NCBI RefSeq assembly: GCF_035918015.1
Contig: NZ_CP109132.1
Coordinates: 1,178,001 to 1,242,000 of the forward strand
Reading direction: 5' to 3'
From: Streptomyces sp. NBC_01754
GTDB lineage: Bacteria; Actinomycetota; Actinomycetes; Streptomycetales; Streptomycetaceae
DNA length: 64,000 nt
The notes under the pieces were generated by a model, which saw only the letters and a program-made list of their open reading frames with translations, did no database searches and was not told the origin of the DNA. The stretch's first letter is position 1. Each line of letters opens with the position of its first letter. Shown here piece after piece: positions 1 through 64,000 of this stretch. A program made the position numbers and the translations under genes.

Positions 1-2
1 AC

Positions 3-2309
3 GCGGGGCAGGCCCGGACGGGGGTGACCGCGGACCGGCTCGTCGCCGCGCTGTGGCGCGACCCCGGCCACGACCGGGACCGGCCGCTGGCGCTGCGCGG
101 CGACCGGCTCTGGGTACGCGGCTTCGACCGGGTGGCGCTGCCGGACGGCGGGCCCGGACCGTGGCGCACCGGCGGCGTCTATCTCGTCACCGGCGGCTAC
201 GACGGCCTCGGGCTGGCGGTGGCGGAGGATCTCGCCCGCCGCTTCCGGGCACGGCTGGTCCTGCTCGGCCGCTCCGGACTGCCGCCGCGAGACCGGTGGT
301 CCGCGCTGCGCGGCACCCCCGGCCGCGCGGGCGACGCGATCGCCGCGGTGGAGCGGATGGAGGCCGCGGGCGGGGAGGTGCTGCCGGTGGCCGCCGACGT
401 GTGCGATCCGGCCGCCCTGCGGCGGGTCCGCGAAGAACTCCTGGCGCGGTTCGGGCGGCTGGACGGCGTCATCCACTCGGCGGGCCTGCCGGGCGACGGC
501 ATGCTGGAGGTCAAGGCGCTCGACGCGGCTCGCGCGGTGCTCGCCCCGAAGATGGCCGGAACACTGGCCCTCGGGACCGTGTTCGGCGATCTTCCCCTGG
601 ACACGGTGGTCCTGTTCTCCTCGGTGTCCTCGGTGGTCGGCGGCATCGGCGACACGGACTACACCGGCGCCAACGCCTTCCTGGACGCCTACGCCGCCTC
701 GGCACACGGCTGGTCGGCCCCGGTGCTGTCGCTGGGCTGGGGCGCCTGGGGCCGGATCGGGATGGCCGCCCGCCCCGCGGCACGCGAGCGGCCGGGCCGG
801 CCGGCCGCCCCCGGCGGCACGGAGGTGTCCGACGCGGCACCGGATGCGGTGACCTGCACGGCTCCCGGCCGGACCGGCGCCGTGCCGATCGCCCACCCGG
901 TGCTGAGCGAGCTGGTGCCGGCCGCCGGCGGCGCCCCCGCGTACTGCCGGGGCACGGTCTCGGCCGGACAGCACTGGCTGCTCGACGAGCACCGCATCGG
1001 CGGGGTGCCCGTGGTGCCCGGCACCGGCCAGCTCGAACTCGTCCGGGCGGCGGTGACGGCCTGGCGGCCCGCGCCGGACGGCCGGAGCGAACTGGAGCTC
1101 TCCGACATCGCGTTCACCGATCCGGTCACCGCCGCCGACGGCACGCGCACGGAGGTCCGTGTCGCCCTGCGACCGGAGGCCGACGGGGTGGAGTTCACCG
1201 TGTCCAGCGTGCGCGGCGACACCGTGCGCGTCCACACCCGAGGCCACGCCGCGTGGGTCCGCCCGGACGGCGCCGCGCGGCTCGACCTCGCGGCGGTCCG
1301 CCGACGGTGCGCCGAGTCGGCGGCGGAGGCCGAGCACTTCGACAAGCAGCTCGACGGCAACCCCGTCCTGACGTTCGGACCGCGCTGGCGCTGCCTTCGC
1401 GAGGCGTGGATCGGCACCGACGAGGAACTCGTCCGCCTGGTCGCGGCCGAGGCGGACGACGCCGGCTGGCCGCTGCACCCCGCGCTGCTGGACGTGGCGA
1501 CCATGCCGGTCGGGCCGGACGGCGGCGGCACCCGGCTGCCGATCGGTTACGGCCGGGTGCGCGTCCACGCCCCGCTCGGTTCCTCGGTGTGGGTGCACCG
1601 GTGGCGCGACGGCGCGCACGACGACACCGCCCCGGTCGTCTCCTGGGACTTCGCCGTCACCGATGACGACGGACGGCCGCTCGTCACGGTCACCGACTTC
1701 ATGCTGCGCGCCGTCGAACCGGACACGATCCGCGCGGCGGTCGCCCCGTCACCGGAGCCGGCGGCGCCGGACTCCGGGCCCGCGGACCCCTGGGCGATCA
1801 TGCCCGCCGACGGTCTGGAAGCGCTCCACCGGGTGGTGGCGGCGGCGCCGGCGGCACACGTGCTGATCACCACGGGGCGGTACGACGCCATGCTGCGCGG
1901 CAGCGCCGAGCGGGCCGAGCGCGCCCTGGCCCTGCTGCGCGGCGAGACCCCCGGACCCGTCGTCACGGGACCGTCCGGCCCGGGCACGGCGGGCCAGGAC
2001 GGCGGGGACGACCTGGTGGCCACCGTCGGCCGGGTCTGGTCGGCGGTCCTCGGCGAGCAGGACATCGCCGAGGACGACGACTTCTTCGAGCTGGGCGGGA
2101 ACTCGCTCGTGGCCGTGCAGCTGGTCGCTCAGATCCGCAAGGCCACCGGGGTACGGCTGCCGATGCGGGCGCTGTTCGACGCCCCCACGGTCGCGGGCAT
2201 GGCCACGCGCGTCGCCGAACTGCGGGCGGCGCGGCCCGGGCCGGCGTCCACGGGCCCCGCTCCGCGGGCCACGACGATTCCGGTCCTCCCGCGCCCCCGC
2301 CCGAGCTGA
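3..2309 (+). CDS. Type I polyketide synthase, C-terminal part (KR-DH-ACP), 5' end outside window
   Basis: The reading frame is open to the left edge, so this is the C-terminal part of a larger PKS; the GTG at 24 is not a credible start. A ketoreductase comes first (NADPH loop TGGYDGLG near nt 188-212, SSVSS and catalytic Tyr of DTDYTGAN at about nt 660). A dehydratase-like hot-dog domain follows, with HxxxGxxxxP starting at His nt 990 and the second-half Asp of HPALLD at nt 1491; the usual Gln/His of DxxxQ/H is Met here. A carrier domain ends the protein, with phosphopantetheine Ser at nt 2103 in GGNSL. KR before DH is not the usual modular order (DH-KR) and resembles iterative or PUFA-type layouts. 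There is no thioesterase, so the chain probably passes to the adjacent NRPS. The gene is convergent with the LanB-like gene. The KS/AT part, and so the substrate, is not visible. Confidence 0.9.
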   Translation, partial: AGQARTGVTADRLVAALWRDPGHDRDRPLALRGDRLWVRGFDRVALPDGGPGPWRTGGVYLVTGGYDGLGLAVAEDLARRFRARLVLLGRSGLPPRDRWSALRGTPGRAGDAIAAVERMEAAGGEVLPVAADVCDPAALRRVREELLARFGRLDGVIHSAGLPGDGMLEVKALDAARAVLAPKMAGTLALGTVFGDLPLDTVVLFSSVSSVVGGIGDTDYTGANAFLDAYAASAHGWSAPVLSLGWGAWGRIGMAARPAARERPGRPAAPGGTEVSDAAPDAVTCTAPGRTGAVPIAHPVLSELVPAAGGAPAYCRGTVSAGQHWLLDEHRIGGVPVVPGTGQLELVRAAVTAWRPAPDGRSELELSDIAFTDPVTAADGTRTEVRVALRPEADGVEFTVSSVRGDTVRVHTRGHAAWVRPDGAARLDLAAVRRRCAESAAEAEHFDKQLDGNPVLTFGPRWRCLREAWIGTDEELVRLVAAEADDAGWPLHPALLDVATMPVGPDGGGTRLPIGYGRVRVHAPLGSSVWVHRWRDGAHDDTAPVVSWDFAVTDDDGRPLVTVTDFMLRAVEPDTIRAAVAPSPEPAAPDSGPADPWAIMPADGLEALHRVVAAAPAAHVLITTGRYDAMLRGSAERAERALALLRGETPGPVVTGPSGPGTAGQDGGDDLVATVGRVWSAVLGEQDIAEDDDFFELGGNSLVAVQLVAQIRKATGVRLPMRALFDAPTVAGMATRVAELRAARPGPASTGPAPRATTIPVLPRPRPS

Positions 2310-2350
2310 CCCGCCCGGCCCGCGCCCGGGCGGGCGCGGGCCGGGCGGGT
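2309..2350. terminator. Bidirectional hairpin terminator between convergent genes
   Basis: A perfect inverted repeat with 20-bp arms (2309-2328 and 2331-2350) starts at the last base of the PKS stop codon and lies between convergent genes. It has no T-tract, as is common for Streptomyces terminators. Confidence 0.75.
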
Positions 2351-2377
2351 ACGGGAGCGGGCCCGGCAGGAGTGCGG

Positions 2378-4696
2378 TCAGGGCCGGCCGGGCGGCTTCG
2401 GATCGATGATCTGGAGCCGCAGTTCGGAGGAGTACCGCCGGCCTCGCCCGTCGGTCAGCCAGGCGTGTTCGGCCGTGGGCAGCGCCTCGGTGACGATCAC
2501 CTCCACGCCGTCGCCGCCCTTGGCCCGGGCCCCGCGCAGCATGGTGCAGAGCAGGCGCACGTACACCGGGCTGGTGAAGTCGACGAACTGCGGCTTGATG
2601 TCGGTGGCGACCCGGACGTAGACCTGCTCCGGCATGTCCGAGCTCCGCCGCCAGCGGCGCGCCGCCACGTACCGCCGGCGCTCGCCGGTGACGTCGGCCA
2701 GCCCGCAGGCGCCGACCGTGGACCGCCAGGTGCGGCGGACGAGCACGAGGTCGTCCACCGTGATCCGCGGCGTGTGGCCGCCGGCGCCGGCCAGCTTCCA
2801 GGTGTCGAAAGCCTGGAGGCCCAGCATGTTCGCGAAGACCTCCAGGACCGGCCACCGCCGGCCGTCCCGCGCGCGGGCGACGAGCCCGTCCGGTGTGTCC
2901 GTGACGGTCAGGGCCGTGACGGGTACGAGCCGGTCGGGGTCGGCTCCCGGGGCCGGGGCGAAGCCCAGTTCCACATCGTCCGGCCCGTGCATCCAGTACG
3001 CGTTGCGGGAGCAGTGCCGCGGCCAGTCGTGCGGCAGCAGCAGGCGGACCCGGCTGTCCGGCAGGTCGGCGGCCAGGGCCTCGCGCAGCACCTTCGGTTC
3101 GGGGTGTCCGAGCGCGAAGAACTGCGTGTCGAACGCGGCGGAGGCGATGTGCAGCTCGCCGAGCACGAGGGTGTAGTCGCCGCGTGCCAGCGCCTCGGCG
3201 TCGGTGGCGCACAGGTGCACGTCCGGGCTGTGCACCCGTGCCTCGGACCAGCCCGGCCGGCCGGCGGGGAACGCGTCGGCGACACGGGCGCCCAGCTCCT
3301 CGGCGGTGAACCGCAGTTCGGCGGTGCCGTGGGGGACGTCCTCCAGTCCGAGCACCGCCGTCCACCGGCCCAGGAAGTCGGCGACCACCGGGTCCGCGGG
3401 CCGCTCGTCGCCGAAGGCCAGCGCCTGGGCCATGAACCACAGCTCCCGCAGCGGTACCTCCGCACCGCCGGCGTCGGCGGCCAGCTCGCGGTACAGCTCG
3501 GTGAGCGCCGCCGTGTACGCCTCCGCGATCCGGGCCGACAGCCAGCGCGCCGACTGGAGCAGCGGCGCCAGACCGGCCAGCCGGGCCAGCACGTCCCCGC
3601 CCACGGTGACGTCCAGGTCGCGGACGCCGTCCAGATGGCACAGGGTGCGGGCGGCGTACGTCTCGCCGGGCCGCCGCCGGGCGTCCTGGCCGGTGATGCC
3701 GGTGAAGGTGTCCTCCAGCGCGGCCATGGACCGGGCGAGTTCGTCAGGGCCCTCGGCGGCGGCCACCGCGTCGCGGGCGTCGCACAGCCGGTCCATCGTC
3801 CCCAGCGCCCACGCCCGGGCCCCGGCGTCGCCGATGCCGTCCAGCCGCTCGCGCAGCAGCCGTTCGGCGCCGAGGTCCATCGGCAGGTCGAAACCGAGCC
3901 GCAGGATCCCGGCGGCGGCGAGCTCGTCGAGCTGGGCGTACACGTCGGCCGGGCGGCGGAACGGGCCGGTCGCGGTCAGCCCGGCCGCGAGCTCGCCGGC
4001 CCGCCGTCGCCCGTCGCAGCGGGCCACCAGCTCGGCGGTGGCGGCCGGCAGGTCCTGCGCGGGCCGGTTCGGCCACAGCAGCCGGCGGCCGTCGAGGGTC
4101 AGTTGCGGCTGCCGGGCCACGGGCAGCCAGGGACGCAGCCGCTCGTCGGTCGCCAGGTACGCCGCCAGCGCGTCGAGCGCCCACCACTCGAAGTGCACCG
4201 CGGTGTCCCGGACGAGCGCCGGCCCGTGGGCGATCTCCAGTCGCGGGCCGCCGTTGCCCACCTGCGTCCAGCACATCGGGCCGAAGAAGCCGATCGTGTC
4301 GTTCTTGGCGCAGTACCGCTGCCAGTACTTGGCGACGATCTCCTCGCGGCGACGGCGACGTTCGTTGCGCCGGGCCGCGGGTCCGTCGCGCAGCACCCCG
4401 GCCACGGAGCTGAGCGCTCCCGGATTCTGCCAGGTGACCGCCTGGCGGAACAGCGGGTCGGCGCACACGTCGTGGACCGCCCGGCCGAGTCCGGTCATCG
4501 CCTCGGCGAACGCGGCGTCGACGCCGTCGGTCCCGCCGGCACCGTCCAGGTGCCGGTCCACGGTCCGGGCCAGCTCCGGCGCGCAGAACGCGGCGACGCC
4601 GTCGGCGGGGAACCCGGCGGAGCGCACCAGGGCATGCCGCCACACGCTCCAGGAGGTGCCGGGCAGGGGGACGAGATGGTCGGGCAAGGTGGTCAC
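2378..4696 (-). CDS. LanB-like aminoacyl-tRNA-dependent domain protein (lantibiotic dehydratase N-terminal family)
   Basis: The 772-aa protein matches the N-terminal (glutamylation) domain of lantibiotic dehydratases. It has the [14 protein letters not shown] region at about residues 127-140, helical middle repeats, and the family's C-terminal block ([29 protein letters not shown]). It ends there, so the C-terminal glutamate-elimination domain is absent. In this family such stand-alone proteins use aminoacyl-tRNA: small LanBs in thiopeptide pathways, or PEARL ligases that add an amino acid to a peptide C-terminus. The GTG start at 4696 overlaps the MbtH stop (GTGA), so the two are translationally coupled in the NRPS operon; the longer frame to 4858 only overlaps mbtH. 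No precursor peptide gene is visible. Its substrate is inferred to be a PKS/NRPS intermediate or product, which is unproven. Confidence 0.82.
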
Positions 4697-4929
4697 CGGC
4701 TCCTGGTCGTGGGCCCGGCTTCGTCCTCCATCGACCGCACCAGGCTCCGGGGCCGCATGTCCGTCCAGCGCGTCTCGACGTAGTCCAGGCACGCCTGGCG
4801 GCTGTCCTCCGGGTGTGCCACCGTCCATCCCCCGGGCACCTCGGCGAACGACGGCCACAGCGAGTGCTGGCCCTCGTCGTTGGCCAGGACCAGGAAGCGG
4901 CCCTCGGCGTCGTCGAACGGATTGGTCAT
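4693..4929 (-). CDS. MbtH-like protein
   Basis: This 78-aa protein carries the MbtH signature: NPFDD at the N-terminus, then [13 protein letters not shown] and the [12 protein letters not shown] ending. MbtH proteins bind adenylation domains of NRPSs and support their folding or activity. It sits 14 bp after the NRPS stop with a good ribosome site (AGGAG at the NRPS stop codon) and overlaps the next gene by a GTGA junction. It is therefore part of one NRPS-mbtH-LanB transcription unit and probably serves one or more of the four A domains next door. Confidence 0.95.
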
Positions 4930-4943
4930 GGTGTTCTGCTCCT

Positions 4944-7900
4944 TCAGGGCTGTCGTCCCAGCCGGACGCCGAGTTCGGCGCCGATCCGGCGCAGGTGCTC
5001 GGGCCGGGTCATGTCGTCGTGCGCGCAGGCGATCGGGTGCACGCGCACCTCACCGGTGGTGTGTTCGGCCCAGGCCCGCGGCCGGGGGGTCCCGGATTCC
5101 GCGGTCGCGTGGAACAGGTCGATGTCCCCGTCGAAGACCCCGGGGCGGTGTGCCCGGGCCAGCCGGGCGTTGTTGGCCACCACCCCGGCCAGCTCGGGGG
5201 CGAGGCCGGCGGCCGTCTCCGGGCCCAGCAGGCGGTGCAGCGCGGCCACCGGGTCGACGGGGACGTCCGGTCCGACGTCGGCCACCGGACTGGCGTCGAG
5301 GAGGGCCAGCAGTCCGACCGGCACCCCCTCGTGCCGCAGCCGCACCGCCAGCTCGTGCGCCACCAGCCCGCCGTAGGACCAGCCGAGCAGGTGGTACGGG
5401 CCGGTGGGCTGTACGGAACGGATCTGTTCCAGGTGGTCGGCGGCGACCTCGGCGAGCGAGCCGGGCAGCGGGCGGCCGGGAGCCGCGAGCCGGGACTGCA
5501 GGCCGTAGATCGGCCGTTCGGGGTCCAGGTGGCGCAGCAGGCCCGTGTAGCACCAGGCGAGGCCGGCGACGGGGGCCACGCAGAACAGGGGCGCCCGGCT
5601 TCCCTTGGTACGGATCGGCAGCAGCACACCCAGCCCGCGTTCGCCGCCGCCGTCCAGCCGCGCGGCGAGACCGCCCGCCGTCGGGTGCTCGAACAGCAGG
5701 CCGAGACCCAGTTCGGCGCCCAGCTCGGCACGGATCCGGCCGGCCAGCGTGGCGGCGAGCAGGGAATGGCCCCCGAGGTCGAAGAAGTTGTCGTCGACGC
5801 CGACGCGCGGTACGCCGAGCACCTCGGCGAAGAGCTGGCAGAGCAGCTCCTCGCGGTGGCTGCGGGCGGCGAGGCCCGCGCGGGCGGCCGGCGGCACGGG
5901 GAGCGCCCGGTGGTCGAGCTTGCCGTTCGGCGTCCGCGGCAGCGACGTGAGCGGGACGATCGCGTTCGGCAGCATGTAGGACGGCAGGGTGCGGCCCGCG
6001 TGCGCGCGCAGCGCCGCCGGGTCCACGTCGCCGCCCGCCTCCGGTACGACATAGGCCACCAGCCGCCGGTCACCGGGCCGGTCCTCGCGTGCGAGGACCG
6101 CCGCCCGGGCCACCCCGGGATGGGAGACCAGGGCCGCCTCGACCTCGCCCGGCTCGATCCGGAACCCCCGGAGCTTGATCTGCTGGTCGGCCCGGCCCCC
6201 GTACTCCAGCTGCCCCGCGGACGTCCAGCGGGCCAGGTCGCCGGTGCGGTACATGCGCTCTCCGGGCCGTCCCCACGGGCAGGCGGTGAACCGTTCGGCG
6301 GTCGGCGCGGGCCGGCGCAGATAGCCGTGCGCGAGCCCGGCGCCGGCGAGGTACAGCTCTCCGGTCACCCCGGGCGGGACCGGCTGGAGCCGTTCGTCGA
6401 GCACGTAGGCCCGGGTGTTGGCCAGCGGAGTACCGATCGGCTGCCCGTCCACCGGGCCGTGGAGACGGGCCGCGGTGGACCACACGGTGGTCTCGGTCGG
6501 GCCGTACAGGTTGGTGAGGTCGCCGCCGGGTCCGGTCAGCCGGCCTGCCAGTCCGGCGGGCATCGCCTCGGCGCCGGTGAACTTCCGTAGTCCGGGCAGG
6601 AGTTCCGGGGCGGCTTCGGCCAGGGACTGCCACAGCGAGGGGGTGGCGTGCACCACGGTGACCGAGGTCTCCGCGCACCGCCGGGCCAGCGCCACCGGGT
6701 CGCGGACCGTCCGCGGACCGGCCGGCACGACGGCGGCGCCGCTCAGCAGCGGGCCGTAGAGCTCCGGCACCGACATGTCGAAGGCCGCGGTGGTCACCGA
6801 CAGCATCCGGTCGCGCGGGGTCAGCCGCAGGACGCCGCGCAGGGCGGCCAGCAGGTTGGCCAGGGCCCCCCGGCCGACGACGACGCCCTTGGGCGGGCCG
6901 GTGGTCGCCGAGGTGTAGACGACGTACGCCGGGGCGGACGCGGGCGGCGGCCGGTCCACGTCGCCGGGGGCGGTGTCCGGGCAGCCGGCCGTGGCCAGTT
7001 CGCCGTCGTCCGGCACCGCGTCCAGCACCAGGTCGGGTGCGGCGTCCTCGAGTACGTGACGCAGGCGCTCGGAGGGGTGGCCGGGGTCCAGTGGCAGGTA
7101 CGCCGCTCCCGCCTTGAGCACCGCGAGCACGGCGACCAGCAACTCCTCGGTCCGCGGCAGCGGCAGGGCGACCAGCGCGCCCGGGCCGGCGCCCCGGCCG
7201 ATCAGGTGGTGCGCGAGCCGGTTGGCCCGCCGGTCGAGGGCGGCGTAGCGAAGTGTGCCGCTCTCGCCGATGACGGCGTCGGCCTCCGGGGTGTCCCGGA
7301 CCTGCCGCTCGAACGCGGTGACGACGTCCGGGGCCGCCGGTGTCCCGGTGGCGTTCCACTCGTGGAGCAGGCGCCGGCGCTCGGCGCCGGTGAGCAGCCG
7401 CGGGTGGCTGACGGGCTGGTCGATGTCGGCGGCCACGGCCGACAGCAGCGTCCCGAACCACCGGTGGAACGCCTGCGCGGTGGCGCGGTCGTACAGATCG
7501 CCGCGGTAGCCGAGGTGGCAGTCCAGGCCCTGCGGCGCGCCGCCGGTTCCGCGCCGCTCGGTGACCTCGAAGAACAGGTCGAACTGGGCGGTGGCCGGTT
7601 CGACCGGCAGTTCCTCGAAGCCGCCTTCCGCCGCCGTGGCCGTCTGGAGCGACAGCACGACCTGGAACAGCGGATGCCGGGCCGGTGTCCGGGCCGGGTT
7701 GAGCGACTCGACCAGGGACTCGAACGGCAGGTCCGCGTGCGCGTAGGCGGCCAGGTCCGTCTCCCGCACCTGTTCCAGCAACCGGCGGAACGTCGGATCG
7801 CCGCCGGTGTCGGTCCGCAGCACGAGGAAGTTGACGAAGCAGCCGACGAGCCGGTCCAGGGACGCGTCGCCGCGCCCGGACACCGGCGTGCCGATCGCGA

Positions 7901-10900
7901 TGTCGGTGCCCGCGCCCAGCCGGGTCAGCAGGGCGCTCAGCGCCGTCTGCACCACCATGAACAGGGTGGTCCCGGTGCGCCTGGCCACTCCCAGCAGGCG
8001 GGCGTGCAGGTCGGCGTCGACACCGAGGGCGACGGTACCGCCGTGGTCGCCGGTCGCGGCGGTGCGCGGCCGGTCGGTGGGGAGCGGGGTGCAGTCGGGC
8101 AGGCCGGCGAGTGTGCGGCGCCAGTGCTCCAGCTGACGGGAGTGCCGGCTGCCGGGCCGGTCCGGCGCGCCGAGCAGCCCGCGCTGCCACAGGGTGACGT
8201 CGGCGTACTGGACCGGCAGCGGCTGCCACCCCGGGGCGCGGCCCGCCAGCCGGGCGACGTACGCGGTGTGCAGGTCCTCTGCGAGGACACCCAGCGACCA
8301 GCCGTCGCCGGCGATGTGGTGCAGGACGAGCAGCACGACGGACTCGCCGGGGCCGGAGGTGAACAGGTGGGCGCGCAGCGGGGTCTCGGTGGCGAGGTCG
8401 AAGCCGCGGCCGAGCGCCGCGGCCATCGCCGCGGGCAGGTCCTCGGGGGCGCTCCCGACGATGCTCAGCGGTGCCCGGCCGTCGGCCTCCACCTGCTGGC
8501 AGGGGACGCCGTCGGGCCCGGTGGGGAACACCGTACGCAGGCTTTCGTGCCGGGCCACCACGTCGTCGAGGGCCTGCCGCAGCGCCGTGGCGTCCGCGTC
8601 GCCGGGCAGTCTCAGTGCCAGCGGCATGCTGTTGTTGACCGCGCCGCCGGCCAACTCGTCGAGGAACCAGAACCGCCGCTGACCGAAGGAGAGCGGCAGC
8701 CGCGCCGGCCGGGCCGCCGGCTCCGGCCTCGGGCGCACCGGGCCGCCTCCGCGGACGGCCAGCTCCGCCGCCAGGGCGGCCGGGGTGGGGTGCTCGAACA
8801 GCGTCCGGACGTCCACGTCCGCCCCGAGGGCGTCCCGCACCCGGCCGGTCAGCCGGGTGGCCAGCAGGGAGTGGCCGCCGAGGTCGAAGAAGTCGTCGTC
8901 GGCGCCGACCACGGGCGTGCCGAGCACGTCGGCGAAGAGATCGCACAGCACCTGTTCGGCCGGGGTGCGGGCCGCCCGGCCGCCTGTCGCGGCGGGCGGC
9001 GGCGCGGGCAGCGCCGCGCGGTCGAGTTTGCCGTTGGGGGTGACGGGCAGCTCCCGCAGCGCCACCACGGCGGCGGGCACGAGGGCGCGCGGCAGCGCCC
9101 TGGCCAGGCTCCGTCGGGCCTCGGCCCCGTCCAGCCGGGCGCCGGGCGCCGGTATCGCGTAGGCCACCAGCCGGGCGTCACCGGAGCGGTCCTCGCGGAC
9201 GACCACGGCCGCCCGCGCCACCCCGGGGAGGGCGGTGACGGCGGCCTCGATCTCGGTGAGCTCCACGCGTACCCCGCGGATCTTCACCTGCTGGTCGGCG
9301 CGCCCCAGGAACTCCAGCCGGCCGTCCGCCCCACGGCGGACCAGGTCGCCGGTGCGGTACATCCGCTCGCCCGGCTCCCCGAACGGGCAGGCCACGAACC
9401 GCTCCGCCGTGCGCGCGGGCCGGCCGAGGTATCCGCGGGCCAGTCCGGCGCCGGTGACGTACAGCTCACCGGGGGCGCCCTCGGCGACCGGCTGGAGGGT
9501 GGCGTCCAGCACGTACGCCCCGACGCGCGGCACCGGGCGGCCGATGGACGCGACGGCGGCGCCCTCCGCGGGCCCGCAGTCGGCGAGGGTGACCGTGTCG
9601 GCCGCCTCGGTCGGCCCGTAGGTGTTGATCATCCGGCGTCCGGCGGACCAGCGCTCCGCCAGCTCCGCCGGGCACGCCTCGCCGCCGACCACGAGCGTGC
9701 CGACGCCCGCCAGCGCGTCACCGGGCAGGGTGCCGAGGACGGCGGGGGTCAGCTGGACGTGGCTGAGCTCGCTCCGCTCGATCCAGCGTGCGAGGGGTTC
9801 GCCGGCGAGCACGGCGCCGGGCGGGGGCAGGACCAGTGCGGCTCCGGTGAGCAGCGCGGTGCACAGCTCCGACATGGCCGCGTCGAAGCTCCAGGAGGCG
9901 AGCTGCCCCACCCGGCAGCCGGCGTCCACGCCGAAGCGGTCGATCTGTACGGCGGCCATGTTCGCCACCCCGGCGTGGGTGACGGCGACCGCCTTGGGCG
10001 TTCCGGTCGAGCCCGAGGTGAACAGCACGTAGGCCGGGTTCTGCGGCCGCAGCGGAGCGAGGCGGTCGGCGTCGGTGAGGTCGGCGTCGTCCGGACCGGT
10101 GCCGGACCGGCCGGCGCCGGCCGGTCCGGCGAGCACCTCGTCGAGCAGCAGCGGAGCGACCCCGTCGGGCAGTGACCCGGCCGTCGCCGCGGTGGCCAGC
10201 GCCAGGCACGGCCGCGCCCCGGCGAACATGACCGCCACCCGCTGCGCCGGATACTCCAGGTCGACGGGGAGGAAGGCGGCGCCGGTCTTCGCCACCGCCA
10301 GGACGGCGACGACCGCGTCCACGGAGCGCGGCATCGCCACGGCGACCACCTGCTCGGGGCCGGCTCCGCGTGCGACCAGCTGACGGGCCAGCCGGTTGGC
10401 CCGGGTGTTGAGTTCGGCGTAGTCGTAGGAGCGGTCGCCGTCGGCGACGGCGGTGCGCTCGGCGCAGGCGGCGGCCCGGGCCTCGAAGAGGTCCGGCAGG
10501 AGGCCGTCCGACGGGAGCGGCGGTTCGCCGGCCCACGGCCGGGCCGCGCCCGCGGCGAGCCGGCGGGCCCGCTCGGCACCGGCCGGCGCCCGCAACCACC
10601 CCACCAGGGCCTCCGGTTGGGCCACGACGGTGCGCAGCAGCTCCGCCACCTGGTCGAGGACGTCCGCCGCCGCGGCCTCTCCGAAGGTGTCCGGCCGGTG
10701 GCGCAGCACGATCCGCAGCCGCTCGCGCGGTACCACGGTCAGGTCCAGCGTGTAGTGGGTGGCGTCGTGGCCGCCCGCCCCGGAGACCTGGAAGGTGCCG
10801 GCCGACCCGGTGTCCTCCTCCGGGCCCGCGGGGAAGTTCTCCACCACGACGGCGGTGTCGAAGAGCGCGTCGTGCCCGGCCGTCCGCTGGATCTCGCTGA

Positions 10901-13900
10901 GCGGCACATGGTGGTGGGCGAGCAGTTCCGCCTGGCCGGCGGCGATCTCCCGGAAGAGACCGGCCGCGGTGTCGCCCGGACGCAGCCGGATCCTCACCGG
11001 CACCGTGTTGATGAACAGCCCGAGCATCTCGCCGGATCCGTCCAGCTCGCCGGGCCGGCCCGACACCGTGGCGCCGAACACCACGTCGTCGCGGCCGGTC
11101 AGCCGGGCCAGCACCGTCGCCCATACCCCGAGCACGACGGTGTGCAGGGTCAGCCCGTGCGCGCGCAGCGCCGCGGTGAGGGCGGCGGTGGCGGCCGCGT
11201 CCAGTTCGGCCGCCCGCTCCCGCGGGCGGACCGGCAGGTGCCGCGTGCCGCGGTCGCCGGCCACCAGGGTGGGGCCCTCCAGCCCCGCCAGCGCCCGCGC
11301 CCAGGCCGCGACGGAGGCCTCCGTGTCCTGGCCGTCGAGCCAGGCGAGGAAGTCGCGGTAGGGGCGCACCGACGGCAGCGCGCCCGTGTCGCCCCCGTCG
11401 GCGGCCAGCCTGAGGAGTTCCCGTACGAAGAGGGGTGTGGACCAGCCGTCGATCAGCGTGTGATGGTGCGTCACCAGCAGCCGGTGCCGGTCCGCCGCCA
11501 GCCGGACGAGGGCCATCCGCATCAGGGGTGCCCGGGTGAGGTCGAACCGCTGGTCGCGGTCGTCGGCCTCCAGCCGGTCCAGCGCCGCCCGGCGGTCCGT
11601 CTCGCCCAGGGCGCTCAGATCGGTCTCCCGCCACGCGAAGTCCTCGTGGTCCGTGATCACCTGGACCGGGCGGCGCAGCCCCCGCCGGCGGAACGCGGCC
11701 CGCAGGTTCGGGTGCCGGCGCAGCATCAGCCGGCCCGCCCGCCGTACGGCGGCGGGGTCCACCGGGCCGGCCAGGTCGACGTAGAGCTGCATCGTGTACA
11801 GGTCGGGGCCGTCGTCGTACTCGCTGTGGAAGAGCAGGCCCTCCTGGAGCGGGGTGAGCGGCAGGATGTCCCGGACGTCCGGCTGCTCACGCGTCACCAG
11901 GTCGACCTCGTCCTGGTCCAGCCGGGCGAGCGGGAAGTCCGACGGGGTGCGGCCGCCGCCGTGTGCGCGCACGTGCGCGCACAGCGCGTGCAGCGCCCGC
12001 TGCCAGCCGGCGGCCAGTTCGGCCGCGGTGGTGTCGTCGAGCGCGCCGGGGGCCCAGGACCAGGTCGCCGTGAGGGCGGGACCGGAGGATCCGCCCACCA
12101 CCATCGCGTTCAGCTCGATGACATGAGGCATGGCCATGTCCGGATCGAGCCCGCCGGACAGCTCCCCCGACTCCGCGGTCGGGCTCCACGGGCCGCCGCC
12201 CCCCGACGGACCGTCGAACCGTCCCAGGTAGTTGAAGAGGATCTCGGCCGCGGCGCCGTCCGCGAGTGCGGCGGCCGAGCCGGGGTCGAGGTGGCGCAGC
12301 ATGCCGTAGCCGAGACCGCCGTCGGGCGCCGAGCGCAGCTGCTCCTTGACCCGCTTCACGGCGCGGCCGGTAGCGGGACCGCCGTCGAACAGCTCGGCCG
12401 GGTCGTGCTCGCCGAGCCGCAGCCGCACCGGGTACATGCTGGTGAACCAGCCCACGGTGCGGGTGAGGTCGACGCCTTCGGCGATCTCCTCGCGGCCGTG
12501 GCCCTCGACGTCGACCAGCAGGGTGCCGTCGTCCGGTTCCCCGGGCTCCCGGCGGTGCTCGGCGACGGCCATGGCCAGCGCGGTCAGCAGCAGGTTCTGG
12601 ACGGTGCCGCCGAAGGCGGCCGGGACCGTCGTCAGCAGTTCGGCCGTCAGCTCCGCCGGGACGGAGCACGTGCGGAAGCGGGCCCGTCCGTAGGTGTCCC
12701 GGTCCGGATCCAGCGGCCGCCGGGCGAGCGCCGGGGCCTCGGACGGGGCCGTCACCCGGAGCCAGTACGGCAGTTCGGCACGGCGCCCCGGTCCGCCGGC
12801 CTGCTCGTGGAGAAGCCGCGCCCACCGGCGCAGCGAGGTGCCCACCGCGGGCAGCCGCACCGGTTCCCCGGCGGCCGCGGAGGCCACGGCCGCCGTCAGG
12901 TCGGGCACGAGCACCCGCCAGGAGTATCCGTCGACGGCCAGGTGGTGGACGGACAGCAGGAGGTGGCCGGGCTCCGAGGGACCGGCGTCGAACCACACGG
13001 CCCGCAGCACCACACCGGCCGCGAGGTCGAATCCGCCCCCGTCACCGGCGCGTTCGGTACCGATGGCGGTACGCAGGGCCCGCCGGTCCAGCCCCCGCAC
13101 GTCGACGTGCCGCCAGCAGTCCGCCGCGGACACCGCTCCGCGCGGGGCGATCTCCGGCGTCCACCGCGGCAGCGGCAGCCGGAGCCGGAGTGCGTCGTGC
13201 CGGTCGAGCAGCGCGCCGATCGCCGTCAGCAACTGCTCCCGGGTGGTGCCGGCGGGGGTGCCGAGCAGGGTCGACTGGGCGAAGCCGTCCAGGGGCGCCG
13301 CGCGTTCGCGCAGCCAGGCGGCGATGGGCCACACCTCCAGCGGGCCGACCGCCGCGTCCGGGTCGTCCTCGGTCCGCAGGGCGGAGGCGACCGCCGCCAG
13401 TGCCGCCGCCGTCCGGTGCTCGAAGATCTGCCGGGCGGTCAGCCGCAGCCCCGCCGACCTCACCCGGGCCACCAGCTGGATCGAGGAGATGCTGTCCCCG
13501 CCGATCCCGAAGAAGTCGTCGTCCGGGCCCACGGAGTCCAGGCGCAGGATGTCGGCGACGGCGGCGCAGAGCACCCGTTCGCGTTCCGTGCCCGGCTCCC
13601 GGGGCGCACCGTCGCGCGGCGTCCCCGGGTCCGGCAGCGCGTCCCGGTCGACCTTCCCGTGGCGGTTGAGCGGCAGGGCGGCCAGCGGGACCACGGCCGA
13701 GGGCACCAGGTGCCGGGGCAGCGCTCCGGCGAGCCGGGCGATCAGCTCGGCGGGCGACGGCAGCTCCCGGCCCGCGCGCGGTGCGGCGTACGCCACCAGC
13801 CGGGCCGGTTCGCCCACCGCGAGCACGGCGGCCTGGCCGACACCGGGGCAGTCGGCCAGCGCGGCCTCGACCTCGGCCGGTTCGATCCGTACGCCGTGCA

Positions 13901-16900
13901 CCTGCACCTGCCGGTCGCCCCGGCCGAGGAACTCCAGCTCGCCCTCGGCGGTCCAGCGGGCCAGGTCGCCGGTGCGGTACATACGGGCGCCCGGCGGTCC
14001 GAACGGGCAGGCCACGAAGCGCTCCGCCGTGTCCGCCGGGCGGCCGAGGTACCCACGGGTGACGCCGGGGCCGGCGGCGTACAACTCGCCGGGCGTACCG
14101 GGCGGGACCGGCCGCAGCGCGGCGTCGAGCACGTGGACCGCCGCGTTCGCCACCGGGGTGCCGATGGGCACCCTCGCCCCCGGGGCGTCCGGGCGGCAGT
14201 CGGCGAGCGTCACCGTGTCGCCCGCCTCGGTGGGACCGTACGCGTTGATCATCCGCCGCCCGGGCGACCAGCGGGCCACGAGCTCCGGCGGGCAGGACTC
14301 GCCGCCGACGACCAGGGTGCGCACCCCGGTCAGGGAGCCTTCCGGCACCGTGGCCAGGACGGCGGGCGTGAGCTGTACGTGCGTCACCCGGGCCGTGTCG
14401 ATCCAGTGCGCCAGTGACGCGCCGACCAGCGGCTCTCCCTCGGGCGGCAGCACGACGGCGGCGCCGGCCGCCATGGCCGTGAGCCATTCGGACATGGCGG
14501 CGTCGAAGGTCCAGGGGGCGAGCTGCGCCATCCGGCTCCCGGCCTCGAGGCCGAAACGGTCCAGCTGGGCCCGGACCGTCGTGTGCGTGCCGCGCCGCGT
14601 GACGGCCACCGGCTTGGGGGTTCCGGTGGACCCCGAGGTGTGGAGCACGTAGGCGAGGTGGTCGGGGTGCGGCGGGGCGGGGGGCGCCGCGCCGTCCCTC
14701 TGGTCGGGCGCCTCCAGGTCCAGGACCGGCAGGGCGGGCGGCAGCGCGTCGCCGTGGCCCGCCGCCGTGACGGCGAGCAGCGCCTGCGCGCCGGACACCA
14801 GCCGGGCCTGCCGGACCGGCGGCAGACCGGGGTCCACCCACAGGAACGCGGCGCCCGCCCTGGCCACGGCCAGCGCCGCCACGATCAGCCCGGCCGTCCG
14901 GGGCAGCGCCAGTGCGACGACGGTGTCCGGCCCGGCGCCGCGTGCGGCGAGGAGCCGGGCGAGGCGGCCGGCCCGCCGGTCGAGTTCGGCGTAGCCGAGA
15001 ACGGTGTCGCCGTCCGTGACCGCGGTGCGGTCGCCCGCGAGCGCGGCCCATCCGGCCACCAGGTCGGCGGGTCCTTCGACGGGGCCGCCGGGCCGGACCG
15101 GACCGGCGGCCCGGGCCAGCAGCTCCCCGCGTTCGGCCGCGTCGGCCAGCGCCAGCCGGCCGACCCGCGCGCCGGGGGTGCCGGTCACCCCCGCGACGAC
15201 GCTCCGGAGCCGGGAGGCCACCGACCGGGCCTCGGCGGCGGACCAGAGGCCGGGCCGGTACTCCAGGCGCAGCAGCAGCCGGGTACCGGGCACCACGGTG
15301 AGGCTGAGCGGGTAGTGGGTGGCGTCCTCGACGCTCGCCCCGGTCAGCCGCAGGCCGTCCGCGCCGCCGGCGGACGCCGTGGTGCCGGTGTTCAGGAGCT
15401 GTCCGGCGTCGGGGTAGTTCTCGACCGTCGTCATCGTGTCGAACAGGTCGCCGCCGGCGTCGCGCTGGATGTCGGCGAGGGCCGTGTGCTGATGGGCCAG
15501 CAGTTCGGACTGCTCGTCCTGGACGCGCCTGAGCAGGGCGGTCAGGGTTTCCTCCGGCCGCACCCGGATCCGTACCGGCACGGTGTTGGTGAACAGGCCG
15601 ATCATGCGGTCGACGCCGGGGATCTCCGGCGGACGGCCAGCCACCGAGCCGCCGAAGACGACGTCGTCGCGGCCGGTGAGCTGGCCGAGCACCACCGCCC
15701 AGGCCGTCTGCGCCAGGGTGTTGAGGGTGACGCCGGCGGCGCGCAGCGCGGCCGAGAGCGCGGTGGTCTCCTCCGCGGAGAGCGGCACGTCCACCCTCTG
15801 CGGCGGGACGGGGCGCCGGGCCACGGCCTCGCCCGGCGCCACGGCGCACGGGAGCGCCCCGTCCAGGGCCCGCCGCCAGGCCGCCCGGGACCGCTCCGGG
15901 TCCTGGGCGGCCAGCCAGACGAGGTAGTCGCGGAAGGCGGGCGGCGGCGGAGGCTCCGGGCCCCCCGCGTAGGCGGTCAGCAGTTCGTCGAGGAGCATCG
16001 GGGTGGACCAGCCGTCCATCAGGATGTGATGGCTGGTGAGGACGAGGTGGTGCCGGTCCTCGGCCAGCCGCAGCAGGCACATCCGGATCAGCGGAGGTGC
16101 GGACGGATCGAACCGGCGCGCCTTGTCCGTGGCCAGGAAGGAACGTATCTCCTCGTCCTGCCGGCCGGGGTCGAGCGGGCGCAGGTCCAGTTCCCGCCAG
16201 GGCATGGGGACCGGAGCGGGGATCACCTGCACGGGTTCGGCGCCGTCGGTCCAGAACCCCGCGCGCAGGTTGGGGTGCCGGCGCAGCAGCGCGGACCCGG
16301 CGGCGCGCAGCCGGCCCGCGTCCGGCCGGCCGGAGAGTTCGAGGACCAGCTGCACGGTGTAGACGTCGGGCGCCTGCTCGTCGTACCGGGCGTGGAAGAG
16401 CAGTCCCCGCTGGAGCGGCGAGAGCGACAGTACGTCGTGGTGGCCGGGGTGACGGGCGGCGAGCCGGTCCCGGTCGGCGGGGTCCAGGCGTACGAGCGGG
16501 GCCGGTTCGCCTCCGGCCGGGGCGCCGTCGGCCACCTCGGCGGCGGCCCGGGCCAGGGCCTCGGCGGTGCGGTGCCGGAAGACCTGCCGTGCGGTGATCC
16601 ACAGTCCGGCGGCGCGCGCCCTGGCCACCAGTGTGATCGCCGAGATGCTGTCGCCGCCCAGCTGGAAGAAGTCGTCGTCGGCACCGGCCTCGTCCAGGTG
16701 CAGGGCGTGCGCCACGGCCGCGCAGAGCACCTTCTCCCGTTCCGTCACGGGCGGGCGGCCGGCCCCTGGCCGGGCCGGGGGCGGGGTGGGCAGCGCGGTG
16801 CGGTCGAGCTTGCCGTTGGGGAGCAGCGGCAGGGCGTCCAGCACGGTGATCCGCGCCGGCACCATGTGCCGGGGCAGCACCGCGGCCAGCTCCCCGCGCA

Positions 16901-19607
16901 GCGCCTCGGGATCGGGTCCGGCCCCCGGTTCGGCCACCACGTGGCCGACGAGCCGCGGGGGGTCGTCGGCCGCCACCACCACCACGGCCTGCCGGACACC
17001 GGCGCACTCGGTGAGCGCCGCCTCGATCTCGCCCGGCTCGATCCGGTAGCCGCGGATCTTGACCTGCCGGTCGGTCCGGCCGAGGAACTCGAGGTCGCCG
17101 TCGTGGTTCCGGCGCACCAGGTCACCGGTCCGGTACATACGCGTGCCCGGCGCCCCGAACGGGTCGGCCACGAACCGCCCGGCGGTCAGGCCGGACCGGC
17201 CGGTGTAGCCGCGGGCGACATGGGGGCCGGCGACGTACAGCTCTCCCGGGACCCCGGGCGGCACCGGGCGCAGCCGGTCGTCCAGCACGTGGCAGGCGGT
17301 GTTGGGCAGCGGTCGTCCGATCGGCGCGACCGCGGTCGGCGGCTGCCGCCGGCCCGGCCATGTGGTGGCGACGACGGTGGTCTCGGTCGGGCCGTACCCG
17401 TTGACGAACGACACGTCGGCGCCCAGCCGCGCCACCAGCTCGGCCGGGCACGCCTCGCCGCCGGCGAAGACCACCCGGAGCGTGGGCGGCGGCCCCGCCG
17501 GGAGGGTGGCCGCGACGGGTGTGGGGGCGAGGAGGTGCGTCACCGCGTACCGGCGCAGCCAGTCCGCCAGCTCCGCGCCGAGGAGGGCCGGTTCGTGCGG
17601 GGTGACGACGAGCGCGGCACCGGCCAGCAGCGTGGACAGCAGTTCCAGCACCGAGATGTCGAAGGACCAGGACGACCGGTTGGCCACCCGGTCGTCCGGC
17701 CCGATGCCGAGCAGGGCGATGTGCGCGTGGGCGAGGTTGCTCAGCCCGGAGTGCGCGACCGCCACGCCCTTCGGCCGGCCGGTCGATCCGGAGGTGTACA
17801 GCACGTAGGCGAGGCCGGCCGGCCGCAGCGGGCCCGTCCGGTCGGCGTCGGTGAGGTCGGAGTCGTCCGTTCCGGCCAGCTCGGCGAGCAGGGCCGGGTC
17901 GTCCAGCGCCAGCACCGGGAGCCCGGACAGGTCCTGGTCCGCGGTCGCGGCGAGGGTGAGGACGAGCGCGGGCGCGGAGTCGGTCAGCAGGTGGTCCCGG
18001 CGGGGCCCGGGGAGGCCGGGATCGACCGGTACGTAGGCGGCGCCGGCCTTGAACACCGCGAGCACCGCGACGATCATCTGCGCGGACCTCGGCAGGACCA
18101 GGGCGATCCGCCGCTCCGGGCCCGCGCCGTGCCGGACGAGCAGCCGGGCGAGCCGGTTGGCGCGGCCGTTCAGCTCGGCGTAGCTCAGGCGGACGCCGTC
18201 GCCGGCCAGCGCCGGGGCCTCCGGCCGCGCGGCCGCGCGGGCCTGGAACAGCTCCGTCACCAGCCCGGCCGGCGGCTCCCGGCGAGGGCCCCGGCCCTCC
18301 GCCGCCCTCGCCCGCTCCTCCCGCGCTCCGTCCAGCGGCAGGTCCGCCAGCCGGATCTCCGACGAGGCGGCGGCCAGGAACCTGACGTAGCGCTCCGCCA
18401 GGGCCTCGGCCGTGCGGCGGTCGAACAGGTCGGTGCGGAAGCTCAGCCGCCCCTCCTTCGGGCCCAGTTCAAGGACGAGCTCGTCCTTGGCGGTGCCGGT
18501 GTCGACCAGCTCGTTCCCGGACTCGGGCAGGTAGTTGAACGTGATCTGGCAGAGCGGGGAGACACTGGGGTCGCGTTCGGGTGCCAGCTCCTCGACCAGC
18601 TTCTGGAAGGGCAGCTGGGAGTGCTCCAGCGCGTCGGCCACCGCGTCGCGGGTACGGGCCACCAGCTCGCCGAAGGCCGGGTTCCCGGAGGCGTCGGTGC
18701 GCAGCACGACCGTGTTGACGAACATGCCGATCAGCGCGCCGACCTCGGGCAGGACACGTCCGGACACGGGTACGCCGACCACCACGTCCGTACGGCCCGA
18801 GGTACGCGCCAGCAGGGCGGTGAACGCCGCGAGCAGCACCGTGAACGGCGTGGTGCCGCCGCGCCGCGCGAGCGCGGCCACCACGTCAACGGCCTCCTCG
18901 GGCACGGTGAACCGCACGGTGTCACCGGTGTTGCCGCGGACCGGGGGGCGCCGCCGGTCCAGCGGCAGGGAGTGCACCGGCGCCAGCCCGGCGAGCCGCC
19001 GTCGCCAGTACTCCAGGTCCGCTTCGAACTCGCCGTCGTCGTACCGCGAGCGCTGCCAGGTCGCGTAGTCGGCGTACTGCACGGGCAGCGGCGGCAGTTC
19101 GGCGGGACGGCCCTCGGCGGCCGCCCGGCACAGCTCGGTGACCTCATGGTCCAGCAGGGCCACCGAGGCGGCGTCGAACGCGCTGTGGTGGACCACCACC
19201 AGCAGCAGCCGGTCCTCCTCGGAGAGGCGGACCAGCCGGGCGCGGAACAGCGGCGCCCGTGTCAGGTCGAAGGGCTCCGTGGCCATCGCGGTGAGGAGTT
19301 CCCCGGTCCGGCGGCCGGCCGTCGCCCGCTCCAGGGACCGCAGGTCCTCCTCGTCCACGGTCAGTTCGACGCGTTCGTGGACGGTCTGGAGGAGCGAGCC
19401 GTCCGCCGCCTGCGCCAGGGAGGTCCGCAGGATCTCGTGGCGCCGCACGACGGTACGCAGGGCCACCGCCACGTCCGCGGCGGCGAGCGCGACACCGCGC
19501 AGCGACACCACGGTGGGGACGTTGAACGCCGGGGAGTCCGGGTCCAGCCGGCTCGCCAGCCAGACCCGCTCCTGGTCGAAGGAGGCCGGAGTACTCCACC
19601 CCGTCAT
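4944..19607 (-). CDS. Four-module nonribosomal peptide synthetase with epimerase and thioesterase
   Basis: With the ATG at 19607 (G-rich ribosome site; the frame also runs 74 codons upstream) the protein is 4,887 aa. Order: C1 (HHxxxD at 140), A1 (YTSGSTG near 604), PCP1 (Ser987, GGDSI), C2 (1193), A2 (near 1657), PCP2 (Ser2039, GGDSI), E (HHLAVDG at 2221, [15 protein letters not shown]), C3 (2715), A3 (near 3195), PCP3 (Ser3580), C4 (3763), A4 (near 4230, altered P-loop [11 protein letters not shown]), PCP4 (Ser4615), TE (GWSYGG Ser4744, late His in CAHDDM). By hand alignment to GrsA positions the specificity codes read roughly DILLFGGVVK, DASQVGADTK, DASQVGTDTK and DMPHFGLVWK. A2 and A3 are almost the same; I recognise no known substrate for any of them. 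Expected product: an acyl (polyketide) tetrapeptide with D configuration at least at residue 2, released by the TE. The first C domain probably accepts the PKS chain. Confidence 0.93.
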
Positions 19608-19804
19608 GGACGCCGCCCCCCGGTCCCCACTCGCTCTCCCGCCGCACGCCGAGTCTCCTCGGCCGTACGCCGGCCCGCCCGTTCCCGAGCCCGTCCGCGG
19701 AGGCACATGGTTCCACGCCCCGAAGCGCTCCCACAAGATCTTGACCGCTGCAGAAAGCCGTGCGCACACCGCCACTGCCCGCAAAAAGCCGCGCAGTCCG
19801 CCGA

Positions 19805-19827
19805 GTTGCCTGAAATATCCTGGCAAC
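19805..19827. promoter_or_regulatory. Inverted repeat, candidate operator (GTTGCC-N11-GGCAAC)
   Basis: A perfect 6-bp inverted repeat with an A/T-rich 11-bp centre lies in the divergent promoter region, 21 bp upstream of the candidate -35 of the radical SAM gene. Its size and place suit a dimeric regulator acting on both transcripts. No regulator gene lies in the visible part of the cluster. Confidence 0.4.
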
Positions 19828-19847
19828 AACTCGCACGATCAAGGCAG

Positions 19848-19876
19848 TTGGCCCGGCGCACCCCGTGGACTACGCT
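19848..19876 (+). promoter_or_regulatory. Candidate promoter of the radical SAM gene
   Basis: TTGGCC (19848-19853) and TACGCT (19871-19876) are 17 bp apart, as expected for a principal-sigma promoter, and lie 56 bp before the GTG start at 19932. Confidence 0.4.
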
Positions 19877-19931
19877 CCGACGCGGGGTGTGTGCCTCCGT
19901 CTCAGTCCTCCTCGCCGACGCGGAGCACCCT

Positions 19932-22019
19932 GTGAACATCACGATCGTCTTTCCCCCGGCCGCCGATCCTTCACTGCCCTACGGCTCCCTGCCCCTGCTC
20001 GGCTCGGTCCTGAAGCGGGCCGGATACTCGGACGTGTCGCTGCGCGACGTGAACCTCGAGGCGTTCGACGACCTGTGGCGACCGGACGCGCTGGCCGAGG
20101 CGCTGCACCGCGAGGGCGTCCCCGGCCGGACGAGCGGCACGGCGGCGGAGCTGATCACCGACATCGACGCGGCGCGCGCCATCCTGCGCGACCCGGTCGA
20201 CTTCTACGACCCGATGAAGCTCCTGTTCGCCAAGCGCCTGTTCCACCTCGCGGGCGACCTGCTCTCGGCGTCCCATCCACGGGTCCGGTTCGGCAAGTAC
20301 TCCTATTCGCCGAGCCCGTACGACTCCTACGAGGAGATCGAGGAAGCCGTCCGGGCCGACGCGGGCCCGCTCGCCCGGTACTTCGAGACGACCACCGTCC
20401 CGTCGCTGCTGGCCGCGGCCCCGAAGGTGATCGGCCTGTCCGTCCCGTACTTCTCCCAGCTGATCCCCGCCTTCATCCTGGCCGACCGCATCCGCGCGGC
20501 GGATCCCGGTGTCCACCTCACCTTCGGCGGCCCGGTGATCACCTGGGGCAAGGAGGTGCTGATGTCGGACGCGCGGTTCGGGCGCTGGCTGGACTCCTTC
20601 TTCGTCGGCGAGGCCGACGAGACGTTCCTGCACTTCGTCGACGCGCTCCACGGCAAGCGCGACCCCGCCGCCGTCGCCAACATGGTCCGGTACGTGGACG
20701 GCAGGGTCGTCGACCAGCTCGACGACCACTACCAGCTCGATCTGGACTGGTCGCCCACGCCGGACTTCACGATGATGCCGATGGACCGCTACTTCGCGCC
20801 CAAACGCATCATCTGCCTGATGCCCACCCGAGGCTGCTACTTCAACAAATGCGCCTTCTGCAACTACGCGTTCATCAAGATGACGCCGTACCGGATGCGC
20901 TCGCCCCAGCTCATCGCCGAGGACGTCGCCACCATCCGGCAGGCCACCGGCGAGGACGTGTTCTCCTTCGAGTCCGACGTGATGCTGCCCCTGCACCTGA
21001 AGCGGATATCCGAAGCCCTGATAGCCCGTGGCACGGACATCAAGTGGCACGGCGTGGCACGTTTCGAGAAGGGGATGACGGACGAGCTCTTCGCCACCAT
21101 GCGCCGGGCTGGCTGCGTGCGCCTGTACATGGGGATGGAGAGCGCCAACGAACGCGTGCTGGAGGCGATGGTCAAGGGGACCGACCGGCAGCGCATGTCG
21201 GACATCCTGCGCATGTGCGGCTCGGCGGGCATCTCCGTGGAGGCCGGGGTCTTCAGCGGCTTCCCGTCCGAGACGGCGGAGGAGGCCGACGACACCTACC
21301 GGTTCGTCCGCGACCACCGGCACGTCATCGCCCGTGCGGACGTGGGCACGTTCAGGCTGCTCAAGGGCGCTCCCATCGCGGACACCCCCGAGAAGTACGG
21401 GATCATCGTCCTCGGCGACCCCAAGAAGCGCTGGTACCACCTGGACTACCGGCACACGGAACCGCAGAAGACGGCGGACGGCGAGGCGGCCATGGAACGG
21501 ATCCAGCGCCTCTACCCGGAGGTCGCGCTGATCGACGTGCCGGAGGACATCCTCTACAACGCCGACGTGGGCCCGGACGCGTTCCGCCGATTCTTCGCCG
21601 CCGCCGGCGAAGGACCGGCGACCGGCTCGCGGGCGGTGCCGGACGAGACGTGGGTCGCCCTGTCCGCCGACTGCGAGCTTCAGCGGGTCCATGTGGCCAA
21701 CTCCGGGGCCGTGCACTTCGACGACCCGGCCGCACAGGACGCGCGCCCCGTCTTCGAGGTGTCCCGCATGACGCTGACCATCGCCGTCGACAGGGCGGCC
21801 TCGGCCCTGTACCCGCTGAGCCGTGCGGAGGAGTTCGTCCTGCGCCGCCTCGGAGAGGGCCCGATGCCGGCCGCCGGTCTGCGCGCCGAGATACAGGCGT
21901 ACGCGGAGTCGGCCCAGGACCGCGACGACACAGTCGACGTGAGCCTCCTGGACCACCTGGTGGCCCTGGGGGTCGTGGTCGTACAGCCGGTGGACGCCGT
22001 CGCCGAGGCAGCCCTGTGA
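19932..22019 (+). CDS. B12-binding-domain radical SAM enzyme with CX4CX2C motif
   Basis: The start is the GTG at 19932 (GGAG 6 nt upstream), where homology begins; the protein is 695 aa. The N-terminal half looks like a cobalamin-binding Rossmann domain (GSLPLLGSVLKRAGY, then GLSVPYFSQLIPAF and FGGPV). The radical SAM core has three Cys at 302, 307 and 310 in RGCYFNKCAFCNY. The first spacing is four residues, not the canonical three. Later blocks (MGMESANERVL, GVFSGFPSET) are typical of the family. About 120 C-terminal residues after 560 form an extra, unassigned domain. B12 radical SAM enzymes methylate unactivated carbons or catalyse rearrangements. Being divergent from the NRPS operon, it is a likely tailoring enzyme of the same pathway; the reaction cannot be told from sequence. 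Confidence 0.88.
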   Translation: MNITIVFPPAADPSLPYGSLPLLGSVLKRAGYSDVSLRDVNLEAFDDLWRPDALAEALHREGVPGRTSGTAAELITDIDAARAILRDPVDFYDPMKLLFAKRLFHLAGDLLSASHPRVRFGKYSYSPSPYDSYEEIEEAVRADAGPLARYFETTTVPSLLAAAPKVIGLSVPYFSQLIPAFILADRIRAADPGVHLTFGGPVITWGKEVLMSDARFGRWLDSFFVGEADETFLHFVDALHGKRDPAAVANMVRYVDGRVVDQLDDHYQLDLDWSPTPDFTMMPMDRYFAPKRIICLMPTRGCYFNKCAFCNYAFIKMTPYRMRSPQLIAEDVATIRQATGEDVFSFESDVMLPLHLKRISEALIARGTDIKWHGVARFEKGMTDELFATMRRAGCVRLYMGMESANERVLEAMVKGTDRQRMSDILRMCGSAGISVEAGVFSGFPSETAEEADDTYRFVRDHRHVIARADVGTFRLLKGAPIADTPEKYGIIVLGDPKKRWYHLDYRHTEPQKTADGEAAMERIQRLYPEVALIDVPEDILYNADVGPDAFRRFFAAAGEGPATGSRAVPDETWVALSADCELQRVHVANSGAVHFDDPAAQDARPVFEVSRMTLTIAVDRAASALYPLSRAEEFVLRRLGEGPMPAAGLRAEIQAYAESAQDRDDTVDVSLLDHLVALGVVVVQPVDAVAEAAL

Positions 22020-22122
22020 CGACGGACACTTGGAGACGGGGCCCGGGGTCCCGGCGGCGCCGAACCCGGGAAGGCCGGCGCGGAGAGTGCGCGCCGAAGT
22101 CGGTACCCGCCACGGCCGGCGG

Positions 22123-22158
22123 CCGCCCCGGAGCCCGCCCCGGAGCCCGCCCCGGAGC
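22123..22158. repeat. Three tandem 12-bp repeats
   Basis: Three exact copies of CCGCCCCGGAGC lie in tandem about 100 bp downstream of the radical SAM stop codon. The region is noncoding and no function is evident. Confidence 0.8.
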
Positions 22159-22227
22159 CCGTCATGGCGGAACGCCGGCGGCCGCGGCACGTGGCCTCGG
22201 CCGGACACGGGCGCCACGGGACGCGGA

Positions 22228-22270
22228 CGGCCCCCGTGTCCCGGACGAGCCGGTCGTGACACGGGGGCCG
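22228..22270. terminator. Hairpin terminator between convergent genes
   Basis: Perfect 13-bp arms (22228-22240 and 22258-22270) with a 17-nt loop lie between the radical SAM stop and the convergent DUF5997 gene. Confidence 0.7.
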
Positions 22271-22312
22271 CGGCGGGCGTCTGCCGGGCCCGGATGCCTC
22301 AGAGCCCGGGCG

Positions 22313-22723
22313 TCAGGGGCGTGCCTCGCCCTCGGACCGTTCGGCGGCGCGGGCCGCGTCGCGCTCCTTGATGCGCGCCGCCTCCTTGCGGACCTCCGCC
22401 TGGGTGGCGCGCTCCTTCCGGAGCCACTCGGGGTTCTCCTGCTTCAGCGCTTCGATCTGCTCGGTCGTGAGCGGTTCGGTGGCCCCGCCGCGGGCGAGGC
22501 CGGCGATGGAGACGCCGAGCTTCGACGCGACCACCGGCCGGGGGTGCGGACCGTTGCGGCGCAGCTCCTGAAGCCAGGCCGGCGGGTCGGACTGGAGCGC
22601 GTTCAGCTCGGTGCGCGTGACGAGGCCCTCCCGGAACTCTGCGGGGGTGGCCTCGAGGTACACACCCAGCTTCTTCGCCGCGGTGGCGGGCTTCATGGTC
22701 TGGGTGCTCTGGTGCGACGTCAT
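22313..22723 (-). CDS. DUF5997 family protein
   Basis: This small basic protein (136 aa) opens with TMKPATAAKKLGVYLEATPAEF and has two similar helical segments (LNALQSDPPAWLQELRRNGPHP and IEALKQENPEWLRKERA), as in the actinobacterial DUF5997 family. Its function is unknown. The start at 22723 is supported by a -10 hexamer (TACCCT) ending 6 nt before the ATG, which implies a leaderless transcript. It is divergent from the next gene, a pairing I recall as common in Streptomyces. Confidence 0.8.
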   Translation of the reverse strand: MTSHQSTQTMKPATAAKKLGVYLEATPAEFREGLVTRTELNALQSDPPAWLQELRRNGPHPRPVVASKLGVSIAGLARGGATEPLTTEQIEALKQENPEWLRKERATQAEVRKEAARIKERDAARAAERSEGEARP

Positions 22724-22729
22724 GCGTCC

Positions 22730-22782
22730 AGGGTATCGACCCCGTGAGAGGGCGCCGACCACGGCGGGAGCCCCGGTAACCT
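22730..22782. promoter_or_regulatory. Back-to-back leaderless promoters
   Basis: On the minus strand TACCCT (22735-22730) precedes the ATG at 22723 by 6 nt. On the plus strand TAACCT (22777-22782) precedes the GTG at 22789 by 6 nt. With transcription starting about 7 nt after a -10 box, both mRNAs would begin at their start codons. Confidence 0.55.
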
Positions 22783-22788
22783 GGCAGG

Positions 22789-23637
22789 GTGACAGGCTCC
22801 GATGTACCCCCGTCGTTCCGGCTCGCCTACGTCCCGGGAGTGACCCCGACCAAGTGGGCGCGGATCTGGAACGAGCGACTGCCCGGTGTCCCGCTGACCC
22901 TCGTGGCCGTGCCCGCGGAGGAGGCGGCCGGCGCGCTGCGACGCGGCGACGCCGACGCCGGTCTGCTGCGGCTCCCCGTGGACCGTACCGACCTCAGCGC
23001 GATCCCGCTGTACGCCGAGACGACCGTGGTGGTCGTCCCCAGGGATCACGCCGGGGCGGCCGTCGAGGAGCTGTCGGTCGAGGACCTGGCCGACGAGATC
23101 GTGCTGCACCCCCTCGACGACACCCTCGGCTGGCCGCGTCCGCCCGGCCGGCCCGCGTTCGAACGGCCCGCCACGACGGCCGACGCCGTCGAGCTGGTGG
23201 CGGCGGGCGTGGGACTGCTCGTCGTACCCCAGTCGCTGGCCCGGCTGCATCACCGCAAGGACCTCACCTACCGGCCGCTCACGGCTGCCGGGGGGACCGA
23301 GGCGGCTGAGGGTGCTCAGGGGGACTCCGGCCTCCCGGAGTCCCGCGTCGCCCTGGCGTGGCCCGAGTCGAGGACCACCGACCTGGTGGAGGAGTTCATC
23401 GGGATCGTGCGCGGGCGCACCGTCAACAGCACCCGCGGGCCGCGGAAGCCCCCCGCCGAACAGCAGGAGAAGGCCGCCAAGGGAGCCGATCGGAAGGCCG
23501 CCGGCTCCTCGCGCAAGCCCTCGGCGGGCAAGGGCGGCGGCACCAAGGGCGGCAGCAGGTCCGCGGGCGGCAGAAGCTCCGGCAAGGGCGCCGCCAAGGG
23601 TTCCGGCAAGCGCGGCAGGCCCGGCCGCCGGTCCTGA
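22789..23637 (+). CDS. LysR-type substrate-binding-domain protein without HTH
   Basis: The 282-aa protein starts directly with the effector-binding fold of LysR regulators (FRLAYVPGVTPTKWARIWNERLP, then DADAGLLRLP, TVVVVPRDH and AGVGLLVVPQSLARL) and has no winged-helix DNA-binding domain. The last 70 residues are a Lys/Gly/Ser-rich basic tail (repeats of SGKGAAKGSGK type) that could contact nucleic acid or a partner. The GTG start is placed by homology and by a leaderless -10 box. The family is widespread in actinobacteria; I know no defined function. Confidence 0.8.
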   Translation: MTGSDVPPSFRLAYVPGVTPTKWARIWNERLPGVPLTLVAVPAEEAAGALRRGDADAGLLRLPVDRTDLSAIPLYAETTVVVVPRDHAGAAVEELSVEDLADEIVLHPLDDTLGWPRPPGRPAFERPATTADAVELVAAGVGLLVVPQSLARLHHRKDLTYRPLTAAGGTEAAEGAQGDSGLPESRVALAWPESRTTDLVEEFIGIVRGRTVNSTRGPRKPPAEQQEKAAKGADRKAAGSSRKPSAGKGGGTKGGSRSAGGRSSGKGAAKGSGKRGRPGRRS

Positions 23638-23785
23638 CGGACCCCGGCCCGGCACGCCCGCCCCCTACCCGTAGTACTCGGGAGCTACCCCGCGAGTGGG
23701 CTCCTGAGCGGGACGCCGACGAGGCGGGCCGGCTCATAGCTTCTGTACCGGATTCACCAACTCCCCCGGTACGGAAGGACCTTCC

Positions 23786-24742
23786 ATGGCGTCCCGCCCG
23801 CGCACCCGCCGTCTTCGCCGCGCGCTGCCGACTCTGCTCGCCACCGCGTCCGTGGCGCTGCCGGTGTCGGGTGCGGCCCGTCCCGCCGCTGTCCCGGCCC
23901 CCGTCCCCGCCGCCCTCGCCCCTCTGGTGGCCGCGACCCCCGCGGCCCTGGACGCGCGGTACGCCGCCACCCGCGACGGGGTGCGCGAGGCGCTGCGGAC
24001 GGCGTCCGGCCACGGCGACCGGCGCCGGGCCGACGCCCTGACGGCCATGGCCGGACCGGGACGCCACTTCCTGACGTTCGACGGACGCGACGGAGGCCGC
24101 ACCGCCGAGGTGTTCGGCGACCTGTCCGGGGCCCGACGGATCGCGGTCCTGGTACCGGGTGCGGGTGTGGACCTCGATCACTACTGGCGGCTGAAGCGGG
24201 ACGCCGAGGCCCTCACCGACGAGCTGGGCGAGGGGGCTGCGGTCGTCGCGTGGCTCGGGTACCGGACTCCGCCCACCGTGGGCCCCGCCGCGGTGACACC
24301 GGGGCGGGCCGACGAGGCGGCGCCGCGACTGGACGCGTTCGTACGGGAGTTGACGGCCGCCCGGCCCGGCGCGCGGATCTCCCTGCTCTGCCACTCCTAC
24401 GGCTCGGTCGTCTGCGCCCGGGGCGCGTCCGGCCTCGCCGTCGCGGAAATCGTGCTGTACGGCAGCCCGGGCACCGGGGCATCCACCGCCGCCGAGCTGC
24501 ACACGAGCGCCACCGTCCGGGCCGGCCGGGGCGGCGGCGACTGGATCGCGCACGTCCCGCACGTCCGGCTGGAACTGGGCTTCGTCTCTGTCGGGTTCGG
24601 GACGGATCCGGTCTCGCCGGAGTTCGGCGCCGAGGTCTTCGACGCCGGCGAGGCCGGCCACAGCGACTATCTGCGGCCCGGATCGGTCTCGCTGCGCAGC
24701 ATCGCCCGGATCGTCACGGGGACGGAGGACGGCCGTGCGTGA
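23786..24742 (+). CDS. Exported alpha/beta hydrolase (DUF1023-like)
   Basis: A signal-peptide-like N-terminus (RRLRRALPTLLATASVALPVSGAA) precedes an alpha/beta-hydrolase domain with oxyanion-region VLVPGAGVDLDHYW, AVVAWLGY, and nucleophile elbow CHSYG (Ser near residue 213). The late AGHSDYL probably supplies the catalytic His. This layout matches DUF1023 lipase/esterase-like proteins; the substrate is unknown. The last codons overlap the GTG of the acyltransferase gene (GTGCGTGA), so the pair is probably cotranslated. Confidence 0.8.
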   Translation: MASRPRTRRLRRALPTLLATASVALPVSGAARPAAVPAPVPAALAPLVAATPAALDARYAATRDGVREALRTASGHGDRRRADALTAMAGPGRHFLTFDGRDGGRTAEVFGDLSGARRIAVLVPGAGVDLDHYWRLKRDAEALTDELGEGAAVVAWLGYRTPPTVGPAAVTPGRADEAAPRLDAFVRELTAARPGARISLLCHSYGSVVCARGASGLAVAEIVLYGSPGTGASTAAELHTSATVRAGRGGGDWIAHVPHVRLELGFVSVGFGTDPVSPEFGAEVFDAGEAGHSDYLRPGSVSLRSIARIVTGTEDGRA

Positions 24743-25907
24743 CCGTGTGCGTGCCCTCGTCCGGCGTATCGACGCGGCGACGCCCGCCGGCCGCGACCGT
24801 ACCCTCGACGCGCTGCGCGCCTTCGCCGTCCTGGGCGTGGTGTGCGGTCACTGGCTGGTGACCGCGCTGGTCGCCGACAGCGGCACGGTGCACGGGGCGA
24901 GCCCCCTCCGGTACATGCCCGCACTCACCCCCGTCTCCTGGGTGTTCCAGACGCTCGCGGTGTTCTTCCTGGTGGGCGGGCTGGTCGGGGCGAAGGGGTA
25001 CGCCTCGGCGCGGGCCCGGGGCGAGTCGTACGGCCGGTGGCTGCGGGCCCGGACGGGCCGGCTGTTCCGCCCGGTCCTGGTGCTGCTGGCCGTGTGGGCG
25101 GTGGCGGCGGGCGTCATGCTGGTCTCCGGGGTGGACCCGGACACGGTCCGCGCGCTGGGCAAGCTGGTGTGGTCGCCGTTGTGGTTCCTGCTGGTCTTCG
25201 CCGCGCTGACGGCGGCCACCCCGCTGGTGGCACGGCTGCACCCGCTGTGGCCGCTCGCCGTGGTGCTCCACGTCGACCTGTTCAGGCTGGGGCTCGGCGG
25301 CCCGGCCTGGCCGGGCTGGATCAACGTGGCGGCGGGCTGGCTGGTCCCGTACAGCCTGGGGGCCGCGTGGGCCCGGGGCGGGCTGCGCGACCGCAGGACC
25401 GGGTGGGTGCTGCTGGCCGGGGGCGCGGCGGCCACGGCCGGGCTGGTCCTGTTCGCCGGGTATCCGGCCTCCATGGTCGGAGTGCCCGGCAGCACGCTCT
25501 CCAACCTGGACCCGCCGACACTGGCCGCGGTGACCTTCGGCCTCGCCCAGTGCGGTGGTGCGCTGCTGCTGCTCGGGCCGTTGCGGCGGGCCCTCGCACG
25601 GTCCGCGGTATGGGCGGCGGTGGCGCTCGTGAACCTGTCGGCGATGACGATATTCCTGTGGCACCAGACCGCGATGATCACGGTCACCTCCACCGCCCTG
25701 CTCCTGGGCGGCCCGCTGCCCGGCCTGCACACGGTGCCCGACTCCCCCGGCTGGGTGGCGGCCCGGCTGGCCTGGCTTCCGGTGTTCGCCCTGGCGCTGC
25801 TGGTCTTCCGGGCCGTGTTCGGTACGTACGAGACGCGGGGCGGCGGCCGCTCGGCGGTGGCACGGAAGGGCTCCCCGGCCCGGACGCCGGAGCCTCGCCG
25901 TGCCTGA
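24735..25907 (+). CDS. Membrane acyltransferase, family 3
   Basis: The 390-aa protein has about ten hydrophobic segments and opens with the acyltransferase-3 signature RDRTLDALRAFAVLGVVCGHW, whose His lies in the first membrane segment. WHQTAMI near residue 308 sits late in the protein as in this family. Such enzymes move acyl groups onto sugars, lipids or small molecules at the membrane; the acceptor is unknown. The start overlaps the hydrolase stop and the end overlaps the start of the sensor-kinase remnant, so the four genes formed one transcript. Confidence 0.82.
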   Translation: MRDRVRALVRRIDAATPAGRDRTLDALRAFAVLGVVCGHWLVTALVADSGTVHGASPLRYMPALTPVSWVFQTLAVFFLVGGLVGAKGYASARARGESYGRWLRARTGRLFRPVLVLLAVWAVAAGVMLVSGVDPDTVRALGKLVWSPLWFLLVFAALTAATPLVARLHPLWPLAVVLHVDLFRLGLGGPAWPGWINVAAGWLVPYSLGAAWARGGLRDRRTGWVLLAGGAAATAGLVLFAGYPASMVGVPGSTLSNLDPPTLAAVTFGLAQCGGALLLLGPLRRALARSAVWAAVALVNLSAMTIFLWHQTAMITVTSTALLLGGPLPGLHTVPDSPGWVAARLAWLPVFALALLVFRAVFGTYETRGGGRSAVARKGSPARTPEPRRA

Positions 25908-26711
25908 GCTGAGCGCCATGGCGGGGGCGGCGAGGGCGGGGCGGCGACTGGTGACCGGGCTGCGCGCGCTGCCGCGGCGGCTGTACGAGGATCTGTGGGC
26001 GGCGCCGGTCGTCCCGGTCCCGGCCCCGGGGCAGCCCGGGGCGCAGGTCTGGCGGCCGGTGTTCGGGATGCTGCTGGCCCTCGCCGCGGCGTCCGTCGCC
26101 CTGGGCCATGTGTACGACCTGGTTCCGAGCGGCGCGGGCATCCCCGCGTACACGGTGCTGTTCGCGGTCCTCCAGTCCGTGACGCTGGTCGCCGGAATGT
26201 CCCGGCCGCTGTACGCCTGGTGGGCCTCGCTGGTTCTCATGGTCGTCAGCGTGCGGCTCTCGGAGCCGGTGCTGAGCCCTGACGCCCTCTTTCCGACCGC
26301 GCCCGAGACCGCGCTCCAGTCCGGCGCCCTGTTCCTGCTGGCTCTCCGGGTCCGTCCGCGCCGGGCGGGCACCGCACTCGTGGTCAGCCTTCTCGCGCTG
26401 GCGCTCTCCGCCCAGTTCACCACCCAGGCCCACAACCACTCCCTGGACCGCTCGTCCCTCGTCGTCGTCACGGCCGTGGTGGTCGGCGCTGCGCTTCGCG
26501 CCCTGCGGGTGGCCCGTACCGAGCTGGTCGAACAGTCGGAGCTGACGGCGGAGGAACGGGCCCGGCGCACACTCCTGGAGGAGCGCAACCGGATCGCCCG
26601 CGAGCTGCACGACGTGGTCGCGCACCATATGTCGGTGACCTCGTCCACGGCCCCACCCCCGGCGGCGGTTACGAAGTAGTGGCGACGCTCCCCCTGGAGG
26701 ACCCCGCATGA
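25900..26711 (+). pseudogene. Sensor histidine kinase with internal deletion (NarL-type partner)
   Basis: The N-terminal part is intact: membrane segments over about residues 50-210, then the dimerisation helix with the phospho-acceptor His in EERNRIARELHDVVAHHMSV. The frame then breaks at about 26638-26664 into TSSTAPPPAAV and stops at 26679. In another frame the bases from about 26658 to 26711 read PGGGYEVVATLPLEDPA-stop, the normal C-terminal tail of such kinases. That original stop overlaps the ATG of the response regulator (ATGA), as expected for an intact pair. The rest of DHp and the whole ATPase domain (about 150 residues) are therefore missing from the middle, so it cannot act as a kinase. 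True deletion or assembly collapse cannot be told apart here. Confidence 0.85.
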
Positions 26712-26994
26712 CCATCCGCGTGCTGATCGCCGACGACCAGGTGATGGTCCGCCAGAGGTTCACGGTGCTGCTGGACGCCGAGCCCGGCATCGAGGTCGTC
26801 GGCCAGGCCGTGGACGGGGTGGACGCGATCGAGAAGGCCGGCGAACTGGCCCCCGGCGTCGTCCTGATGGACATCCGGATGCCCCGCCTCGGCGGCATCG
26901 ACGCCACCCGCCGCCTCACCGAGGCACCCGCCGCCCAGGTCAAGGTGCTGTGTACGCGTACGAGACGGGGCTGGTGCGCCCGACCGGCTACTGA
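26708..26994 (+). pseudogene. NarL-type response regulator with internal deletion
   Basis: Residues 1-81 are a normal receiver domain (acidic pair ADD at 8-10, phospho-acceptor Asp55 in LMDIRMP) up to AQVKVL. The frame then breaks at about 26951. In the new frame the sequence VYAYETGLVRPTGY-stop (to 26994) is a normal NarL-type C-terminus. The end of the receiver, the linker and the HTH (roughly 120 residues) are lost, so no DNA-binding domain remains. It overlaps the damaged kinase gene, which has the same kind of damage, and its original stop overlaps the convergent hydrolase stop by 7 bp. Confidence 0.85.
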
Positions 26995-28151
26995 TCCCCT
27001 TCCAGGGAGTCGTACACGGCGTCGACCAGGACCGTCTTGCGGGGGTCGTCGGCGATGTGCGGGCCCATGCGGTTCATGACGTAGCCCAGGGCGATCCCGG
27101 CCTCGGGGTCGGCGAGGCCGCAGGAGCCGCCGGCCCCGTCATGACCGGCCGCCCGCGGGTTGGGTCCGTAGGAGCCGTCCGGGCCGCTGAGCCAGAGGCC
27201 GAGGCCCAGTTCGGTCTCGTGGCCGAAGCCGGTGCCCAGGACCAGGTCGTGGCAGCTGCCCTGACCCTCGCGGACGCGCTCGGCGGCCGTTTCGGAGAGG
27301 ATCCGCCGGCCGTTCAGGCTGCCGCGTCCGGCGACGATCCCGTAGAGCGCGGCGACCGCGCGGGCGGTGCCGTGGCCGTTGGCGGCGGGGATCTCGGCGG
27401 CGCGCCACTCGGGGGTGTTGGCGGCGGCCGTTCCCGTACCGGGGTTGAGGAGGGAGGCGATGGCCACCGGTTCCATCCGGGCGAAGAGGGCGGCCTGTTC
27501 ACGTGCGACCGTGTCCGGCCGGACGAGTTCGGCGACCCGGCCCACGTCCTTCTCCGGGCGGCCGATGGTGAAGTCGATGTCCAGCGGCCCGGTGATCTCC
27601 CGGTGCAGGAACTCTCCGGGCAGCAGACCGGTGAGACGGCGCACCACCTCGCCGACCAGGAAGCCGTACGAGATGGCGTGGTACCCGGACCTGGTGCCCG
27701 GCTCCCACCAGGGTGCGGTGGCCGCCAGTGCGGCCGTGGTCGCCTCCCAGTCGTACAGCTCGGCCAGGGTCTGCGGCTCGCGCAGGCCCGCGACGCCCGA
27801 CCGGTGCGAGAGCAGGTGGCGCACCCGTACGGACTCCTTTCCCCCGGCGGCGAACTCGGGCCAGTACGCCGCCACCGGGGCGTCCAGGTCCAGCAGTCCG
27901 CGGTCGGCCAGGATGTGGGCGCAGAGCGCGGTCGGCCCCTTCGTCGTGGACCACACGTTGACGACGGTGTCGCGCTCCCAGGGGCGGCTGCGGGCCGCGT
28001 CGGCCCAGCCGCCCCAGAGGTCCACCACGGGATCGCCGTCGAGGAGAACGGTGACGGCCGCGCCCAGCTCACCGCGTCCGGTGAAGTTGCCGGCGAACGC
28101 GTCGCGGACGGCGGCGAAACGGGGGTCGCAGTGACCATGGACCGGCGCCAC
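26988..28151 (-). CDS. Serine hydrolase of the beta-lactamase / EstB esterase family
   Basis: With the GTG at 28151, preceded by GGAGGAG at 7 nt, the protein is 387 aa. The SxxK motif is VWSTTKG near residue 70 and the Tyr motif is SGYHAISYG near 155. The late block AAGHDGAGGSCGLADPEAG replaces the KTG motif, as in EstB-type esterases. These enzymes hydrolyse esters or act as D-peptidases more often than true beta-lactamases. No signal peptide is seen, so it is probably cytoplasmic. A palindromic operator-like site overlaps its putative promoter. Confidence 0.87.
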   Translation of the reverse strand: MAPVHGHCDPRFAAVRDAFAGNFTGRGELGAAVTVLLDGDPVVDLWGGWADAARSRPWERDTVVNVWSTTKGPTALCAHILADRGLLDLDAPVAAYWPEFAAGGKESVRVRHLLSHRSGVAGLREPQTLAELYDWEATTAALAATAPWWEPGTRSGYHAISYGFLVGEVVRRLTGLLPGEFLHREITGPLDIDFTIGRPEKDVGRVAELVRPDTVAREQAALFARMEPVAIASLLNPGTGTAAANTPEWRAAEIPAANGHGTARAVAALYGIVAGRGSLNGRRILSETAAERVREGQGSCHDLVLGTGFGHETELGLGLWLSGPDGSYGPNPRAAGHDGAGGSCGLADPEAGIALGYVMNRMGPHIADDPRKTVLVDAVYDSLEGDQ

Positions 28152-28193
28152 GGGTCTCTCCTCCGCTCGGAGCCGCGCGTCCTGACGACCCGC

Positions 28194-28222
28194 ACCATAC
28201 CGACTGGTCGGATCTCCGGGAA
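28194..28222 (-). promoter_or_regulatory. Promoter with TetR-type palindrome upstream of the serine hydrolase
   Basis: The palindrome CCGACTGGTCGG (28200-28211) resembles TetR-family operators. It lies between a -10-like TATGGT (28199-28194) and a -35-like TTCCCG (28222-28217) on the minus strand, about 43 bp before the GTG. No TetR gene is adjacent. Confidence 0.45.
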
Positions 28223-28465
28223 GGCACCGCGCGTCCGGGGACGCGGTCCGGTGCCGGCGGTCGGCCCGGGACCGCCTCCACGCCGAGGTGCCGGCACCCG
28301 GGCAGCCCGTGATCATGGTGGCGCGGAGCGGGCGGGCGGCCGCATGCCGGTACGCCGACGGCGGTGCGCCGGTGCGTGGAGCAGGTCCGCGCGGACGACG
28401 CCGGGTTCGGCGACCGCGACGGCGGTTCCGTCCTGGACGTGACCATGAGTGCGGACCCGCGCCGG
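28212..28465. other. Noncoding stretch upstream of the serine hydrolase
   Basis: No reading frame here has a credible start, ribosome site and protein-like composition. It probably includes decayed sequence between the hydrolase promoter and the GNAT remnant. Confidence 0.5.
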
Positions 28466-28627
28466 TCAGGAGGGCGACACGGCGTCCGCGGGTACCCGGG
28501 CTCGGTCGACCTGGAGGGCCATCCACATCTCCGGTTCCGCGAGCGGGGTGAACCCGAGCCTCGCGTAGACCTCGTGGGCGTCCTTGGTGGCGAGCAGGGA
28601 CCTGCGCGCACCCAGCGGGGTGAGGTG
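28466..28627 (-). pseudogene. GNAT acetyltransferase C-terminal remnant
   Basis: The segment LATKDAHEVYARLGFTPLAEPEMWM is the characteristic end of one GNAT group (TRDAHGLYxxYGFTPL). The N-terminal acetyl-CoA-binding part is absent upstream, so only the last 50 or so codons survive. It lies beside two other damaged genes. Confidence 0.6.
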
Positions 28628-28697
28628 CGGCCGGCCGGAGGGCTGTTTCGCCCGTACCACGCCTGACGCCCCGGCGGCCCGCGCCGCTCACCCCGCC

Positions 28698-30175
28698 TCA
28701 GCCGTCCCGCGGCCCGGGCGCCACGTCCCGGCCGCCTCCCCGGGCCTGCCGCCCCGGCGCCCACAGCTCGTCGGCGGCGGTACGCAGTCTGCGTACACCC
28801 TCGGCGATCTCGGCCGTCCCCGAGACCGATCCGAAGCTCAACCGGACGTGACCGGCGGGGGGTTCGGCGCAGTGGTACGGGCGGCCGGGTGCGACGGCGA
28901 CCCCGGCCCGGAGGGCGGCGGAGACCAGCGCGGGTTCGTCGGCGACCGGGCCGGGAAGCCGGAGCCAGAGGCTCCCGCCGCCCGACGGGACGTGCGTCAG
29001 GGCGAGTTCGGCAGCCTGGTGCGCAGGGCGGCCGCCAGCGCGGTGCGGCGGGCGCTCAGTTCGGCGGCGACGGTGCGCAGGTGGCGCTCCCAGGCCGGCG
29101 AGCCGACGAGTTCCAGGGCGGTCTCCTGGAGGGGGCGCGGCACGAAGAAGCTGTCCACCACCTGGAGGGAGCGCAGCCGTTCCAGGACCGGCCCCCGGGC
29201 GGCCAGTGCGCCGACGCGCAGACTCGGCGAGGTGATCTTGGTGAGGGAACGGACGTGGACGACGACGCCGTCCGGATCGTGCGCGGCCAGGGGTTCGGGC
29301 AGCGGACCGGCGTCGTGGTGGACGAGGCGGCGGGCGAAGTCGTCCTCGACCACGAAGGCGCCCGCGGCCCGGGCGGCCCGCACGACCTGTTCGCGGCGCC
29401 CTGCCGTCAGGGTCGCGCCGGTCGGGTTGTGGAACAGCGGCTGGCAGACGAAGACCCGCGCCCCGGTGGCCCGGAAGGCCGCTTCGAGCAGGTCGGGGCG
29501 GACCCCGTCGGCGTCCACCGGTACGGGCACCGGCCGCAGCCCGGCGGCGTGGGCGACGGCCAGGAGTCCGGTGTAGGTCGGGGACTCGACGAGCACGGGG
29601 GCGCCGGGCGGGGCGAGGGCCCGCAGCGCGAGGGCCAGGGCGCTCTGGCCGCCGGCGGTGACGAGGACGTCGTCGCCGGTGTGCGCGGGACCGATCTCCC
29701 GGGCGAACCAGGCGCGCAGTTCGTGCAGCCCGTCGGTGGGCGGCCGGCCCCAGGCGCCCGGCCGGTGGCCCGCCCGGGCCAGGGCGCCGGCGAGCGCCCG
29801 TTCGGGCTGGAGGCCGGCGTGCAGATAGCCGCCGTTGAACTCGATGATCCCGGAGGGCGGCGCGGCGAGGGTGGTGAGGAGGCCGGAGGCGTCCACGGTG
29901 CGGGGCACGGCCTCAGGCCCGCCGTCACCGCTGAGCGACACCTCCTGCCAGGAGGTGTCCCCCGGTTCGGTTACGCCTCCGGGAGGCCCCGCCCGGAAGG
30001 CCCCGGCACCGGGCCGGGTGACGACCAGCCCTTCGGCGGCGAGCCGCGCCACCGCGCGGGAGACGGTCACGGGGCTGACATGGAAGCGCTCGACGAGCGC
30101 CCGGCTGGACGGCAGCTTTCCACCAGGAGAGTAGCGATCCAGCTCTCTTTTGAGGGAGTTCACCAGTTCGGTCAC
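28698..30175 (-). pseudogene. MocR-type GntR/aminotransferase regulator, frameshifted near its 3' end
   Basis: The GTG at 30175 begins a GntR winged helix (KLPSSRALVERFHVSPVTVSRAV) followed by a class-I aminotransferase fold with the PLP-binding Lys in VRSLTKITSPSLRVG. One base is missing near 29009-29011, so the frame stops at 28997 after RLPNSP. In the next frame the expected tail continues (ELALTHVPSGGGSLWLRLPGP ... GHVRLSFGSVSG) to a stop at 28698. MocR proteins regulate neighbouring, often divergent, transporter or PLP genes; here the divergent neighbour is an EamA transporter, also frameshifted. The protein made would lack the last 100 residues of its sensor domain unless the base is a sequencing error. 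Confidence 0.85.
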
Positions 30176-30190
30176 ACTGCTACGTCGGAC

Positions 30191-31200
30191 ATGACAACAC
30201 AGGGTAGCGCTACTGATCCTACGCCGATAGCGATCGCCTCCGGCCCGCAGACCTCCGGGCGCACCGGTGGCGGGGTCCTGCTCGCCGGACTCGGCGTCGT
30301 CGCCTTCTCCCTGGCCTTCCCCTCCACGGTGTGGGGGCTCGAGAGCTTCGGGCCCTGGTCGCTCGTGGCGGTGCGCGGCGTACTGGCGGCGCTGATCGCG
30401 GGGTGCGCGCTGCTGGTGGGCCGGGTACCGCTGCCCGCGCGGGAGCACTGGGCCGGGCTCGCGGTCGTCGCGGGCGGTGTGGTCGTCGGATTCCCGCTGC
30501 TGACCACGCTGGCGCTCCGGACCTCGACGAGTTCGCACGCGGCGGTGGTGGTGGGCCTGCTGCCCCTGACGACGGCGCTGTTCGCGTCGCTGCGCACAGG
30601 CGCGCGCCCGCCGCGCGCGTTCTGGATCGCCGCGCTGGCGGGGGCCGCCGTCGTCATCGTGTTCACGGTCCAGCAGAGCGGCGGGGCACTGGCCGCGGGT
30701 GATCCGTACCTGTTCGGCGCGCTGCTGGTCTGCGCGGCGGGATACACCGAGGGGGCAGGCCGGCCGGGTCGATGCCGGGCCGGCAGGTGATCGGCCGGGC
30801 GCTGGTCCTCGCCCTGCCGCCGGCGGTGGCGGGCGCGGCGGTGGCCCTGTCCTTCGAACCGGTCCACCTCACCGTCCACGGGGTCGTCGGCCTGGTCTGG
30901 GTGTCGGCGGGCTCCACCTTCCTCGGTCTGTACGTCTGGTACCGGGGCATGGCCGAGATCGGGGTGCCCCGGGCCAGCCAGCTCCAGCTCGCGCAGCCGC
31001 TGCTGACCCTGACCTGGTCGTTCCTGGCCCTGGGCGAGGAGGTGTCCGCCGCCGCGCCGGTGGCGGCGGTGGCCGTCCTGCTGTGCATCGCGGCCACCCA
31101 GCGTGCGGCGCGCGGCACGGGCGGCGGGGCGTCCGCCCCCGAGACGAAGGCCGCTCCGGGTCATAGACTTGTCGACAAGGAACGTCACCCACCCCTGTGA
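30191..31200 (+). pseudogene. EamA/DMT-family transporter, frameshifted in a G-run
   Basis: The ATG at 30191 begins a drug/metabolite transporter (VLLAGLGVVAFSLAFPSTVWGLESFGPWSLVAVRG). The frame is lost after VCAAGYTEG at the G5 run near 30752-30756 and stops at 30790. Adding one G restores the frame into MPGRQVIGRALVLALPPAV and on to the normal end at 31200 (RGMAEIGVPRASQLQLAQPLLTL, a typical last EamA repeat). The ten-helix transporter is thus split after about six helices. It is divergent from the MocR regulator, a common pairing. Damage in a homopolymer makes sequencing error possible. Confidence 0.83.
30201..30213. promoter_or_regulatory. Palindrome GTAGCGCTAC over the MocR promoter
   Basis: A perfect 10-bp palindrome (30204-30213) overlaps a minus-strand -10-like TACCCT (30206-30201), about 20 bp before the MocR start. 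Related TAGCGATC copies occur at 30132 and 30228. This suits autoregulation of the divergent MocR/EamA pair. Confidence 0.4.
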
Positions 31201-31214
31201 GGAGGACACTCCCG

Positions 31215-31421
31215 ATGGAGGCACATACGGGCGACCGGCTGCTGACGCACGGCAGGACCGTGGGCCGGCCCGACCGGGTCGCAGAGATCATCGAAGTGCT
31301 CGGTGACGGAGGACAGCCCCCGTACCGGCTGCGCGGCGAGGACGGGCACGAGTCGATCATGGCTCCCGGCCCCGACAGCGTGGTCCAGCACTCCCCCGCC
31401 TGCCGGGGCGAGCAACGGTGA
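31215..31421 (+). CDS. DUF1918 domain protein
   Basis: A 68-aa protein matching DUF1918: GDRLLTHGRTVGRPDRVAEIIEVLG, then PPYRLRGEDGHESIMAPGPDSVV. The family is a small beta-barrel of unknown role found across actinobacteria. The ATG at 31215 has GGAGG 9 nt upstream, directly after the EamA stop. Confidence 0.88.
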   Translation: MEAHTGDRLLTHGRTVGRPDRVAEIIEVLGDGGQPPYRLRGEDGHESIMAPGPDSVVQHSPACRGEQR

Positions 31422-31457
31422 CACCCCGGCCCTCTCGGGGGCACGGGTGCCCCGTGG

Positions 31458-32735
31458 TCACGGTCCGTCAGCGCGGGGGCGCGCCCGGGCCCGGTAGTGG
31501 TCGGCCACGACCCGGGCCAGGGCTCCGGACGGGTCGGCCTTCACGTGCCTGGCCGAGAAGAAGACGTGCCCGCCCACGTTCCGGTATCCGGCGGCCAGGT
31601 CCAGGTGGCGGGAGAGTTCGGCCGGGTCCTGCCAGGCGGCGGGCTGGGCGGGATCGCCGCACTTGTACAGGGCCTCCCCCACGTACAGGTCCACTCCCGT
31701 GCCCCGCACCGTCTCGTCCCACCAGGCGACGAGCCTGCCGTAGTCGGCGGCGGAGTTGCCGATCTCCCAGTAGATCTGAGGCGCGATGTAGTCGATCCAG
31801 CCCTCTTTCACCCACTTCCGGGTGTCGGCGTACAGGTCGTCGTAGGTCTGGACGCCGCCCCGGGTGTCCGAACCCAGCGGGTCGGTCGCGGCGTTGCGCC
31901 ATACGGCGAAGGGGCTGATCCCGAAGCGGACGTCCTCCCTGATCCCCTTGACGCGTTCCGCCGTCTCCCGTACCAGCCGGTCGATGTTGTCCCGGCGCCA
32001 GGCGGATCTGGACGGGAAGCCCGCCCCGTGGCGGGCGTAGGCGTCGGCGTCGTCGAAGGTCTCCCCGGCCACGGGGTAGGGGTAGAAGTAGTCGTCCCAG
32101 TGCACCGCGTCGATGTCGTAACGGCCGACCGCGTCGAGCATCGCGTCCTGGACGAACTCCCTGACCTCGGGCAGTCCGGGGTTGTAGTAGAGCTTCCCGC
32201 CGTAGGGCAGGACCCGGTCCGGGTGCACCCGGGCGGGGTGCGAGGCTGCCAGACGCGTGGGGTCGGTGTGGTTGGCCACCCGGTAGGGGTTGAACCAGGC
32301 GTGCAGTTCCAGGCCCCGGGCGTGCGCCTCGCGTACGGCGGTGCCCAGCGGGTCCCACCCCGGATCCTTGCCCTGCGTCCCGGTGAGGCACTGCGCCCAG
32401 GGCTCGTACGGCGAGGGCCACAGGGCGTCCGCGGTCGGCCGGACCTGGAGGACCACGGCGTTCAGCCGCGACTCCACCGCCCGGTCCAGGTGGGCGATCA
32501 GCTCCGCCTGCTGGCCGGCGGCGCTCAGACCGGCCCTGGAGGGCCAGTCCAGGTTGGCCACGGTGCCGATCCACACCCCGCGCAGCTCGCCCGCCCCGGC
32601 CCTGCGGGCCGCCGGGGGCCCCGGGCGGGAGGGGCCGGCGGCCCGGGGCAGCCCGGCGGCGTCACCGGCCGTCATCAGCGCGGCCGCCGTCCCCGCCGCC
32701 CCTGTCACGAAGTCCCTTCGTCCCAAACGCCGCAT
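31458..32735 (-). CDS. Exported family-10 glycosidase-like protein (GHL10/DUF187)
   Basis: The ATG at 32735 (GGTGGAG upstream) starts a twin-arginine-type leader (MRRLGRRDFVTGAAGTAAALM). The mature part is a TIM-barrel of the glycosyl-hydrolase-like 10 family: ELRGVWIGTVANLDWPSR, NAVVLQVRPTADALWPS, ELHAWFNPYRV, DIDAVHWDDYFYPYP, IDYIAPQIYWEIG. Related proteins are lipoproteins or exported enzymes that may act on cell-wall or other glycans; substrate unknown. Length is 425 aa. It is divergent from the dehydrogenase gene. Confidence 0.88.
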   Translation of the reverse strand: MRRLGRRDFVTGAAGTAAALMTAGDAAGLPRAAGPSRPGPPAARRAGAGELRGVWIGTVANLDWPSRAGLSAAGQQAELIAHLDRAVESRLNAVVLQVRPTADALWPSPYEPWAQCLTGTQGKDPGWDPLGTAVREAHARGLELHAWFNPYRVANHTDPTRLAASHPARVHPDRVLPYGGKLYYNPGLPEVREFVQDAMLDAVGRYDIDAVHWDDYFYPYPVAGETFDDADAYARHGAGFPSRSAWRRDNIDRLVRETAERVKGIREDVRFGISPFAVWRNAATDPLGSDTRGGVQTYDDLYADTRKWVKEGWIDYIAPQIYWEIGNSAADYGRLVAWWDETVRGTGVDLYVGEALYKCGDPAQPAAWQDPAELSRHLDLAAGYRNVGGHVFFSARHVKADPSGALARVVADHYRARARPRADGP

Positions 32736-32923
32736 CGGCTCCACCTCTCGTCGTCTGTCCCTGTGCGCCACCCGGCATCCGCGCGTGACGCGGATCATGC
32801 CCGCCACCGGCCCCCGCGACCCGCGGGACACCATGTCCGGGTCTCGGAGTAACGTCGTGGGGTCGAGGCGGGCACCCGGAATCAAACGGGAAGGGCCGCA
32901 CGGAGATCAGCGAAAGGCACGAG

Positions 32924-33796
32924 GTGACGGACTCTATGGCCGACATTGCACGCGTCGGAGTGGTGGGCTGTGGCCAGATGGGCGCAGGCATCGCGGAGGT
33001 GTGCGCCCGCAGCGGCCTCGATGTCAGGGTGGCCGAGACCACCGGCGAGGCGCTGGAGATCGGCCGCACCCGGCTGCACAACTCCCTCGCGAAGGCCGCC
33101 GAACGCGGCAAGATCACCGAGGAGGAGCGCGACGAGACGCTCGGCCGCCTGAGCTTCACCACCGACCTCGGTGAGTTCGCCGACCGCGATCTCGTCATCG
33201 AGGCCGTCGTGGAGAACGAGCAGGTCAAGACCGAGATCTTCCAGGTACTCGATCAGGTGGTGACCCGGCCGGACGCCATCCTCGCCTCGAACACCTCCTC
33301 CATTCCCCTGGTGAAGCTGGCCGTGGCCACCTCGCGGCCCGACCAGGTCATCGGCATCCACTTCTTCAACCCGGCGCCGGTGCAGAGGCTCGTCGAGCTG
33401 ATTCCCGCGCTGACCACCTCCGACGAGACGGTCAAGCGTGCCGAGGCCGTGGTCGAGGGTGTGCTGGGCAAGCACGCGATCCGCGCCCAGGACCGCTCCG
33501 GGTTCGTGGTCAACGCCCTGCTGATCCCCTATCTGCTCTCCGCGATCCGGATGTTCGAGTCGGGCATCGCCAGCCGCGAGGACATCGACAACGGCATGGA
33601 GCTCGGCTGCGCCCACCCGATGGGTCCGCTCAAGCTCGCCGATCTGATCGGCCTGGACACGGTGGCCTCGGTCGCGGACTCGATGTACGCCGAGTTCAAG
33701 GAGCCGCTGTACGCCGCTCCCCCGCTGCTCCAGCGGATGGTGGACGCGGGCCGGCTCGGCCGCAAGACGGGCTCGGGGTTCTACCCGTACGTCTGA
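32924..33796 (+). CDS. 3-hydroxybutyryl-CoA (3-hydroxyacyl-CoA) dehydrogenase
   Basis: The 290-aa enzyme has an NAD-binding Rossmann start (VGVVGCGQMGAGIAEV), the catalytic His region IHFFNPAPVQRLVELI, and the C-terminal helical domain ending GRKTGSGFYPYV. It oxidises or reduces 3-hydroxyacyl-CoA in fatty-acid, butyrate or polyketide-precursor metabolism. The start is the GTG at 32924; the ATG at 32936 is possible. Its last 114 bp are repeated exactly at 37610-37723, which marks the left end of an inserted segment. Confidence 0.93.
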   Translation: MTDSMADIARVGVVGCGQMGAGIAEVCARSGLDVRVAETTGEALEIGRTRLHNSLAKAAERGKITEEERDETLGRLSFTTDLGEFADRDLVIEAVVENEQVKTEIFQVLDQVVTRPDAILASNTSSIPLVKLAVATSRPDQVIGIHFFNPAPVQRLVELIPALTTSDETVKRAEAVVEGVLGKHAIRAQDRSGFVVNALLIPYLLSAIRMFESGIASREDIDNGMELGCAHPMGPLKLADLIGLDTVASVADSMYAEFKEPLYAAPPLLQRMVDAGRLGRKTGSGFYPYV

Positions 33797-33797
33797 C
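33684..33797. repeat. 114-bp direct repeat, left copy
   Basis: Bases 33684-33797 are identical to 37610-37723. This copy is the real 3' end of the dehydrogenase gene through its stop codon; the flanking bases differ on both sides. It looks like one end (attL-like) of the segment between. Confidence 0.93.
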
Positions 33798-33806
33798 GGC
33801 CGGGAC

Positions 33807-33837
33807 GCGGGTCCGCCGCTCACGGCGCCGGACCCGC
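33807..33837 (+). terminator. Hairpin after the dehydrogenase gene
   Basis: Nine-bp arms (33807-33815 and 33829-33837) with a 13-nt loop, starting 11 bp after the stop codon. Confidence 0.55.
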
Positions 33838-33899
33838 CGGGGCACGTTCTCCGAGGTCAGGACCGCGTGCGGCCCTGGAGAGCCTCATCTGTCACCTAG

Positions 33900-34808
33900 T
33901 AGGGCTTTGTTAGGTCCTGTGGTGGGGGTCGGGTCTTGGTGCGGGTTGGCCGCATATCGAGCAGGCGCCGGTCCAGGTGGCCAGGAGGGCCTGGAGTTCG
34001 CGGAGGACCGCGTAGAGGGTCAGGCCGGCGCAGGGGCTTTTGGGTCGAGCCTGAGCATTGTGCAGAAGGCTTGGGCGAGGGAGGCGAGGGTGACGTGGCG
34101 GTGCCGGCCGAGGTAGTTGCGGCCCTCGAAGTGGTCCAGGCCGAGGCCGTCCTTGAGCTCGCGGTAGTCGTGCTCGACTCGCCAGCGGATCTTGGCGATT
34201 CGGACGAGCTCGCGCAGTGGGGTGTCGGCGGGCAGTGTCGAGAGCCAGTAGTCGGTTGGTTCGGCGGAGTCGGGTGGCCACTCGACGAGCAGCCGGCAGT
34301 CGGGAAGGGAGCCGTCTGCGTTTCGGCGGATGTGTCGGTTGGCCGGGCGGACCCGCAGGGCCAGGAACTGCGAGCGCATCTCGGCGTTCGGGTTGCGCTT
34401 GGTGGTCTTGCTGCCCTGGCGCCAGGTGACGGTGCGGGTGGCCGTCTGTCCGGCTGTCCGGGCAAGTTCGCGCAGGGTGGTGTGGGGGTGGGGGTAGGCG
34501 GACACGGGAGGGCGGCCCTGCCCGGAGTACGGCGGGCGCTGGAGCGTCGCGTCGCCCGGGTGGGCGGTCGTGGTGGCCTTGACCGCGACCGCGTAGGTCA
34601 GACCGCGCTCGGTCAGGCCCTCGCGAAAGCCCGTGGCGTCGCCGTATCCGGCGTCGGCGACGACCGGCAGGTCCGGCAGCTCCCAGTCCCCGCGGACCTC
34701 ATCCAGCATGTCCAGGGCCAGGCGCCACTTCTCCCGGTGCCGTGCCGCATCGGGGACGCCCGCCCTGGCCCGGCGGCGCCGGATCGCCCCGGCCAGCAGC
34801 GGGTCCTC
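33900..34808 (-). pseudogene. IS701-family transposase remnant (5' truncated, probable frameshift)
   Basis: Blocks typical of Streptomyces IS701 transposases are present: EKWRLALDMLDEV, LPVVADAGYGDATGFREGL, AVKATTTAHPG, PTDYWLSTLPADTPLRELV and KIRWRVEHDYRELKDGLGL with the late catalytic Glu. The N-terminal part, about the first third with the first catalytic Asp region, is missing: homology stops near 34808 at a CTAG, where unrelated sequence begins. The frame stops at 34020 after DPKAPAPA. A shift at the A4 run gives AGLTLYAVLRELQALLATWTG, seen at the end of longer relatives. A CTAG also sits at 33896-33899 next to the possible IS end. It is not expected to be active. Confidence 0.8.
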
Positions 34809-34912
34809 GCTAGATGGAGCCTCACACGCTGGCTCCGCAGGCACCATGGAGAGCCGCCCCTGTCGCTGACATCGACCGCGGGTGAACGAAAGTCCACGGT
34901 GGAGGAGGAAGC

Positions 34913-36341
34913 GTGGGGCAGCAACCGAACGAGCTGACTCCGGACGCCGGCCCATGGCACCGCTGGGGTTACGAGCTACGCCAGTTCCGCGAGGCCCGTC
35001 TGCTGTCGCAGCAGGCTCTGGCTCGTCGGGCGTTGATCGACCGTTCACATCTCGGACGCTTCGAGCGCGCTGAACGTCCCGTCCCGAAACATGCGGCCAT
35101 CACTCTCGACGACATCCTCGATGCCGCCGGTGCATTGGTTCGTGGCTGGGACAGCGCGGAGCGCGAGGCCCCCCAGGATTGCTCTGTCCCGGTGTCCAGA
35201 GCCGGGACAGCGACTCACGGGGCCAGTGCCCGGGGCCATGGGGCCAGCGCCCCGGAGACCCTGGCCATGAACACGGTCGTGCGGGCAGGCTCGCTTGGAG
35301 ACGACACGGACACGGTCGTCGTCCCCGCCCGCATCCACGGAAGGATCCTCTTCGTGCCCGTGCCCCGCCGCGTTGTTCTCGCATCAGGGATCGCCGGCCT
35401 GACTGCGACAGCCATGCCGGCCGCGACGCCGGCGGCTGCCACCGAACTCGCCGACATGGGTTCTCCCTTCGAGCACTTCGCGCAACTCCGCCGGGTCATG
35501 ATCCAGACCGACAACCTCATCGGCCCCCGGCACGTGTTGCCCGCCCTGCAACAACACCTCGTCTCCCTTGCCACAAGACGCCGAGCCGCTCGTGGCACCG
35601 ACGCCATCGAGCTTCTCGCCTTGGAGACGCGATACGAAGAGCTGGCAGGCTGGTTCGCCCAGGACATCGGCGACGAGCGCACCGCCCACGGCCACACCGC
35701 GAAAGCACTGGACGCTTCCCACATCACCGGCGACACCGATCTCACCGCGTACATCCTCGGCCGTAAGGCACAGCTGGCTGTCGACACCGGTCATCCTGCC
35801 GACGCTCTCGGCCTCGCCGCAGCCGCCCGACGCACCGCCCGACCCGGGAGCCGCCTCGAAGTCATCGCCGTTCTGCACGAGGCCCACGCGCGTGCCGTAC
35901 TCGGTGAAGGCAGCGAAACCCACAGGGGCTTACGACACCGCGCTTGCTCTCCTCGGGCGCGCGGGCTCCGACGGTGTCTGGGGCTCCTGGCTCGATGCGG
36001 CGTACATCAGCACCGCCCGAGCTCGCTCCCTCGCCGCACTCGGCGAGTACGAGCAGGCCGCGGCAGGCTTCGACAGCGCCCTCGCAGCGCTCCCGTCCGC
36101 ATATCGCCGGGACCGCGGTGTCTACCTCGCTCGCGCTGCACGTGCCCATGCGGGCACAGGCAACGTGACCCTCGCTGCCCGAATCGGCGGGCAGGCCGTC
36201 GGGATCGCCGCCGAGACCGGATCCGCGCGCATCTTCGGACAGCTCGACCGGCTCGACCAGGCACTGGCCCCCGCAACCGGCGAGGACGGCGTCGCCGAGT
36301 TCCGAGCCTCACTCGACCGAATCGTTCTGCATCCCGCCTGA
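34913..36341 (+). pseudogene. XRE-type regulator with TPR-like domain, frameshifted
   Basis: The GTG at 34913 follows a strong ribosome site (GGAGGAGG). An HTH comes first (WGYELRQFREARLLSQQALARRALIDRSHLGRFERAERPVP), then a linker, a hydrophobic stretch near residues 150-175 and TPR-like helices. The frame is lost at a G4 run (35925-35928), where one extra G is present. In the next frame the normal C-terminus runs on (AYDTALALLGRAGSDGVWGSWLDAAYISTARARSLAALGEYEQA) to the stop at 36341. Regulators of this build are common on Streptomyces mobile elements. It lies 29 bp before the reductase gene and probably controlled it. Confidence 0.82.
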
Positions 36342-36370
36342 CTCACCCGCGCACACCGCCTGGAGATACC

Positions 36371-37069
36371 GTGCCCCGCCCGTACGTCCTGCTGTCCGCA
36401 GCTGTATCGATCGACGGTCACCTCGACACCCGCCCGGGCGAGGACCGGCTCCTGCTCTCCAACAAGGAGGACTTCGAACGCGTCGACTCCGTACGAGCCA
36501 GTGTCGACGCGATCCTTGTCGGCGCCGGCACACTCCGCGCCGACAACCCCCGCCTCCTCGTCAACTCGACGGAACGCAGGGCGTCCCGGGTCGCCGCTGG
36601 CCAGCCGGAGTACCCGCTGAAGGTCACCATCACCGGCACGGGCAACCTCGACCCCTGCTGGAAGTTCTGGCACCATGGTGGTGACAAGCTCGTCCTGGCC
36701 GTCGGCGACGAGGCCACCGCGAAGGCTCGCGCCAACCTTGGTGACCTTGCTACCGTTCAGAGCGTCCCCGCCGAGGCCGTATGGCCGGCCGCGCTCGACA
36801 TTCTCGGCGATGAGTACGCCGTCGAGCGGCTTATGGTCGAAGGCGGTGGCACCGTTCACACACAGCTCCTCGAAGCAGCTCTTGCCGACGAACTCCAACT
36901 CGTCATCGCCCCGCTCTTGGTCGGCCAGTTCGATGCGGTAAGGATGCTCGGCCCCGCGAGCTACCCTGGCGGCCCCGCCGCCCGCCTCCGGCTCCTGGAG
37001 ACCCACCAGATCGGTGACGTGGTACTCCTGAGGTACGCCCCCAAGGACACCTCCACGGAGCCCCGATGA
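36371..37069 (+). CDS. RibD C-terminal-type (dihydrofolate-reductase-fold) reductase
   Basis: The 232-aa protein starts at the GTG at 36371 (GGAG 5 nt upstream) and has the RibD reductase signature: PYVLLSAAVSIDGHL, VDAILVGAGTLRADNPRL, and ERLMVEGGGTVHTQLLEAALADEL. In riboflavin synthesis this domain reduces the ribosyl group of 5-amino-6-ribosylaminouracil phosphate with NADPH. Here it is a separate polypeptide, and its stop overlaps the ATG of a deaminase gene (ATGA), so the pair equals a split RibD. No other riboflavin gene is near, so a modified pyrimidine or nucleoside substrate is possible. Confidence 0.85.
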   Translation: MPRPYVLLSAAVSIDGHLDTRPGEDRLLLSNKEDFERVDSVRASVDAILVGAGTLRADNPRLLVNSTERRASRVAAGQPEYPLKVTITGTGNLDPCWKFWHHGGDKLVLAVGDEATAKARANLGDLATVQSVPAEAVWPAALDILGDEYAVERLMVEGGGTVHTQLLEAALADELQLVIAPLLVGQFDAVRMLGPASYPGGPAARLRLLETHQIGDVVLLRYAPKDTSTEPR

Positions 37070-37557
37070 GCACCACCTCTTCTGCCGGCGCCCCCGGCAC
37101 CGGCCGCGAGCCCAACACCGCAGACCGGAACTGGCTCGCCCTTGCCTGTGAGCTGGCCGCCCTCTGCCCACCTTCGGAGACCGCCTTCAGCGTGGGGGCG
37201 GTCATCGTCGCGGCCGACGGGACCGAACTCGCCCGCGGCTACTCCCGTGAAAGCGACTCTCACGACCATGCTGAGGAAGGGGCCCTCGCCAAGCTCCCCG
37301 CCGAGGACGCCCGGCTCGCCACCGCCACGATCTACAGCTCCCTGGAGCCCTGCGCCAGGCGAGCGTCCCGACCTCGCCCCTGCGCCCAGCTCATCCGCGA
37401 CGTGGGCCTCCGCCGCGTCGTCACCGCTTGGAGCGAACCGGATACGTTCGTCGTCGGCGCCGATGGCACCGAGACCCTCGAAGACGCCGGCGTCACAGTT
37501 CTTGCACTGCCTGAGTACGCAAACGCTGCACAGGTGCCGAACCGGCACCTCCTCTGA
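37066..37557 (+). CDS. Cytidine/deoxycytidylate deaminase family protein (RibD N-terminal type)
   Basis: The zinc-deaminase motifs are present in this 163-aa protein: HAEE at residues 68-71 (Zn His and catalytic Glu) and SLEPCARRASRPRPCAQLI near 97-113 (two Zn Cys). The nine-residue spacing between the Cys pair is as in RibD/Fcf1-type deaminases rather than cytidine deaminase. It is translationally coupled to the reductase upstream. Together they could deaminate and reduce a pyrimidine ribotide, but the substrate is not shown by the sequence. Confidence 0.85.
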   Translation: MSTTSSAGAPGTGREPNTADRNWLALACELAALCPPSETAFSVGAVIVAADGTELARGYSRESDSHDHAEEGALAKLPAEDARLATATIYSSLEPCARRASRPRPCAQLIRDVGLRRVVTAWSEPDTFVVGADGTETLEDAGVTVLALPEYANAAQVPNRHLL

Positions 37558-37609
37558 TCCTCGGATTCAGGCAATTCCAGGGGCTGGGCTTGATCCAACG
37601 CCGACCAGT

Positions 37610-37723
37610 TGTACGCCGAGTTCAAGGAGCCGCTGTACGCCGCTCCCCCGCTGCTCCAGCGGATGGTGGACGCGGGCCGGCTCGGCCGCAAGACGGGCTC
37701 GGGGTTCTACCCGTACGTCTGAC
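37610..37723. repeat. 114-bp direct repeat, right copy (dehydrogenase tail fragment)
   Basis: This is an exact copy of 33684-33797. It encodes the last 37 residues of the dehydrogenase (YAEFKEPLYAAPP ... GFYPYV) without any upstream part of the gene, so it is a non-functional tail marking the right end of the inserted segment. Confidence 0.93.
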
Positions 37724-37800
37724 CCCGCCGTACGCCTGAGGGGAGGCCGCGCGTGCGCGCGGCCCGCGCGTGAGACCCGCGCGCACCCACGTCCGTCCCG

Positions 37801-37844
37801 CGCGCCCGGGGCCGGCCGGAGCTTCCCGGCCGGCCCCGGGCGCG
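37801..37844. terminator. Strong hairpin terminator
   Basis: Perfect 19-bp arms (37801-37819 and 37826-37844) with a 6-nt loop, 9 bp beyond the NUDIX stop codon. It probably served both the NUDIX gene and, before the insertion, the convergent dehydrogenase gene. Confidence 0.8.
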
Positions 37845-37853
37845 TCGGCGCGC

Positions 37854-38384
37854 TCAGCCCAGCAGCAGGTGACGGAGCATCAGCAGACCGGCCGCCATGT
37901 TGGCCGCCGGTATCTCGCCGCGCGCGATCAGGTCGGGTACGAGCTTCAGCGGCACCCACGCACGGCGCGAGGACTCGATGCCGTCCGCCGGTGGCCCGGT
38001 GTAGGAGGCCTCCCGCGTCCAGAAGAAGTGGTGGCGGGCGTCGATGAGCCCGTTGGCCGGCTCGGCGGTCATCAAGGGACTCAGCTCGCCCGGGCGCCAG
38101 CCGGTCTCCTCCTCCATCTCCCTCGCCGCCGCGGCGCCGACGTCCTCACCGTCCTCGACCACACCCGCGGCCAGCTCCCAGCCCCAGCTGTCGGTGATGA
38201 AGCGGTGCCGCCACAGCAGCAGGGCCTCGTCGGCCTCGTTGACGACCGTGGCCCCGGCGACCGGCCTCAGCCGAACGAGGAAGTGGTCGAGATGCCGGCC
38301 GTCGGGCAGCCGGACGTCCGCCAGATTGACCCGGAACCACGGGTTCTCATACACGGTCTGTTCGCTCAGGTTCGCCCACTGCAC
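37854..38384 (-). CDS. NUDIX hydrolase
   Basis: The 176-aa protein carries a full Nudix box, GVVEDGEDVGAAAAREMEEETGW (Gx5Ex7REUxEExGU), near residues 74-96, preceded by a beta-rich N-terminus. Nudix enzymes hydrolyse nucleoside diphosphates linked to another group; the N-terminus (VYENPWFRVNLADVRLPDG) resembles the ADP-ribose-pyrophosphatase-like group. The start is a GTG at 38384. Confidence 0.9.
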   Translation of the reverse strand: MQWANLSEQTVYENPWFRVNLADVRLPDGRHLDHFLVRLRPVAGATVVNEADEALLLWRHRFITDSWGWELAAGVVEDGEDVGAAAAREMEEETGWRPGELSPLMTAEPANGLIDARHHFFWTREASYTGPPADGIESSRRAWVPLKLVPDLIARGEIPAANMAAGLLMLRHLLLG

Positions 38385-38472
38385 AGTTATGCCGCCTTCC
38401 GACTGGTCGAAGGCAACATCGGATCAGGTGTGGCTCACTCAGAGGAACGTGCGCCGCTCCTTCCCGGACGGC

Positions 38473-39813
38473 TCACAGAGGCACGAGCAGCGCCCCGTCG
38501 ATGAGACCGGCCGCCGCCTCGGCGTCCGCGCAGCCGCTGGCGGCCAGGTGGGCGCGGACCGCGCGCAGCCGGTCCCTGAGCCGCTGGGACTCCATGCCCC
38601 GGGCGTGTTCGGCCATCTCGGAGGCGGTGCCGGCCGCCCGGTCCGCCTCGCCCTGGAGCAGTTCGAGATGGGTGAGCAGCGCCAGCCGGTGCACCCTGCC
38701 CCGGGCGTGCGCCGGGGAGCGTACGGCCGCCGAGGCGTGTTCCCGGGCCGCGGAGAGGTCCCCGAGGCCGAGCAGCGCCTCCGCCACCTGTACGTCGACG
38801 AGACCGGGCTGGACATAGCCCGTCTCCTCCGGCTCCCGGCCCGGGCTGATGCGCCCGGCCTCGGACTCGGCGCGGTGGATACGCTCCAGGGCGTTGCGCG
38901 GGTCGCCGAGGCGCGCGTAGGCCTTGGCCTGCATCGCGTACAGGTCGGCGGCCAGGGCCGGGGTGATGTGCGGGCCCGCGGCCCGCAGCGCGGCCTCGGC
39001 GAAGGCGACCGCCCGGCGGTGGTCGGCCAGGAACAGCGACTGATTGACGAGCAGGGCGATCACATAGCCGCCGAGCCCCCGGTCTCCGCTCGCCTTGGCC
39101 AGGCGCAGGGCCTGGTGGAAGTAGCGCTGGGCGAGGCCGTGGGCGTCGGAGTCGTAGGCGCAGATGCCCGCGACGGCGACCAGGCCGCCGACCGCCCGGT
39201 GCAGACGGCGACCCACGGCGTCGTCGTAGCCGGCGCGCAGCAGAGGGGCGGTCTCGGCGTTGAGGAACGCGACGACACGGGATCTGGTCGCGATGCCTCC
39301 GGCCTTCCGGTACATCTGCTCGTAGTGGGCGCGGGCGGCCCGGAGCATCTCTATGTCCGCCGCGCCCACCCGGCGGGGCCCCGGGCGGGAGACGTCGGTG
39401 TCCTCCGGCGGGTTCTCCCACTCCCAGACGGGCATCACCGCCGTCGTACCGGTGGCGACCGGCGCGGCGGCGAGCCGGGGGCGCTGCTGGTCGTCGGAGC
39501 GCCACAGGGCGGTGGCGTGCTCGACGAACCCGGAGAGGCCGGTGGGACGCGTCGCCGCGTACGGCCCGGAGGTCCCCATGCCGATGTCGTCGAGGGTGAC
39601 GGGCCGCTCCAGCCGTGCGGCCAGCACCTCGCAGATGAGGTCCGGGACCTGGCCGCGGGGGCGCTGGCCCTTGAGCCAGCGGGCGACCGCCGTGTGCTCG
39701 TACCGCAGGATCAGACCGCGGGACCGGCCGGCCAGGTTGATGTGACCGGCGAGCCCGGCACGGGAGACACCCGCCTCGTCGATCAGGGATTCGAGCAGGA
39801 CGTTGGGCTCCAT
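38473..39813 (-). CDS. NsdA-like TPR transcriptional regulator
   Basis: The ATG at 39813 gives 446 aa. The N-terminus (MEPNVLLESLIDEAGVSRAGLAGHIN ... VARWLKGQRPRGQVPDLICEVLAARL) is an XRE-like fold. The rest is helical TPR-type sequence (YFHQALRLAKASGD, ALLGLGDLSAAREHA). This build matches the Streptomyces NsdA-like regulators, of which NsdA represses differentiation and antibiotic production. Which paralogue this is cannot be decided by eye. It stands alone between NUDIX and pheT. Confidence 0.8.
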   Translation of the reverse strand: MEPNVLLESLIDEAGVSRAGLAGHINLAGRSRGLILRYEHTAVARWLKGQRPRGQVPDLICEVLAARLERPVTLDDIGMGTSGPYAATRPTGLSGFVEHATALWRSDDQQRPRLAAAPVATGTTAVMPVWEWENPPEDTDVSRPGPRRVGAADIEMLRAARAHYEQMYRKAGGIATRSRVVAFLNAETAPLLRAGYDDAVGRRLHRAVGGLVAVAGICAYDSDAHGLAQRYFHQALRLAKASGDRGLGGYVIALLVNQSLFLADHRRAVAFAEAALRAAGPHITPALAADLYAMQAKAYARLGDPRNALERIHRAESEAGRISPGREPEETGYVQPGLVDVQVAEALLGLGDLSAAREHASAAVRSPAHARGRVHRLALLTHLELLQGEADRAAGTASEMAEHARGMESQRLRDRLRAVRAHLAASGCADAEAAAGLIDGALLVPL

Positions 39814-40239
39814 TGCCCCCCCTATATGCGCGTGGGACGACCTTAGGGGCGATTCACACGGGGTGTGAACGGAATGCCCGAACCATCCGGACGTGCGCTC
39901 TGCCGCGCCGGGCGGCCGGCCGCTTGAATGAACGTCTCGCAAGAGGCGGCCGGGTCGTCGGCTCCCCCTCGTAACAGCTCGACGACCCGTATCCGCGCCG
40001 TCCGTTCCGCCGACCTGCCCGACACTCCGAGGCGGGCGGACGACGCCGGATCGCACGCGTCCACTGCCCCGACCGAGGAAGGGTGGCTACGGGGCCGGGT
40101 CTCCCGGCCGGCGTGCGGTCCCCGGGGCCGCCCGGCGAGACAGGAGGAGGGGCGCATCCGGTGGCCGGACGCGCCCCTCCCGCACTTCTGTGCGCGGCGG
40201 CCGGGCGAGCCTACGGCTCCGCCCGCCCCGCGTTCCGGG
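39814..40239. other. Intergenic stretch between regulator and pheT
   Basis: 426 bp without a credible gene. It contains the regulator's promoter region and the pheT terminator hairpin (40146-40180). The plus-strand frames here are GC-rich and lack ribosome sites. Confidence 0.6.
40146..40180 (-). terminator. Terminator downstream of pheT
   Basis: Sixteen-bp arms (40146-40161 and 40165-40180) with one mismatch and a 3-nt loop, about 60 bp beyond the pheT stop. Confidence 0.7.
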
Positions 40240-42753
40240 TCACGCCCCCCGCAGCACCGCACCCGTACGCTCGGCGGCCAGGGCGACCGCGCCCTCGCGG
40301 GCGGCGGTGGCCTCCTCGACGGTCAGCGTGCGGTCCGCGGCACGGAACCGCAGCGCGTACGCCAGGGACTTCCTGCCCGCCCCGAGCTGCTCACCGGTGA
40401 AGACGTCGAAGAGCCGCAGCGACTCGAGCAGCGGTCCGGCGCCCTCGCGCAGGGCCGCCTCCACGGCGTCGGCGGGTACGTCGGTGCCGACGACGAGCGC
40501 CACGTCCTGGGTCGCCACCGGGAAGGCGGAGATCCGCGGCGCCTGGAGCGGACCGTCCGCCGCCCGCTCCAGCACGTCGAGCTCGACCTCCGCGGCACAG
40601 GTCCGCTCGGGCAGGTGAAGGTCCTTGACCACGCGCGGGTGCAGTTCGCCCGCGTGCCCGAACAGGACCTCCTCCCCGTTCACCGTGACGTACAGCGCGG
40701 CGCAGCGGCCCGGGTGCCAGGGTGCGTGCCGGTCGGCACGGACGACGACCTCGACGCCCGCCTCACGGGCGATCGTGCGGGCCGCCTCGACGGAGTCCGC
40801 CCAGTCGGCGGGACGGCCCCCGCCCCACCAGCCGGCCTGTTCGCGGGAGCCCGCGAGGACGACGGCGGCGCCGCGCGGCTGACGCGGGAGCGCCGCGTCC
40901 AGGGCCGCGATCTCCTCGGGGGTGGGACGGCGGTCGACGGGCAGCCGTACGGCCCTCGTCTCCTCACCGGTCGGCCTGAAGACCAGCCCCGTCTCGAAGA
41001 GCGCCAGGTCGTGGCTGCCACGGCCCTCGTTGCGCCGCAGCGCGCCGAGCAGACCCGGCAGCAGCGTGGTCCGCAGCGAGGGCTCCTCGTCGGAGAGCGG
41101 GTTGACGAGGTTCACCGTGCGGCGGCGCGGGTCGTCCTTCTCCAGGCCGAGCCGGTCGAAGGCGGCCTCGCCGAGGAACGGGTAGCTGGGCGCCTCGACG
41201 TAACCGGCCCCGGCCAGCGCCCGGCCGACACGGCGGTGCAGCCGCTGGCGTTCCGTCAGCCCGCGCCCGGACGGCGGGGTGGGCAGGGTGGACGGGAGGT
41301 TCTCGTACCCCTCCAGCCGGATGACCTCTTCGGCGAGGTCGTTCGGCGCGGCGAGGTCGGGGCGCCAGGACGGCACCGTGACGATCAGCTCGTCCTGCCC
41401 GTAGACGTCGCAGCCGACCTCCTGGAGGCGGCGTACGACGGTCTCGCGGCCGTAGGAGACCCCGGCCACCGTGTCGGGGTGGTCGGCCGGCATCGCGATG
41501 GTGCGGGGTGCGGACGGGGCGCTGATCTCGGTGACGCCCGCCTCGGCCGTGCCGCCCGCGAGGAGGACCAGCAGGTCGACCGTGCGCTGCGCGGCGGCTG
41601 CGGCGGCCTGCGGGTCGACACCGCGCTCGAATCGCCTGGACGCCTCGGAGGACAGCTTGTGACGGCGCGCGGTCCGGGCGATCGAGAGCGCGTCGAAGTG
41701 CGCGGCCTCGATGACGACCTCGGTCGTCCCGGCGTCCTCGGTCCGGGCGTCGGCGATCTCGGTGTCGGCACCGCCCATGACGCCCGCGAGGCCGATGGGC
41801 CCGCGGTCGTCGGTGATGACCAGGTCCTCGGCGTCCAGGACGCGCACGGTCCCGTCGAGCGTGGTGAGCTTCTCGCCCTGCCGGGCGCGGCGCACCCCGA
41901 TCGGTCCTTCGACCCGGCTGCGGTCGTAGGCGTGCAGCGGCTGGCCGAGTTCGAGCATCACGTAGTTGGTGACGTCGACGGCGAGCGAGATCGGGCGCAT
42001 CCCGGCCTTCTGGAGCCGGCGCTGCATCCAGATCGGGGAGCGGGCCTCGGGCCGCAGCCCGGTGACGGTCCGCGCGGTGAAGCGGCTGCAGCCGATCGGG
42101 TCGGACACCTTGACCGGGTAGCCGAAGGCGTTGGGCGCGGGCACGTCCAGCAGGGCCGGGTCGCGCAGCGGCAGTCCGTAGGCGGTCGCGGTCTCCCGGG
42201 CGACACCGCGCATCGACAGGCAGTAGCCGCGGTCCGGGGTGACGGCGATGTCCAGGACCTCGTCGACGAGCTGGAGCAGCTCGATCGCGTCGGTGCCCGG
42301 CTCGTACTCCGGCGGCAGCACGATGATGCCGTGCGTGCCGTCGTCGCCCATGCCGAGCTCGTCGGTGGAGCAGATCATGCCGTGCGAGGTCCTGCCGTAC
42401 GTCTTGCGCGCGGAGATCGCGAAGTCGCCGGGCAGGACGGCGCCGGGCAGGACCACGACGACCTTGTCGCCGACGGCGAAGTTACGGGCGCCGCAGACGA
42501 TCTCCTGCGGTTCGCCGGTGCCGTTGGCGTCGCCGACGTCGACGGTGCAGAAGCGGATGGGCTTCTTGAAGCCCTCCAGCTCCTCGATGGTCAATACCTG
42601 TCCGACGACCAGCGGGCCCTTGAGGCCGGCCCCGGTCCGCTCGACGGTTTCCACCTCGAGGCCCACGGCCACGAGCTCGGCCTGTACGTCACGGCCGGTC
42701 TCCGTCGCCGGCAGGTCGACGTACTCCCGCAGCCAGGAAAGCGGGACGCGCAT
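40240..42753 (-). CDS. pheT: Phenylalanyl-tRNA synthetase beta subunit
   Basis: The 837-aa length is normal. The N-terminus [15 protein letters not shown] is followed by the tRNA-binding domain ([39 protein letters not shown]). Then come B3/B4 (editing), B5, the catalytic-like domain ([19 protein letters not shown]) and the FDX-ACB anticodon-binding end ([17 protein letters not shown]). It pairs with PheS as an alpha2-beta2 enzyme charging tRNA-Phe. The start codon overlaps the pheS stop by one base (TGATG), coupling the two. Confidence 0.97.
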
Positions 42754-43880
42754 CAGATCTCCATCCCGAACGGCCGGGTGAAACGGACGTCACCTTCGAC
42801 CATGTCTCGCATGTCTTCGACGTTGTGGCGGAACATCAGCATCCGTTCGATGCCGAACCCGAAGGCGAATCCGCTGTACTTCTCGGGGTCGACGCCGCAG
42901 GCGACGAGCACCTTCGGGTTGACCATGCCGCAGCCGCCGAGCTCGATCCAGCCCTCGCTGCCGCAGGTGCGGCAGGGGCGGTCCGGGTTGCCGACGGACG
43001 CGCCGCGGCAGACGTAGCAGACCATGTCCATCTCGGCGGACGGCTCGGTGAACGGGAAGAAGTTCGGCCGCAGCCGGGTCTTCATGTCCGCCCCGAAGAG
43101 CGCCTGGACCATGTGGTCGAGGGTGCCCTTGAGATCGGCCATGGTCAGGCCCTCGTCGACGGCGAGCAGCTCGATCTGGTGGAAGACCGGGGTGTGCGTC
43201 GCGTCGAGCTCGTCGGTGCGGTAGACCCGGCCGGGGCAGACCACGTAGACGGGGGGCGTGCGGCTGAGCAGCGAGCGGGCCTGGACGGGCGAGGTGTGCG
43301 TACGCAGTACGACACCGGACTCGTCGTTCCTGGCGCCGTCGGCGCCCTGGACGAAGAAGGTGTCCTGCATCTGCCGGGCCGGGTGGTCGGGCACGAAGTT
43401 CAGGGCGTCGAAGTTGAACCACTCCGCCTCGGCCTCGGGACCTTCCGCGACCTCGTAGCCCATGGCGACGAAGACGTCGGCCACGCGCTCCATGAAGGTC
43501 GTCAGGGGGTGGCGGGCGCCGGCCGGGACGCGGTCGTAGGGCAGCGTGACGTCCACCGCCTCCTCGACGAGCACCCGGGCGTCGCGCTCGGCCTCCAGTT
43601 CCGCCTGGCGGGCGGCCAGCGCCTTGGAGACGGCGCCGCGGGCCTGGCCCACGCGCTTGCCCGCCTCGGCCTTGGCCTGCGGCGGCAGGGCCCCGATCTC
43701 CCGGTTGGCGAGCGACAGGGGCGAGGTGCCGCCCGTGTGCGCGGTCTTCGCCTGGGCGAGCGCGTCGAGGTCACCCGCGGCCGCGAAGGCGGCGAACGCC
43801 TCGTCCCGCATGCGCTCGATCTCTTCCGGTTTCAGTGCCTCGACCTCGACCGGGTCGTACGACTTGTTCGGTGCCGACAT
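42753..43880 (-). CDS. pheS: Phenylalanyl-tRNA synthetase alpha subunit
   Basis: The 375-aa class-II catalytic subunit has an N-terminal coiled-coil (residues 1-90), motif 2 region ([30 protein letters not shown]), [11 protein letters not shown], and motif 3 ([34 protein letters not shown]). A CYVCRGA/CRTCG Cys cluster is present between these motifs. It is the first gene of the pheST operon and is separated by 117 bp from the sensor kinase gene upstream. An inverted repeat (GACTCGAC at 43920-43927, GTCGAGTC at 43953-43960) lies in its leader. Confidence 0.97.
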
Positions 43881-43997
43881 CTCTTCCCGTGCTTCCGATT
43901 GGCTGATGGCGCGACCTCCGACTCGACGACCGAGGGCGCGAAGGTGCCAAAGGTCGAGTCTACGGGCCGCCGGTGGGCGAAGAAGCCCGTGGGCTGC

Positions 43998-45152
43998 TCA
44001 GACCAGGTAGGCCGGGGCGCTCACGGGCAGGATAAATCGGAACTCCGCCCCGCCCCCGGGGCCGCGGTCGACAGTGATCGTGCCGCCGTGCGCCTCGACG
44101 ATGCCCTTGACGATGTACAGGCCCAGGCCGGTCCCGCCGCGCTTGCTCCCCCGCCAGAAGCGGGTGAAGACGCGGCCCATCGACTCCTCGGGGATGCCGG
44201 GACCCTCGTCGCTCACGGTGACTGCCGTTCCACTGTCGTCGTTCCCGCCGGACGCGGGTGCGATATCGATGGTGACGGTTCCCTCGCCGTGGCGCACCGC
44301 GTTTTCCAGGAGGTTGCCGAGGACCTGGTCCATCTTGTCCGGGTCCGCCCACAGATCGGGCAGCGGCTGCCGGGTGCGGACGAGGAACCGGCCGGGCGCC
44401 TGGCCCGCCGAGGTCAGGGCCTGGACGTGGCGTTCGACGGCGGCGGAGACGTCCACCGGCTGGCGGCGCAGTTCCAGCCGGCCGGAGTCGATGCGGGAGA
44501 TGTCGAGCAGTTCGGCGATGAGGCGGGTGACGCGGTTGGCGTCGGCGTCGACCGTCTCCAGCATCAGCCGCTTCTGGTCGTCGGTGAACCGTTCCCATTT
44601 GGCCAGCAGCGTCGCGGTGAACCCCTTGACGGAGGTCAGCGGGGAGCGCAGTTCGTGGGCGACCGTGGCGATCAGCTCGGCGTCGCTGCGTTCGGAACGC
44701 CGGCGGGCCTCGGTGCCGCGCAGCGAGACGACGACCCGGCGGACCGGGCCCCTGGGGGCGTCGCGCACGTACCGGGCGGAGACCAGTACCTCACGGCCGG
44801 CCGGCAGGAGCAGGCTGCGCTCGGGCTGCCCGATCCGGGTGGCGAGTCCGCCGTACGGGTCGGTCAGGGTCCACCAGCGGCGGCCCTTGAGGTCCTCCAG
44901 GGGCAGCGCGTGCTCCAGCGGCCGGCCGAGCGCCGCGGTCCGGGAGGTGGCGGTGATCCGGGCGGCGGCGGAGTTGAAGCAGACGACGCGGCCGGTCTCG
45001 TCGGCGACGACGAGTCCGTCGGGGAGCTGGTCCGGATCGATGGCGCCGACGAGGCCGCCGGCGTCGCCGCTCGTGCCGTCGATGGCGCGCACGGCGGCCG
45101 TGTGTGTGTGACGCGGCCTGCTCATGCCGACAGCCATATTCCCGTACCCCAC
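43998..45152 (-). CDS. Orphan PAS-domain sensor histidine kinase
   Basis: The 384-aa protein has a PAS-like domain (LPDGLVVADETGRVVCFNSAAARI), HisKA with the phospho-acceptor His in IATVAHELRSPLTSVKGF, and a full ATPase domain (N-box LGNLLENAVRHGEG, DEGPGIP, GTGLGLYIVKGI). There is no membrane segment, so it is probably cytoplasmic. No response regulator is adjacent. The start could be 45152 or the Met at 45125. I recall a homologue at this place in S. coelicolor. Confidence 0.9.
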   Translation of the reverse strand: MGYGNMAVGMSRPRHTHTAAVRAIDGTSGDAGGLVGAIDPDQLPDGLVVADETGRVVCFNSAAARITATSRTAALGRPLEHALPLEDLKGRRWWTLTDPYGGLATRIGQPERSLLLPAGREVLVSARYVRDAPRGPVRRVVVSLRGTEARRRSERSDAELIATVAHELRSPLTSVKGFTATLLAKWERFTDDQKRLMLETVDADANRVTRLIAELLDISRIDSGRLELRRQPVDVSAAVERHVQALTSAGQAPGRFLVRTRQPLPDLWADPDKMDQVLGNLLENAVRHGEGTVTIDIAPASGGNDDSGTAVTVSDEGPGIPEESMGRVFTRFWRGSKRGGTGLGLYIVKGIVEAHGGTITVDRGPGGGAEFRFILPVSAPAYLV

Positions 45153-45282
45153 CTCTCGAACCGGTGCAGTGGGCCCCCGAGTCCGTCACCCTACTAGGCG
45201 TCGGACGGCGAGCGACACCCTGTGACGGCGCACCGGCGGGTGTGGCGGACATCGATCGGCGGCAGGGCCGCCCGGGGGTCGC

Positions 45283-46122
45283 TCAGCCGGTGCGGCGCGG
45301 GCGCTGGGCGCGCGCCGAGGCGTACAGACAGACCGCGGCCGCGGTGGCGAGATTGAGGCTCTCCGCCCTGCCGTGGATGGGTACGCGCACCACCGCGTCG
45401 GCCAGTGCGCGGGTCTCCTCGGGCAGGCCCCACGCCTCGTTGCCGAAGACCCAGGCGGTGGGCCCGCCCATGGTGCCGGCGTCGAGTTCGTCGTCGAGGT
45501 CGTCGCTGCCCGCGCCGTCGGCCGCGAGGACGCGCACCCCGGCGTCCCTCAGTCCCCGCACGGCCTGCTCCACGGGCACGCCGACGGCGACCGGCAGGTG
45601 GAAGAGTGAACCGACCGACGCGCGCACGGACTTGGGGTTGTAGAGGTCCACGGAGGCGTCGGTGAGCACGACGGCGTCCGCTCCGGCCGCGTCGGCGCAG
45701 CGCAGCACGGTCCCGGCGTTCCCGGGGTCGCGTACGTGGGCGAGTACGGCGACCAGCGCGGGCTTCGCGGCGAGGATCTCCTCGAAGGGCGAGTCCAGGA
45801 AGCGGCAGACGCCGATCAGGCCCTGCGGGGTCACGGTCTGCGAGACGTCCGCGAGCACACCGGCGTCGGCGAGGTGGACGCGGGCCCCGGCCGTGTGCGC
45901 CGCGCGGACGATGTCGTCGTAGCGGTCGGCGGCCTCGACGGTGGCGAACAGCTCGGTCAGGGTGGGCTCGCCGTCGCTCCCCCGGTGCGCGGCCGCCTCA
46001 CGTACGGCCTGCGGCCCCTCGGCGATGAACCGGCGCTCCTTGCCGCGGAAGGTGCGCCTGGCCAGCCGGCGTGCGGCGGCGACGCGCGGTGAGCGGGCGG
46101 AGATCAGTTCGGGAGTGCCCAT
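45283..46122 (-). CDS. SpoU/TrmH-family RNA 2'-O-methyltransferase
   Basis: With the ATG at 46122 the protein is 279 aa. The N-terminal substrate-binding part (ARRLARRTFRGKERRFIAEGPQAVREA) precedes the trefoil-knot SPOUT domain with motif 1 (VRDPGNAGTVLRCADAAGADAVVL), motif 2 (VFGNEAWGLP) and motif 3 (VRVPIHGRAESLNLATAAAVCLY). It transfers methyl from SAM to a ribose 2'-OH in rRNA or tRNA. It lies directly downstream of rplT on the same strand, so it may belong to the translation operon. Confidence 0.93.
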   Translation of the reverse strand: MGTPELISARSPRVAAARRLARRTFRGKERRFIAEGPQAVREAAAHRGSDGEPTLTELFATVEAADRYDDIVRAAHTAGARVHLADAGVLADVSQTVTPQGLIGVCRFLDSPFEEILAAKPALVAVLAHVRDPGNAGTVLRCADAAGADAVVLTDASVDLYNPKSVRASVGSLFHLPVAVGVPVEQAVRGLRDAGVRVLAADGAGSDDLDDELDAGTMGGPTAWVFGNEAWGLPEETRALADAVVRVPIHGRAESLNLATAAAVCLYASARAQRPRRTG

Positions 46123-46240
46123 GGTCGGCGGCGAGCCTCTCTGCGTAACTCTGCTTCTGTGCGTACGTTTCTCCGCGTACGCACCTCTGGGTACGGCGGC
46201 CGTGCACGGGTCCCGGGGTGCGCACCCGTCGTGCAACGCA

Positions 46241-46275
46241 CCGGACCCGCAGACGGCTGGCGCCTGCGGGTCCGG
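46241..46275 (-). terminator. Terminator of the infC-rpmI-rplT operon
   Basis: Perfect 12-bp arms (46241-46252 and 46264-46275) with an 11-nt loop, 28 nt beyond the rplT stop. Confidence 0.75.
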
Positions 46276-46302
46276 CTCGGAACTCTCGAAGATCGGCCTG
46301 GA

Positions 46303-46686
46303 TCAGGCGGCCTTCGGGGCGTTGACGTCGCTCGGGAGCGCCTTCTGGGCGACCTCGACGAGTGCGGCGAACGCGTTGGCGTCGTTGACCGCGAGCTCGG
46401 CCAGCATCTTGCGGTCCACCTCGATGTTGGCGGCCTTCAGACCCTGGATGAGGCGGTTGTACGTCATGCCGTTCTGGCGGGCAGCGGCGTTGATGCGCTG
46501 GATCCAGAGCTGACGGAAGTCGCCCTTGCGCTTCTTGCGGTCGTTGTAGTTGTAGACCAGGGAGTGGGTGACCTGCTCCTTGGCCTTGCGGTACAGGCGC
46601 GAACGCTGGCCGCGGTAACCGCTGGCGGCCTCGAGGATCGCCCGACGCTTCTTGTGTGCGTTTACTGCCCGCTTGACGCGTGCCAC
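46303..46686 (-). CDS. rplT: 50S ribosomal protein L20
   Basis: The 127-aa protein has the standard L20 sequence: [38 protein letters not shown], then [24 protein letters not shown] and [19 protein letters not shown]20 binds 23S rRNA early in 50S assembly; in several bacteria it also represses its own operon. It is the last gene of infC-rpmI-rplT. Confidence 0.99.
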
Positions 46687-46801
46687 TTTTAACTCCTTGC
46701 AGCGGGGCCAGGTGGTCGTTGTTCGGACTCACCGACCCGGAAACGAATGGGGTCCCGGACGGGTCGAGGGCGCGCCTCCGGCTCTGCCGGAGGCCGCGGC
46801 C

Positions 46802-46996
46802 TCACTTACCGAGAAGCTTCTTGATCTTCTTGGCGTCGGCCGGAGCCACGACGGTCGTACCGGTCAGCGAGCGGGTCTTCTTGGACGACTTGTGCTCGAG
46901 CAGGTGGCGCTTGCCGGCCCTCTCGCGCAGCACCTTGCCGGAGCCGGTGATCTTGAAGCGCTTGCGGGCACCGCTGTGCGTCTTGTTCTTCGGCAT
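46802..46996 (-). CDS. rpmI: 50S ribosomal protein L35
   Basis: A 64-aa basic protein with the L35 sequence ([42 protein letters not shown]). It is placed between infC and rplT as in most bacteria, with about 115 bp on each side and no sign of its own terminator. Confidence 0.99.
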
Positions 46997-47115
46997 GGCG
47001 CCGTTATCTCCTCGTCAGTGGCGCCCCTCACGGTGCCGGGCACCGGACTCCAGGGGCGTCAGATCTTTGGGTGGTTCCGAGGGACCCGGGGGCGCCTGGC
47101 TGGCGCCCCCAGAGG

Positions 47116-47778
47116 TCACGCCTCGGAAGGTGTCTCGCCCGTAGCCTCGGCCGCTGCGGCGGGAGCCTCAGCGACATCGTCCTCGAACTCGGCGTCGGAG
47201 TTGGGCCCCTGACGCTCCGCCTTGCGGGCGGCCTGGGCCTCACGGGCCTCGGCCATGGCTTCGGTCTTCTTCTTGTGCGGGCCCAGAACCATGATCATGT
47301 TCCGGCCGTCCTGCTTCGGGTTGGACTCGATGAAGCCGAGGTCCTCGACATCCGAAGCCAGACGCTGGAGCAGTCGGAAGCCCAGCTCGGGGCGGGACTG
47401 CTCACGTCCGCGGAACATGATCGTGATCTTGACCTTGTCCCCCTGCTTGAGGAACCGGACGACGTGACCCTTCTTGGTGTCGTAGTCGTGCGGGTCGATC
47501 TTCGGCCGGAGCTTCATTTCCTTGATGACCGTGTGCGCCTGGTTCTTACGCGCCTCACGGGCCTTCATGGCGGACTCGTACTTGAACTTCCCGTAGTCCA
47601 TGAGCTTGCACACAGGGGGGCGGGCGGACGCCGCCACCTCGACCAGGTCGAGGTCGTACTCCTGTGCGAGCTCCAGGGCCTTGGCAAGCGGGACAATCCC
47701 GACCTGCTCGCCACTGGGACCGACAAGTCGCACCTCGGGAACGCGAATCCGGTCGTTGATGCGGGGCTCGGCGCTGAT
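47116..47778 (-). CDS. infC: Translation initiation factor IF-3
   Basis: The IF-3 core is complete: [47 protein letters not shown] linker, and the C-terminal domain ([35 protein letters not shown]). A charged tail of about 35 residues follows. There is no ATG or GTG at the expected start. An AGGAGG box lies 4 nt before an ATC at 47778, so an AUC start is most likely. Non-AUG starts in infC are the known basis of IF-3 autoregulation. The frame is open further up, but that part looks like leader RNA. It is the first gene of the operon. Confidence 0.92.
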
Positions 47779-48191
47779 GGATCCTCCTCGGTAGCACCAC
47801 GCGACCGCCTGGCGGGCAGCCGCGTAACGTCTGGTTTTGGTAAGACCAACCGAGCCGGGAGATGAAAAATGCCCCGGACGGGACACAGGCGGGGCTCCTG
47901 GTGATACCGGAGCACCGCCGCGGCAGCCGCGGGGCGCATCGGGCGGCTCCATCGTCCGTACGGAACGATGGCTACCGCCTGACCGGTGACCCGCCGTCCC
48001 GGGGGACGGCCAGGTGGGAGATCGGAGCCTCCACTTGTGGGCCGGGCACACAGATGCCCGGCCGGTCGTCACACAAGGTTAGCAGCCCGCCCGCGCGTGC
48101 GCTAATCCCCTGCCCCCGGCCGCCCCGCCCGCTTCCTGCCTGTGGGCTCCCGCGGGAAGGAGGCGTCCGGCCTGGCCTTATCGTGAGGGGC
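47779..48191 (-). promoter_or_regulatory. infC leader region with structured RNA and promoter
   Basis: About 300 nt of leader precede infC. A -10-like TAACCT lies at 48081-48076. Hairpins follow at 48040-48063 (9-bp stem), at 47949-47971 (CCATCGT/ACGATGG) and at 47837-47849 (TTGGT-AAG-ACCAA), together with an intrinsic-terminator-like hairpin listed separately. The length and structure suggest RNA-level control of the IF3-L35-L20 operon. The part up to 48191 also holds the promoter of the divergent DUF1844 gene. Confidence 0.6.
47865..47895 (-). terminator. Attenuator-like intrinsic terminator in the infC leader
   Basis: On the minus strand GCCCCG (47895-47890) pairs with CGGGGC (47876-47871), followed by A and five T (47869-47865). 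It lies 87 bp upstream of the infC start, inside the leader, so it can stop transcription before infC. Confidence 0.6.
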
Positions 48192-48557
48192 ATGAGTGAC
48201 GCGACCACCCCCAGCAGCGACAACCCCGGCTTCGACGACATGGCCCGCGACATCGCGGAGGTCCCCGCGGTCGAGGTGATCGTGACGGTCGCGGTCAACC
48301 TCATGAGCGCGGCCGCGGTGAAGCTCGGCCTGACCGAGGAGGGCGAGGCGCACAAGGACCTGGACGAGGCCCGCAAGCTGGTCCAGGCACTGGCCGGGCT
48401 GCTCGACGCGAGCGCCACCGAGATCAGCACCTTCCACGCCTCTCCGCTGCGGGACGGCCTGAAGTCGCTCCAGCTGGCCTTCCGCGAGGCGTCGCTCGTA
48501 CCGGACGCGGCCGGCCAGGGCCCCGGCGAGAAGTACACCGGCCCCGTCTACGGCTAG
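48192..48557 (+). CDS. DUF1844 family protein
   Basis: A 121-aa acidic protein with the DUF1844 core (VIVTVAVNLMSAAAVKLGL ... AHKDLDEARKLVQALAGLLDA). It is widespread in actinobacteria beside infC and its function is unknown. The ATG has GAGGGG just upstream. It is divergent from infC. Confidence 0.92.
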   Translation: MSDATTPSSDNPGFDDMARDIAEVPAVEVIVTVAVNLMSAAAVKLGLTEEGEAHKDLDEARKLVQALAGLLDASATEISTFHASPLRDGLKSLQLAFREASLVPDAAGQGPGEKYTGPVYG

Positions 48558-48692
48558 GCACCGTCCGCGTTCCCCGAGCCCGCCGCCCGCTTCCACGGGT
48601 GGCGGGCTCCTCTGTTCACACGGCGCGGGCCGCGCCCGTTCGTTCCCTCGGGGCGGAGCGGGCTCTCCCGTTCCGCTTCCGGTTTTTCCGGT

Positions 48693-49472
48693 TCAGCGGC
48701 TGAAGAGCGGCTCTCCGGGCGCCGTCGTCCCGGCCGGGAGCAGCGCGAGGTCGAGTCCGCGCACCAGCCGGGCACGCAGGACCTCGCTGGCCGCCAGGGC
48801 GTCGGCGACCCGGCGGGCCGCGTCCGTCACCACCGCGTCCGGGGCGAGGACCAGGGCGAGGGTGCCGTCGGCCTGGCCGGGGCCGAGGTGGGCGCGGAGC
48901 ACAGCCGGTTCGGCGGCGGCGATCTCCCGTACGGCTGCGACGACCAGCGGGTCCTCCAGCGGATCGGTGCTGGTGCGGTTCTCGGCCAGGGCGAGCAGCG
49001 CCGGGCCGGTCAGCTCGAAGGCGACGGGACCCGCGAGGTCCAGCACCACCGTGTCGGCCTTCTCGTGCGCGGCGGCCTGCAACGCCTGGTGCAGGGGTAC
49101 GGCGACGGGCCGGGCCCGCGGGTCCCAGCGGGCCAGCGAGTCGGTGGAGGTGAAGGCGGGCAGCGCGCGCCGGTCGCCCGCCTGAAGCGTCGGCACGGCC
49201 ATGTCGCTGGTCTTCTCACGGCGCAGCCCGGCTCCCCGCCGCCCGCCGCCACCCTCCCCGGAGGCTTCGTGCCCCACCGCGTCGTCGCCCTCCTCCACCT
49301 CGCCGAGGACGGCGACGACGGGGACGAGCAGCCGGGCGCCGCGCAGCGCCGCCAGGACCGGGCCGACGGCATCCCGGTCCTCGGCCCACGCGGCCAACGC
49401 GGCCGCCAGTTCGGGAGCGGCCGAGCCGTCGTCGTCGGAGAAACCGGGGTCCGGGATGTTCTTGAGCGCCAC
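48693..49472 (-). CDS. SseB family protein
   Basis: The 259-aa protein (GTG start at 49472) has an N-terminal SseB-like domain (LAAALAAWAEDRDAVGPVLAALRGARLLVPVVAVLGE, TSDMAVPTLQAGDRRALPAFTS) and a C-terminal half of the SseB type (LDLAGPVAFELTGPALLALAE). The role of these proteins in actinobacteria is unknown. It lies on the same strand as the mycosin pair, 117 bp downstream of it. Confidence 0.88.
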   Translation of the reverse strand: MALKNIPDPGFSDDDGSAAPELAAALAAWAEDRDAVGPVLAALRGARLLVPVVAVLGEVEEGDDAVGHEASGEGGGGRRGAGLRREKTSDMAVPTLQAGDRRALPAFTSTDSLARWDPRARPVAVPLHQALQAAAHEKADTVVLDLAGPVAFELTGPALLALAENRTSTDPLEDPLVVAAVREIAAAEPAVLRAHLGPGQADGTLALVLAPDAVVTDAARRVADALAASEVLRARLVRGLDLALLPAGTTAPGEPLFSR

Positions 49473-49589
49473 ACGCCGAGCCTAATGGGTCCCCTTCCCC
49501 ACCCCGGTTCCGGGCCGTGCGGGATGCCTGTGGGATGGAGGGTGCGCTCGCCGGAACGGCCACGGGCGCGTCGGGTCGACGGCGCCGGA

Positions 49590-50813
49590 TCAGCGGCGGC
49601 CGAGGAAGCCGGTGGAGAAGGTCCCGGATTCGCGGCCGGTGCGGCCGGACCCGGCCCGCCACAGCACCACGGCCAGGGCCAGCAGGGCTGCGCCCCCCGC
49701 GCCCGCCACCGGAGCCAGCCAGGCGGCCGGCCCCCCGCGTTCCTCTTCGGGGGTGGGCCCGGCGCCGAAGTACCGCTCGCGGTAGCCGGCCGCGGCGGAC
49801 CCGGCCCGCGGGCCGTCGGCGCCCGGTGCGGCCCCGGCCTCGATCGCGGCGGCGGGGTCGACGAGCCCGTACCCCCGGGCGTCGTCCCGCCCGCCCTCGG
49901 GAGCGTCGTGGGCGGTCTCCGTGAGCAGGGTCTTGATCTGCGCGGGCGACAGTCCCGGGTGGGCGGCGCGGATGAGGGCCACCGCGCCGGAGACGAACGC
50001 CGAGGCGGCGGAGGTGCCCCACTCCACGTAGTAGTGCCGGTCGGGGTTGGCGACGACGACGTCGACCCCCGGGGCGCTGACGGTGGCGTACCAGCGGCGG
50101 GTGGAGAACGCCGCGTGCGTGCCGTACTTGTCGACGGCGGTGACGGCGATCACGCCCGGGTAGGCGGCCGGATACGAGGGCCGGTCGCCCTTGTCCCCGC
50201 TGTTGCCGGCCGAGGCGACCACGGAGACGCCCTTGGCCAGGGCGTACTGGACGGCCGCGTCCTCACTGGGCTCGGGGTGGGCGGACTCGCTGTCGTCGCC
50301 GAGGGAGAGGTTGATGACGTCGGCGCCCTGGTCGGCGGCCCAGCGGATGCCGTCGGCCAGGGCGGTTCCACGCGACCGGCGGGCCTTGGCACGGGAGGGG
50401 TCGGTGGACTCGAGGATCACCCGGCCCGGCAGGATCTTGGCCTCCGGCGCGACGCCGAGGACACCCTCGCTCCCGTCGGCCCCGCTGCCGTGGCCCGCGA
50501 TGATGCCCGCCATGGCGGTGCCGTGCAGGGCCCAGGGCCGGTCGCCGCGTGCGGCGCCGAACCCTATGAAGTCCTTGCCCTCGAGGACCTGGCCGGTCAG
50601 GTCCGGGTGGCTGTCGTCGACACCGGTGTCCAGGACCGCGACGGTGATGCCTCCGCCCCTGGTGGTCTGCCAGGCCCGGTCCGTGTGCAGGGCCTCCAGC
50701 CCCCACTGCTGGTCCCGGATGGCGTCCGCCTGGGCGGGTACGGCGGGCAGCAGCGCGAACGCGGAGGCCGCGGCCACCGCGGCGAGCCCGCGGAGCCGGT
50801 GGTGACGGGTCAT
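49590..50813 (-). CDS. mycP: Mycosin-type subtilisin protease (type VII secretion-associated)
   Basis: A signal peptide (LRGLAAVAAASAFALLPAVPAQA) is followed by a subtilase domain with Asp in VAVLDTGVDDSHPDL, His in LHGTAMAGIIAG and Ser in GTSAASAFVSG. A C-terminal membrane anchor (WLAPVAGAGGAALLALAVVLW) ends the 407-aa protein. This is the mycosin build: an extracellular membrane-bound protease tied to ESX systems. No EccC or EsxA gene is in the window. Its start overlaps the stop of the upstream membrane-protein gene (ATGA), so the two are coupled. Confidence 0.92.
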   Translation of the reverse strand: MTRHHRLRGLAAVAAASAFALLPAVPAQADAIRDQQWGLEALHTDRAWQTTRGGGITVAVLDTGVDDSHPDLTGQVLEGKDFIGFGAARGDRPWALHGTAMAGIIAGHGSGADGSEGVLGVAPEAKILPGRVILESTDPSRAKARRSRGTALADGIRWAADQGADVINLSLGDDSESAHPEPSEDAAVQYALAKGVSVVASAGNSGDKGDRPSYPAAYPGVIAVTAVDKYGTHAAFSTRRWYATVSAPGVDVVVANPDRHYYVEWGTSAASAFVSGAVALIRAAHPGLSPAQIKTLLTETAHDAPEGGRDDARGYGLVDPAAAIEAGAAPGADGPRAGSAAAGYRERYFGAGPTPEEERGGPAAWLAPVAGAGGAALLALAVVLWRAGSGRTGRESGTFSTGFLGRR

Positions 50814-51958
50814 CTCGACTGCTCCGTGAGGTCCGTGATCGTCCGGCGCAGGGTGCGCTCCACCCGGTCGGCGACGCCCTTCGCCTCGTGGCCGAGGCCG
50901 GCCTCGGCCACGGCCGTGGTGGCGCCGGACTCCATCGCCGCGGCGGCGGGCTGCGGCTCGGCGACCGTCCGTCCGTCCGCGAAACCCGAGACGGAGAGGA
51001 CCACGACGGGCACCTCGGTCAGCACGTGGACGCTCCAGCTGGCCCGCTGGGCGTCACCGAAGCCGGCCGCGGCGGTGTCCTTCACCGGGTACGCACGGGG
51101 CATCAGATCCGCCCGGCCGCCGAGGTGCTGGGTGGTGAACCGGGTGTCGAGCGCGCTCATCGCGTCGGCGTCGGCCTCGGTGAAGACCAGGGCGACGGTG
51201 GTGACGCTGCTGCGGGTGGCGTCGGTGTAGGTGGCCCGCACCAGCCGCTCGCAGCCGACCGGCCGGAGCGTCTTGAGGAGCAGCGGGTCCAGCCCGGGCG
51301 CGCAGCCGCTGTCGGCGGCCACCCCGATCCGGGTCCAGACCCGGTCGCTGGCTCCGGGGCCCGCGCCGCGGCCCTGGAGGGTGCGCGGGAAGAGGGTGTC
51401 GACGGGGACGCCGTGCCAGGCGGAGCGGCCCACGCCGTAGGCGCCGCGGGCCTCGGGGTCTGCCGTCGGCTCCTCGGTGAGCCAGGTGCCGGCGGCGGCG
51501 CCGGCGATCAGCCCGAGGCCGAGCACCGCGCAGGCGGCGGCCGCGGCGGTCCTGGCCGGGCGCCGGGCGGGAACGGGACGCAGCCGGGTGGTGGTCTCGG
51601 AGGGGGTCTCGGCCGGGGGCTCGGCGTACACGTGGAAGGGCCCGGGCGGGGCCGGGGTCAGGCCGGGGCGCGGGGTGAGGTCCACCGCACCGACGGGTCT
51701 GCGCCGCGTCGGGACGGGCGGCGGTGGCATGACGGGGCGGGCGGGCGGCGGTGGCGTGCCCGGACGGGTGGCCGGCGGCGCGGTCGGCGTCTGCCACGCG
51801 GACGGTATCGGGCGCAGCCGGATGGTCGTCTCGGCGGGCGCGGGCGGCGGCTGTTCCGGTGCACCGGGGCGCGGTGCGGACGGCGGGGCCTGCGGGGGCG
51901 TCGGCGGCGGGGAGACCGGGCGGGGCGGCACTGGAGCGCGTTGCGCCTCGGTACTCAT
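50810..51958 (-). CDS. Proline-rich single-pass membrane protein, mycosin partner
   Basis: With the ATG at 51958 the protein is 382 aa. A Pro-rich cytoplasmic part (residues 1-150) leads to one membrane segment (AAAAACAVLGLGLIAGAAAGTWL) and an outer domain of about 210 residues with a pair of Cys (SGCAP, PVGCERLV). The function is not recognised. The four-base overlap with the mycosin gene suggests the two act together at the membrane. Confidence 0.8.
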   Translation of the reverse strand: MSTEAQRAPVPPRPVSPPPTPPQAPPSAPRPGAPEQPPPAPAETTIRLRPIPSAWQTPTAPPATRPGTPPPPARPVMPPPPVPTRRRPVGAVDLTPRPGLTPAPPGPFHVYAEPPAETPSETTTRLRPVPARRPARTAAAAACAVLGLGLIAGAAAGTWLTEEPTADPEARGAYGVGRSAWHGVPVDTLFPRTLQGRGAGPGASDRVWTRIGVAADSGCAPGLDPLLLKTLRPVGCERLVRATYTDATRSSVTTVALVFTEADADAMSALDTRFTTQHLGGRADLMPRAYPVKDTAAAGFGDAQRASWSVHVLTEVPVVVLSVSGFADGRTVAEPQPAAAAMESGATTAVAEAGLGHEAKGVADRVERTLRRTITDLTEQSR

Positions 51959-52143
51959 CCGGCCCCCTGGTTCACGTCCCCGCACCGCCGGTGGTTCACC
52001 GTCCCGGACAGGAGCACCGGTCAACCGCCTGACCGTCACTCTACGGGGTACGGGGCGCCTGGAGGGACGGGACGCGGGGGTGCGGGCGGTCTGCCCCGAA
52101 CGTCCCCCTACCCAGCGGTACGGTCGTCTGGCAAGCTGCGCCC

Positions 52144-53346
52144 ATGAACGTCCGTACAGCTGACCGGACCCGTTACGACCGGGCCACCGCACACCTCGAC
52201 GCCCCTGTGGCCGTGGTGGACCTGGATGCCTTCGACACCAACGCCGACGACCTGGTGCGCCGGGCGGCGGGGAAGCCCGTCCGGGTGGCGAGCAAGTCGG
52301 TACGCTGCCGCGCCCTGCTCGAACGGGTGCTCGCGCGCCCCGGGTTCGCGGGCATCATGTCGTTCACGCTGGCGGAGTCGCTCTGGCTGGCGCGGGCCGG
52401 CTTCGAGGACGTGCTGCTGGCGTACCCGTCGGCCGACCGGGCCGCGTACGCCGAACTGGCCGCCGACCCCCGGCTCGCGGCGGCCGTGACCGTGATGGTC
52501 GACGACACCGCGCAGCTGGAGCTGATCGACGCGGCGCGGGCCGGCGGGACGGAGGAGATCCGGGTCTGCCTGGAGCTGGACACCTCGCTGCGGCTGCTGG
52601 GCGGCCGGATACGCGTCGGCGCCCTGCGCTCACCGCTGCGCTCCCCCGCCCAACTGGCTGAGCTGGCCCGTGCGGTGGCCCGCCGACCGGGCTTCCGGCT
52701 GGTGGGGCTCATGGCGTACGAGGGTCATGTGGCCGGGGTGGGCGACTCGGTGTCGGGGCGCCCGCTGCGCTCCCGGGCGATCCGGCTGATGCAGGCGACC
52801 GCCCGCAGGGAGCTGGCCGTCCGGCGGGCCGAAGTGGTGCGGGCGGTGCGGGCGGTGGCACCGGACCTCGAGTTCGTGAACGGTGGCGGCACCGGCAGTG
52901 TGCAGCACACGGCCGCCGAGGCCGCGGTGACGGAGATCGCGGCCGGTTCGGGGCTGTACGTGCCGCGCCTCTTCGACAACTACTCCTCGTTCAGCGGGCG
53001 TCCGGCCGCCCTGTTCGCCCAGCCGGTGGTGCGCAGGCCGGGCGTGGGCGTGGTGACGGTGCTGGGCGGCGGCTACCCGGCGTCCGGGGCGGCCGGCCCG
53101 GACCGGCTCCCGGTCCCGTATCTCCCCGAGGGGCTGCGTTACGACCCCCAGGAGGGCCCGGGAGAGGTCCAGACCCCGCTGCTGGGCTCCCCCGCCGACG
53201 ATCTGCTGATCGGGGACAAGGTGTGGTTCCGGCACGCCAAGGCCGGTGAACTGTGCGAGCGGTTCGACGAGTTGCGGCTGATCGAGGGCGACCGGATCAC
53301 GGCGACGGTGCCGACGTACCGGGGCGAGGGACGTACGCTCCTCTGA
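52144..53346 (+). CDS. PLP-dependent amino-acid deaminase/aldolase (fold type III)
   Basis: The 400-aa protein has an alanine-racemase-type barrel: PVAVVDLDAFDTNADDL, PLP Lys in RVASKSVRC near residue 51, LMAYEGHVAGVGD, EFVNGGGTGS and the C-terminal beta domain (DDLLIGDKVWFRHAKAGELCERF). This is the D-threonine-aldolase/D-serine-dehydratase-like group annotated as amino acid deaminase/aldolase. The substrate is not determined by these motifs. It is divergent from the mycosin operon. Confidence 0.88.
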   Translation: MNVRTADRTRYDRATAHLDAPVAVVDLDAFDTNADDLVRRAAGKPVRVASKSVRCRALLERVLARPGFAGIMSFTLAESLWLARAGFEDVLLAYPSADRAAYAELAADPRLAAAVTVMVDDTAQLELIDAARAGGTEEIRVCLELDTSLRLLGGRIRVGALRSPLRSPAQLAELARAVARRPGFRLVGLMAYEGHVAGVGDSVSGRPLRSRAIRLMQATARRELAVRRAEVVRAVRAVAPDLEFVNGGGTGSVQHTAAEAAVTEIAAGSGLYVPRLFDNYSSFSGRPAALFAQPVVRRPGVGVVTVLGGGYPASGAAGPDRLPVPYLPEGLRYDPQEGPGEVQTPLLGSPADDLLIGDKVWFRHAKAGELCERFDELRLIEGDRITATVPTYRGEGRTLL

Positions 53347-53515
53347 GGGCGGCCCGGGTGCGGGGCGTCCCGTGCGCCCCCGTCGCCCGGGCCGGAGGCC
53401 GGCACGCTGTTCACCGGCCCGGGCGACGGGCCGGCTGACGGTCACGCCGATCAACTGCGCCGGCCGGACCGCACCCTGCCGTGGATCGTCAGCTCAGGAC
53501 GGCGCCGCCGGTGTC

Positions 53516-53905
53516 TCAGCGGCCGCTGGGCGCGTTCCAGTCGACCAGTTGGACGATGACGCCATTGGGGTCGCGGACCTGGAAAGCGCGCTCTCCCCAC
53601 TCCTCGTCGGTCAGCGGCATGGTGATCGCGACACCTTCGGAGCGCAGGCGCGCCAGTTCGCCTTCGAGGTCCTCGACGACGAAGGCGATGATCAGACCGG
53701 CGGCGTGCTCGTCGCGCTGGTCCGCCGGGAGGGAGTCCAGCCCCCGCCGCAGGAAGACGACGTTCATTCCGGCGTCGTCGCGCGTCAGGGACGCGAAGCC
53801 GTCGGCGGCCATCTCCTCGCGGAACCCGAAGTGCTCGACGAGGAAGGCGCTGGACGCGGGAACGTCGTCGACGTTGAGCGACACGGCACCAGAGGTGATC
53901 TTCAC
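53516..53905 (-). CDS. VOC (glyoxalase/bleomycin-resistance) family protein
   Basis: The GTG at 53905, preceded by GGAGGAG, begins a 129-aa protein with one VOC fold repeat pair: ITSGAVSLNVDDVPASSAFLVEHFGFREE, DAGMNVVFLRRG, AFVVEDLEGELARLRSEGV and FQVRDPNGVIVQLVDW. Members bind metals or small hydrophobic compounds (lyase, dioxygenase or drug-binding resistance). It is divergent from a TetR regulator, which probably controls it in response to a ligand. Confidence 0.9.
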   Translation of the reverse strand: MKITSGAVSLNVDDVPASSAFLVEHFGFREEMAADGFASLTRDDAGMNVVFLRRGLDSLPADQRDEHAAGLIIAFVVEDLEGELARLRSEGVAITMPLTDEEWGERAFQVRDPNGVIVQLVDWNAPSGR

Positions 53906-53939
53906 GGAAGCTCCTCCGAGATCGTAATGAACCAATTCT

Positions 53940-53968
53940 CTGTACGCGGTACAGTGTACAACGTACAA
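53940..53968. promoter_or_regulatory. Tandem TetR operator
   Basis: Two palindromes follow each other at a 15-bp spacing: CTGTAC-GCG-GTACAG (53940-53954) and TGTAC-AAC-GTACA (53955-53967). They sit midway between the VOC and TetR starts and are the likely binding site of the regulator. Confidence 0.7.
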
Positions 53969-53994
53969 CATTTGTCTGCGCGAGGATGACCCCA

Positions 53995-54807
53995 ATGTCG
54001 ACGGAACGGACCAGCTCGGGCGACCCGGCCCGCACACTGCAACTGCTTTGGCGTGACTCCTCCCCCGACCGCCGTCGGGGACCGCGACGAGGGCTGAGCG
54101 TCGACGCGGTGGTCGAGGCCGCCACCGCCGTCGCCGACCCCGAAGGCCTGGACGCGGTGACCATGCGCCGGGTGGCCAGGGAACTCGGCGTGGTGCCGAT
54201 GACGCTGTACACCTACGTCCCCGGCAAGTCCGAGCTCCTCGACCTCATGCTCGACGCCGCCTACGCCCGTATGCCCCGCACCGACACCACCGGACAGCCC
54301 TGGCGCCGACGCGTCACCGCTGTCGCGGAGGAGAACAAGGCCCTCTTCGAACGCCACCCATGGGCGGCGGCCGTCTCCACCGCCAGGCCTCCGCTGGGGC
54401 CGGGGCAGATGTCGAAGTACGAGCACGAACTGTCCGCGCTCGACGGCCTCGGCCTCGGCGACGTCGAGATGGATGACTGCCTGACCCACCTGCTCACCTT
54501 CGTGCAGGCATGCGCCCGCGCCGTCGCCGACACCCGCGCCGCCCAGCACGACAGCGCCCTGGACGACCGGCAGTGGTGGGAGCTGAACGCCCCGCTCCTC
54601 GCCCGGGTCCTCGACGAGAACGCCTACCCCACCGCCGTCCGCGTCGGCGCGGCCGCGGGTGCCGCGCACAGCAGCGCCCACAACCCCGCCCACGCCTACG
54701 CCTTCGGCCTGCAACGCGTCCTCGACGCCTTCGCGGCCCTGATCGAGCGAAGCGGAGACACCAAGACGTCGACTCCCTCGCACCGGCACGACGCCATCAC
54801 CCCATGA
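53995..54807 (+). CDS. TetR-family regulator
   Basis: The ATG at 53995 (GAGG 9 nt upstream) gives 270 aa; an ATG at 53986 is also in frame. The HTH is AVVEAATAVADPEGLDAVTMRRVARELGVVPMTLYTYVPGKSELLDLML, near residues 38-86, with a TetR_C-type ligand domain after it. It most likely represses itself and the divergent VOC gene through the tandem palindromes between them. Confidence 0.92.
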   Translation: MSTERTSSGDPARTLQLLWRDSSPDRRRGPRRGLSVDAVVEAATAVADPEGLDAVTMRRVARELGVVPMTLYTYVPGKSELLDLMLDAAYARMPRTDTTGQPWRRRVTAVAEENKALFERHPWAAAVSTARPPLGPGQMSKYEHELSALDGLGLGDVEMDDCLTHLLTFVQACARAVADTRAAQHDSALDDRQWWELNAPLLARVLDENAYPTAVRVGAAAGAAHSSAHNPAHAYAFGLQRVLDAFAALIERSGDTKTSTPSHRHDAITP

Positions 54808-54959
54808 GCCGGAGCACCCGCCGCCGCCGTCGCCGCGGCCAGGGCGGCGCGGCCCATGGCCTTCGGCATTCCATGATCCTGGCGCCGGCCCGGAGCGGAG
54901 CACCAGCGTGTCGCCACGGTGCGACGCGCCGTGCCCGGCGGCCTGCGGGACGGCTCCCC

Positions 54960-55898
54960 TCAGGGGCCCGGAGTGCTGCCGACACCGCCGCCGGTGGCGC
55001 TGTCGCCGATCGGGCGGATGCTCCGGGTGACGGTGTCCATCAGGGAGAGCGGCAGTTCCTCGCGGCCGGCGTCGAAGGCGAAGCGCACGATGACCGGTGT
55101 CTCGCTGCCCCGGGGTGAGGGGAAGACGAGCGACTGCACGTATCCGCCCGGGCCCTTGCCCGTGACCACCTCCCACCGCACCAGGTGTCCGCTACGGCCG
55201 GCCACGGTCACCGGCTCCGAGGCCAGCTGACGATGCGACTCGATGCCGCCGTGGATGCGGTCGCCGACCGCGTTCTCGCCGTAGGCCTGGTCCGCGGCAC
55301 GGGTGATGTCCTGTTCGGCCAGTGCCTTCATGGAGGTGAGGCCGGTACGGCTCGCCGTCCGCAGGGTGACCGTTCCGTGGTGGCAGAAGCTGCCCGGGGC
55401 GCCGGCGCAGGCGTAGGGCTCCGCCGTCCACATCGTGGGGACGCGGTTCAGGGCGCCCTCCGGCTTCTCCCAGCCGTCCGGGACGCGCAGGGTGACACCG
55501 TCGAGCTGGTCGACGAGCAGCCGGGGGTCGCCGTCCGGGCTCCCGGTGGCGTCGGCGGTGACCGGGGCGGTGGGCGCGGGGGCCTCGGTGCCGGGCGGGG
55601 ACGACACCGGCGGGGTACCGCCGCCGTCGCCGCCCAGCAGCACGTACGCGGCGACTGCGGCCCCGGCGACGGCCAGGGCCGCCACCCCGGCCACGGCGGC
55701 CCAAGTGCCACGCCCGGGGCGCGCCGCCGGAACGCCGGGCCGCGGCTCCCCCTGCCCCGCCCGCCACGGGGGCGAGACGTACTGCGGGGTGCCGCCGAGC
55801 GGCCGGGTGTGACCGGTCCATGCCGTGCCGTCCCACCAGCGCTCGGTGCCGGGCACGGTCACATCCGGGTACCAGCCGGGCGGGGTCGCGTCGCTCAT
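54960..55898 (-). CDS. DUF2510 membrane-anchored protein
   Basis: The N-terminus has the DUF2510 motif (PPGWYPDVTVPGTERWWDGTAWTGHTRP). A Pro/Gly linker, one membrane segment (TWAAVAGVAALAVAGAAVAAYVLLG) and an outer domain of about 200 residues with two close Cys (CAGAPGSFC) follow. The function is unknown. The ATG at 55898 is preferred because the family begins at MSDATPPGWYPD; a GTG at 55907 is also in frame. Confidence 0.82.
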   Translation of the reverse strand: MSDATPPGWYPDVTVPGTERWWDGTAWTGHTRPLGGTPQYVSPPWRAGQGEPRPGVPAARPGRGTWAAVAGVAALAVAGAAVAAYVLLGGDGGGTPPVSSPPGTEAPAPTAPVTADATGSPDGDPRLLVDQLDGVTLRVPDGWEKPEGALNRVPTMWTAEPYACAGAPGSFCHHGTVTLRTASRTGLTSMKALAEQDITRAADQAYGENAVGDRIHGGIESHRQLASEPVTVAGRSGHLVRWEVVTGKGPGGYVQSLVFPSPRGSETPVIVRFAFDAGREELPLSLMDTVTRSIRPIGDSATGGGVGSTPGP

Positions 55899-56032
55899 GA
55901 CTCCCACTCTAGGGACGGCGCCGCCTGCGGCCCACCGCCCGGCGGGCCGGGCTCTCAGGCGCGTACCCCGGCCCGCCGGACGGTGGGCTTAAGGTAGGCA
56001 AGAAGACCTTTGGGGGAAGGGGACATCACGAC

Positions 56033-56770
56033 ATGACGGAAGAGACCGGTACGTCCGGGCCCTTCGCGCACCTGCTGCCCGTGCTGCGGCCGGTCCGCGG
56101 GGGCAACGGATTCGAGGAGGCGCTGGAACGGGTCCTCCAGGTGATCCGGCTCGGCCTGGTGCCCGGTGGCGAACGGCTGCCGCCGGAGCGCGACCTGGCC
56201 GATCACCTCGGCATCAGCCGCGTCACCCTGCGCGAGGTGCTGAAGGCGCTCCAGGAGCAGGGCCTGGTGGAGGCCAGACGCGGCCGGTACGGCGGTACGT
56301 TCGTCCTCCCCCGTGGCCGCCCGGCCGACGGCGGCGGGCCGCGCCGCCGGGCCGAGGAGGCCGGCCTCCAGGACGTGCTGCGCTTCCGCGAGGTACTGGA
56401 GGCCGGTGCGGCCGAGCTGTGCGCGGCGCACGGCCTCGACGGCGAGGGCGCGGAACGCCTGCGTACGGCCCTGGGGGCGACCCACGAAGCTCCTCTGCCC
56501 GACTACCTCCGGCACGACACCCTCTTGCACCTGACGCTGGCCGAGCTCTCCGGTTCGCCCACCCTGAGCGTCCAGTACGCCGCCGTGCGGGCGACGCTCA
56601 ACGACCTGCTGGACCGCGTCCCGCTGCTGGTGCGGAACCTGGAGCACTCACAGCACCAGCACACGGCACTCGTGGACGCGGTGCTGGCCGGCGACGAGGA
56701 GACGGCGCGCGCGGTGGCACGCGAGCACTGCGCCGGGACTGCGGCCCTCCTGCGGGGCTTCCTGGCTTGA
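56033..56770 (+). CDS. GntR-family (FadR-type) regulator
   Basis: The 245-aa protein has a GntR winged helix (GERLPPERDLADHLGISRVTLREVLKALQEQGLVEARRG) and an all-helical FCD domain (VLRFREVLEAGAAELCAAHG, RHDTLLHLTLAELSGSPTL, HTALVDAVLAGDEETARAVAREH). Such regulators sense small carboxylates or amines. An inverted repeat (AAGGT at 55991-55995, ACCTT at 56006-56010) lies at its promoter. It precedes a gamma-glutamyl hydrolase gene by 115 bp. I recall a glutamine-synthetase-like gene in this neighbourhood in S. coelicolor; none is present here. Confidence 0.9.
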   Translation: MTEETGTSGPFAHLLPVLRPVRGGNGFEEALERVLQVIRLGLVPGGERLPPERDLADHLGISRVTLREVLKALQEQGLVEARRGRYGGTFVLPRGRPADGGGPRRRAEEAGLQDVLRFREVLEAGAAELCAAHGLDGEGAERLRTALGATHEAPLPDYLRHDTLLHLTLAELSGSPTLSVQYAAVRATLNDLLDRVPLLVRNLEHSQHQHTALVDAVLAGDEETARAVAREHCAGTAALLRGFLA

Positions 56771-56885
56771 TCCCGCCCTTCCGGATCACCTCTCTTGCGC
56801 GTCCGCCGGTGACGAACAAAGGTATGGCCCATCACCATTGCACCGGGCCGGTCGGCAGACCGCCGCCCGTCGGAGGGACCGCACC

Positions 56886-57629
56886 ATGCACGAACCGCTC
56901 ATCGGCGTCACCACCTGTCCGGGGCCCTCGGCCCGCTGGGGCGTCTGGGAACTCCCCGCGGCGGTCCTGCACTCCGCCTGTCCGCGGCTGGTCCAGCGCG
57001 CCGGCGGTCTGGCCGCGCTGCTCCCGCCGGACGCCGCGGAACGGGCCCCGGCGGTCGTGGCCCGCCTGGACGGCCTGGTGATCGCGGGCGGCGCCGACAT
57101 CGATCCCGGGCTGTACGGCGCGGAGCGCGACTTCCGGACAGGGCCGCCGGCGCACGAGCGCGACGCCTGGGAGGTGGCCCTGCTGCGGGCCGCGATGGCG
57201 GCCGGCGTCCCGGTGCTGGGCATCTGCCGCGGGATGCAGCTGCTGAACGTCGCCCTCGGCGGCACCCTGACCCAGCATCTGGACGGCCACACAGGCCCGT
57301 TCGGCCGGGACGGCGTCCTGGGCGAGCACCCGGTGCTCCCGGTGCCGGGGACGCGGTACGCCTCGCTCGTACCCGAGGAGGCGTCCGTGCCCACCTACCA
57401 CCACCAGGCGGTGGAACGGCTCGCCCCGGGCCTCGTCGTGTCGGCACACGCACCGGACGGCACGGTGGAGGCGGTCGAACTGCCGGGCGCCACACCGTGG
57501 GTGATGGGGGTTCAGTGGCACCCGGAGATGGCCGAGGACCTTCGGCTCATGCGGGCGCTGGTGGACGCGTCGCGTACGGCGGCCCCCTCCCGTGCGACGG
57601 CGGCCCTCCCGGTCACCACCATGGCGTGA
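56886..57629 (+). CDS. Gamma-glutamyl hydrolase of peptidase C26 (PuuD-like) family
   Basis: The 247-aa class-I glutamine-amidotransferase-like enzyme has the nucleophile Cys in LGICRGMQLLNVALGG and the His-Glu pair in GVQWHPEM. The opening LIGVTTCPGPSARWGVWELP and GGADIDPGLYG match gamma-glutamyl-gamma-aminobutyrate hydrolases. These release glutamate from gamma-glutamylated amines in polyamine or ethanolamine catabolism. Together with the GntR gene it is probably part of an amine-utilisation set. Confidence 0.9.
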   Translation: MHEPLIGVTTCPGPSARWGVWELPAAVLHSACPRLVQRAGGLAALLPPDAAERAPAVVARLDGLVIAGGADIDPGLYGAERDFRTGPPAHERDAWEVALLRAAMAAGVPVLGICRGMQLLNVALGGTLTQHLDGHTGPFGRDGVLGEHPVLPVPGTRYASLVPEEASVPTYHHQAVERLAPGLVVSAHAPDGTVEAVELPGATPWVMGVQWHPEMAEDLRLMRALVDASRTAAPSRATAALPVTTMA

Positions 57630-57729
57630 CGAGGGCCGGCGCGGGTCTCGGCACGTCCGTCCCCGGGCGGAGCGGCGGGCGGGCGACACGCCACCGCCCA
57701 CCACCGGCCCGGTACCCGGGTACCGCCCG

Positions 57730-58761
57730 TCAGCCGCGGGCCGGGCCGGACGAGGGGTGCGCCGTCAGCGAGAGCAGGTCGCGGGCCGGTCCCGCCGGGC
57801 GGTGTCCGGCGGGCCAGACCGCGCGCAGCTGCCGCCGCAACCGCACCCCGGCGACCGGGATCTCGACCAGGCGCCGGGCCGACAGCTCCTCGTCCAGCGC
57901 GAGTTCGCTGAGTACGCAGGGACCGGCCCCGCTCTCCGCCGCGCCCTTCACCGCCGTGGTCGAGGAGAGTTCGAGCAGGGGAAGCGCCAGGCCGCCGTGG
58001 ACGGCGAGCGCCCCGTCCAGAACCTGCCGGGTGCCCGACCCGTGCTCCCGCAGAATCAGCGGGGTCGCCGCGAGTTCCCTGGGGGTCACCTGGGTACGCC
58101 GACGGGCCCACGGGTGGGACGGGGCGACCACGACGACGAGCCGGTCGTGCGCGATGACGGTGCCGTCGAGCCCCTCCGGTACGGAAAGCCCCTCCACGAA
58201 GCCCAGGTCGGCCTCGCCCGTGAGCAGCCGCTGGGCGACCGCGGCCGAGTTCCCGACGAGCAGGGAGACGGCCGTGTCCGGGCGCTCCGCGCGCAGGGCG
58301 ATCAGCCAGCCGGGCATCAGGTACTCCGCGATCGTCATGCTGGCCGCCACGCGCAGCCGGGAGTCGCGGCGGTCGCGGAGGGCCTGCGCCCCCGCGTCGA
58401 AGGCCTCGGCCGCCTCGACCACCCGGCGCGCCCAGTCGGTGACCAGGGCGCCGGCGTCGGTCAGCCGGGAGCCGCGCGGCGAACGGTCCAGGAGGGCGAC
58501 GCCGAGCTGCCGCTCCATCGAGCGGATACGGCTGGAGGCCGCGGGCTGGGTGATCCCGACGTCCCGCGCCGCACGGCCCAGGCTGCCGTGCCGGGCCACG
58601 GACAGCAGCAGCACCATCGCCCCCAGATCGGGCACCCGGTGCGGCAGCGAGGGCAGGGGCCGGGCGTCGCCGGAGCCGGCGGTCAGAGGCCGGGGCCCGC
58701 CCGGACCGGCGGGCCGGCGCCGTGGCTCACCGGAGTCGGGAGGCTGGAGCTGGCTGTACAT
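57730..58761 (-). CDS. LysR-family regulator
   Basis: The 343-aa frame has a Pro-rich N-terminal extension of about 40 residues, then the LysR HTH (MVLLLSVARHGSLGRAARDVGITQPAASSRIRSMERQLGVALLDRS) and the effector domain. The true start may be nearer the HTH. It is divergent from the TDT transporter across 70 bp, which contains TATG-GCCT-CATA, so it probably controls that transporter. Confidence 0.88.
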   Translation of the reverse strand: MYSQLQPPDSGEPRRRPAGPGGPRPLTAGSGDARPLPSLPHRVPDLGAMVLLLSVARHGSLGRAARDVGITQPAASSRIRSMERQLGVALLDRSPRGSRLTDAGALVTDWARRVVEAAEAFDAGAQALRDRRDSRLRVAASMTIAEYLMPGWLIALRAERPDTAVSLLVGNSAAVAQRLLTGEADLGFVEGLSVPEGLDGTVIAHDRLVVVVAPSHPWARRRTQVTPRELAATPLILREHGSGTRQVLDGALAVHGGLALPLLELSSTTAVKGAAESGAGPCVLSELALDEELSARRLVEIPVAGVRLRRQLRAVWPAGHRPAGPARDLLSLTAHPSSGPARG

Positions 58762-58831
58762 AAAGCCAGCTTATGGCCTCATAGACCAGGCCTCCCTGGT
58801 GGCCCACACGGCGGCCCCGGAGAATCGTGGC

Positions 58832-59986
58832 ATGGCCATCTATTCACCGGTCCAGCCCCCGGCACCCGCTCCCCCGGCCGTCCCGGACCGGCTGCCCGCC
58901 CTGCGGCATCTCGGTCCCAACTGGTACGCGACGGTCATGGGCACCGCCATCGTCTCGACCGCCGGTGCGGCCCTGCCCGTCCATGTGCCCGGTCTGCGCG
59001 CCGCCTGCGTCGCGGTGTGGGCCCTCGCCTCGGTGATGCTCGTCGTCGTCCTCGCGGCGCGCGCCGGGCACTGGGCGCTCCACCCGGACCAGGCACGCGC
59101 CCATCTGCGGGACCCCGCCGTCGCCCCGTTCTACGGCTGCCTCTCGATGGCGTTCCTCGCGGTCGGCGCCAGCACGCTGGCGGTCGGCCGGGACGTGCTC
59201 GGCCACCCGGCCGCCGTCGCGGTGGACGCGGTGCTGTTCGTGCTGGGCACGGTGATCGGACTGGCGGCCGCCGTGGCGATCCCGTATCTGATGGTCGTGC
59301 GCCACCGTCCCGCGCCCGGCACGGCCTCGCCGGTCTGGCTGCTGCCGCTGGTGGCGCCGATGGTCTCGGCCGCGGTCGGCCCGGCGCTGGTGCCCCAGCT
59401 GCCGCCCGGCCAGTGGCGCACCGCGATGCTGCTGGCCTGCTACGCGATGTTCGGCCTGTCGGCGCTGGCGACGCTCACGGTCCTCCCGCTGGTCTTCGGG
59501 CGTCTGCTGCACCATGGCCCGCTGCCGCTCGCGCTGACCCCGACGCTGTTCCTGGTACTCGGCCCGCTCGGGCAGTCCACCACCGCCGCCGGCCAGCTCG
59601 CCGACGTGGCCCCGGACGCCGTCGGTGCCGCCCACGCCTCCGCGTTCGAGGCGTTCGCCGTGCTGTACGGGGTGCCGGTCATGGGCTTCGCCCTGCTGTG
59701 GCTGGCGCTCTCCGCCGCCATGGTGGTGCGCGCCCTGCGGCAGGGCATGGCGTTCACGATGACGTGGTGGGGGTTCACCTTCCCGGTCGGTACGTGTGTG
59801 ACGGGCGCGGCGGGACTGGCCCGGCACACCGGGCTGACGGCGTTCACCTGGCTGACCGTCGCGCTCTACGCCCTGCTGGTGACGGCCTGGGCGGTGGCGG
59901 CCGTACGGACCGCGCGCGGGCTCATCGGCGGAGCGCTGCTCGCAGCGCCCCGGCCGCCTCTGCCAGCGACGGCCCGTACCACGTGA
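58832..59986 (+). CDS. TDT-family (TehA/dicarboxylate-type) transporter
   Basis: The 384-aa membrane protein has about ten helices and the TDT opening LRHLGPNWYATVMGTAIVSTAGAALP. FGRLLHHGPLPLALTPTLFLVLGPLGQST and WWGFTFPVGTCVTG are typical later blocks. The family includes tellurite-resistance, sulfite, C4-dicarboxylate and anion channels; the substrate is undefined. Its 3' end overlaps the convergent BtuF-like gene by 65 bp. Confidence 0.87.
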   Translation: MAIYSPVQPPAPAPPAVPDRLPALRHLGPNWYATVMGTAIVSTAGAALPVHVPGLRAACVAVWALASVMLVVVLAARAGHWALHPDQARAHLRDPAVAPFYGCLSMAFLAVGASTLAVGRDVLGHPAAVAVDAVLFVLGTVIGLAAAVAIPYLMVVRHRPAPGTASPVWLLPLVAPMVSAAVGPALVPQLPPGQWRTAMLLACYAMFGLSALATLTVLPLVFGRLLHHGPLPLALTPTLFLVLGPLGQSTTAAGQLADVAPDAVGAAHASAFEAFAVLYGVPVMGFALLWLALSAAMVVRALRQGMAFTMTWWGFTFPVGTCVTGAAGLARHTGLTAFTWLTVALYALLVTAWAVAAVRTARGLIGGALLAAPRPPLPATARTT

Positions 59987-60632
59987 GGTGGCGCCCGTCG
60001 ACGAGGACGGCGGGCAGTGCGGGAAAGGCCTCGGGCCCGTCGTCCGCGGTGAAGCGGTACGGCTCGTCGGGCAGCACCACCAGACCGGCCCCGGACGCGT
60101 TCAGCTCCGCGAGGGGGACACGCGGATAGCGTTCGGCGTGGCCCGCGTACACGTTCCCCACTCCCAGGCGGGCCAGCAGGTCGCCGGCGAAGGTGTCACG
60201 GCCCAGCACCATCCAGGGCCGGCGCCAGACCGGGACGACGGCGGGGCGCGGAACGGGAGCGGGCGGCAGCGCCGCCCAGGCCGCCTCCGCCTCGTCCAGC
60301 CAGCGCGGGCGGGCCAGACCGCATCCGGCCACCAGGACCCGTTCCAGTTCGGCGAAGGCCTGCGGGAGGGCGCGGACCTCGGTGACCAGCACCTCCAGCC
60401 CGGCCTCGCGGAGGGCGGCCAGATCGGCCGGCCGGTTCTCCTCCTCGTTGGCGACGACCAGATCGGGGCGCAGGTCCACCACCGCGGCGACGTCGGGGTT
60501 CTTCGTACCGCCGATCCTCGCGGCGGTCAGCCCCGGGGGGTGGGTGCACCAGTCGGTGGCGCCCACGAGCAGTCCCGGCGCGGTGACGGCGACGGCCTCG
60601 GTGAGGGAGGGAACGAGCGAGACGACCCGCAC
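59922..60632 (-). CDS. Helical-backbone metal-receptor (BtuF/TroA-like) protein without signal peptide
   Basis: The protein begins VRVVSLVPSLTEAVAVTAPGLLVGATDWCTHP and shows IGGTKNPDVAAVVDLRPDLVVANEEENR and LGVGNVYAG, the pattern of cobalamin/iron-siderophore binding proteins (about 236 aa). No signal or lipoprotein motif is present, so it is cytoplasmic, like the stand-alone members in actinobacteria. The GTG at 60632 has GAGGGGGA 6 nt upstream; a GTG at 60647 overlaps the XRE stop. It shares an operon with the XRE-cupin gene. Confidence 0.82.
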   Translation of the reverse strand: MRVVSLVPSLTEAVAVTAPGLLVGATDWCTHPPGLTAARIGGTKNPDVAAVVDLRPDLVVANEEENRPADLAALREAGLEVLVTEVRALPQAFAELERVLVAGCGLARPRWLDEAEAAWAALPPAPVPRPAVVPVWRRPWMVLGRDTFAGDLLARLGVGNVYAGHAERYPRVPLAELNASGAGLVVLPDEPYRFTADDGPEAFPALPAVLVDGRHLTWYGPSLAEAAGALRAALRR

Positions 60633-60643
60633 GGGACTCCCCC

Positions 60644-61189
60644 TCACCGTCGGGAGTCGTACGTCGCGTCGATGTGCTCGGCGACCGAGACGACCAGCAG
60701 CCGGGTGTCCGGCTCGGTCGCCCGCCAGCGGTGCCGTACCCCGCCGGAGAGGAAGAGGGTGTCGCCGCGCCCCAGCCGCTGCGCCCGGCCCTCGGCCTCG
60801 ATCTCCACGGCGCCCTCCACCACGTACATCACCTCGTCGTTGCGGTGCTGGAACTCGCGCCCGAGGTCCTGCTCACCCACGAACTCCAGGGCGCTGAGCT
60901 GGTGGCGGCCGTGCACCAGCCGGTGTACGCCGTCGTCCTCGTGGGCCCGTACGACCTCCACGGAGCGTGCCGAGTCCGCCGCGGCCCGCAGCCGCTCGGT
61001 GGTCGTCTCCAGAGCCCGGGCGACCCGGTCCAGGGAGCCGGGGCTCGGTCTGGCCCGTTCGTTCTCGATCTGGCTGAGGAACGGTACGGACAGACCGCTG
61101 CGCCCGGCCACCGCGGCCAGGGTGAGCCCGAGGGCCCTGCGCCGTCGGCGGACCGCGGCTCCCACTCGAAGGGCTTCCTTGTCGTCCAT
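60644..61189 (-). CDS. XRE-cupin transcriptional regulator
   Basis: The 181-aa protein has an N-terminal HTH (LRVGAAVRRRRRALGLTLAAVAGRSGLSVPFLSQIENERARPSPGSL) and a C-terminal cupin with metal-binding His (FQHRNDEVMYVVEGAVEIEAEG, then LGRGDTLFLSGGVRHRWRA). This build senses small metabolites and is common among catabolic regulators. It overlaps or touches the BtuF-like gene downstream. Confidence 0.92.
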   Translation of the reverse strand: MDDKEALRVGAAVRRRRRALGLTLAAVAGRSGLSVPFLSQIENERARPSPGSLDRVARALETTTERLRAAADSARSVEVVRAHEDDGVHRLVHGRHQLSALEFVGEQDLGREFQHRNDEVMYVVEGAVEIEAEGRAQRLGRGDTLFLSGGVRHRWRATEPDTRLLVVSVAEHIDATYDSRR

Positions 61190-61344
61190 GTCCGGCTCCC
61201 TCCCCGGATCGCCATCCTGCCGGTTGCCAGCACCCTACGCATGTCGTTTGCGGGATGACGCGGAAGCGGGCGGACGGGGGACCCCGCCGGGGCTTCCCGG
61301 GTACCGTCCCGCCCTGCCCGCGGGAGGCCCCTCCGGACAAGCCT

Positions 61345-61385
61345 GAGGGGGACGGCTCCGGTGCGCTACCGGGGCCGTCCCCCTC
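61345..61385. terminator. Hairpin terminator downstream of the betaine transporter gene
   Basis: Twelve-bp arms (61345-61356 and 61374-61385), with CCGG pairs extending the stem inward, about 40 bp beyond the transporter stop. Confidence 0.75.
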
Positions 61386-61426
61386 GGGGTGACTGCGGTT
61401 GGGTCAGCCGCTGTCGGTGACCGGTG

Positions 61427-64000
61427 TCAGCCGGTGACCGGTGTCAGCTGGTCCAGGACGTCCGGGTGGGCGTCCATCCAGTGCCGTGCGGACTCCTTCT
61501 CCTTGCCCGCACCGCCCTTCTGGAGCTCGACCTCCAGCGAGGCCAGCTGCTCCTCGCTGAGCTCGAAGTCCTTCAGCCAGCCCGTCAGCTCCGGGAAGTC
61601 CTTGGCGAAGTCCTTCTTGGCGACGGTGTGGATCTGCTCGCCCTCGCCCCAGGCCCCCTTCGGGTCCTCGAGCTTCTTCAGGTCGTGCGCGCCGTAGGCC
61701 CAGTGCGGCGACCACAGGGTCACCACGACCGGCTCCTTCTTCTTGATCGACCGGTTCAGCTCGGCCAGCATCGAGGAGGTGCTGGAGGAGACGACCTCGT
61801 ACTCGCCCTCCAGGCCGTACTCCTTGAGCACCTTCTTGTTGAGGGTGCCCATCATCCCGGCGCTGGACTCGATACCGATGATCTTGCCGTTGAACTTCTT
61901 GCCCTGGCCCTTGAGGTCCTCCAGGGAGTCGATGCCCTCCACGTACGAGGGAACCGTCAGCTCCAGCGAGGTCGGCCCGTACCAGGAGCCGAGATCGGTG
62001 AGGTTGTCCTTGTACCGGTTCCAGTAGTCCTTGTGCGTGGTGGGCAGCCAGGAGTCGAACTGGACGTCGAGCTGTCCCTGGGCGAGGCCGGTGTAGAGCG
62101 GGCCCGGGTCGAGCTGCTTGACCGTGGTCTTGTATCCCCGGTCCTCCAGCATGTTCTGCCAGAGGTAGGTGGAGGCGATGGCCTCGTCCCACGGGAAGTA
62201 GCCCATGTTGACGGTCTTGCCGGCGTCCTTGCCCTGCGCGGGCTCGCCGCCCCCGCCGCCACCGGGCAGCGGGGCCGCCTTGTCGACGACGTCCGGGTTC
62301 GCCTTGAGCCAGGCGCGTACGCCCTCCTGCTCCTTGCTCTGCCCGGCCTTCTGGATCTCGTTCTCCAGGCCGGTGAGCTGCTTCTCGGTGAGCTCGAAGT
62401 TCTTCAGCCAGTCGGCGACGACGGGCGACTTCTCGGCGAAGCCCTTGTGGGCGACGATGTGGACGTCCTCACCCTTGCCCCAGGCGCCCTTCGGGTCCTC
62501 GAGCTTCTTCAGGTCGTGCGCGCCGTAGGCCCAGTGCGGCGACCACAGGGTCACCACGACCGGCTCCTTCTTCTTGATGGAGGCGTTGAGCTCGGCCAGC
62601 ATCGAGGAGGTGCTGGAGGAGACGACCGTGTACTCGCCCTCCAGGCCGTACTCCTTGAGCACCTGCTTGTTGAGGGTGCCCATCATCCCGGCGCTGGCCT
62701 CGATGCCGATGATCTTGCCGTTGAACTTCTTGCCCTGGCCCTTGAGGTCCTCCAGGGAGTCGATGCCCTCCACGTACGAGGGAACCGTCAGCTCCAGGGA
62801 GGTCGGCCCGTACCAGGAGCCGTAGTCCTCCAGCTCGTCGCTGTACGTGTCCCAGTAGTCCTTGTGCGTGGTCGGCAGCCAGGCGTCCGTCTGGAAGTCG
62901 ATGTCGCCCCGGGCGACGCCGGCGTAGAGCGGACCCGCGTCGAGCTGGGTGACGCCCGTGCTGAAGCCGCGCTGCTCCAGGATCTCCTTCCAGAGGAAGG
63001 TCGAGGCGATGCCCTCGTCCCACGGGATGTAACCCATGTTGATCTTCTGGCCCTTGCCGACGTCACCGGACGCGGCCTGCGAGCTCTTGGTGTCGTCCGA
63101 GGAGCCCGCGATGTTCAGTCCGCCCGCGATGAGCGCGAGCACGATCACACCGGTCATGGCGACGGCGGTGCCGGGCTTGTAGTGCGTGAACTTCAGGCGC
63201 CGCGCTCCGGCGGCGGCCTTGGCCGCGGCACGCCGGCCGAGCGGGGAGACCCGCTCGTTGAGCGCGCCCGTCATCCGGTCGAGGTACATCGCGAGGATGA
63301 CCACGGCGATCCCGCTCTCGGCGGCGAGGCCGACCTGGAGCTGGGTGATGGCCGCGTAGACCTTCTCGCCGAGCCCGCCGGCACCGGCCATACCGCCGAT
63401 GACGACCATCGACAGGGCCAGCATGATGACCTGGTTGATCCCGGCCATGATCGTCGGCAGGGCGAGCGGCAGCTGGACCCGGGTCAGGGTGTGCTTGGGC
63501 GTGGTACCGAACGCCTCCGCCGCCTCGACCAGCTCGCCGTCGACCTGGCGGATGCCGAGTTCGGTCATACGGACGCCGGGCGGCATCGCGAAGACGATCG
63601 TGGCGATCACACCGGGGGTGACGCCGACGCCGAAGAACATGACGCCGGGGATCAGGTAGACGAAGGCCGGCATCGTCTGCATGACGTCGAGCACCGGCCG
63701 CAGCGTGGCACTGACCTTGCTGTTGCGGGCGGCCCAGATACCCAGGGGCACCGCGATCACGATGGTGATGACCGCCGCCACCACGACCAGCGACAGCGTC
63801 GCCATCGCCTCGTCCCACAGGGCGAGGGAGTCTATGAGGGCGAAGCCGACGAAGGTCAGGGCGGCGGGGACGACCCCGCGCAGCCAGAACGCGATGACGG
63901 CGAATATTCCGGCCATCAGCAGCGGCTCACCGCCGCCCAGGACCGCGTCGATCCCGTCGTACATACCGCCGAGGACAGTCTTGATGGCGTCGAAGATCCA
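61427..64000 (-). CDS. Betaine/proline-type ABC permease fused to two tandem substrate-binding domains (5' end outside window)
   Basis: The frame is open to the right edge, so the N-terminus is missing. From the Met at 63964 (845 aa remain) a ProW/OpuAB-type permease runs to about residue 260 (LDVMQTMPAFVYLIPGVMFFGVG, EEA-loop-like ELVEAAEAFGTTPKHTLTRVQLPLALPTIMAGIN). A last membrane segment leads to two OpuAC-type binding domains at about residues 306-565 and 582-845, each opening NMGYxPWDEAIAST. The two domains share a block of about 110 residues with only a handful of differences, at a spacing of 277 residues. Tethered binding domains raise local ligand capture in OpuA-type systems. The ATPase would lie upstream, outside the window. 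Confidence 0.93.
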   Translation of the reverse strand, partial: WIFDAIKTVLGGMYDGIDAVLGGGEPLLMAGIFAVIAFWLRGVVPAALTFVGFALIDSLALWDEAMATLSLVVVAAVITIVIAVPLGIWAARNSKVSATLRPVLDVMQTMPAFVYLIPGVMFFGVGVTPGVIATIVFAMPPGVRMTELGIRQVDGELVEAAEAFGTTPKHTLTRVQLPLALPTIMAGINQVIMLALSMVVIGGMAGAGGLGEKVYAAITQLQVGLAAESGIAVVILAMYLDRMTGALNERVSPLGRRAAAKAAAGARRLKFTHYKPGTAVAMTGVIVLALIAGGLNIAGSSDDTKSSQAASGDVGKGQKINMGYIPWDEGIASTFLWKEILEQRGFSTGVTQLDAGPLYAGVARGDIDFQTDAWLPTTHKDYWDTYSDELEDYGSWYGPTSLELTVPSYVEGIDSLEDLKGQGKKFNGKIIGIEASAGMMGTLNKQVLKEYGLEGEYTVVSSSTSSMLAELNASIKKKEPVVVTLWSPHWAYGAHDLKKLEDPKGAWGKGEDVHIVAHKGFAEKSPVVADWLKNFELTEKQLTGLENEIQKAGQSKEQEGVRAWLKANPDVVDKAAPLPGGGGGGEPAQGKDAGKTVNMGYFPWDEAIASTYLWQNMLEDRGYKTTVKQLDPGPLYTGLAQGQLDVQFDSWLPTTHKDYWNRYKDNLTDLGSWYGPTSLELTVPSYVEGIDSLEDLKGQGKKFNGKIIGIESSAGMMGTLNKKVLKEYGLEGEYEVVSSSTSSMLAELNRSIKKKEPVVVTLWSPHWAYGAHDLKKLEDPKGAWGEGEQIHTVAKKDFAKDFPELTGWLKDFELSEEQLASLEVELQKGGAGKEKESARHWMDAHPDVLDQLTPVTG

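Follow-up and report, generated by a model that had tools for sequence, protein, structure and literature searches.

What does a stand-alone LanB-type protein do in the NRPS operon of Streptomyces sp. NBC_01754? The first-pass annotation of the window, which is the whole 64,000-nucleotide stretch analyzed here, proposed that the protein spends aminoacyl-tRNA in a thiotemplated pathway, either attaching an amino acid to the product or activating a hydroxyl or terminus of it, and knew of no characterized example of this combination. The latter no longer applies. SnaE was characterized in 2024, and around two thousand NRPS/PKS clusters with SnaE-like enzymes were counted (PMC11212132). As for function, amino acid addition to the product is the part of the proposal that fits best. 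LanB1 and its paralogue LanB2 are likely to be PEARL-like ligases of the SnaE type in a PKS/NRPS pathway, acting by carboxylate phosphorylation and then aminoacyl-tRNA amide formation.

Organization of the gene cluster

The cluster spans approximately window positions -15.7 kb to +22 kb. Its features include the following:
L009:8725-11100 (window -9275 to -6900), outside the window to the left: LanB2, LanB1 paralogue
L009:11093-14647, left of the window and directly upstream of the PKS gene: A-T-C-T NRPS
3-2309, plus strand: 3' part of a KS-AT-KR-DH-T PKS gene (Pfam, translation)
2378-4696, minus strand: LanB1, stand-alone LanB-fold protein (PF04738), 772 aa, putative PEARL-like aminoacyl-tRNA amide ligase
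4693-4929, minus strand: putative MbtH-like protein, 78 aa, labeled by sequence and position
4944 to about 19610, minus strand: tetramodular NRPS, C-A-T-C-A-T-E-C-A-T-C-A-T-TE (Pfam and motifs)
19932-22019, plus strand, divergent from the NRPS gene: radical SAM protein (PF04055, translation, codon-position GC)

Sequence and Pfam analysis confirmed the annotated arrangement of a stand-alone LanB-type gene coupled to mbtH behind a tetramodular NRPS gene. LanB1 was translated from the GTG overlapping the stop codon of mbtH (GTGA), and 14 bp separate the NRPS stop (ending at 4944) from the mbtH ATG (4929). The NRPS, with its start taken as Met 74 of the listed open reading frame, comprises four A domains, four T domains, five condensation-superfamily domains (C1, C2, E, C3, and C4, the E domain being our assignment from motifs), and a TE. 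LanB1 follows this TE-ending NRPS and mbtH. The PKS gene starts at approximately window position -3315 (L009), and its end lies 68 bp from the convergent LanB1 gene. LanB2, which is 49% identical to LanB1 and ends 6.9 kb to the left of the window, is first in an operon with the A-T-C-T NRPS and the PKS. The radical SAM protein, for which a putative start was used, is a probable tailoring enzyme and right cluster border.

The cluster also contains an A-T/KS/DUF6002/dehydrogenase-fold cassette, with a KS of the Cys-His-Asn type. A 367-aa gene was considered as an opine dehydrogenase providing a branched building block, an idea that was dropped because its model is closest to malate/lactate dehydrogenases (TM about 0.5). 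A by-eye assignment of DUF6002 as a PLP enzyme was also rejected, with no PDB match and an hhalign probability of 0.3% against a PALP protein. Compilation of the A-domain specificity-code motifs gave no substrate call.

No precursor or carrier peptide gene was recognized in the intergenic gaps beside the LanB genes and before the NRPS gene. The PKS/LanB1 gap has no open reading frame of at least 20 aa, the divergent gap between LanB2 and the dehydrogenase-fold gene has three with GTG starts (42 to 52 aa), and the gap before the NRPS gene has two, of 109 and 112 aa.

Fold and active-site residues of LanB1

At an E value of 1e-3, PF04738 was the only Pfam family in LanB1 (124.7 bits, cut-off 28). 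The AlphaFold model, with a mean pLDDT of 93.8, gave TbtB, MadB, MibB, NisB, and GodF as top structural matches, followed by glutathione-synthetase-type ATP-grasp ligases. LanB1 was classed as a LanB-fold protein on the PF04738 score and a predicted TbtB/NisB-like fold across its full length. A single-sequence search of the PDB with LanB1 returned no match, and NCBIfam had none for either LanB1 or LanB2. An RRE-like module is retained in the LanBs.

Like the PEARLs TglB, BhaB, and AmmB (published residue numbers), LanB1 combines a LanB-type fold with the Tyr/Arg of the tRNA site and the Asp, Glu-x-His, and Glu-x-Arg of the ATP site; mapped via the published TglB numbers, the last three correspond to D492, E514-x-H516, and E758-x-R760. 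All five ATP-site residues were present in 55 of 56 aligned proteins, the exception being truncated, whereas D492, E514, and R760 each occurred in 0 of 11 control LanBs linked to an elimination domain; these controls were drawn from a single 198-genome sample and include two encoded by the genome of the window itself. An apparent R at column 760 in five fused controls (L086 to L090) is an artifact of length-keeping alignment, since the raw sequences read E-x-V. The first-pass annotation would have taken loss of tRNA-site residues as evidence against its proposal. In the alignment, the Tyr-xx-Arg for the tRNA 3' end is kept as Y124 and R127; this motif is nondiscriminating because the controls keep it too (R in 11/11, Y in 10/11). 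In a tree built without SnaE and TglB, 60 rows separated from the 11 control rows with an SH-aLRT of 100. Because this was a quick tree with long branches that meet, we relied only on this split and on the positions that the LanB1-type and LanB2-type rows from L012 and L013 take.

The elimination domain, PF14028, had no match in LanB1, and a profile search of the genome found none within 2.8 Mb of the cluster; the only two matches, at 4.05 and 6.11 Mb, are near the other two LanBs of this genome. PF14028, fused or nearby, characterizes class I lantibiotic dehydratases and split LanBs, and the window LanBs have it in neither form. The split LanB glutamylation proteins TbtB and GodF resemble them in standing alone and are among the closest solved structures, but proteins of this type are accompanied by an elimination domain, and TbtB is without the PEARL Asp/Arg present in LanB1 and works independently of ATP. 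A main role in glutamylation/dehydration is disfavored because the PEARL ATP-site residues are present and PF14028 is absent nearby. Judged by its sequence, LanB1 is probably no dehydratase.

The fold shared with TbtB, MibB, and NisB, the PF04738 match, and the plausible presence of alcohol-bearing modules would also agree with glutamyl-tRNA-dependent LanBs that esterify a Ser, Thr, or beta-hydroxyl, with another enzyme, e.g., the PKS DH, eliminating glutamate to yield an alkene or dehydroamino acid. This is unlikely in view of the distance to any elimination domain, the amide formed by SnaE, and the three residues kept here but missing in all 11 controls. The same contrast in carboxylate-activating residues disfavors the hydroxyl activation suggested earlier.

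Recurrence of LanB genes in NRPS/PKS loci

A single scan with two peptide patterns yielded 65 related loci, each with at most 10 kb of DNA on either side. Counts refer to loci and not genomes because some loci share one genome. A, C, or KS domains were found in 57 of the 65 (51/54 when restricted to loci 12 kb or longer), and linkage to NRPS/PKS genes recurs in Actinomycetota, Acidobacteriota, and Pseudomonadota. Clusters in the window's branch have one to three LanBs, often directly behind a thioesterase. Across all related loci, a TE directly precedes LanB in 20, sharing its frame in 7 (e.g., L058), and L055 encodes C-A-T-LanB in one frame. A LanB-NRPS fusion in L036 proved to be an artifact of a 2.3-kb run of N and was left out of the counts. 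When the LanB alignment was run against a phylum-wide sample of 396 genomes at an E value of 1e-60, two had matches, namely, the window's own and that of one congener; the sna locus was not among them.

The single-frame protein of L055, together with LanB-A-PLP enzyme-carrier-LanB mini-clusters that contain no C-domain gene (L106 and L053), could speak for LanBs that run in the NRPS direction, i.e., transfer an aminoacyl group directly from aminoacyl-tRNA onto the alpha-amine of an aminoacyl unit bound to a carrier and so replace a condensation step. In L106, an NRPS gene is located about 13 kb upstream of the mini-cluster, and no C-domain or NRPS gene was found in the 22 kb of L053. We regard this direction as very unlikely: in PEARLs, it is the amino acid on the tRNA that attacks a carboxyl phosphate as the nucleophile, and no LanB-fold enzyme is known to acylate an amine.

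The RRE-like module and the carrier peptides of PEARLs proper might suggest that the LanBs belong to an unlinked RiPP or carrier-peptide pathway and occupy this cluster by chance. This is highly improbable because 57 of the 65 related loci, from three phyla, carry A, C, or KS domains, and the coupling of LanB1 to mbtH, the frames shared with NRPS domains, and gaps showing no recognized precursor also stand against it.

Comparison with SnaE and the acceptor carboxylate

SnaE (ADD43711.1), from the sna (threopeptin) cluster of Stackebrandtia nassauensis, is required for amide addition of Thr, for which ATP- and aminoacyl-tRNA-dependent chemistry was proposed; its substrate carboxylate is left by a ureido-forming C domain with the motif EHHxxHDG (PMC11212132). 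Compared by published description and not by alignment, both clusters have an annotated lantibiotic dehydratase, NRPS and PKS genes, and MbtH but no elimination domain; sna has no precursor gene, and none was recognized here in the gaps examined. The sna cluster has one LanB, an A-T-C-A-T NRPS with the ureido-making C domain, and a KS-AT-T PKS, whereas the window cluster has two LanBs, KR and DH in its PKS, an extra four-module NRPS, and the extra cassette described above. Its C domains read HHSAFDA, HHILMDG, HHTLIDG, HHIAGDG, and HHAVFDG, and ureido formation was rejected since none has EHHxxHDG. Among 76 C segments from the related loci, one of which does not reach the site, a single one, from L051, had the motif. 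LanBs in NRPS/PKS clusters are a known kind; what differs from SnaE is the occurrence of such putative ligases in a cluster without the ureido C domain that explains SnaE.

In the preferred ligase reading, a LanB would use ATP to phosphorylate a free carboxylate of an assembly-line intermediate or product, and the amine of aminoacyl-tRNA would attack it. Hydrolysis of the tRNA would then leave a molecule longer by one amide-linked amino acid, with one residue added per LanB. The PEARLs TglB, BhaB, and AmmB work on a carrier peptide, whereas the partner here would be an assembly line. In the published case, a ureido-reversed chain explains why a PEARL is needed. This explanation seemingly does not apply to the present branch, and the question raised is which carboxylate its LanBs extend. 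Our favored guess, held tentatively, is a carboxylate exposed by thioesterase release, because of the TE-LanB order and shared frames noted above. Proteins joining a TE or a whole module to LanB in one frame are a compact form for testing this question.

Implications for assembly-line products

It is possible, if rather doubtful, that these loci represent a widespread, mainly actinobacterial assembly-line family of PEARL-like ligases without ureido reversal. In such a family, a TE (in frame in several loci) or the A-T/Cys-His-Asn ketosynthase/DUF6002/dehydrogenase-fold unit would make a free carboxylate available, to which between one and three LanBs would add an equal number of tRNA-derived residues. 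If so, the product would be part thiotemplated and part tRNA fed, and LanB copy number would set the number of added residues. If the ligase reading is right, these clusters add residues encoded by no module, and product prediction from modules alone would therefore be wrong for them.

Gene organization of the cluster

The cluster extends leftward past the edge of the window (bases 1178001 to 1242000 of a 7.74-Mb contig). As described in the first-pass annotation, LanB1 was confirmed in the sequence to be coupled to mbtH by a GTGA overlap, with mbtH starting 14 bp past the stop of the NRPS gene. Domain search and motifs assigned four A, four T, and five condensation-superfamily domains and one TE to this NRPS; one of the five was taken, from its motifs, to be an E domain. 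A second LanB (LanB2), 49% identical to LanB1, lies left of the window. Its 3' end overlaps the 5' end of an A-T-C-T NRPS gene, which is followed by a KS-AT-KR-DH-T PKS gene ending 68 bp from LanB1, the two being on opposite strands. Left of LanB2, on the opposite strand, are genes for a 367-aa protein, an A-T protein, an AT-less KS, and a DUF6002 protein, here called the cassette. A radical SAM gene is divergent from the NRPS gene, and the DUF5997 gene and the gene with a LysR substrate domain that lie past it were taken as outside the cluster.

Features of the cluster (L009 is the left flank of the window in the same genome)
L009:2263-3624, minus strand, DUF6002 protein
L009:3621-5393, minus strand, stand-alone KS beside the A-T gene
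L009:7345-8448, minus strand, 367-aa protein
L009:8725-11100, LanB2
2378-4696, minus strand, LanB1
4693-4929, minus strand, mbtH
about 19932-22019, plus strand, radical SAM gene

Active-site residues of LanB1 and its relatives

Relatives were collected by scanning two peptide patterns from LanB1 and LanB2 against the genomes of 84,980 species, which yielded 65 loci. According to published work on peptide aminoacyl-tRNA ligases (PEARLs), Asp542 and Arg803 of TglB are conserved in PEARLs only, and split LanBs have Tyr and Leu at these positions; the same work also names Glu801, Glu564, and a conserved His. The presumed counterparts in LanB1, matched through published residue numbers, are D492, E514-x-H516, and E758-x-R760, and the D-to-E spacing is 22 residues in LanB1 and TglB alike. 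All five residues were found in 55 of 56 aligned proteins, the remaining one stopping before the last two sites. The set was also complete in all four plasmid rows and in 28 of 35 further rows. Of the other seven, five did not cover the sites, and those of loci L070 and L031 each deviate at one site; the L031 frame changes near its end.

Eleven LanBs with an elimination domain fused or at most 7 kb away served as controls. D492 and E514 were missing from all 11 in the alignment (the control L005 has D at position 514), as was R760, judged by raw sequence for eight rows and by alignment for L095, L096, and L097. E758 was common to the controls, and H516 was present in two of them. The presence of the five-residue set, together with the lack of D492, E514, and R760 in the controls, points to a carboxylate that is activated by ATP and attacked by aminoacyl-tRNA rather than to esterification of a hydroxyl. 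On these residues, PEARL-like chemistry is likely for the window LanBs. Of the roles proposed earlier, tRNA-fed addition of an amino acid is supported by the ATP-site residues, and activation of a hydroxyl is not, since the residues point to a carboxylate. Loss of tRNA-site residues, named at that stage as evidence against the idea, was looked for in the alignment; the Tyr/Arg are conserved in LanB1, and the controls have them too.

The two elimination domains of the genome, at 4.05 and 6.11 Mb, are close to its two other LanBs (L005 and L003), each at most 7 kb away. These LanBs probably belong to ordinary RiPP clusters.

Comparison with the sna cluster

The statement that no such combination had been characterized was outdated. 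Yu and van der Donk expressed the sna cluster in 2024, and when SnaE, which is annotated as a lantibiotic dehydratase, was inactivated, the Thr-bearing products were lost (PMC11212132). The paper describes around two thousand NRPS/PKS clusters with SnaE-like enzymes and no identifiable precursor genes, the enzymes being mostly stand-alone, with some TE- or T-domain fusions. The combination is characterized once, and its kind has been known since 2024; a second characterized NRPS case was not seen among the open-access papers listed by the search, which left most subscription papers uncovered.

In sna, the acceptor carboxylate derives from a ureido-forming C domain with the hallmark EHHxxHDG (PMC11212132), whereas none of the C domains of the window cluster carries this motif. 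It was found in one of 76 C-like segments of related loci (L051). In the A-T-C-T protein of the window cluster, the C domain has HHAVFDGWS, which recurs in 27 of the 76 segments. Loci of the window clade can hold two LanBs each (L012, L013, L017, L027, L036, L037, and L038, although L036 and L037 each have only one complete copy) or three (L030). By the tree, the two neighboring LanBs of L012 and of L013 are one LanB1-clade member and one member of the LanB2-containing clade.

A TE is immediately upstream of LanB in 20 of the 65 loci, and in seven of these (L017, L025, L028, L029, L035, L045, and L058) both share one stop-free frame with no N runs; the L055 LanB is in one frame with C, A, and T domains. 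Such a common frame suggests a single protein but is no proof of one. Next to LanB2 in the window's genome, no TE of the LanB-adjacent type was seen. A TE freeing the acid for the neighboring ligase would explain the adjacency, as would, alternatively, a TE removing the tRNA.

The KS cassette

Asn replaces the second catalytic His of the cassette KS in the window's genome and in all 20 loci that have the 367-aa gene or DUF6002, the aligned triads in those 20 being Cys-His-Asn (18) and Cys-Ser-Asn (2). Cys-His-His was present in all seven A-T-adjacent KSs for which the flanking DNA examined shows neither gene; the KS loci are related to each other, and these counts are non-independent cases. 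Because the TAS1 KS, which cyclizes tenuazonic acid, also has a Cys-His-Asn triad (PMC8878860), and CalA3, a KS with Cys-His-His, is able to form C-N bonds (PMC10006239), the cassette KS may well not carry out decarboxylative chain extension. The conserved 367-aa protein matched no Pfam family, and its predicted model resembles malate/lactate dehydrogenases. The DUF6002 protein is 60 to 68% identical to those of 13 other aligned cassettes and is not named in any paper of the open-access literature searched.

Distribution of related loci

Streptomyces sp. Ncost-T10-10d (two contigs; LanB1, 92%; LanB2, 94%) and S. camponoticapitis (LanB1, 89%; LanB2, 88% over the portion covered) have near-identical LanBs, with the same NRPS and PKS domains adjoining them. 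At E 1e-60, 26 of 295 genomes of the window's genus had matches, the window's own included; those beyond it showed 33 to 40% identity. LanB pairs about 5.3 kb apart recur in this genus.

Sixteen plasmid records matched, of which three were examined. The order of NRPS, MbtH, and LanB in L104 is identical to that of the window, and no NRPS gene is annotated next to the LanB of L105. L106 carries a small Streptomyces gene group, LanB-A-PLP enzyme-carrier protein-LanB (L106:14980-22580), that is also present in L053; a C-domain gene is absent among the genes of this group at both loci.

The 65 loci are hosted by Streptomyces, Amycolatopsis, Nonomuraea, Micromonospora, Catellatospora, and others, as well as Acidobacteriota, Myxococcota, and Pseudoduganella. 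One Myxococcales contig (L054) has four LanB-like stretches, but its 22 kb yielded no A, C, or KS domain. Such domains were likewise not found in L061, L066, L070, L072, L073, L074, and L075; five of these eight loci are shorter than 10 kb. In the DNA examined around each locus, A, C, or KS domains were present in 57 of the 65 loci and in 51 of the 54 that span at least 12 kb. The pairing of LanB with NRPS/PKS genes is a real, recurrent feature and no local accident.
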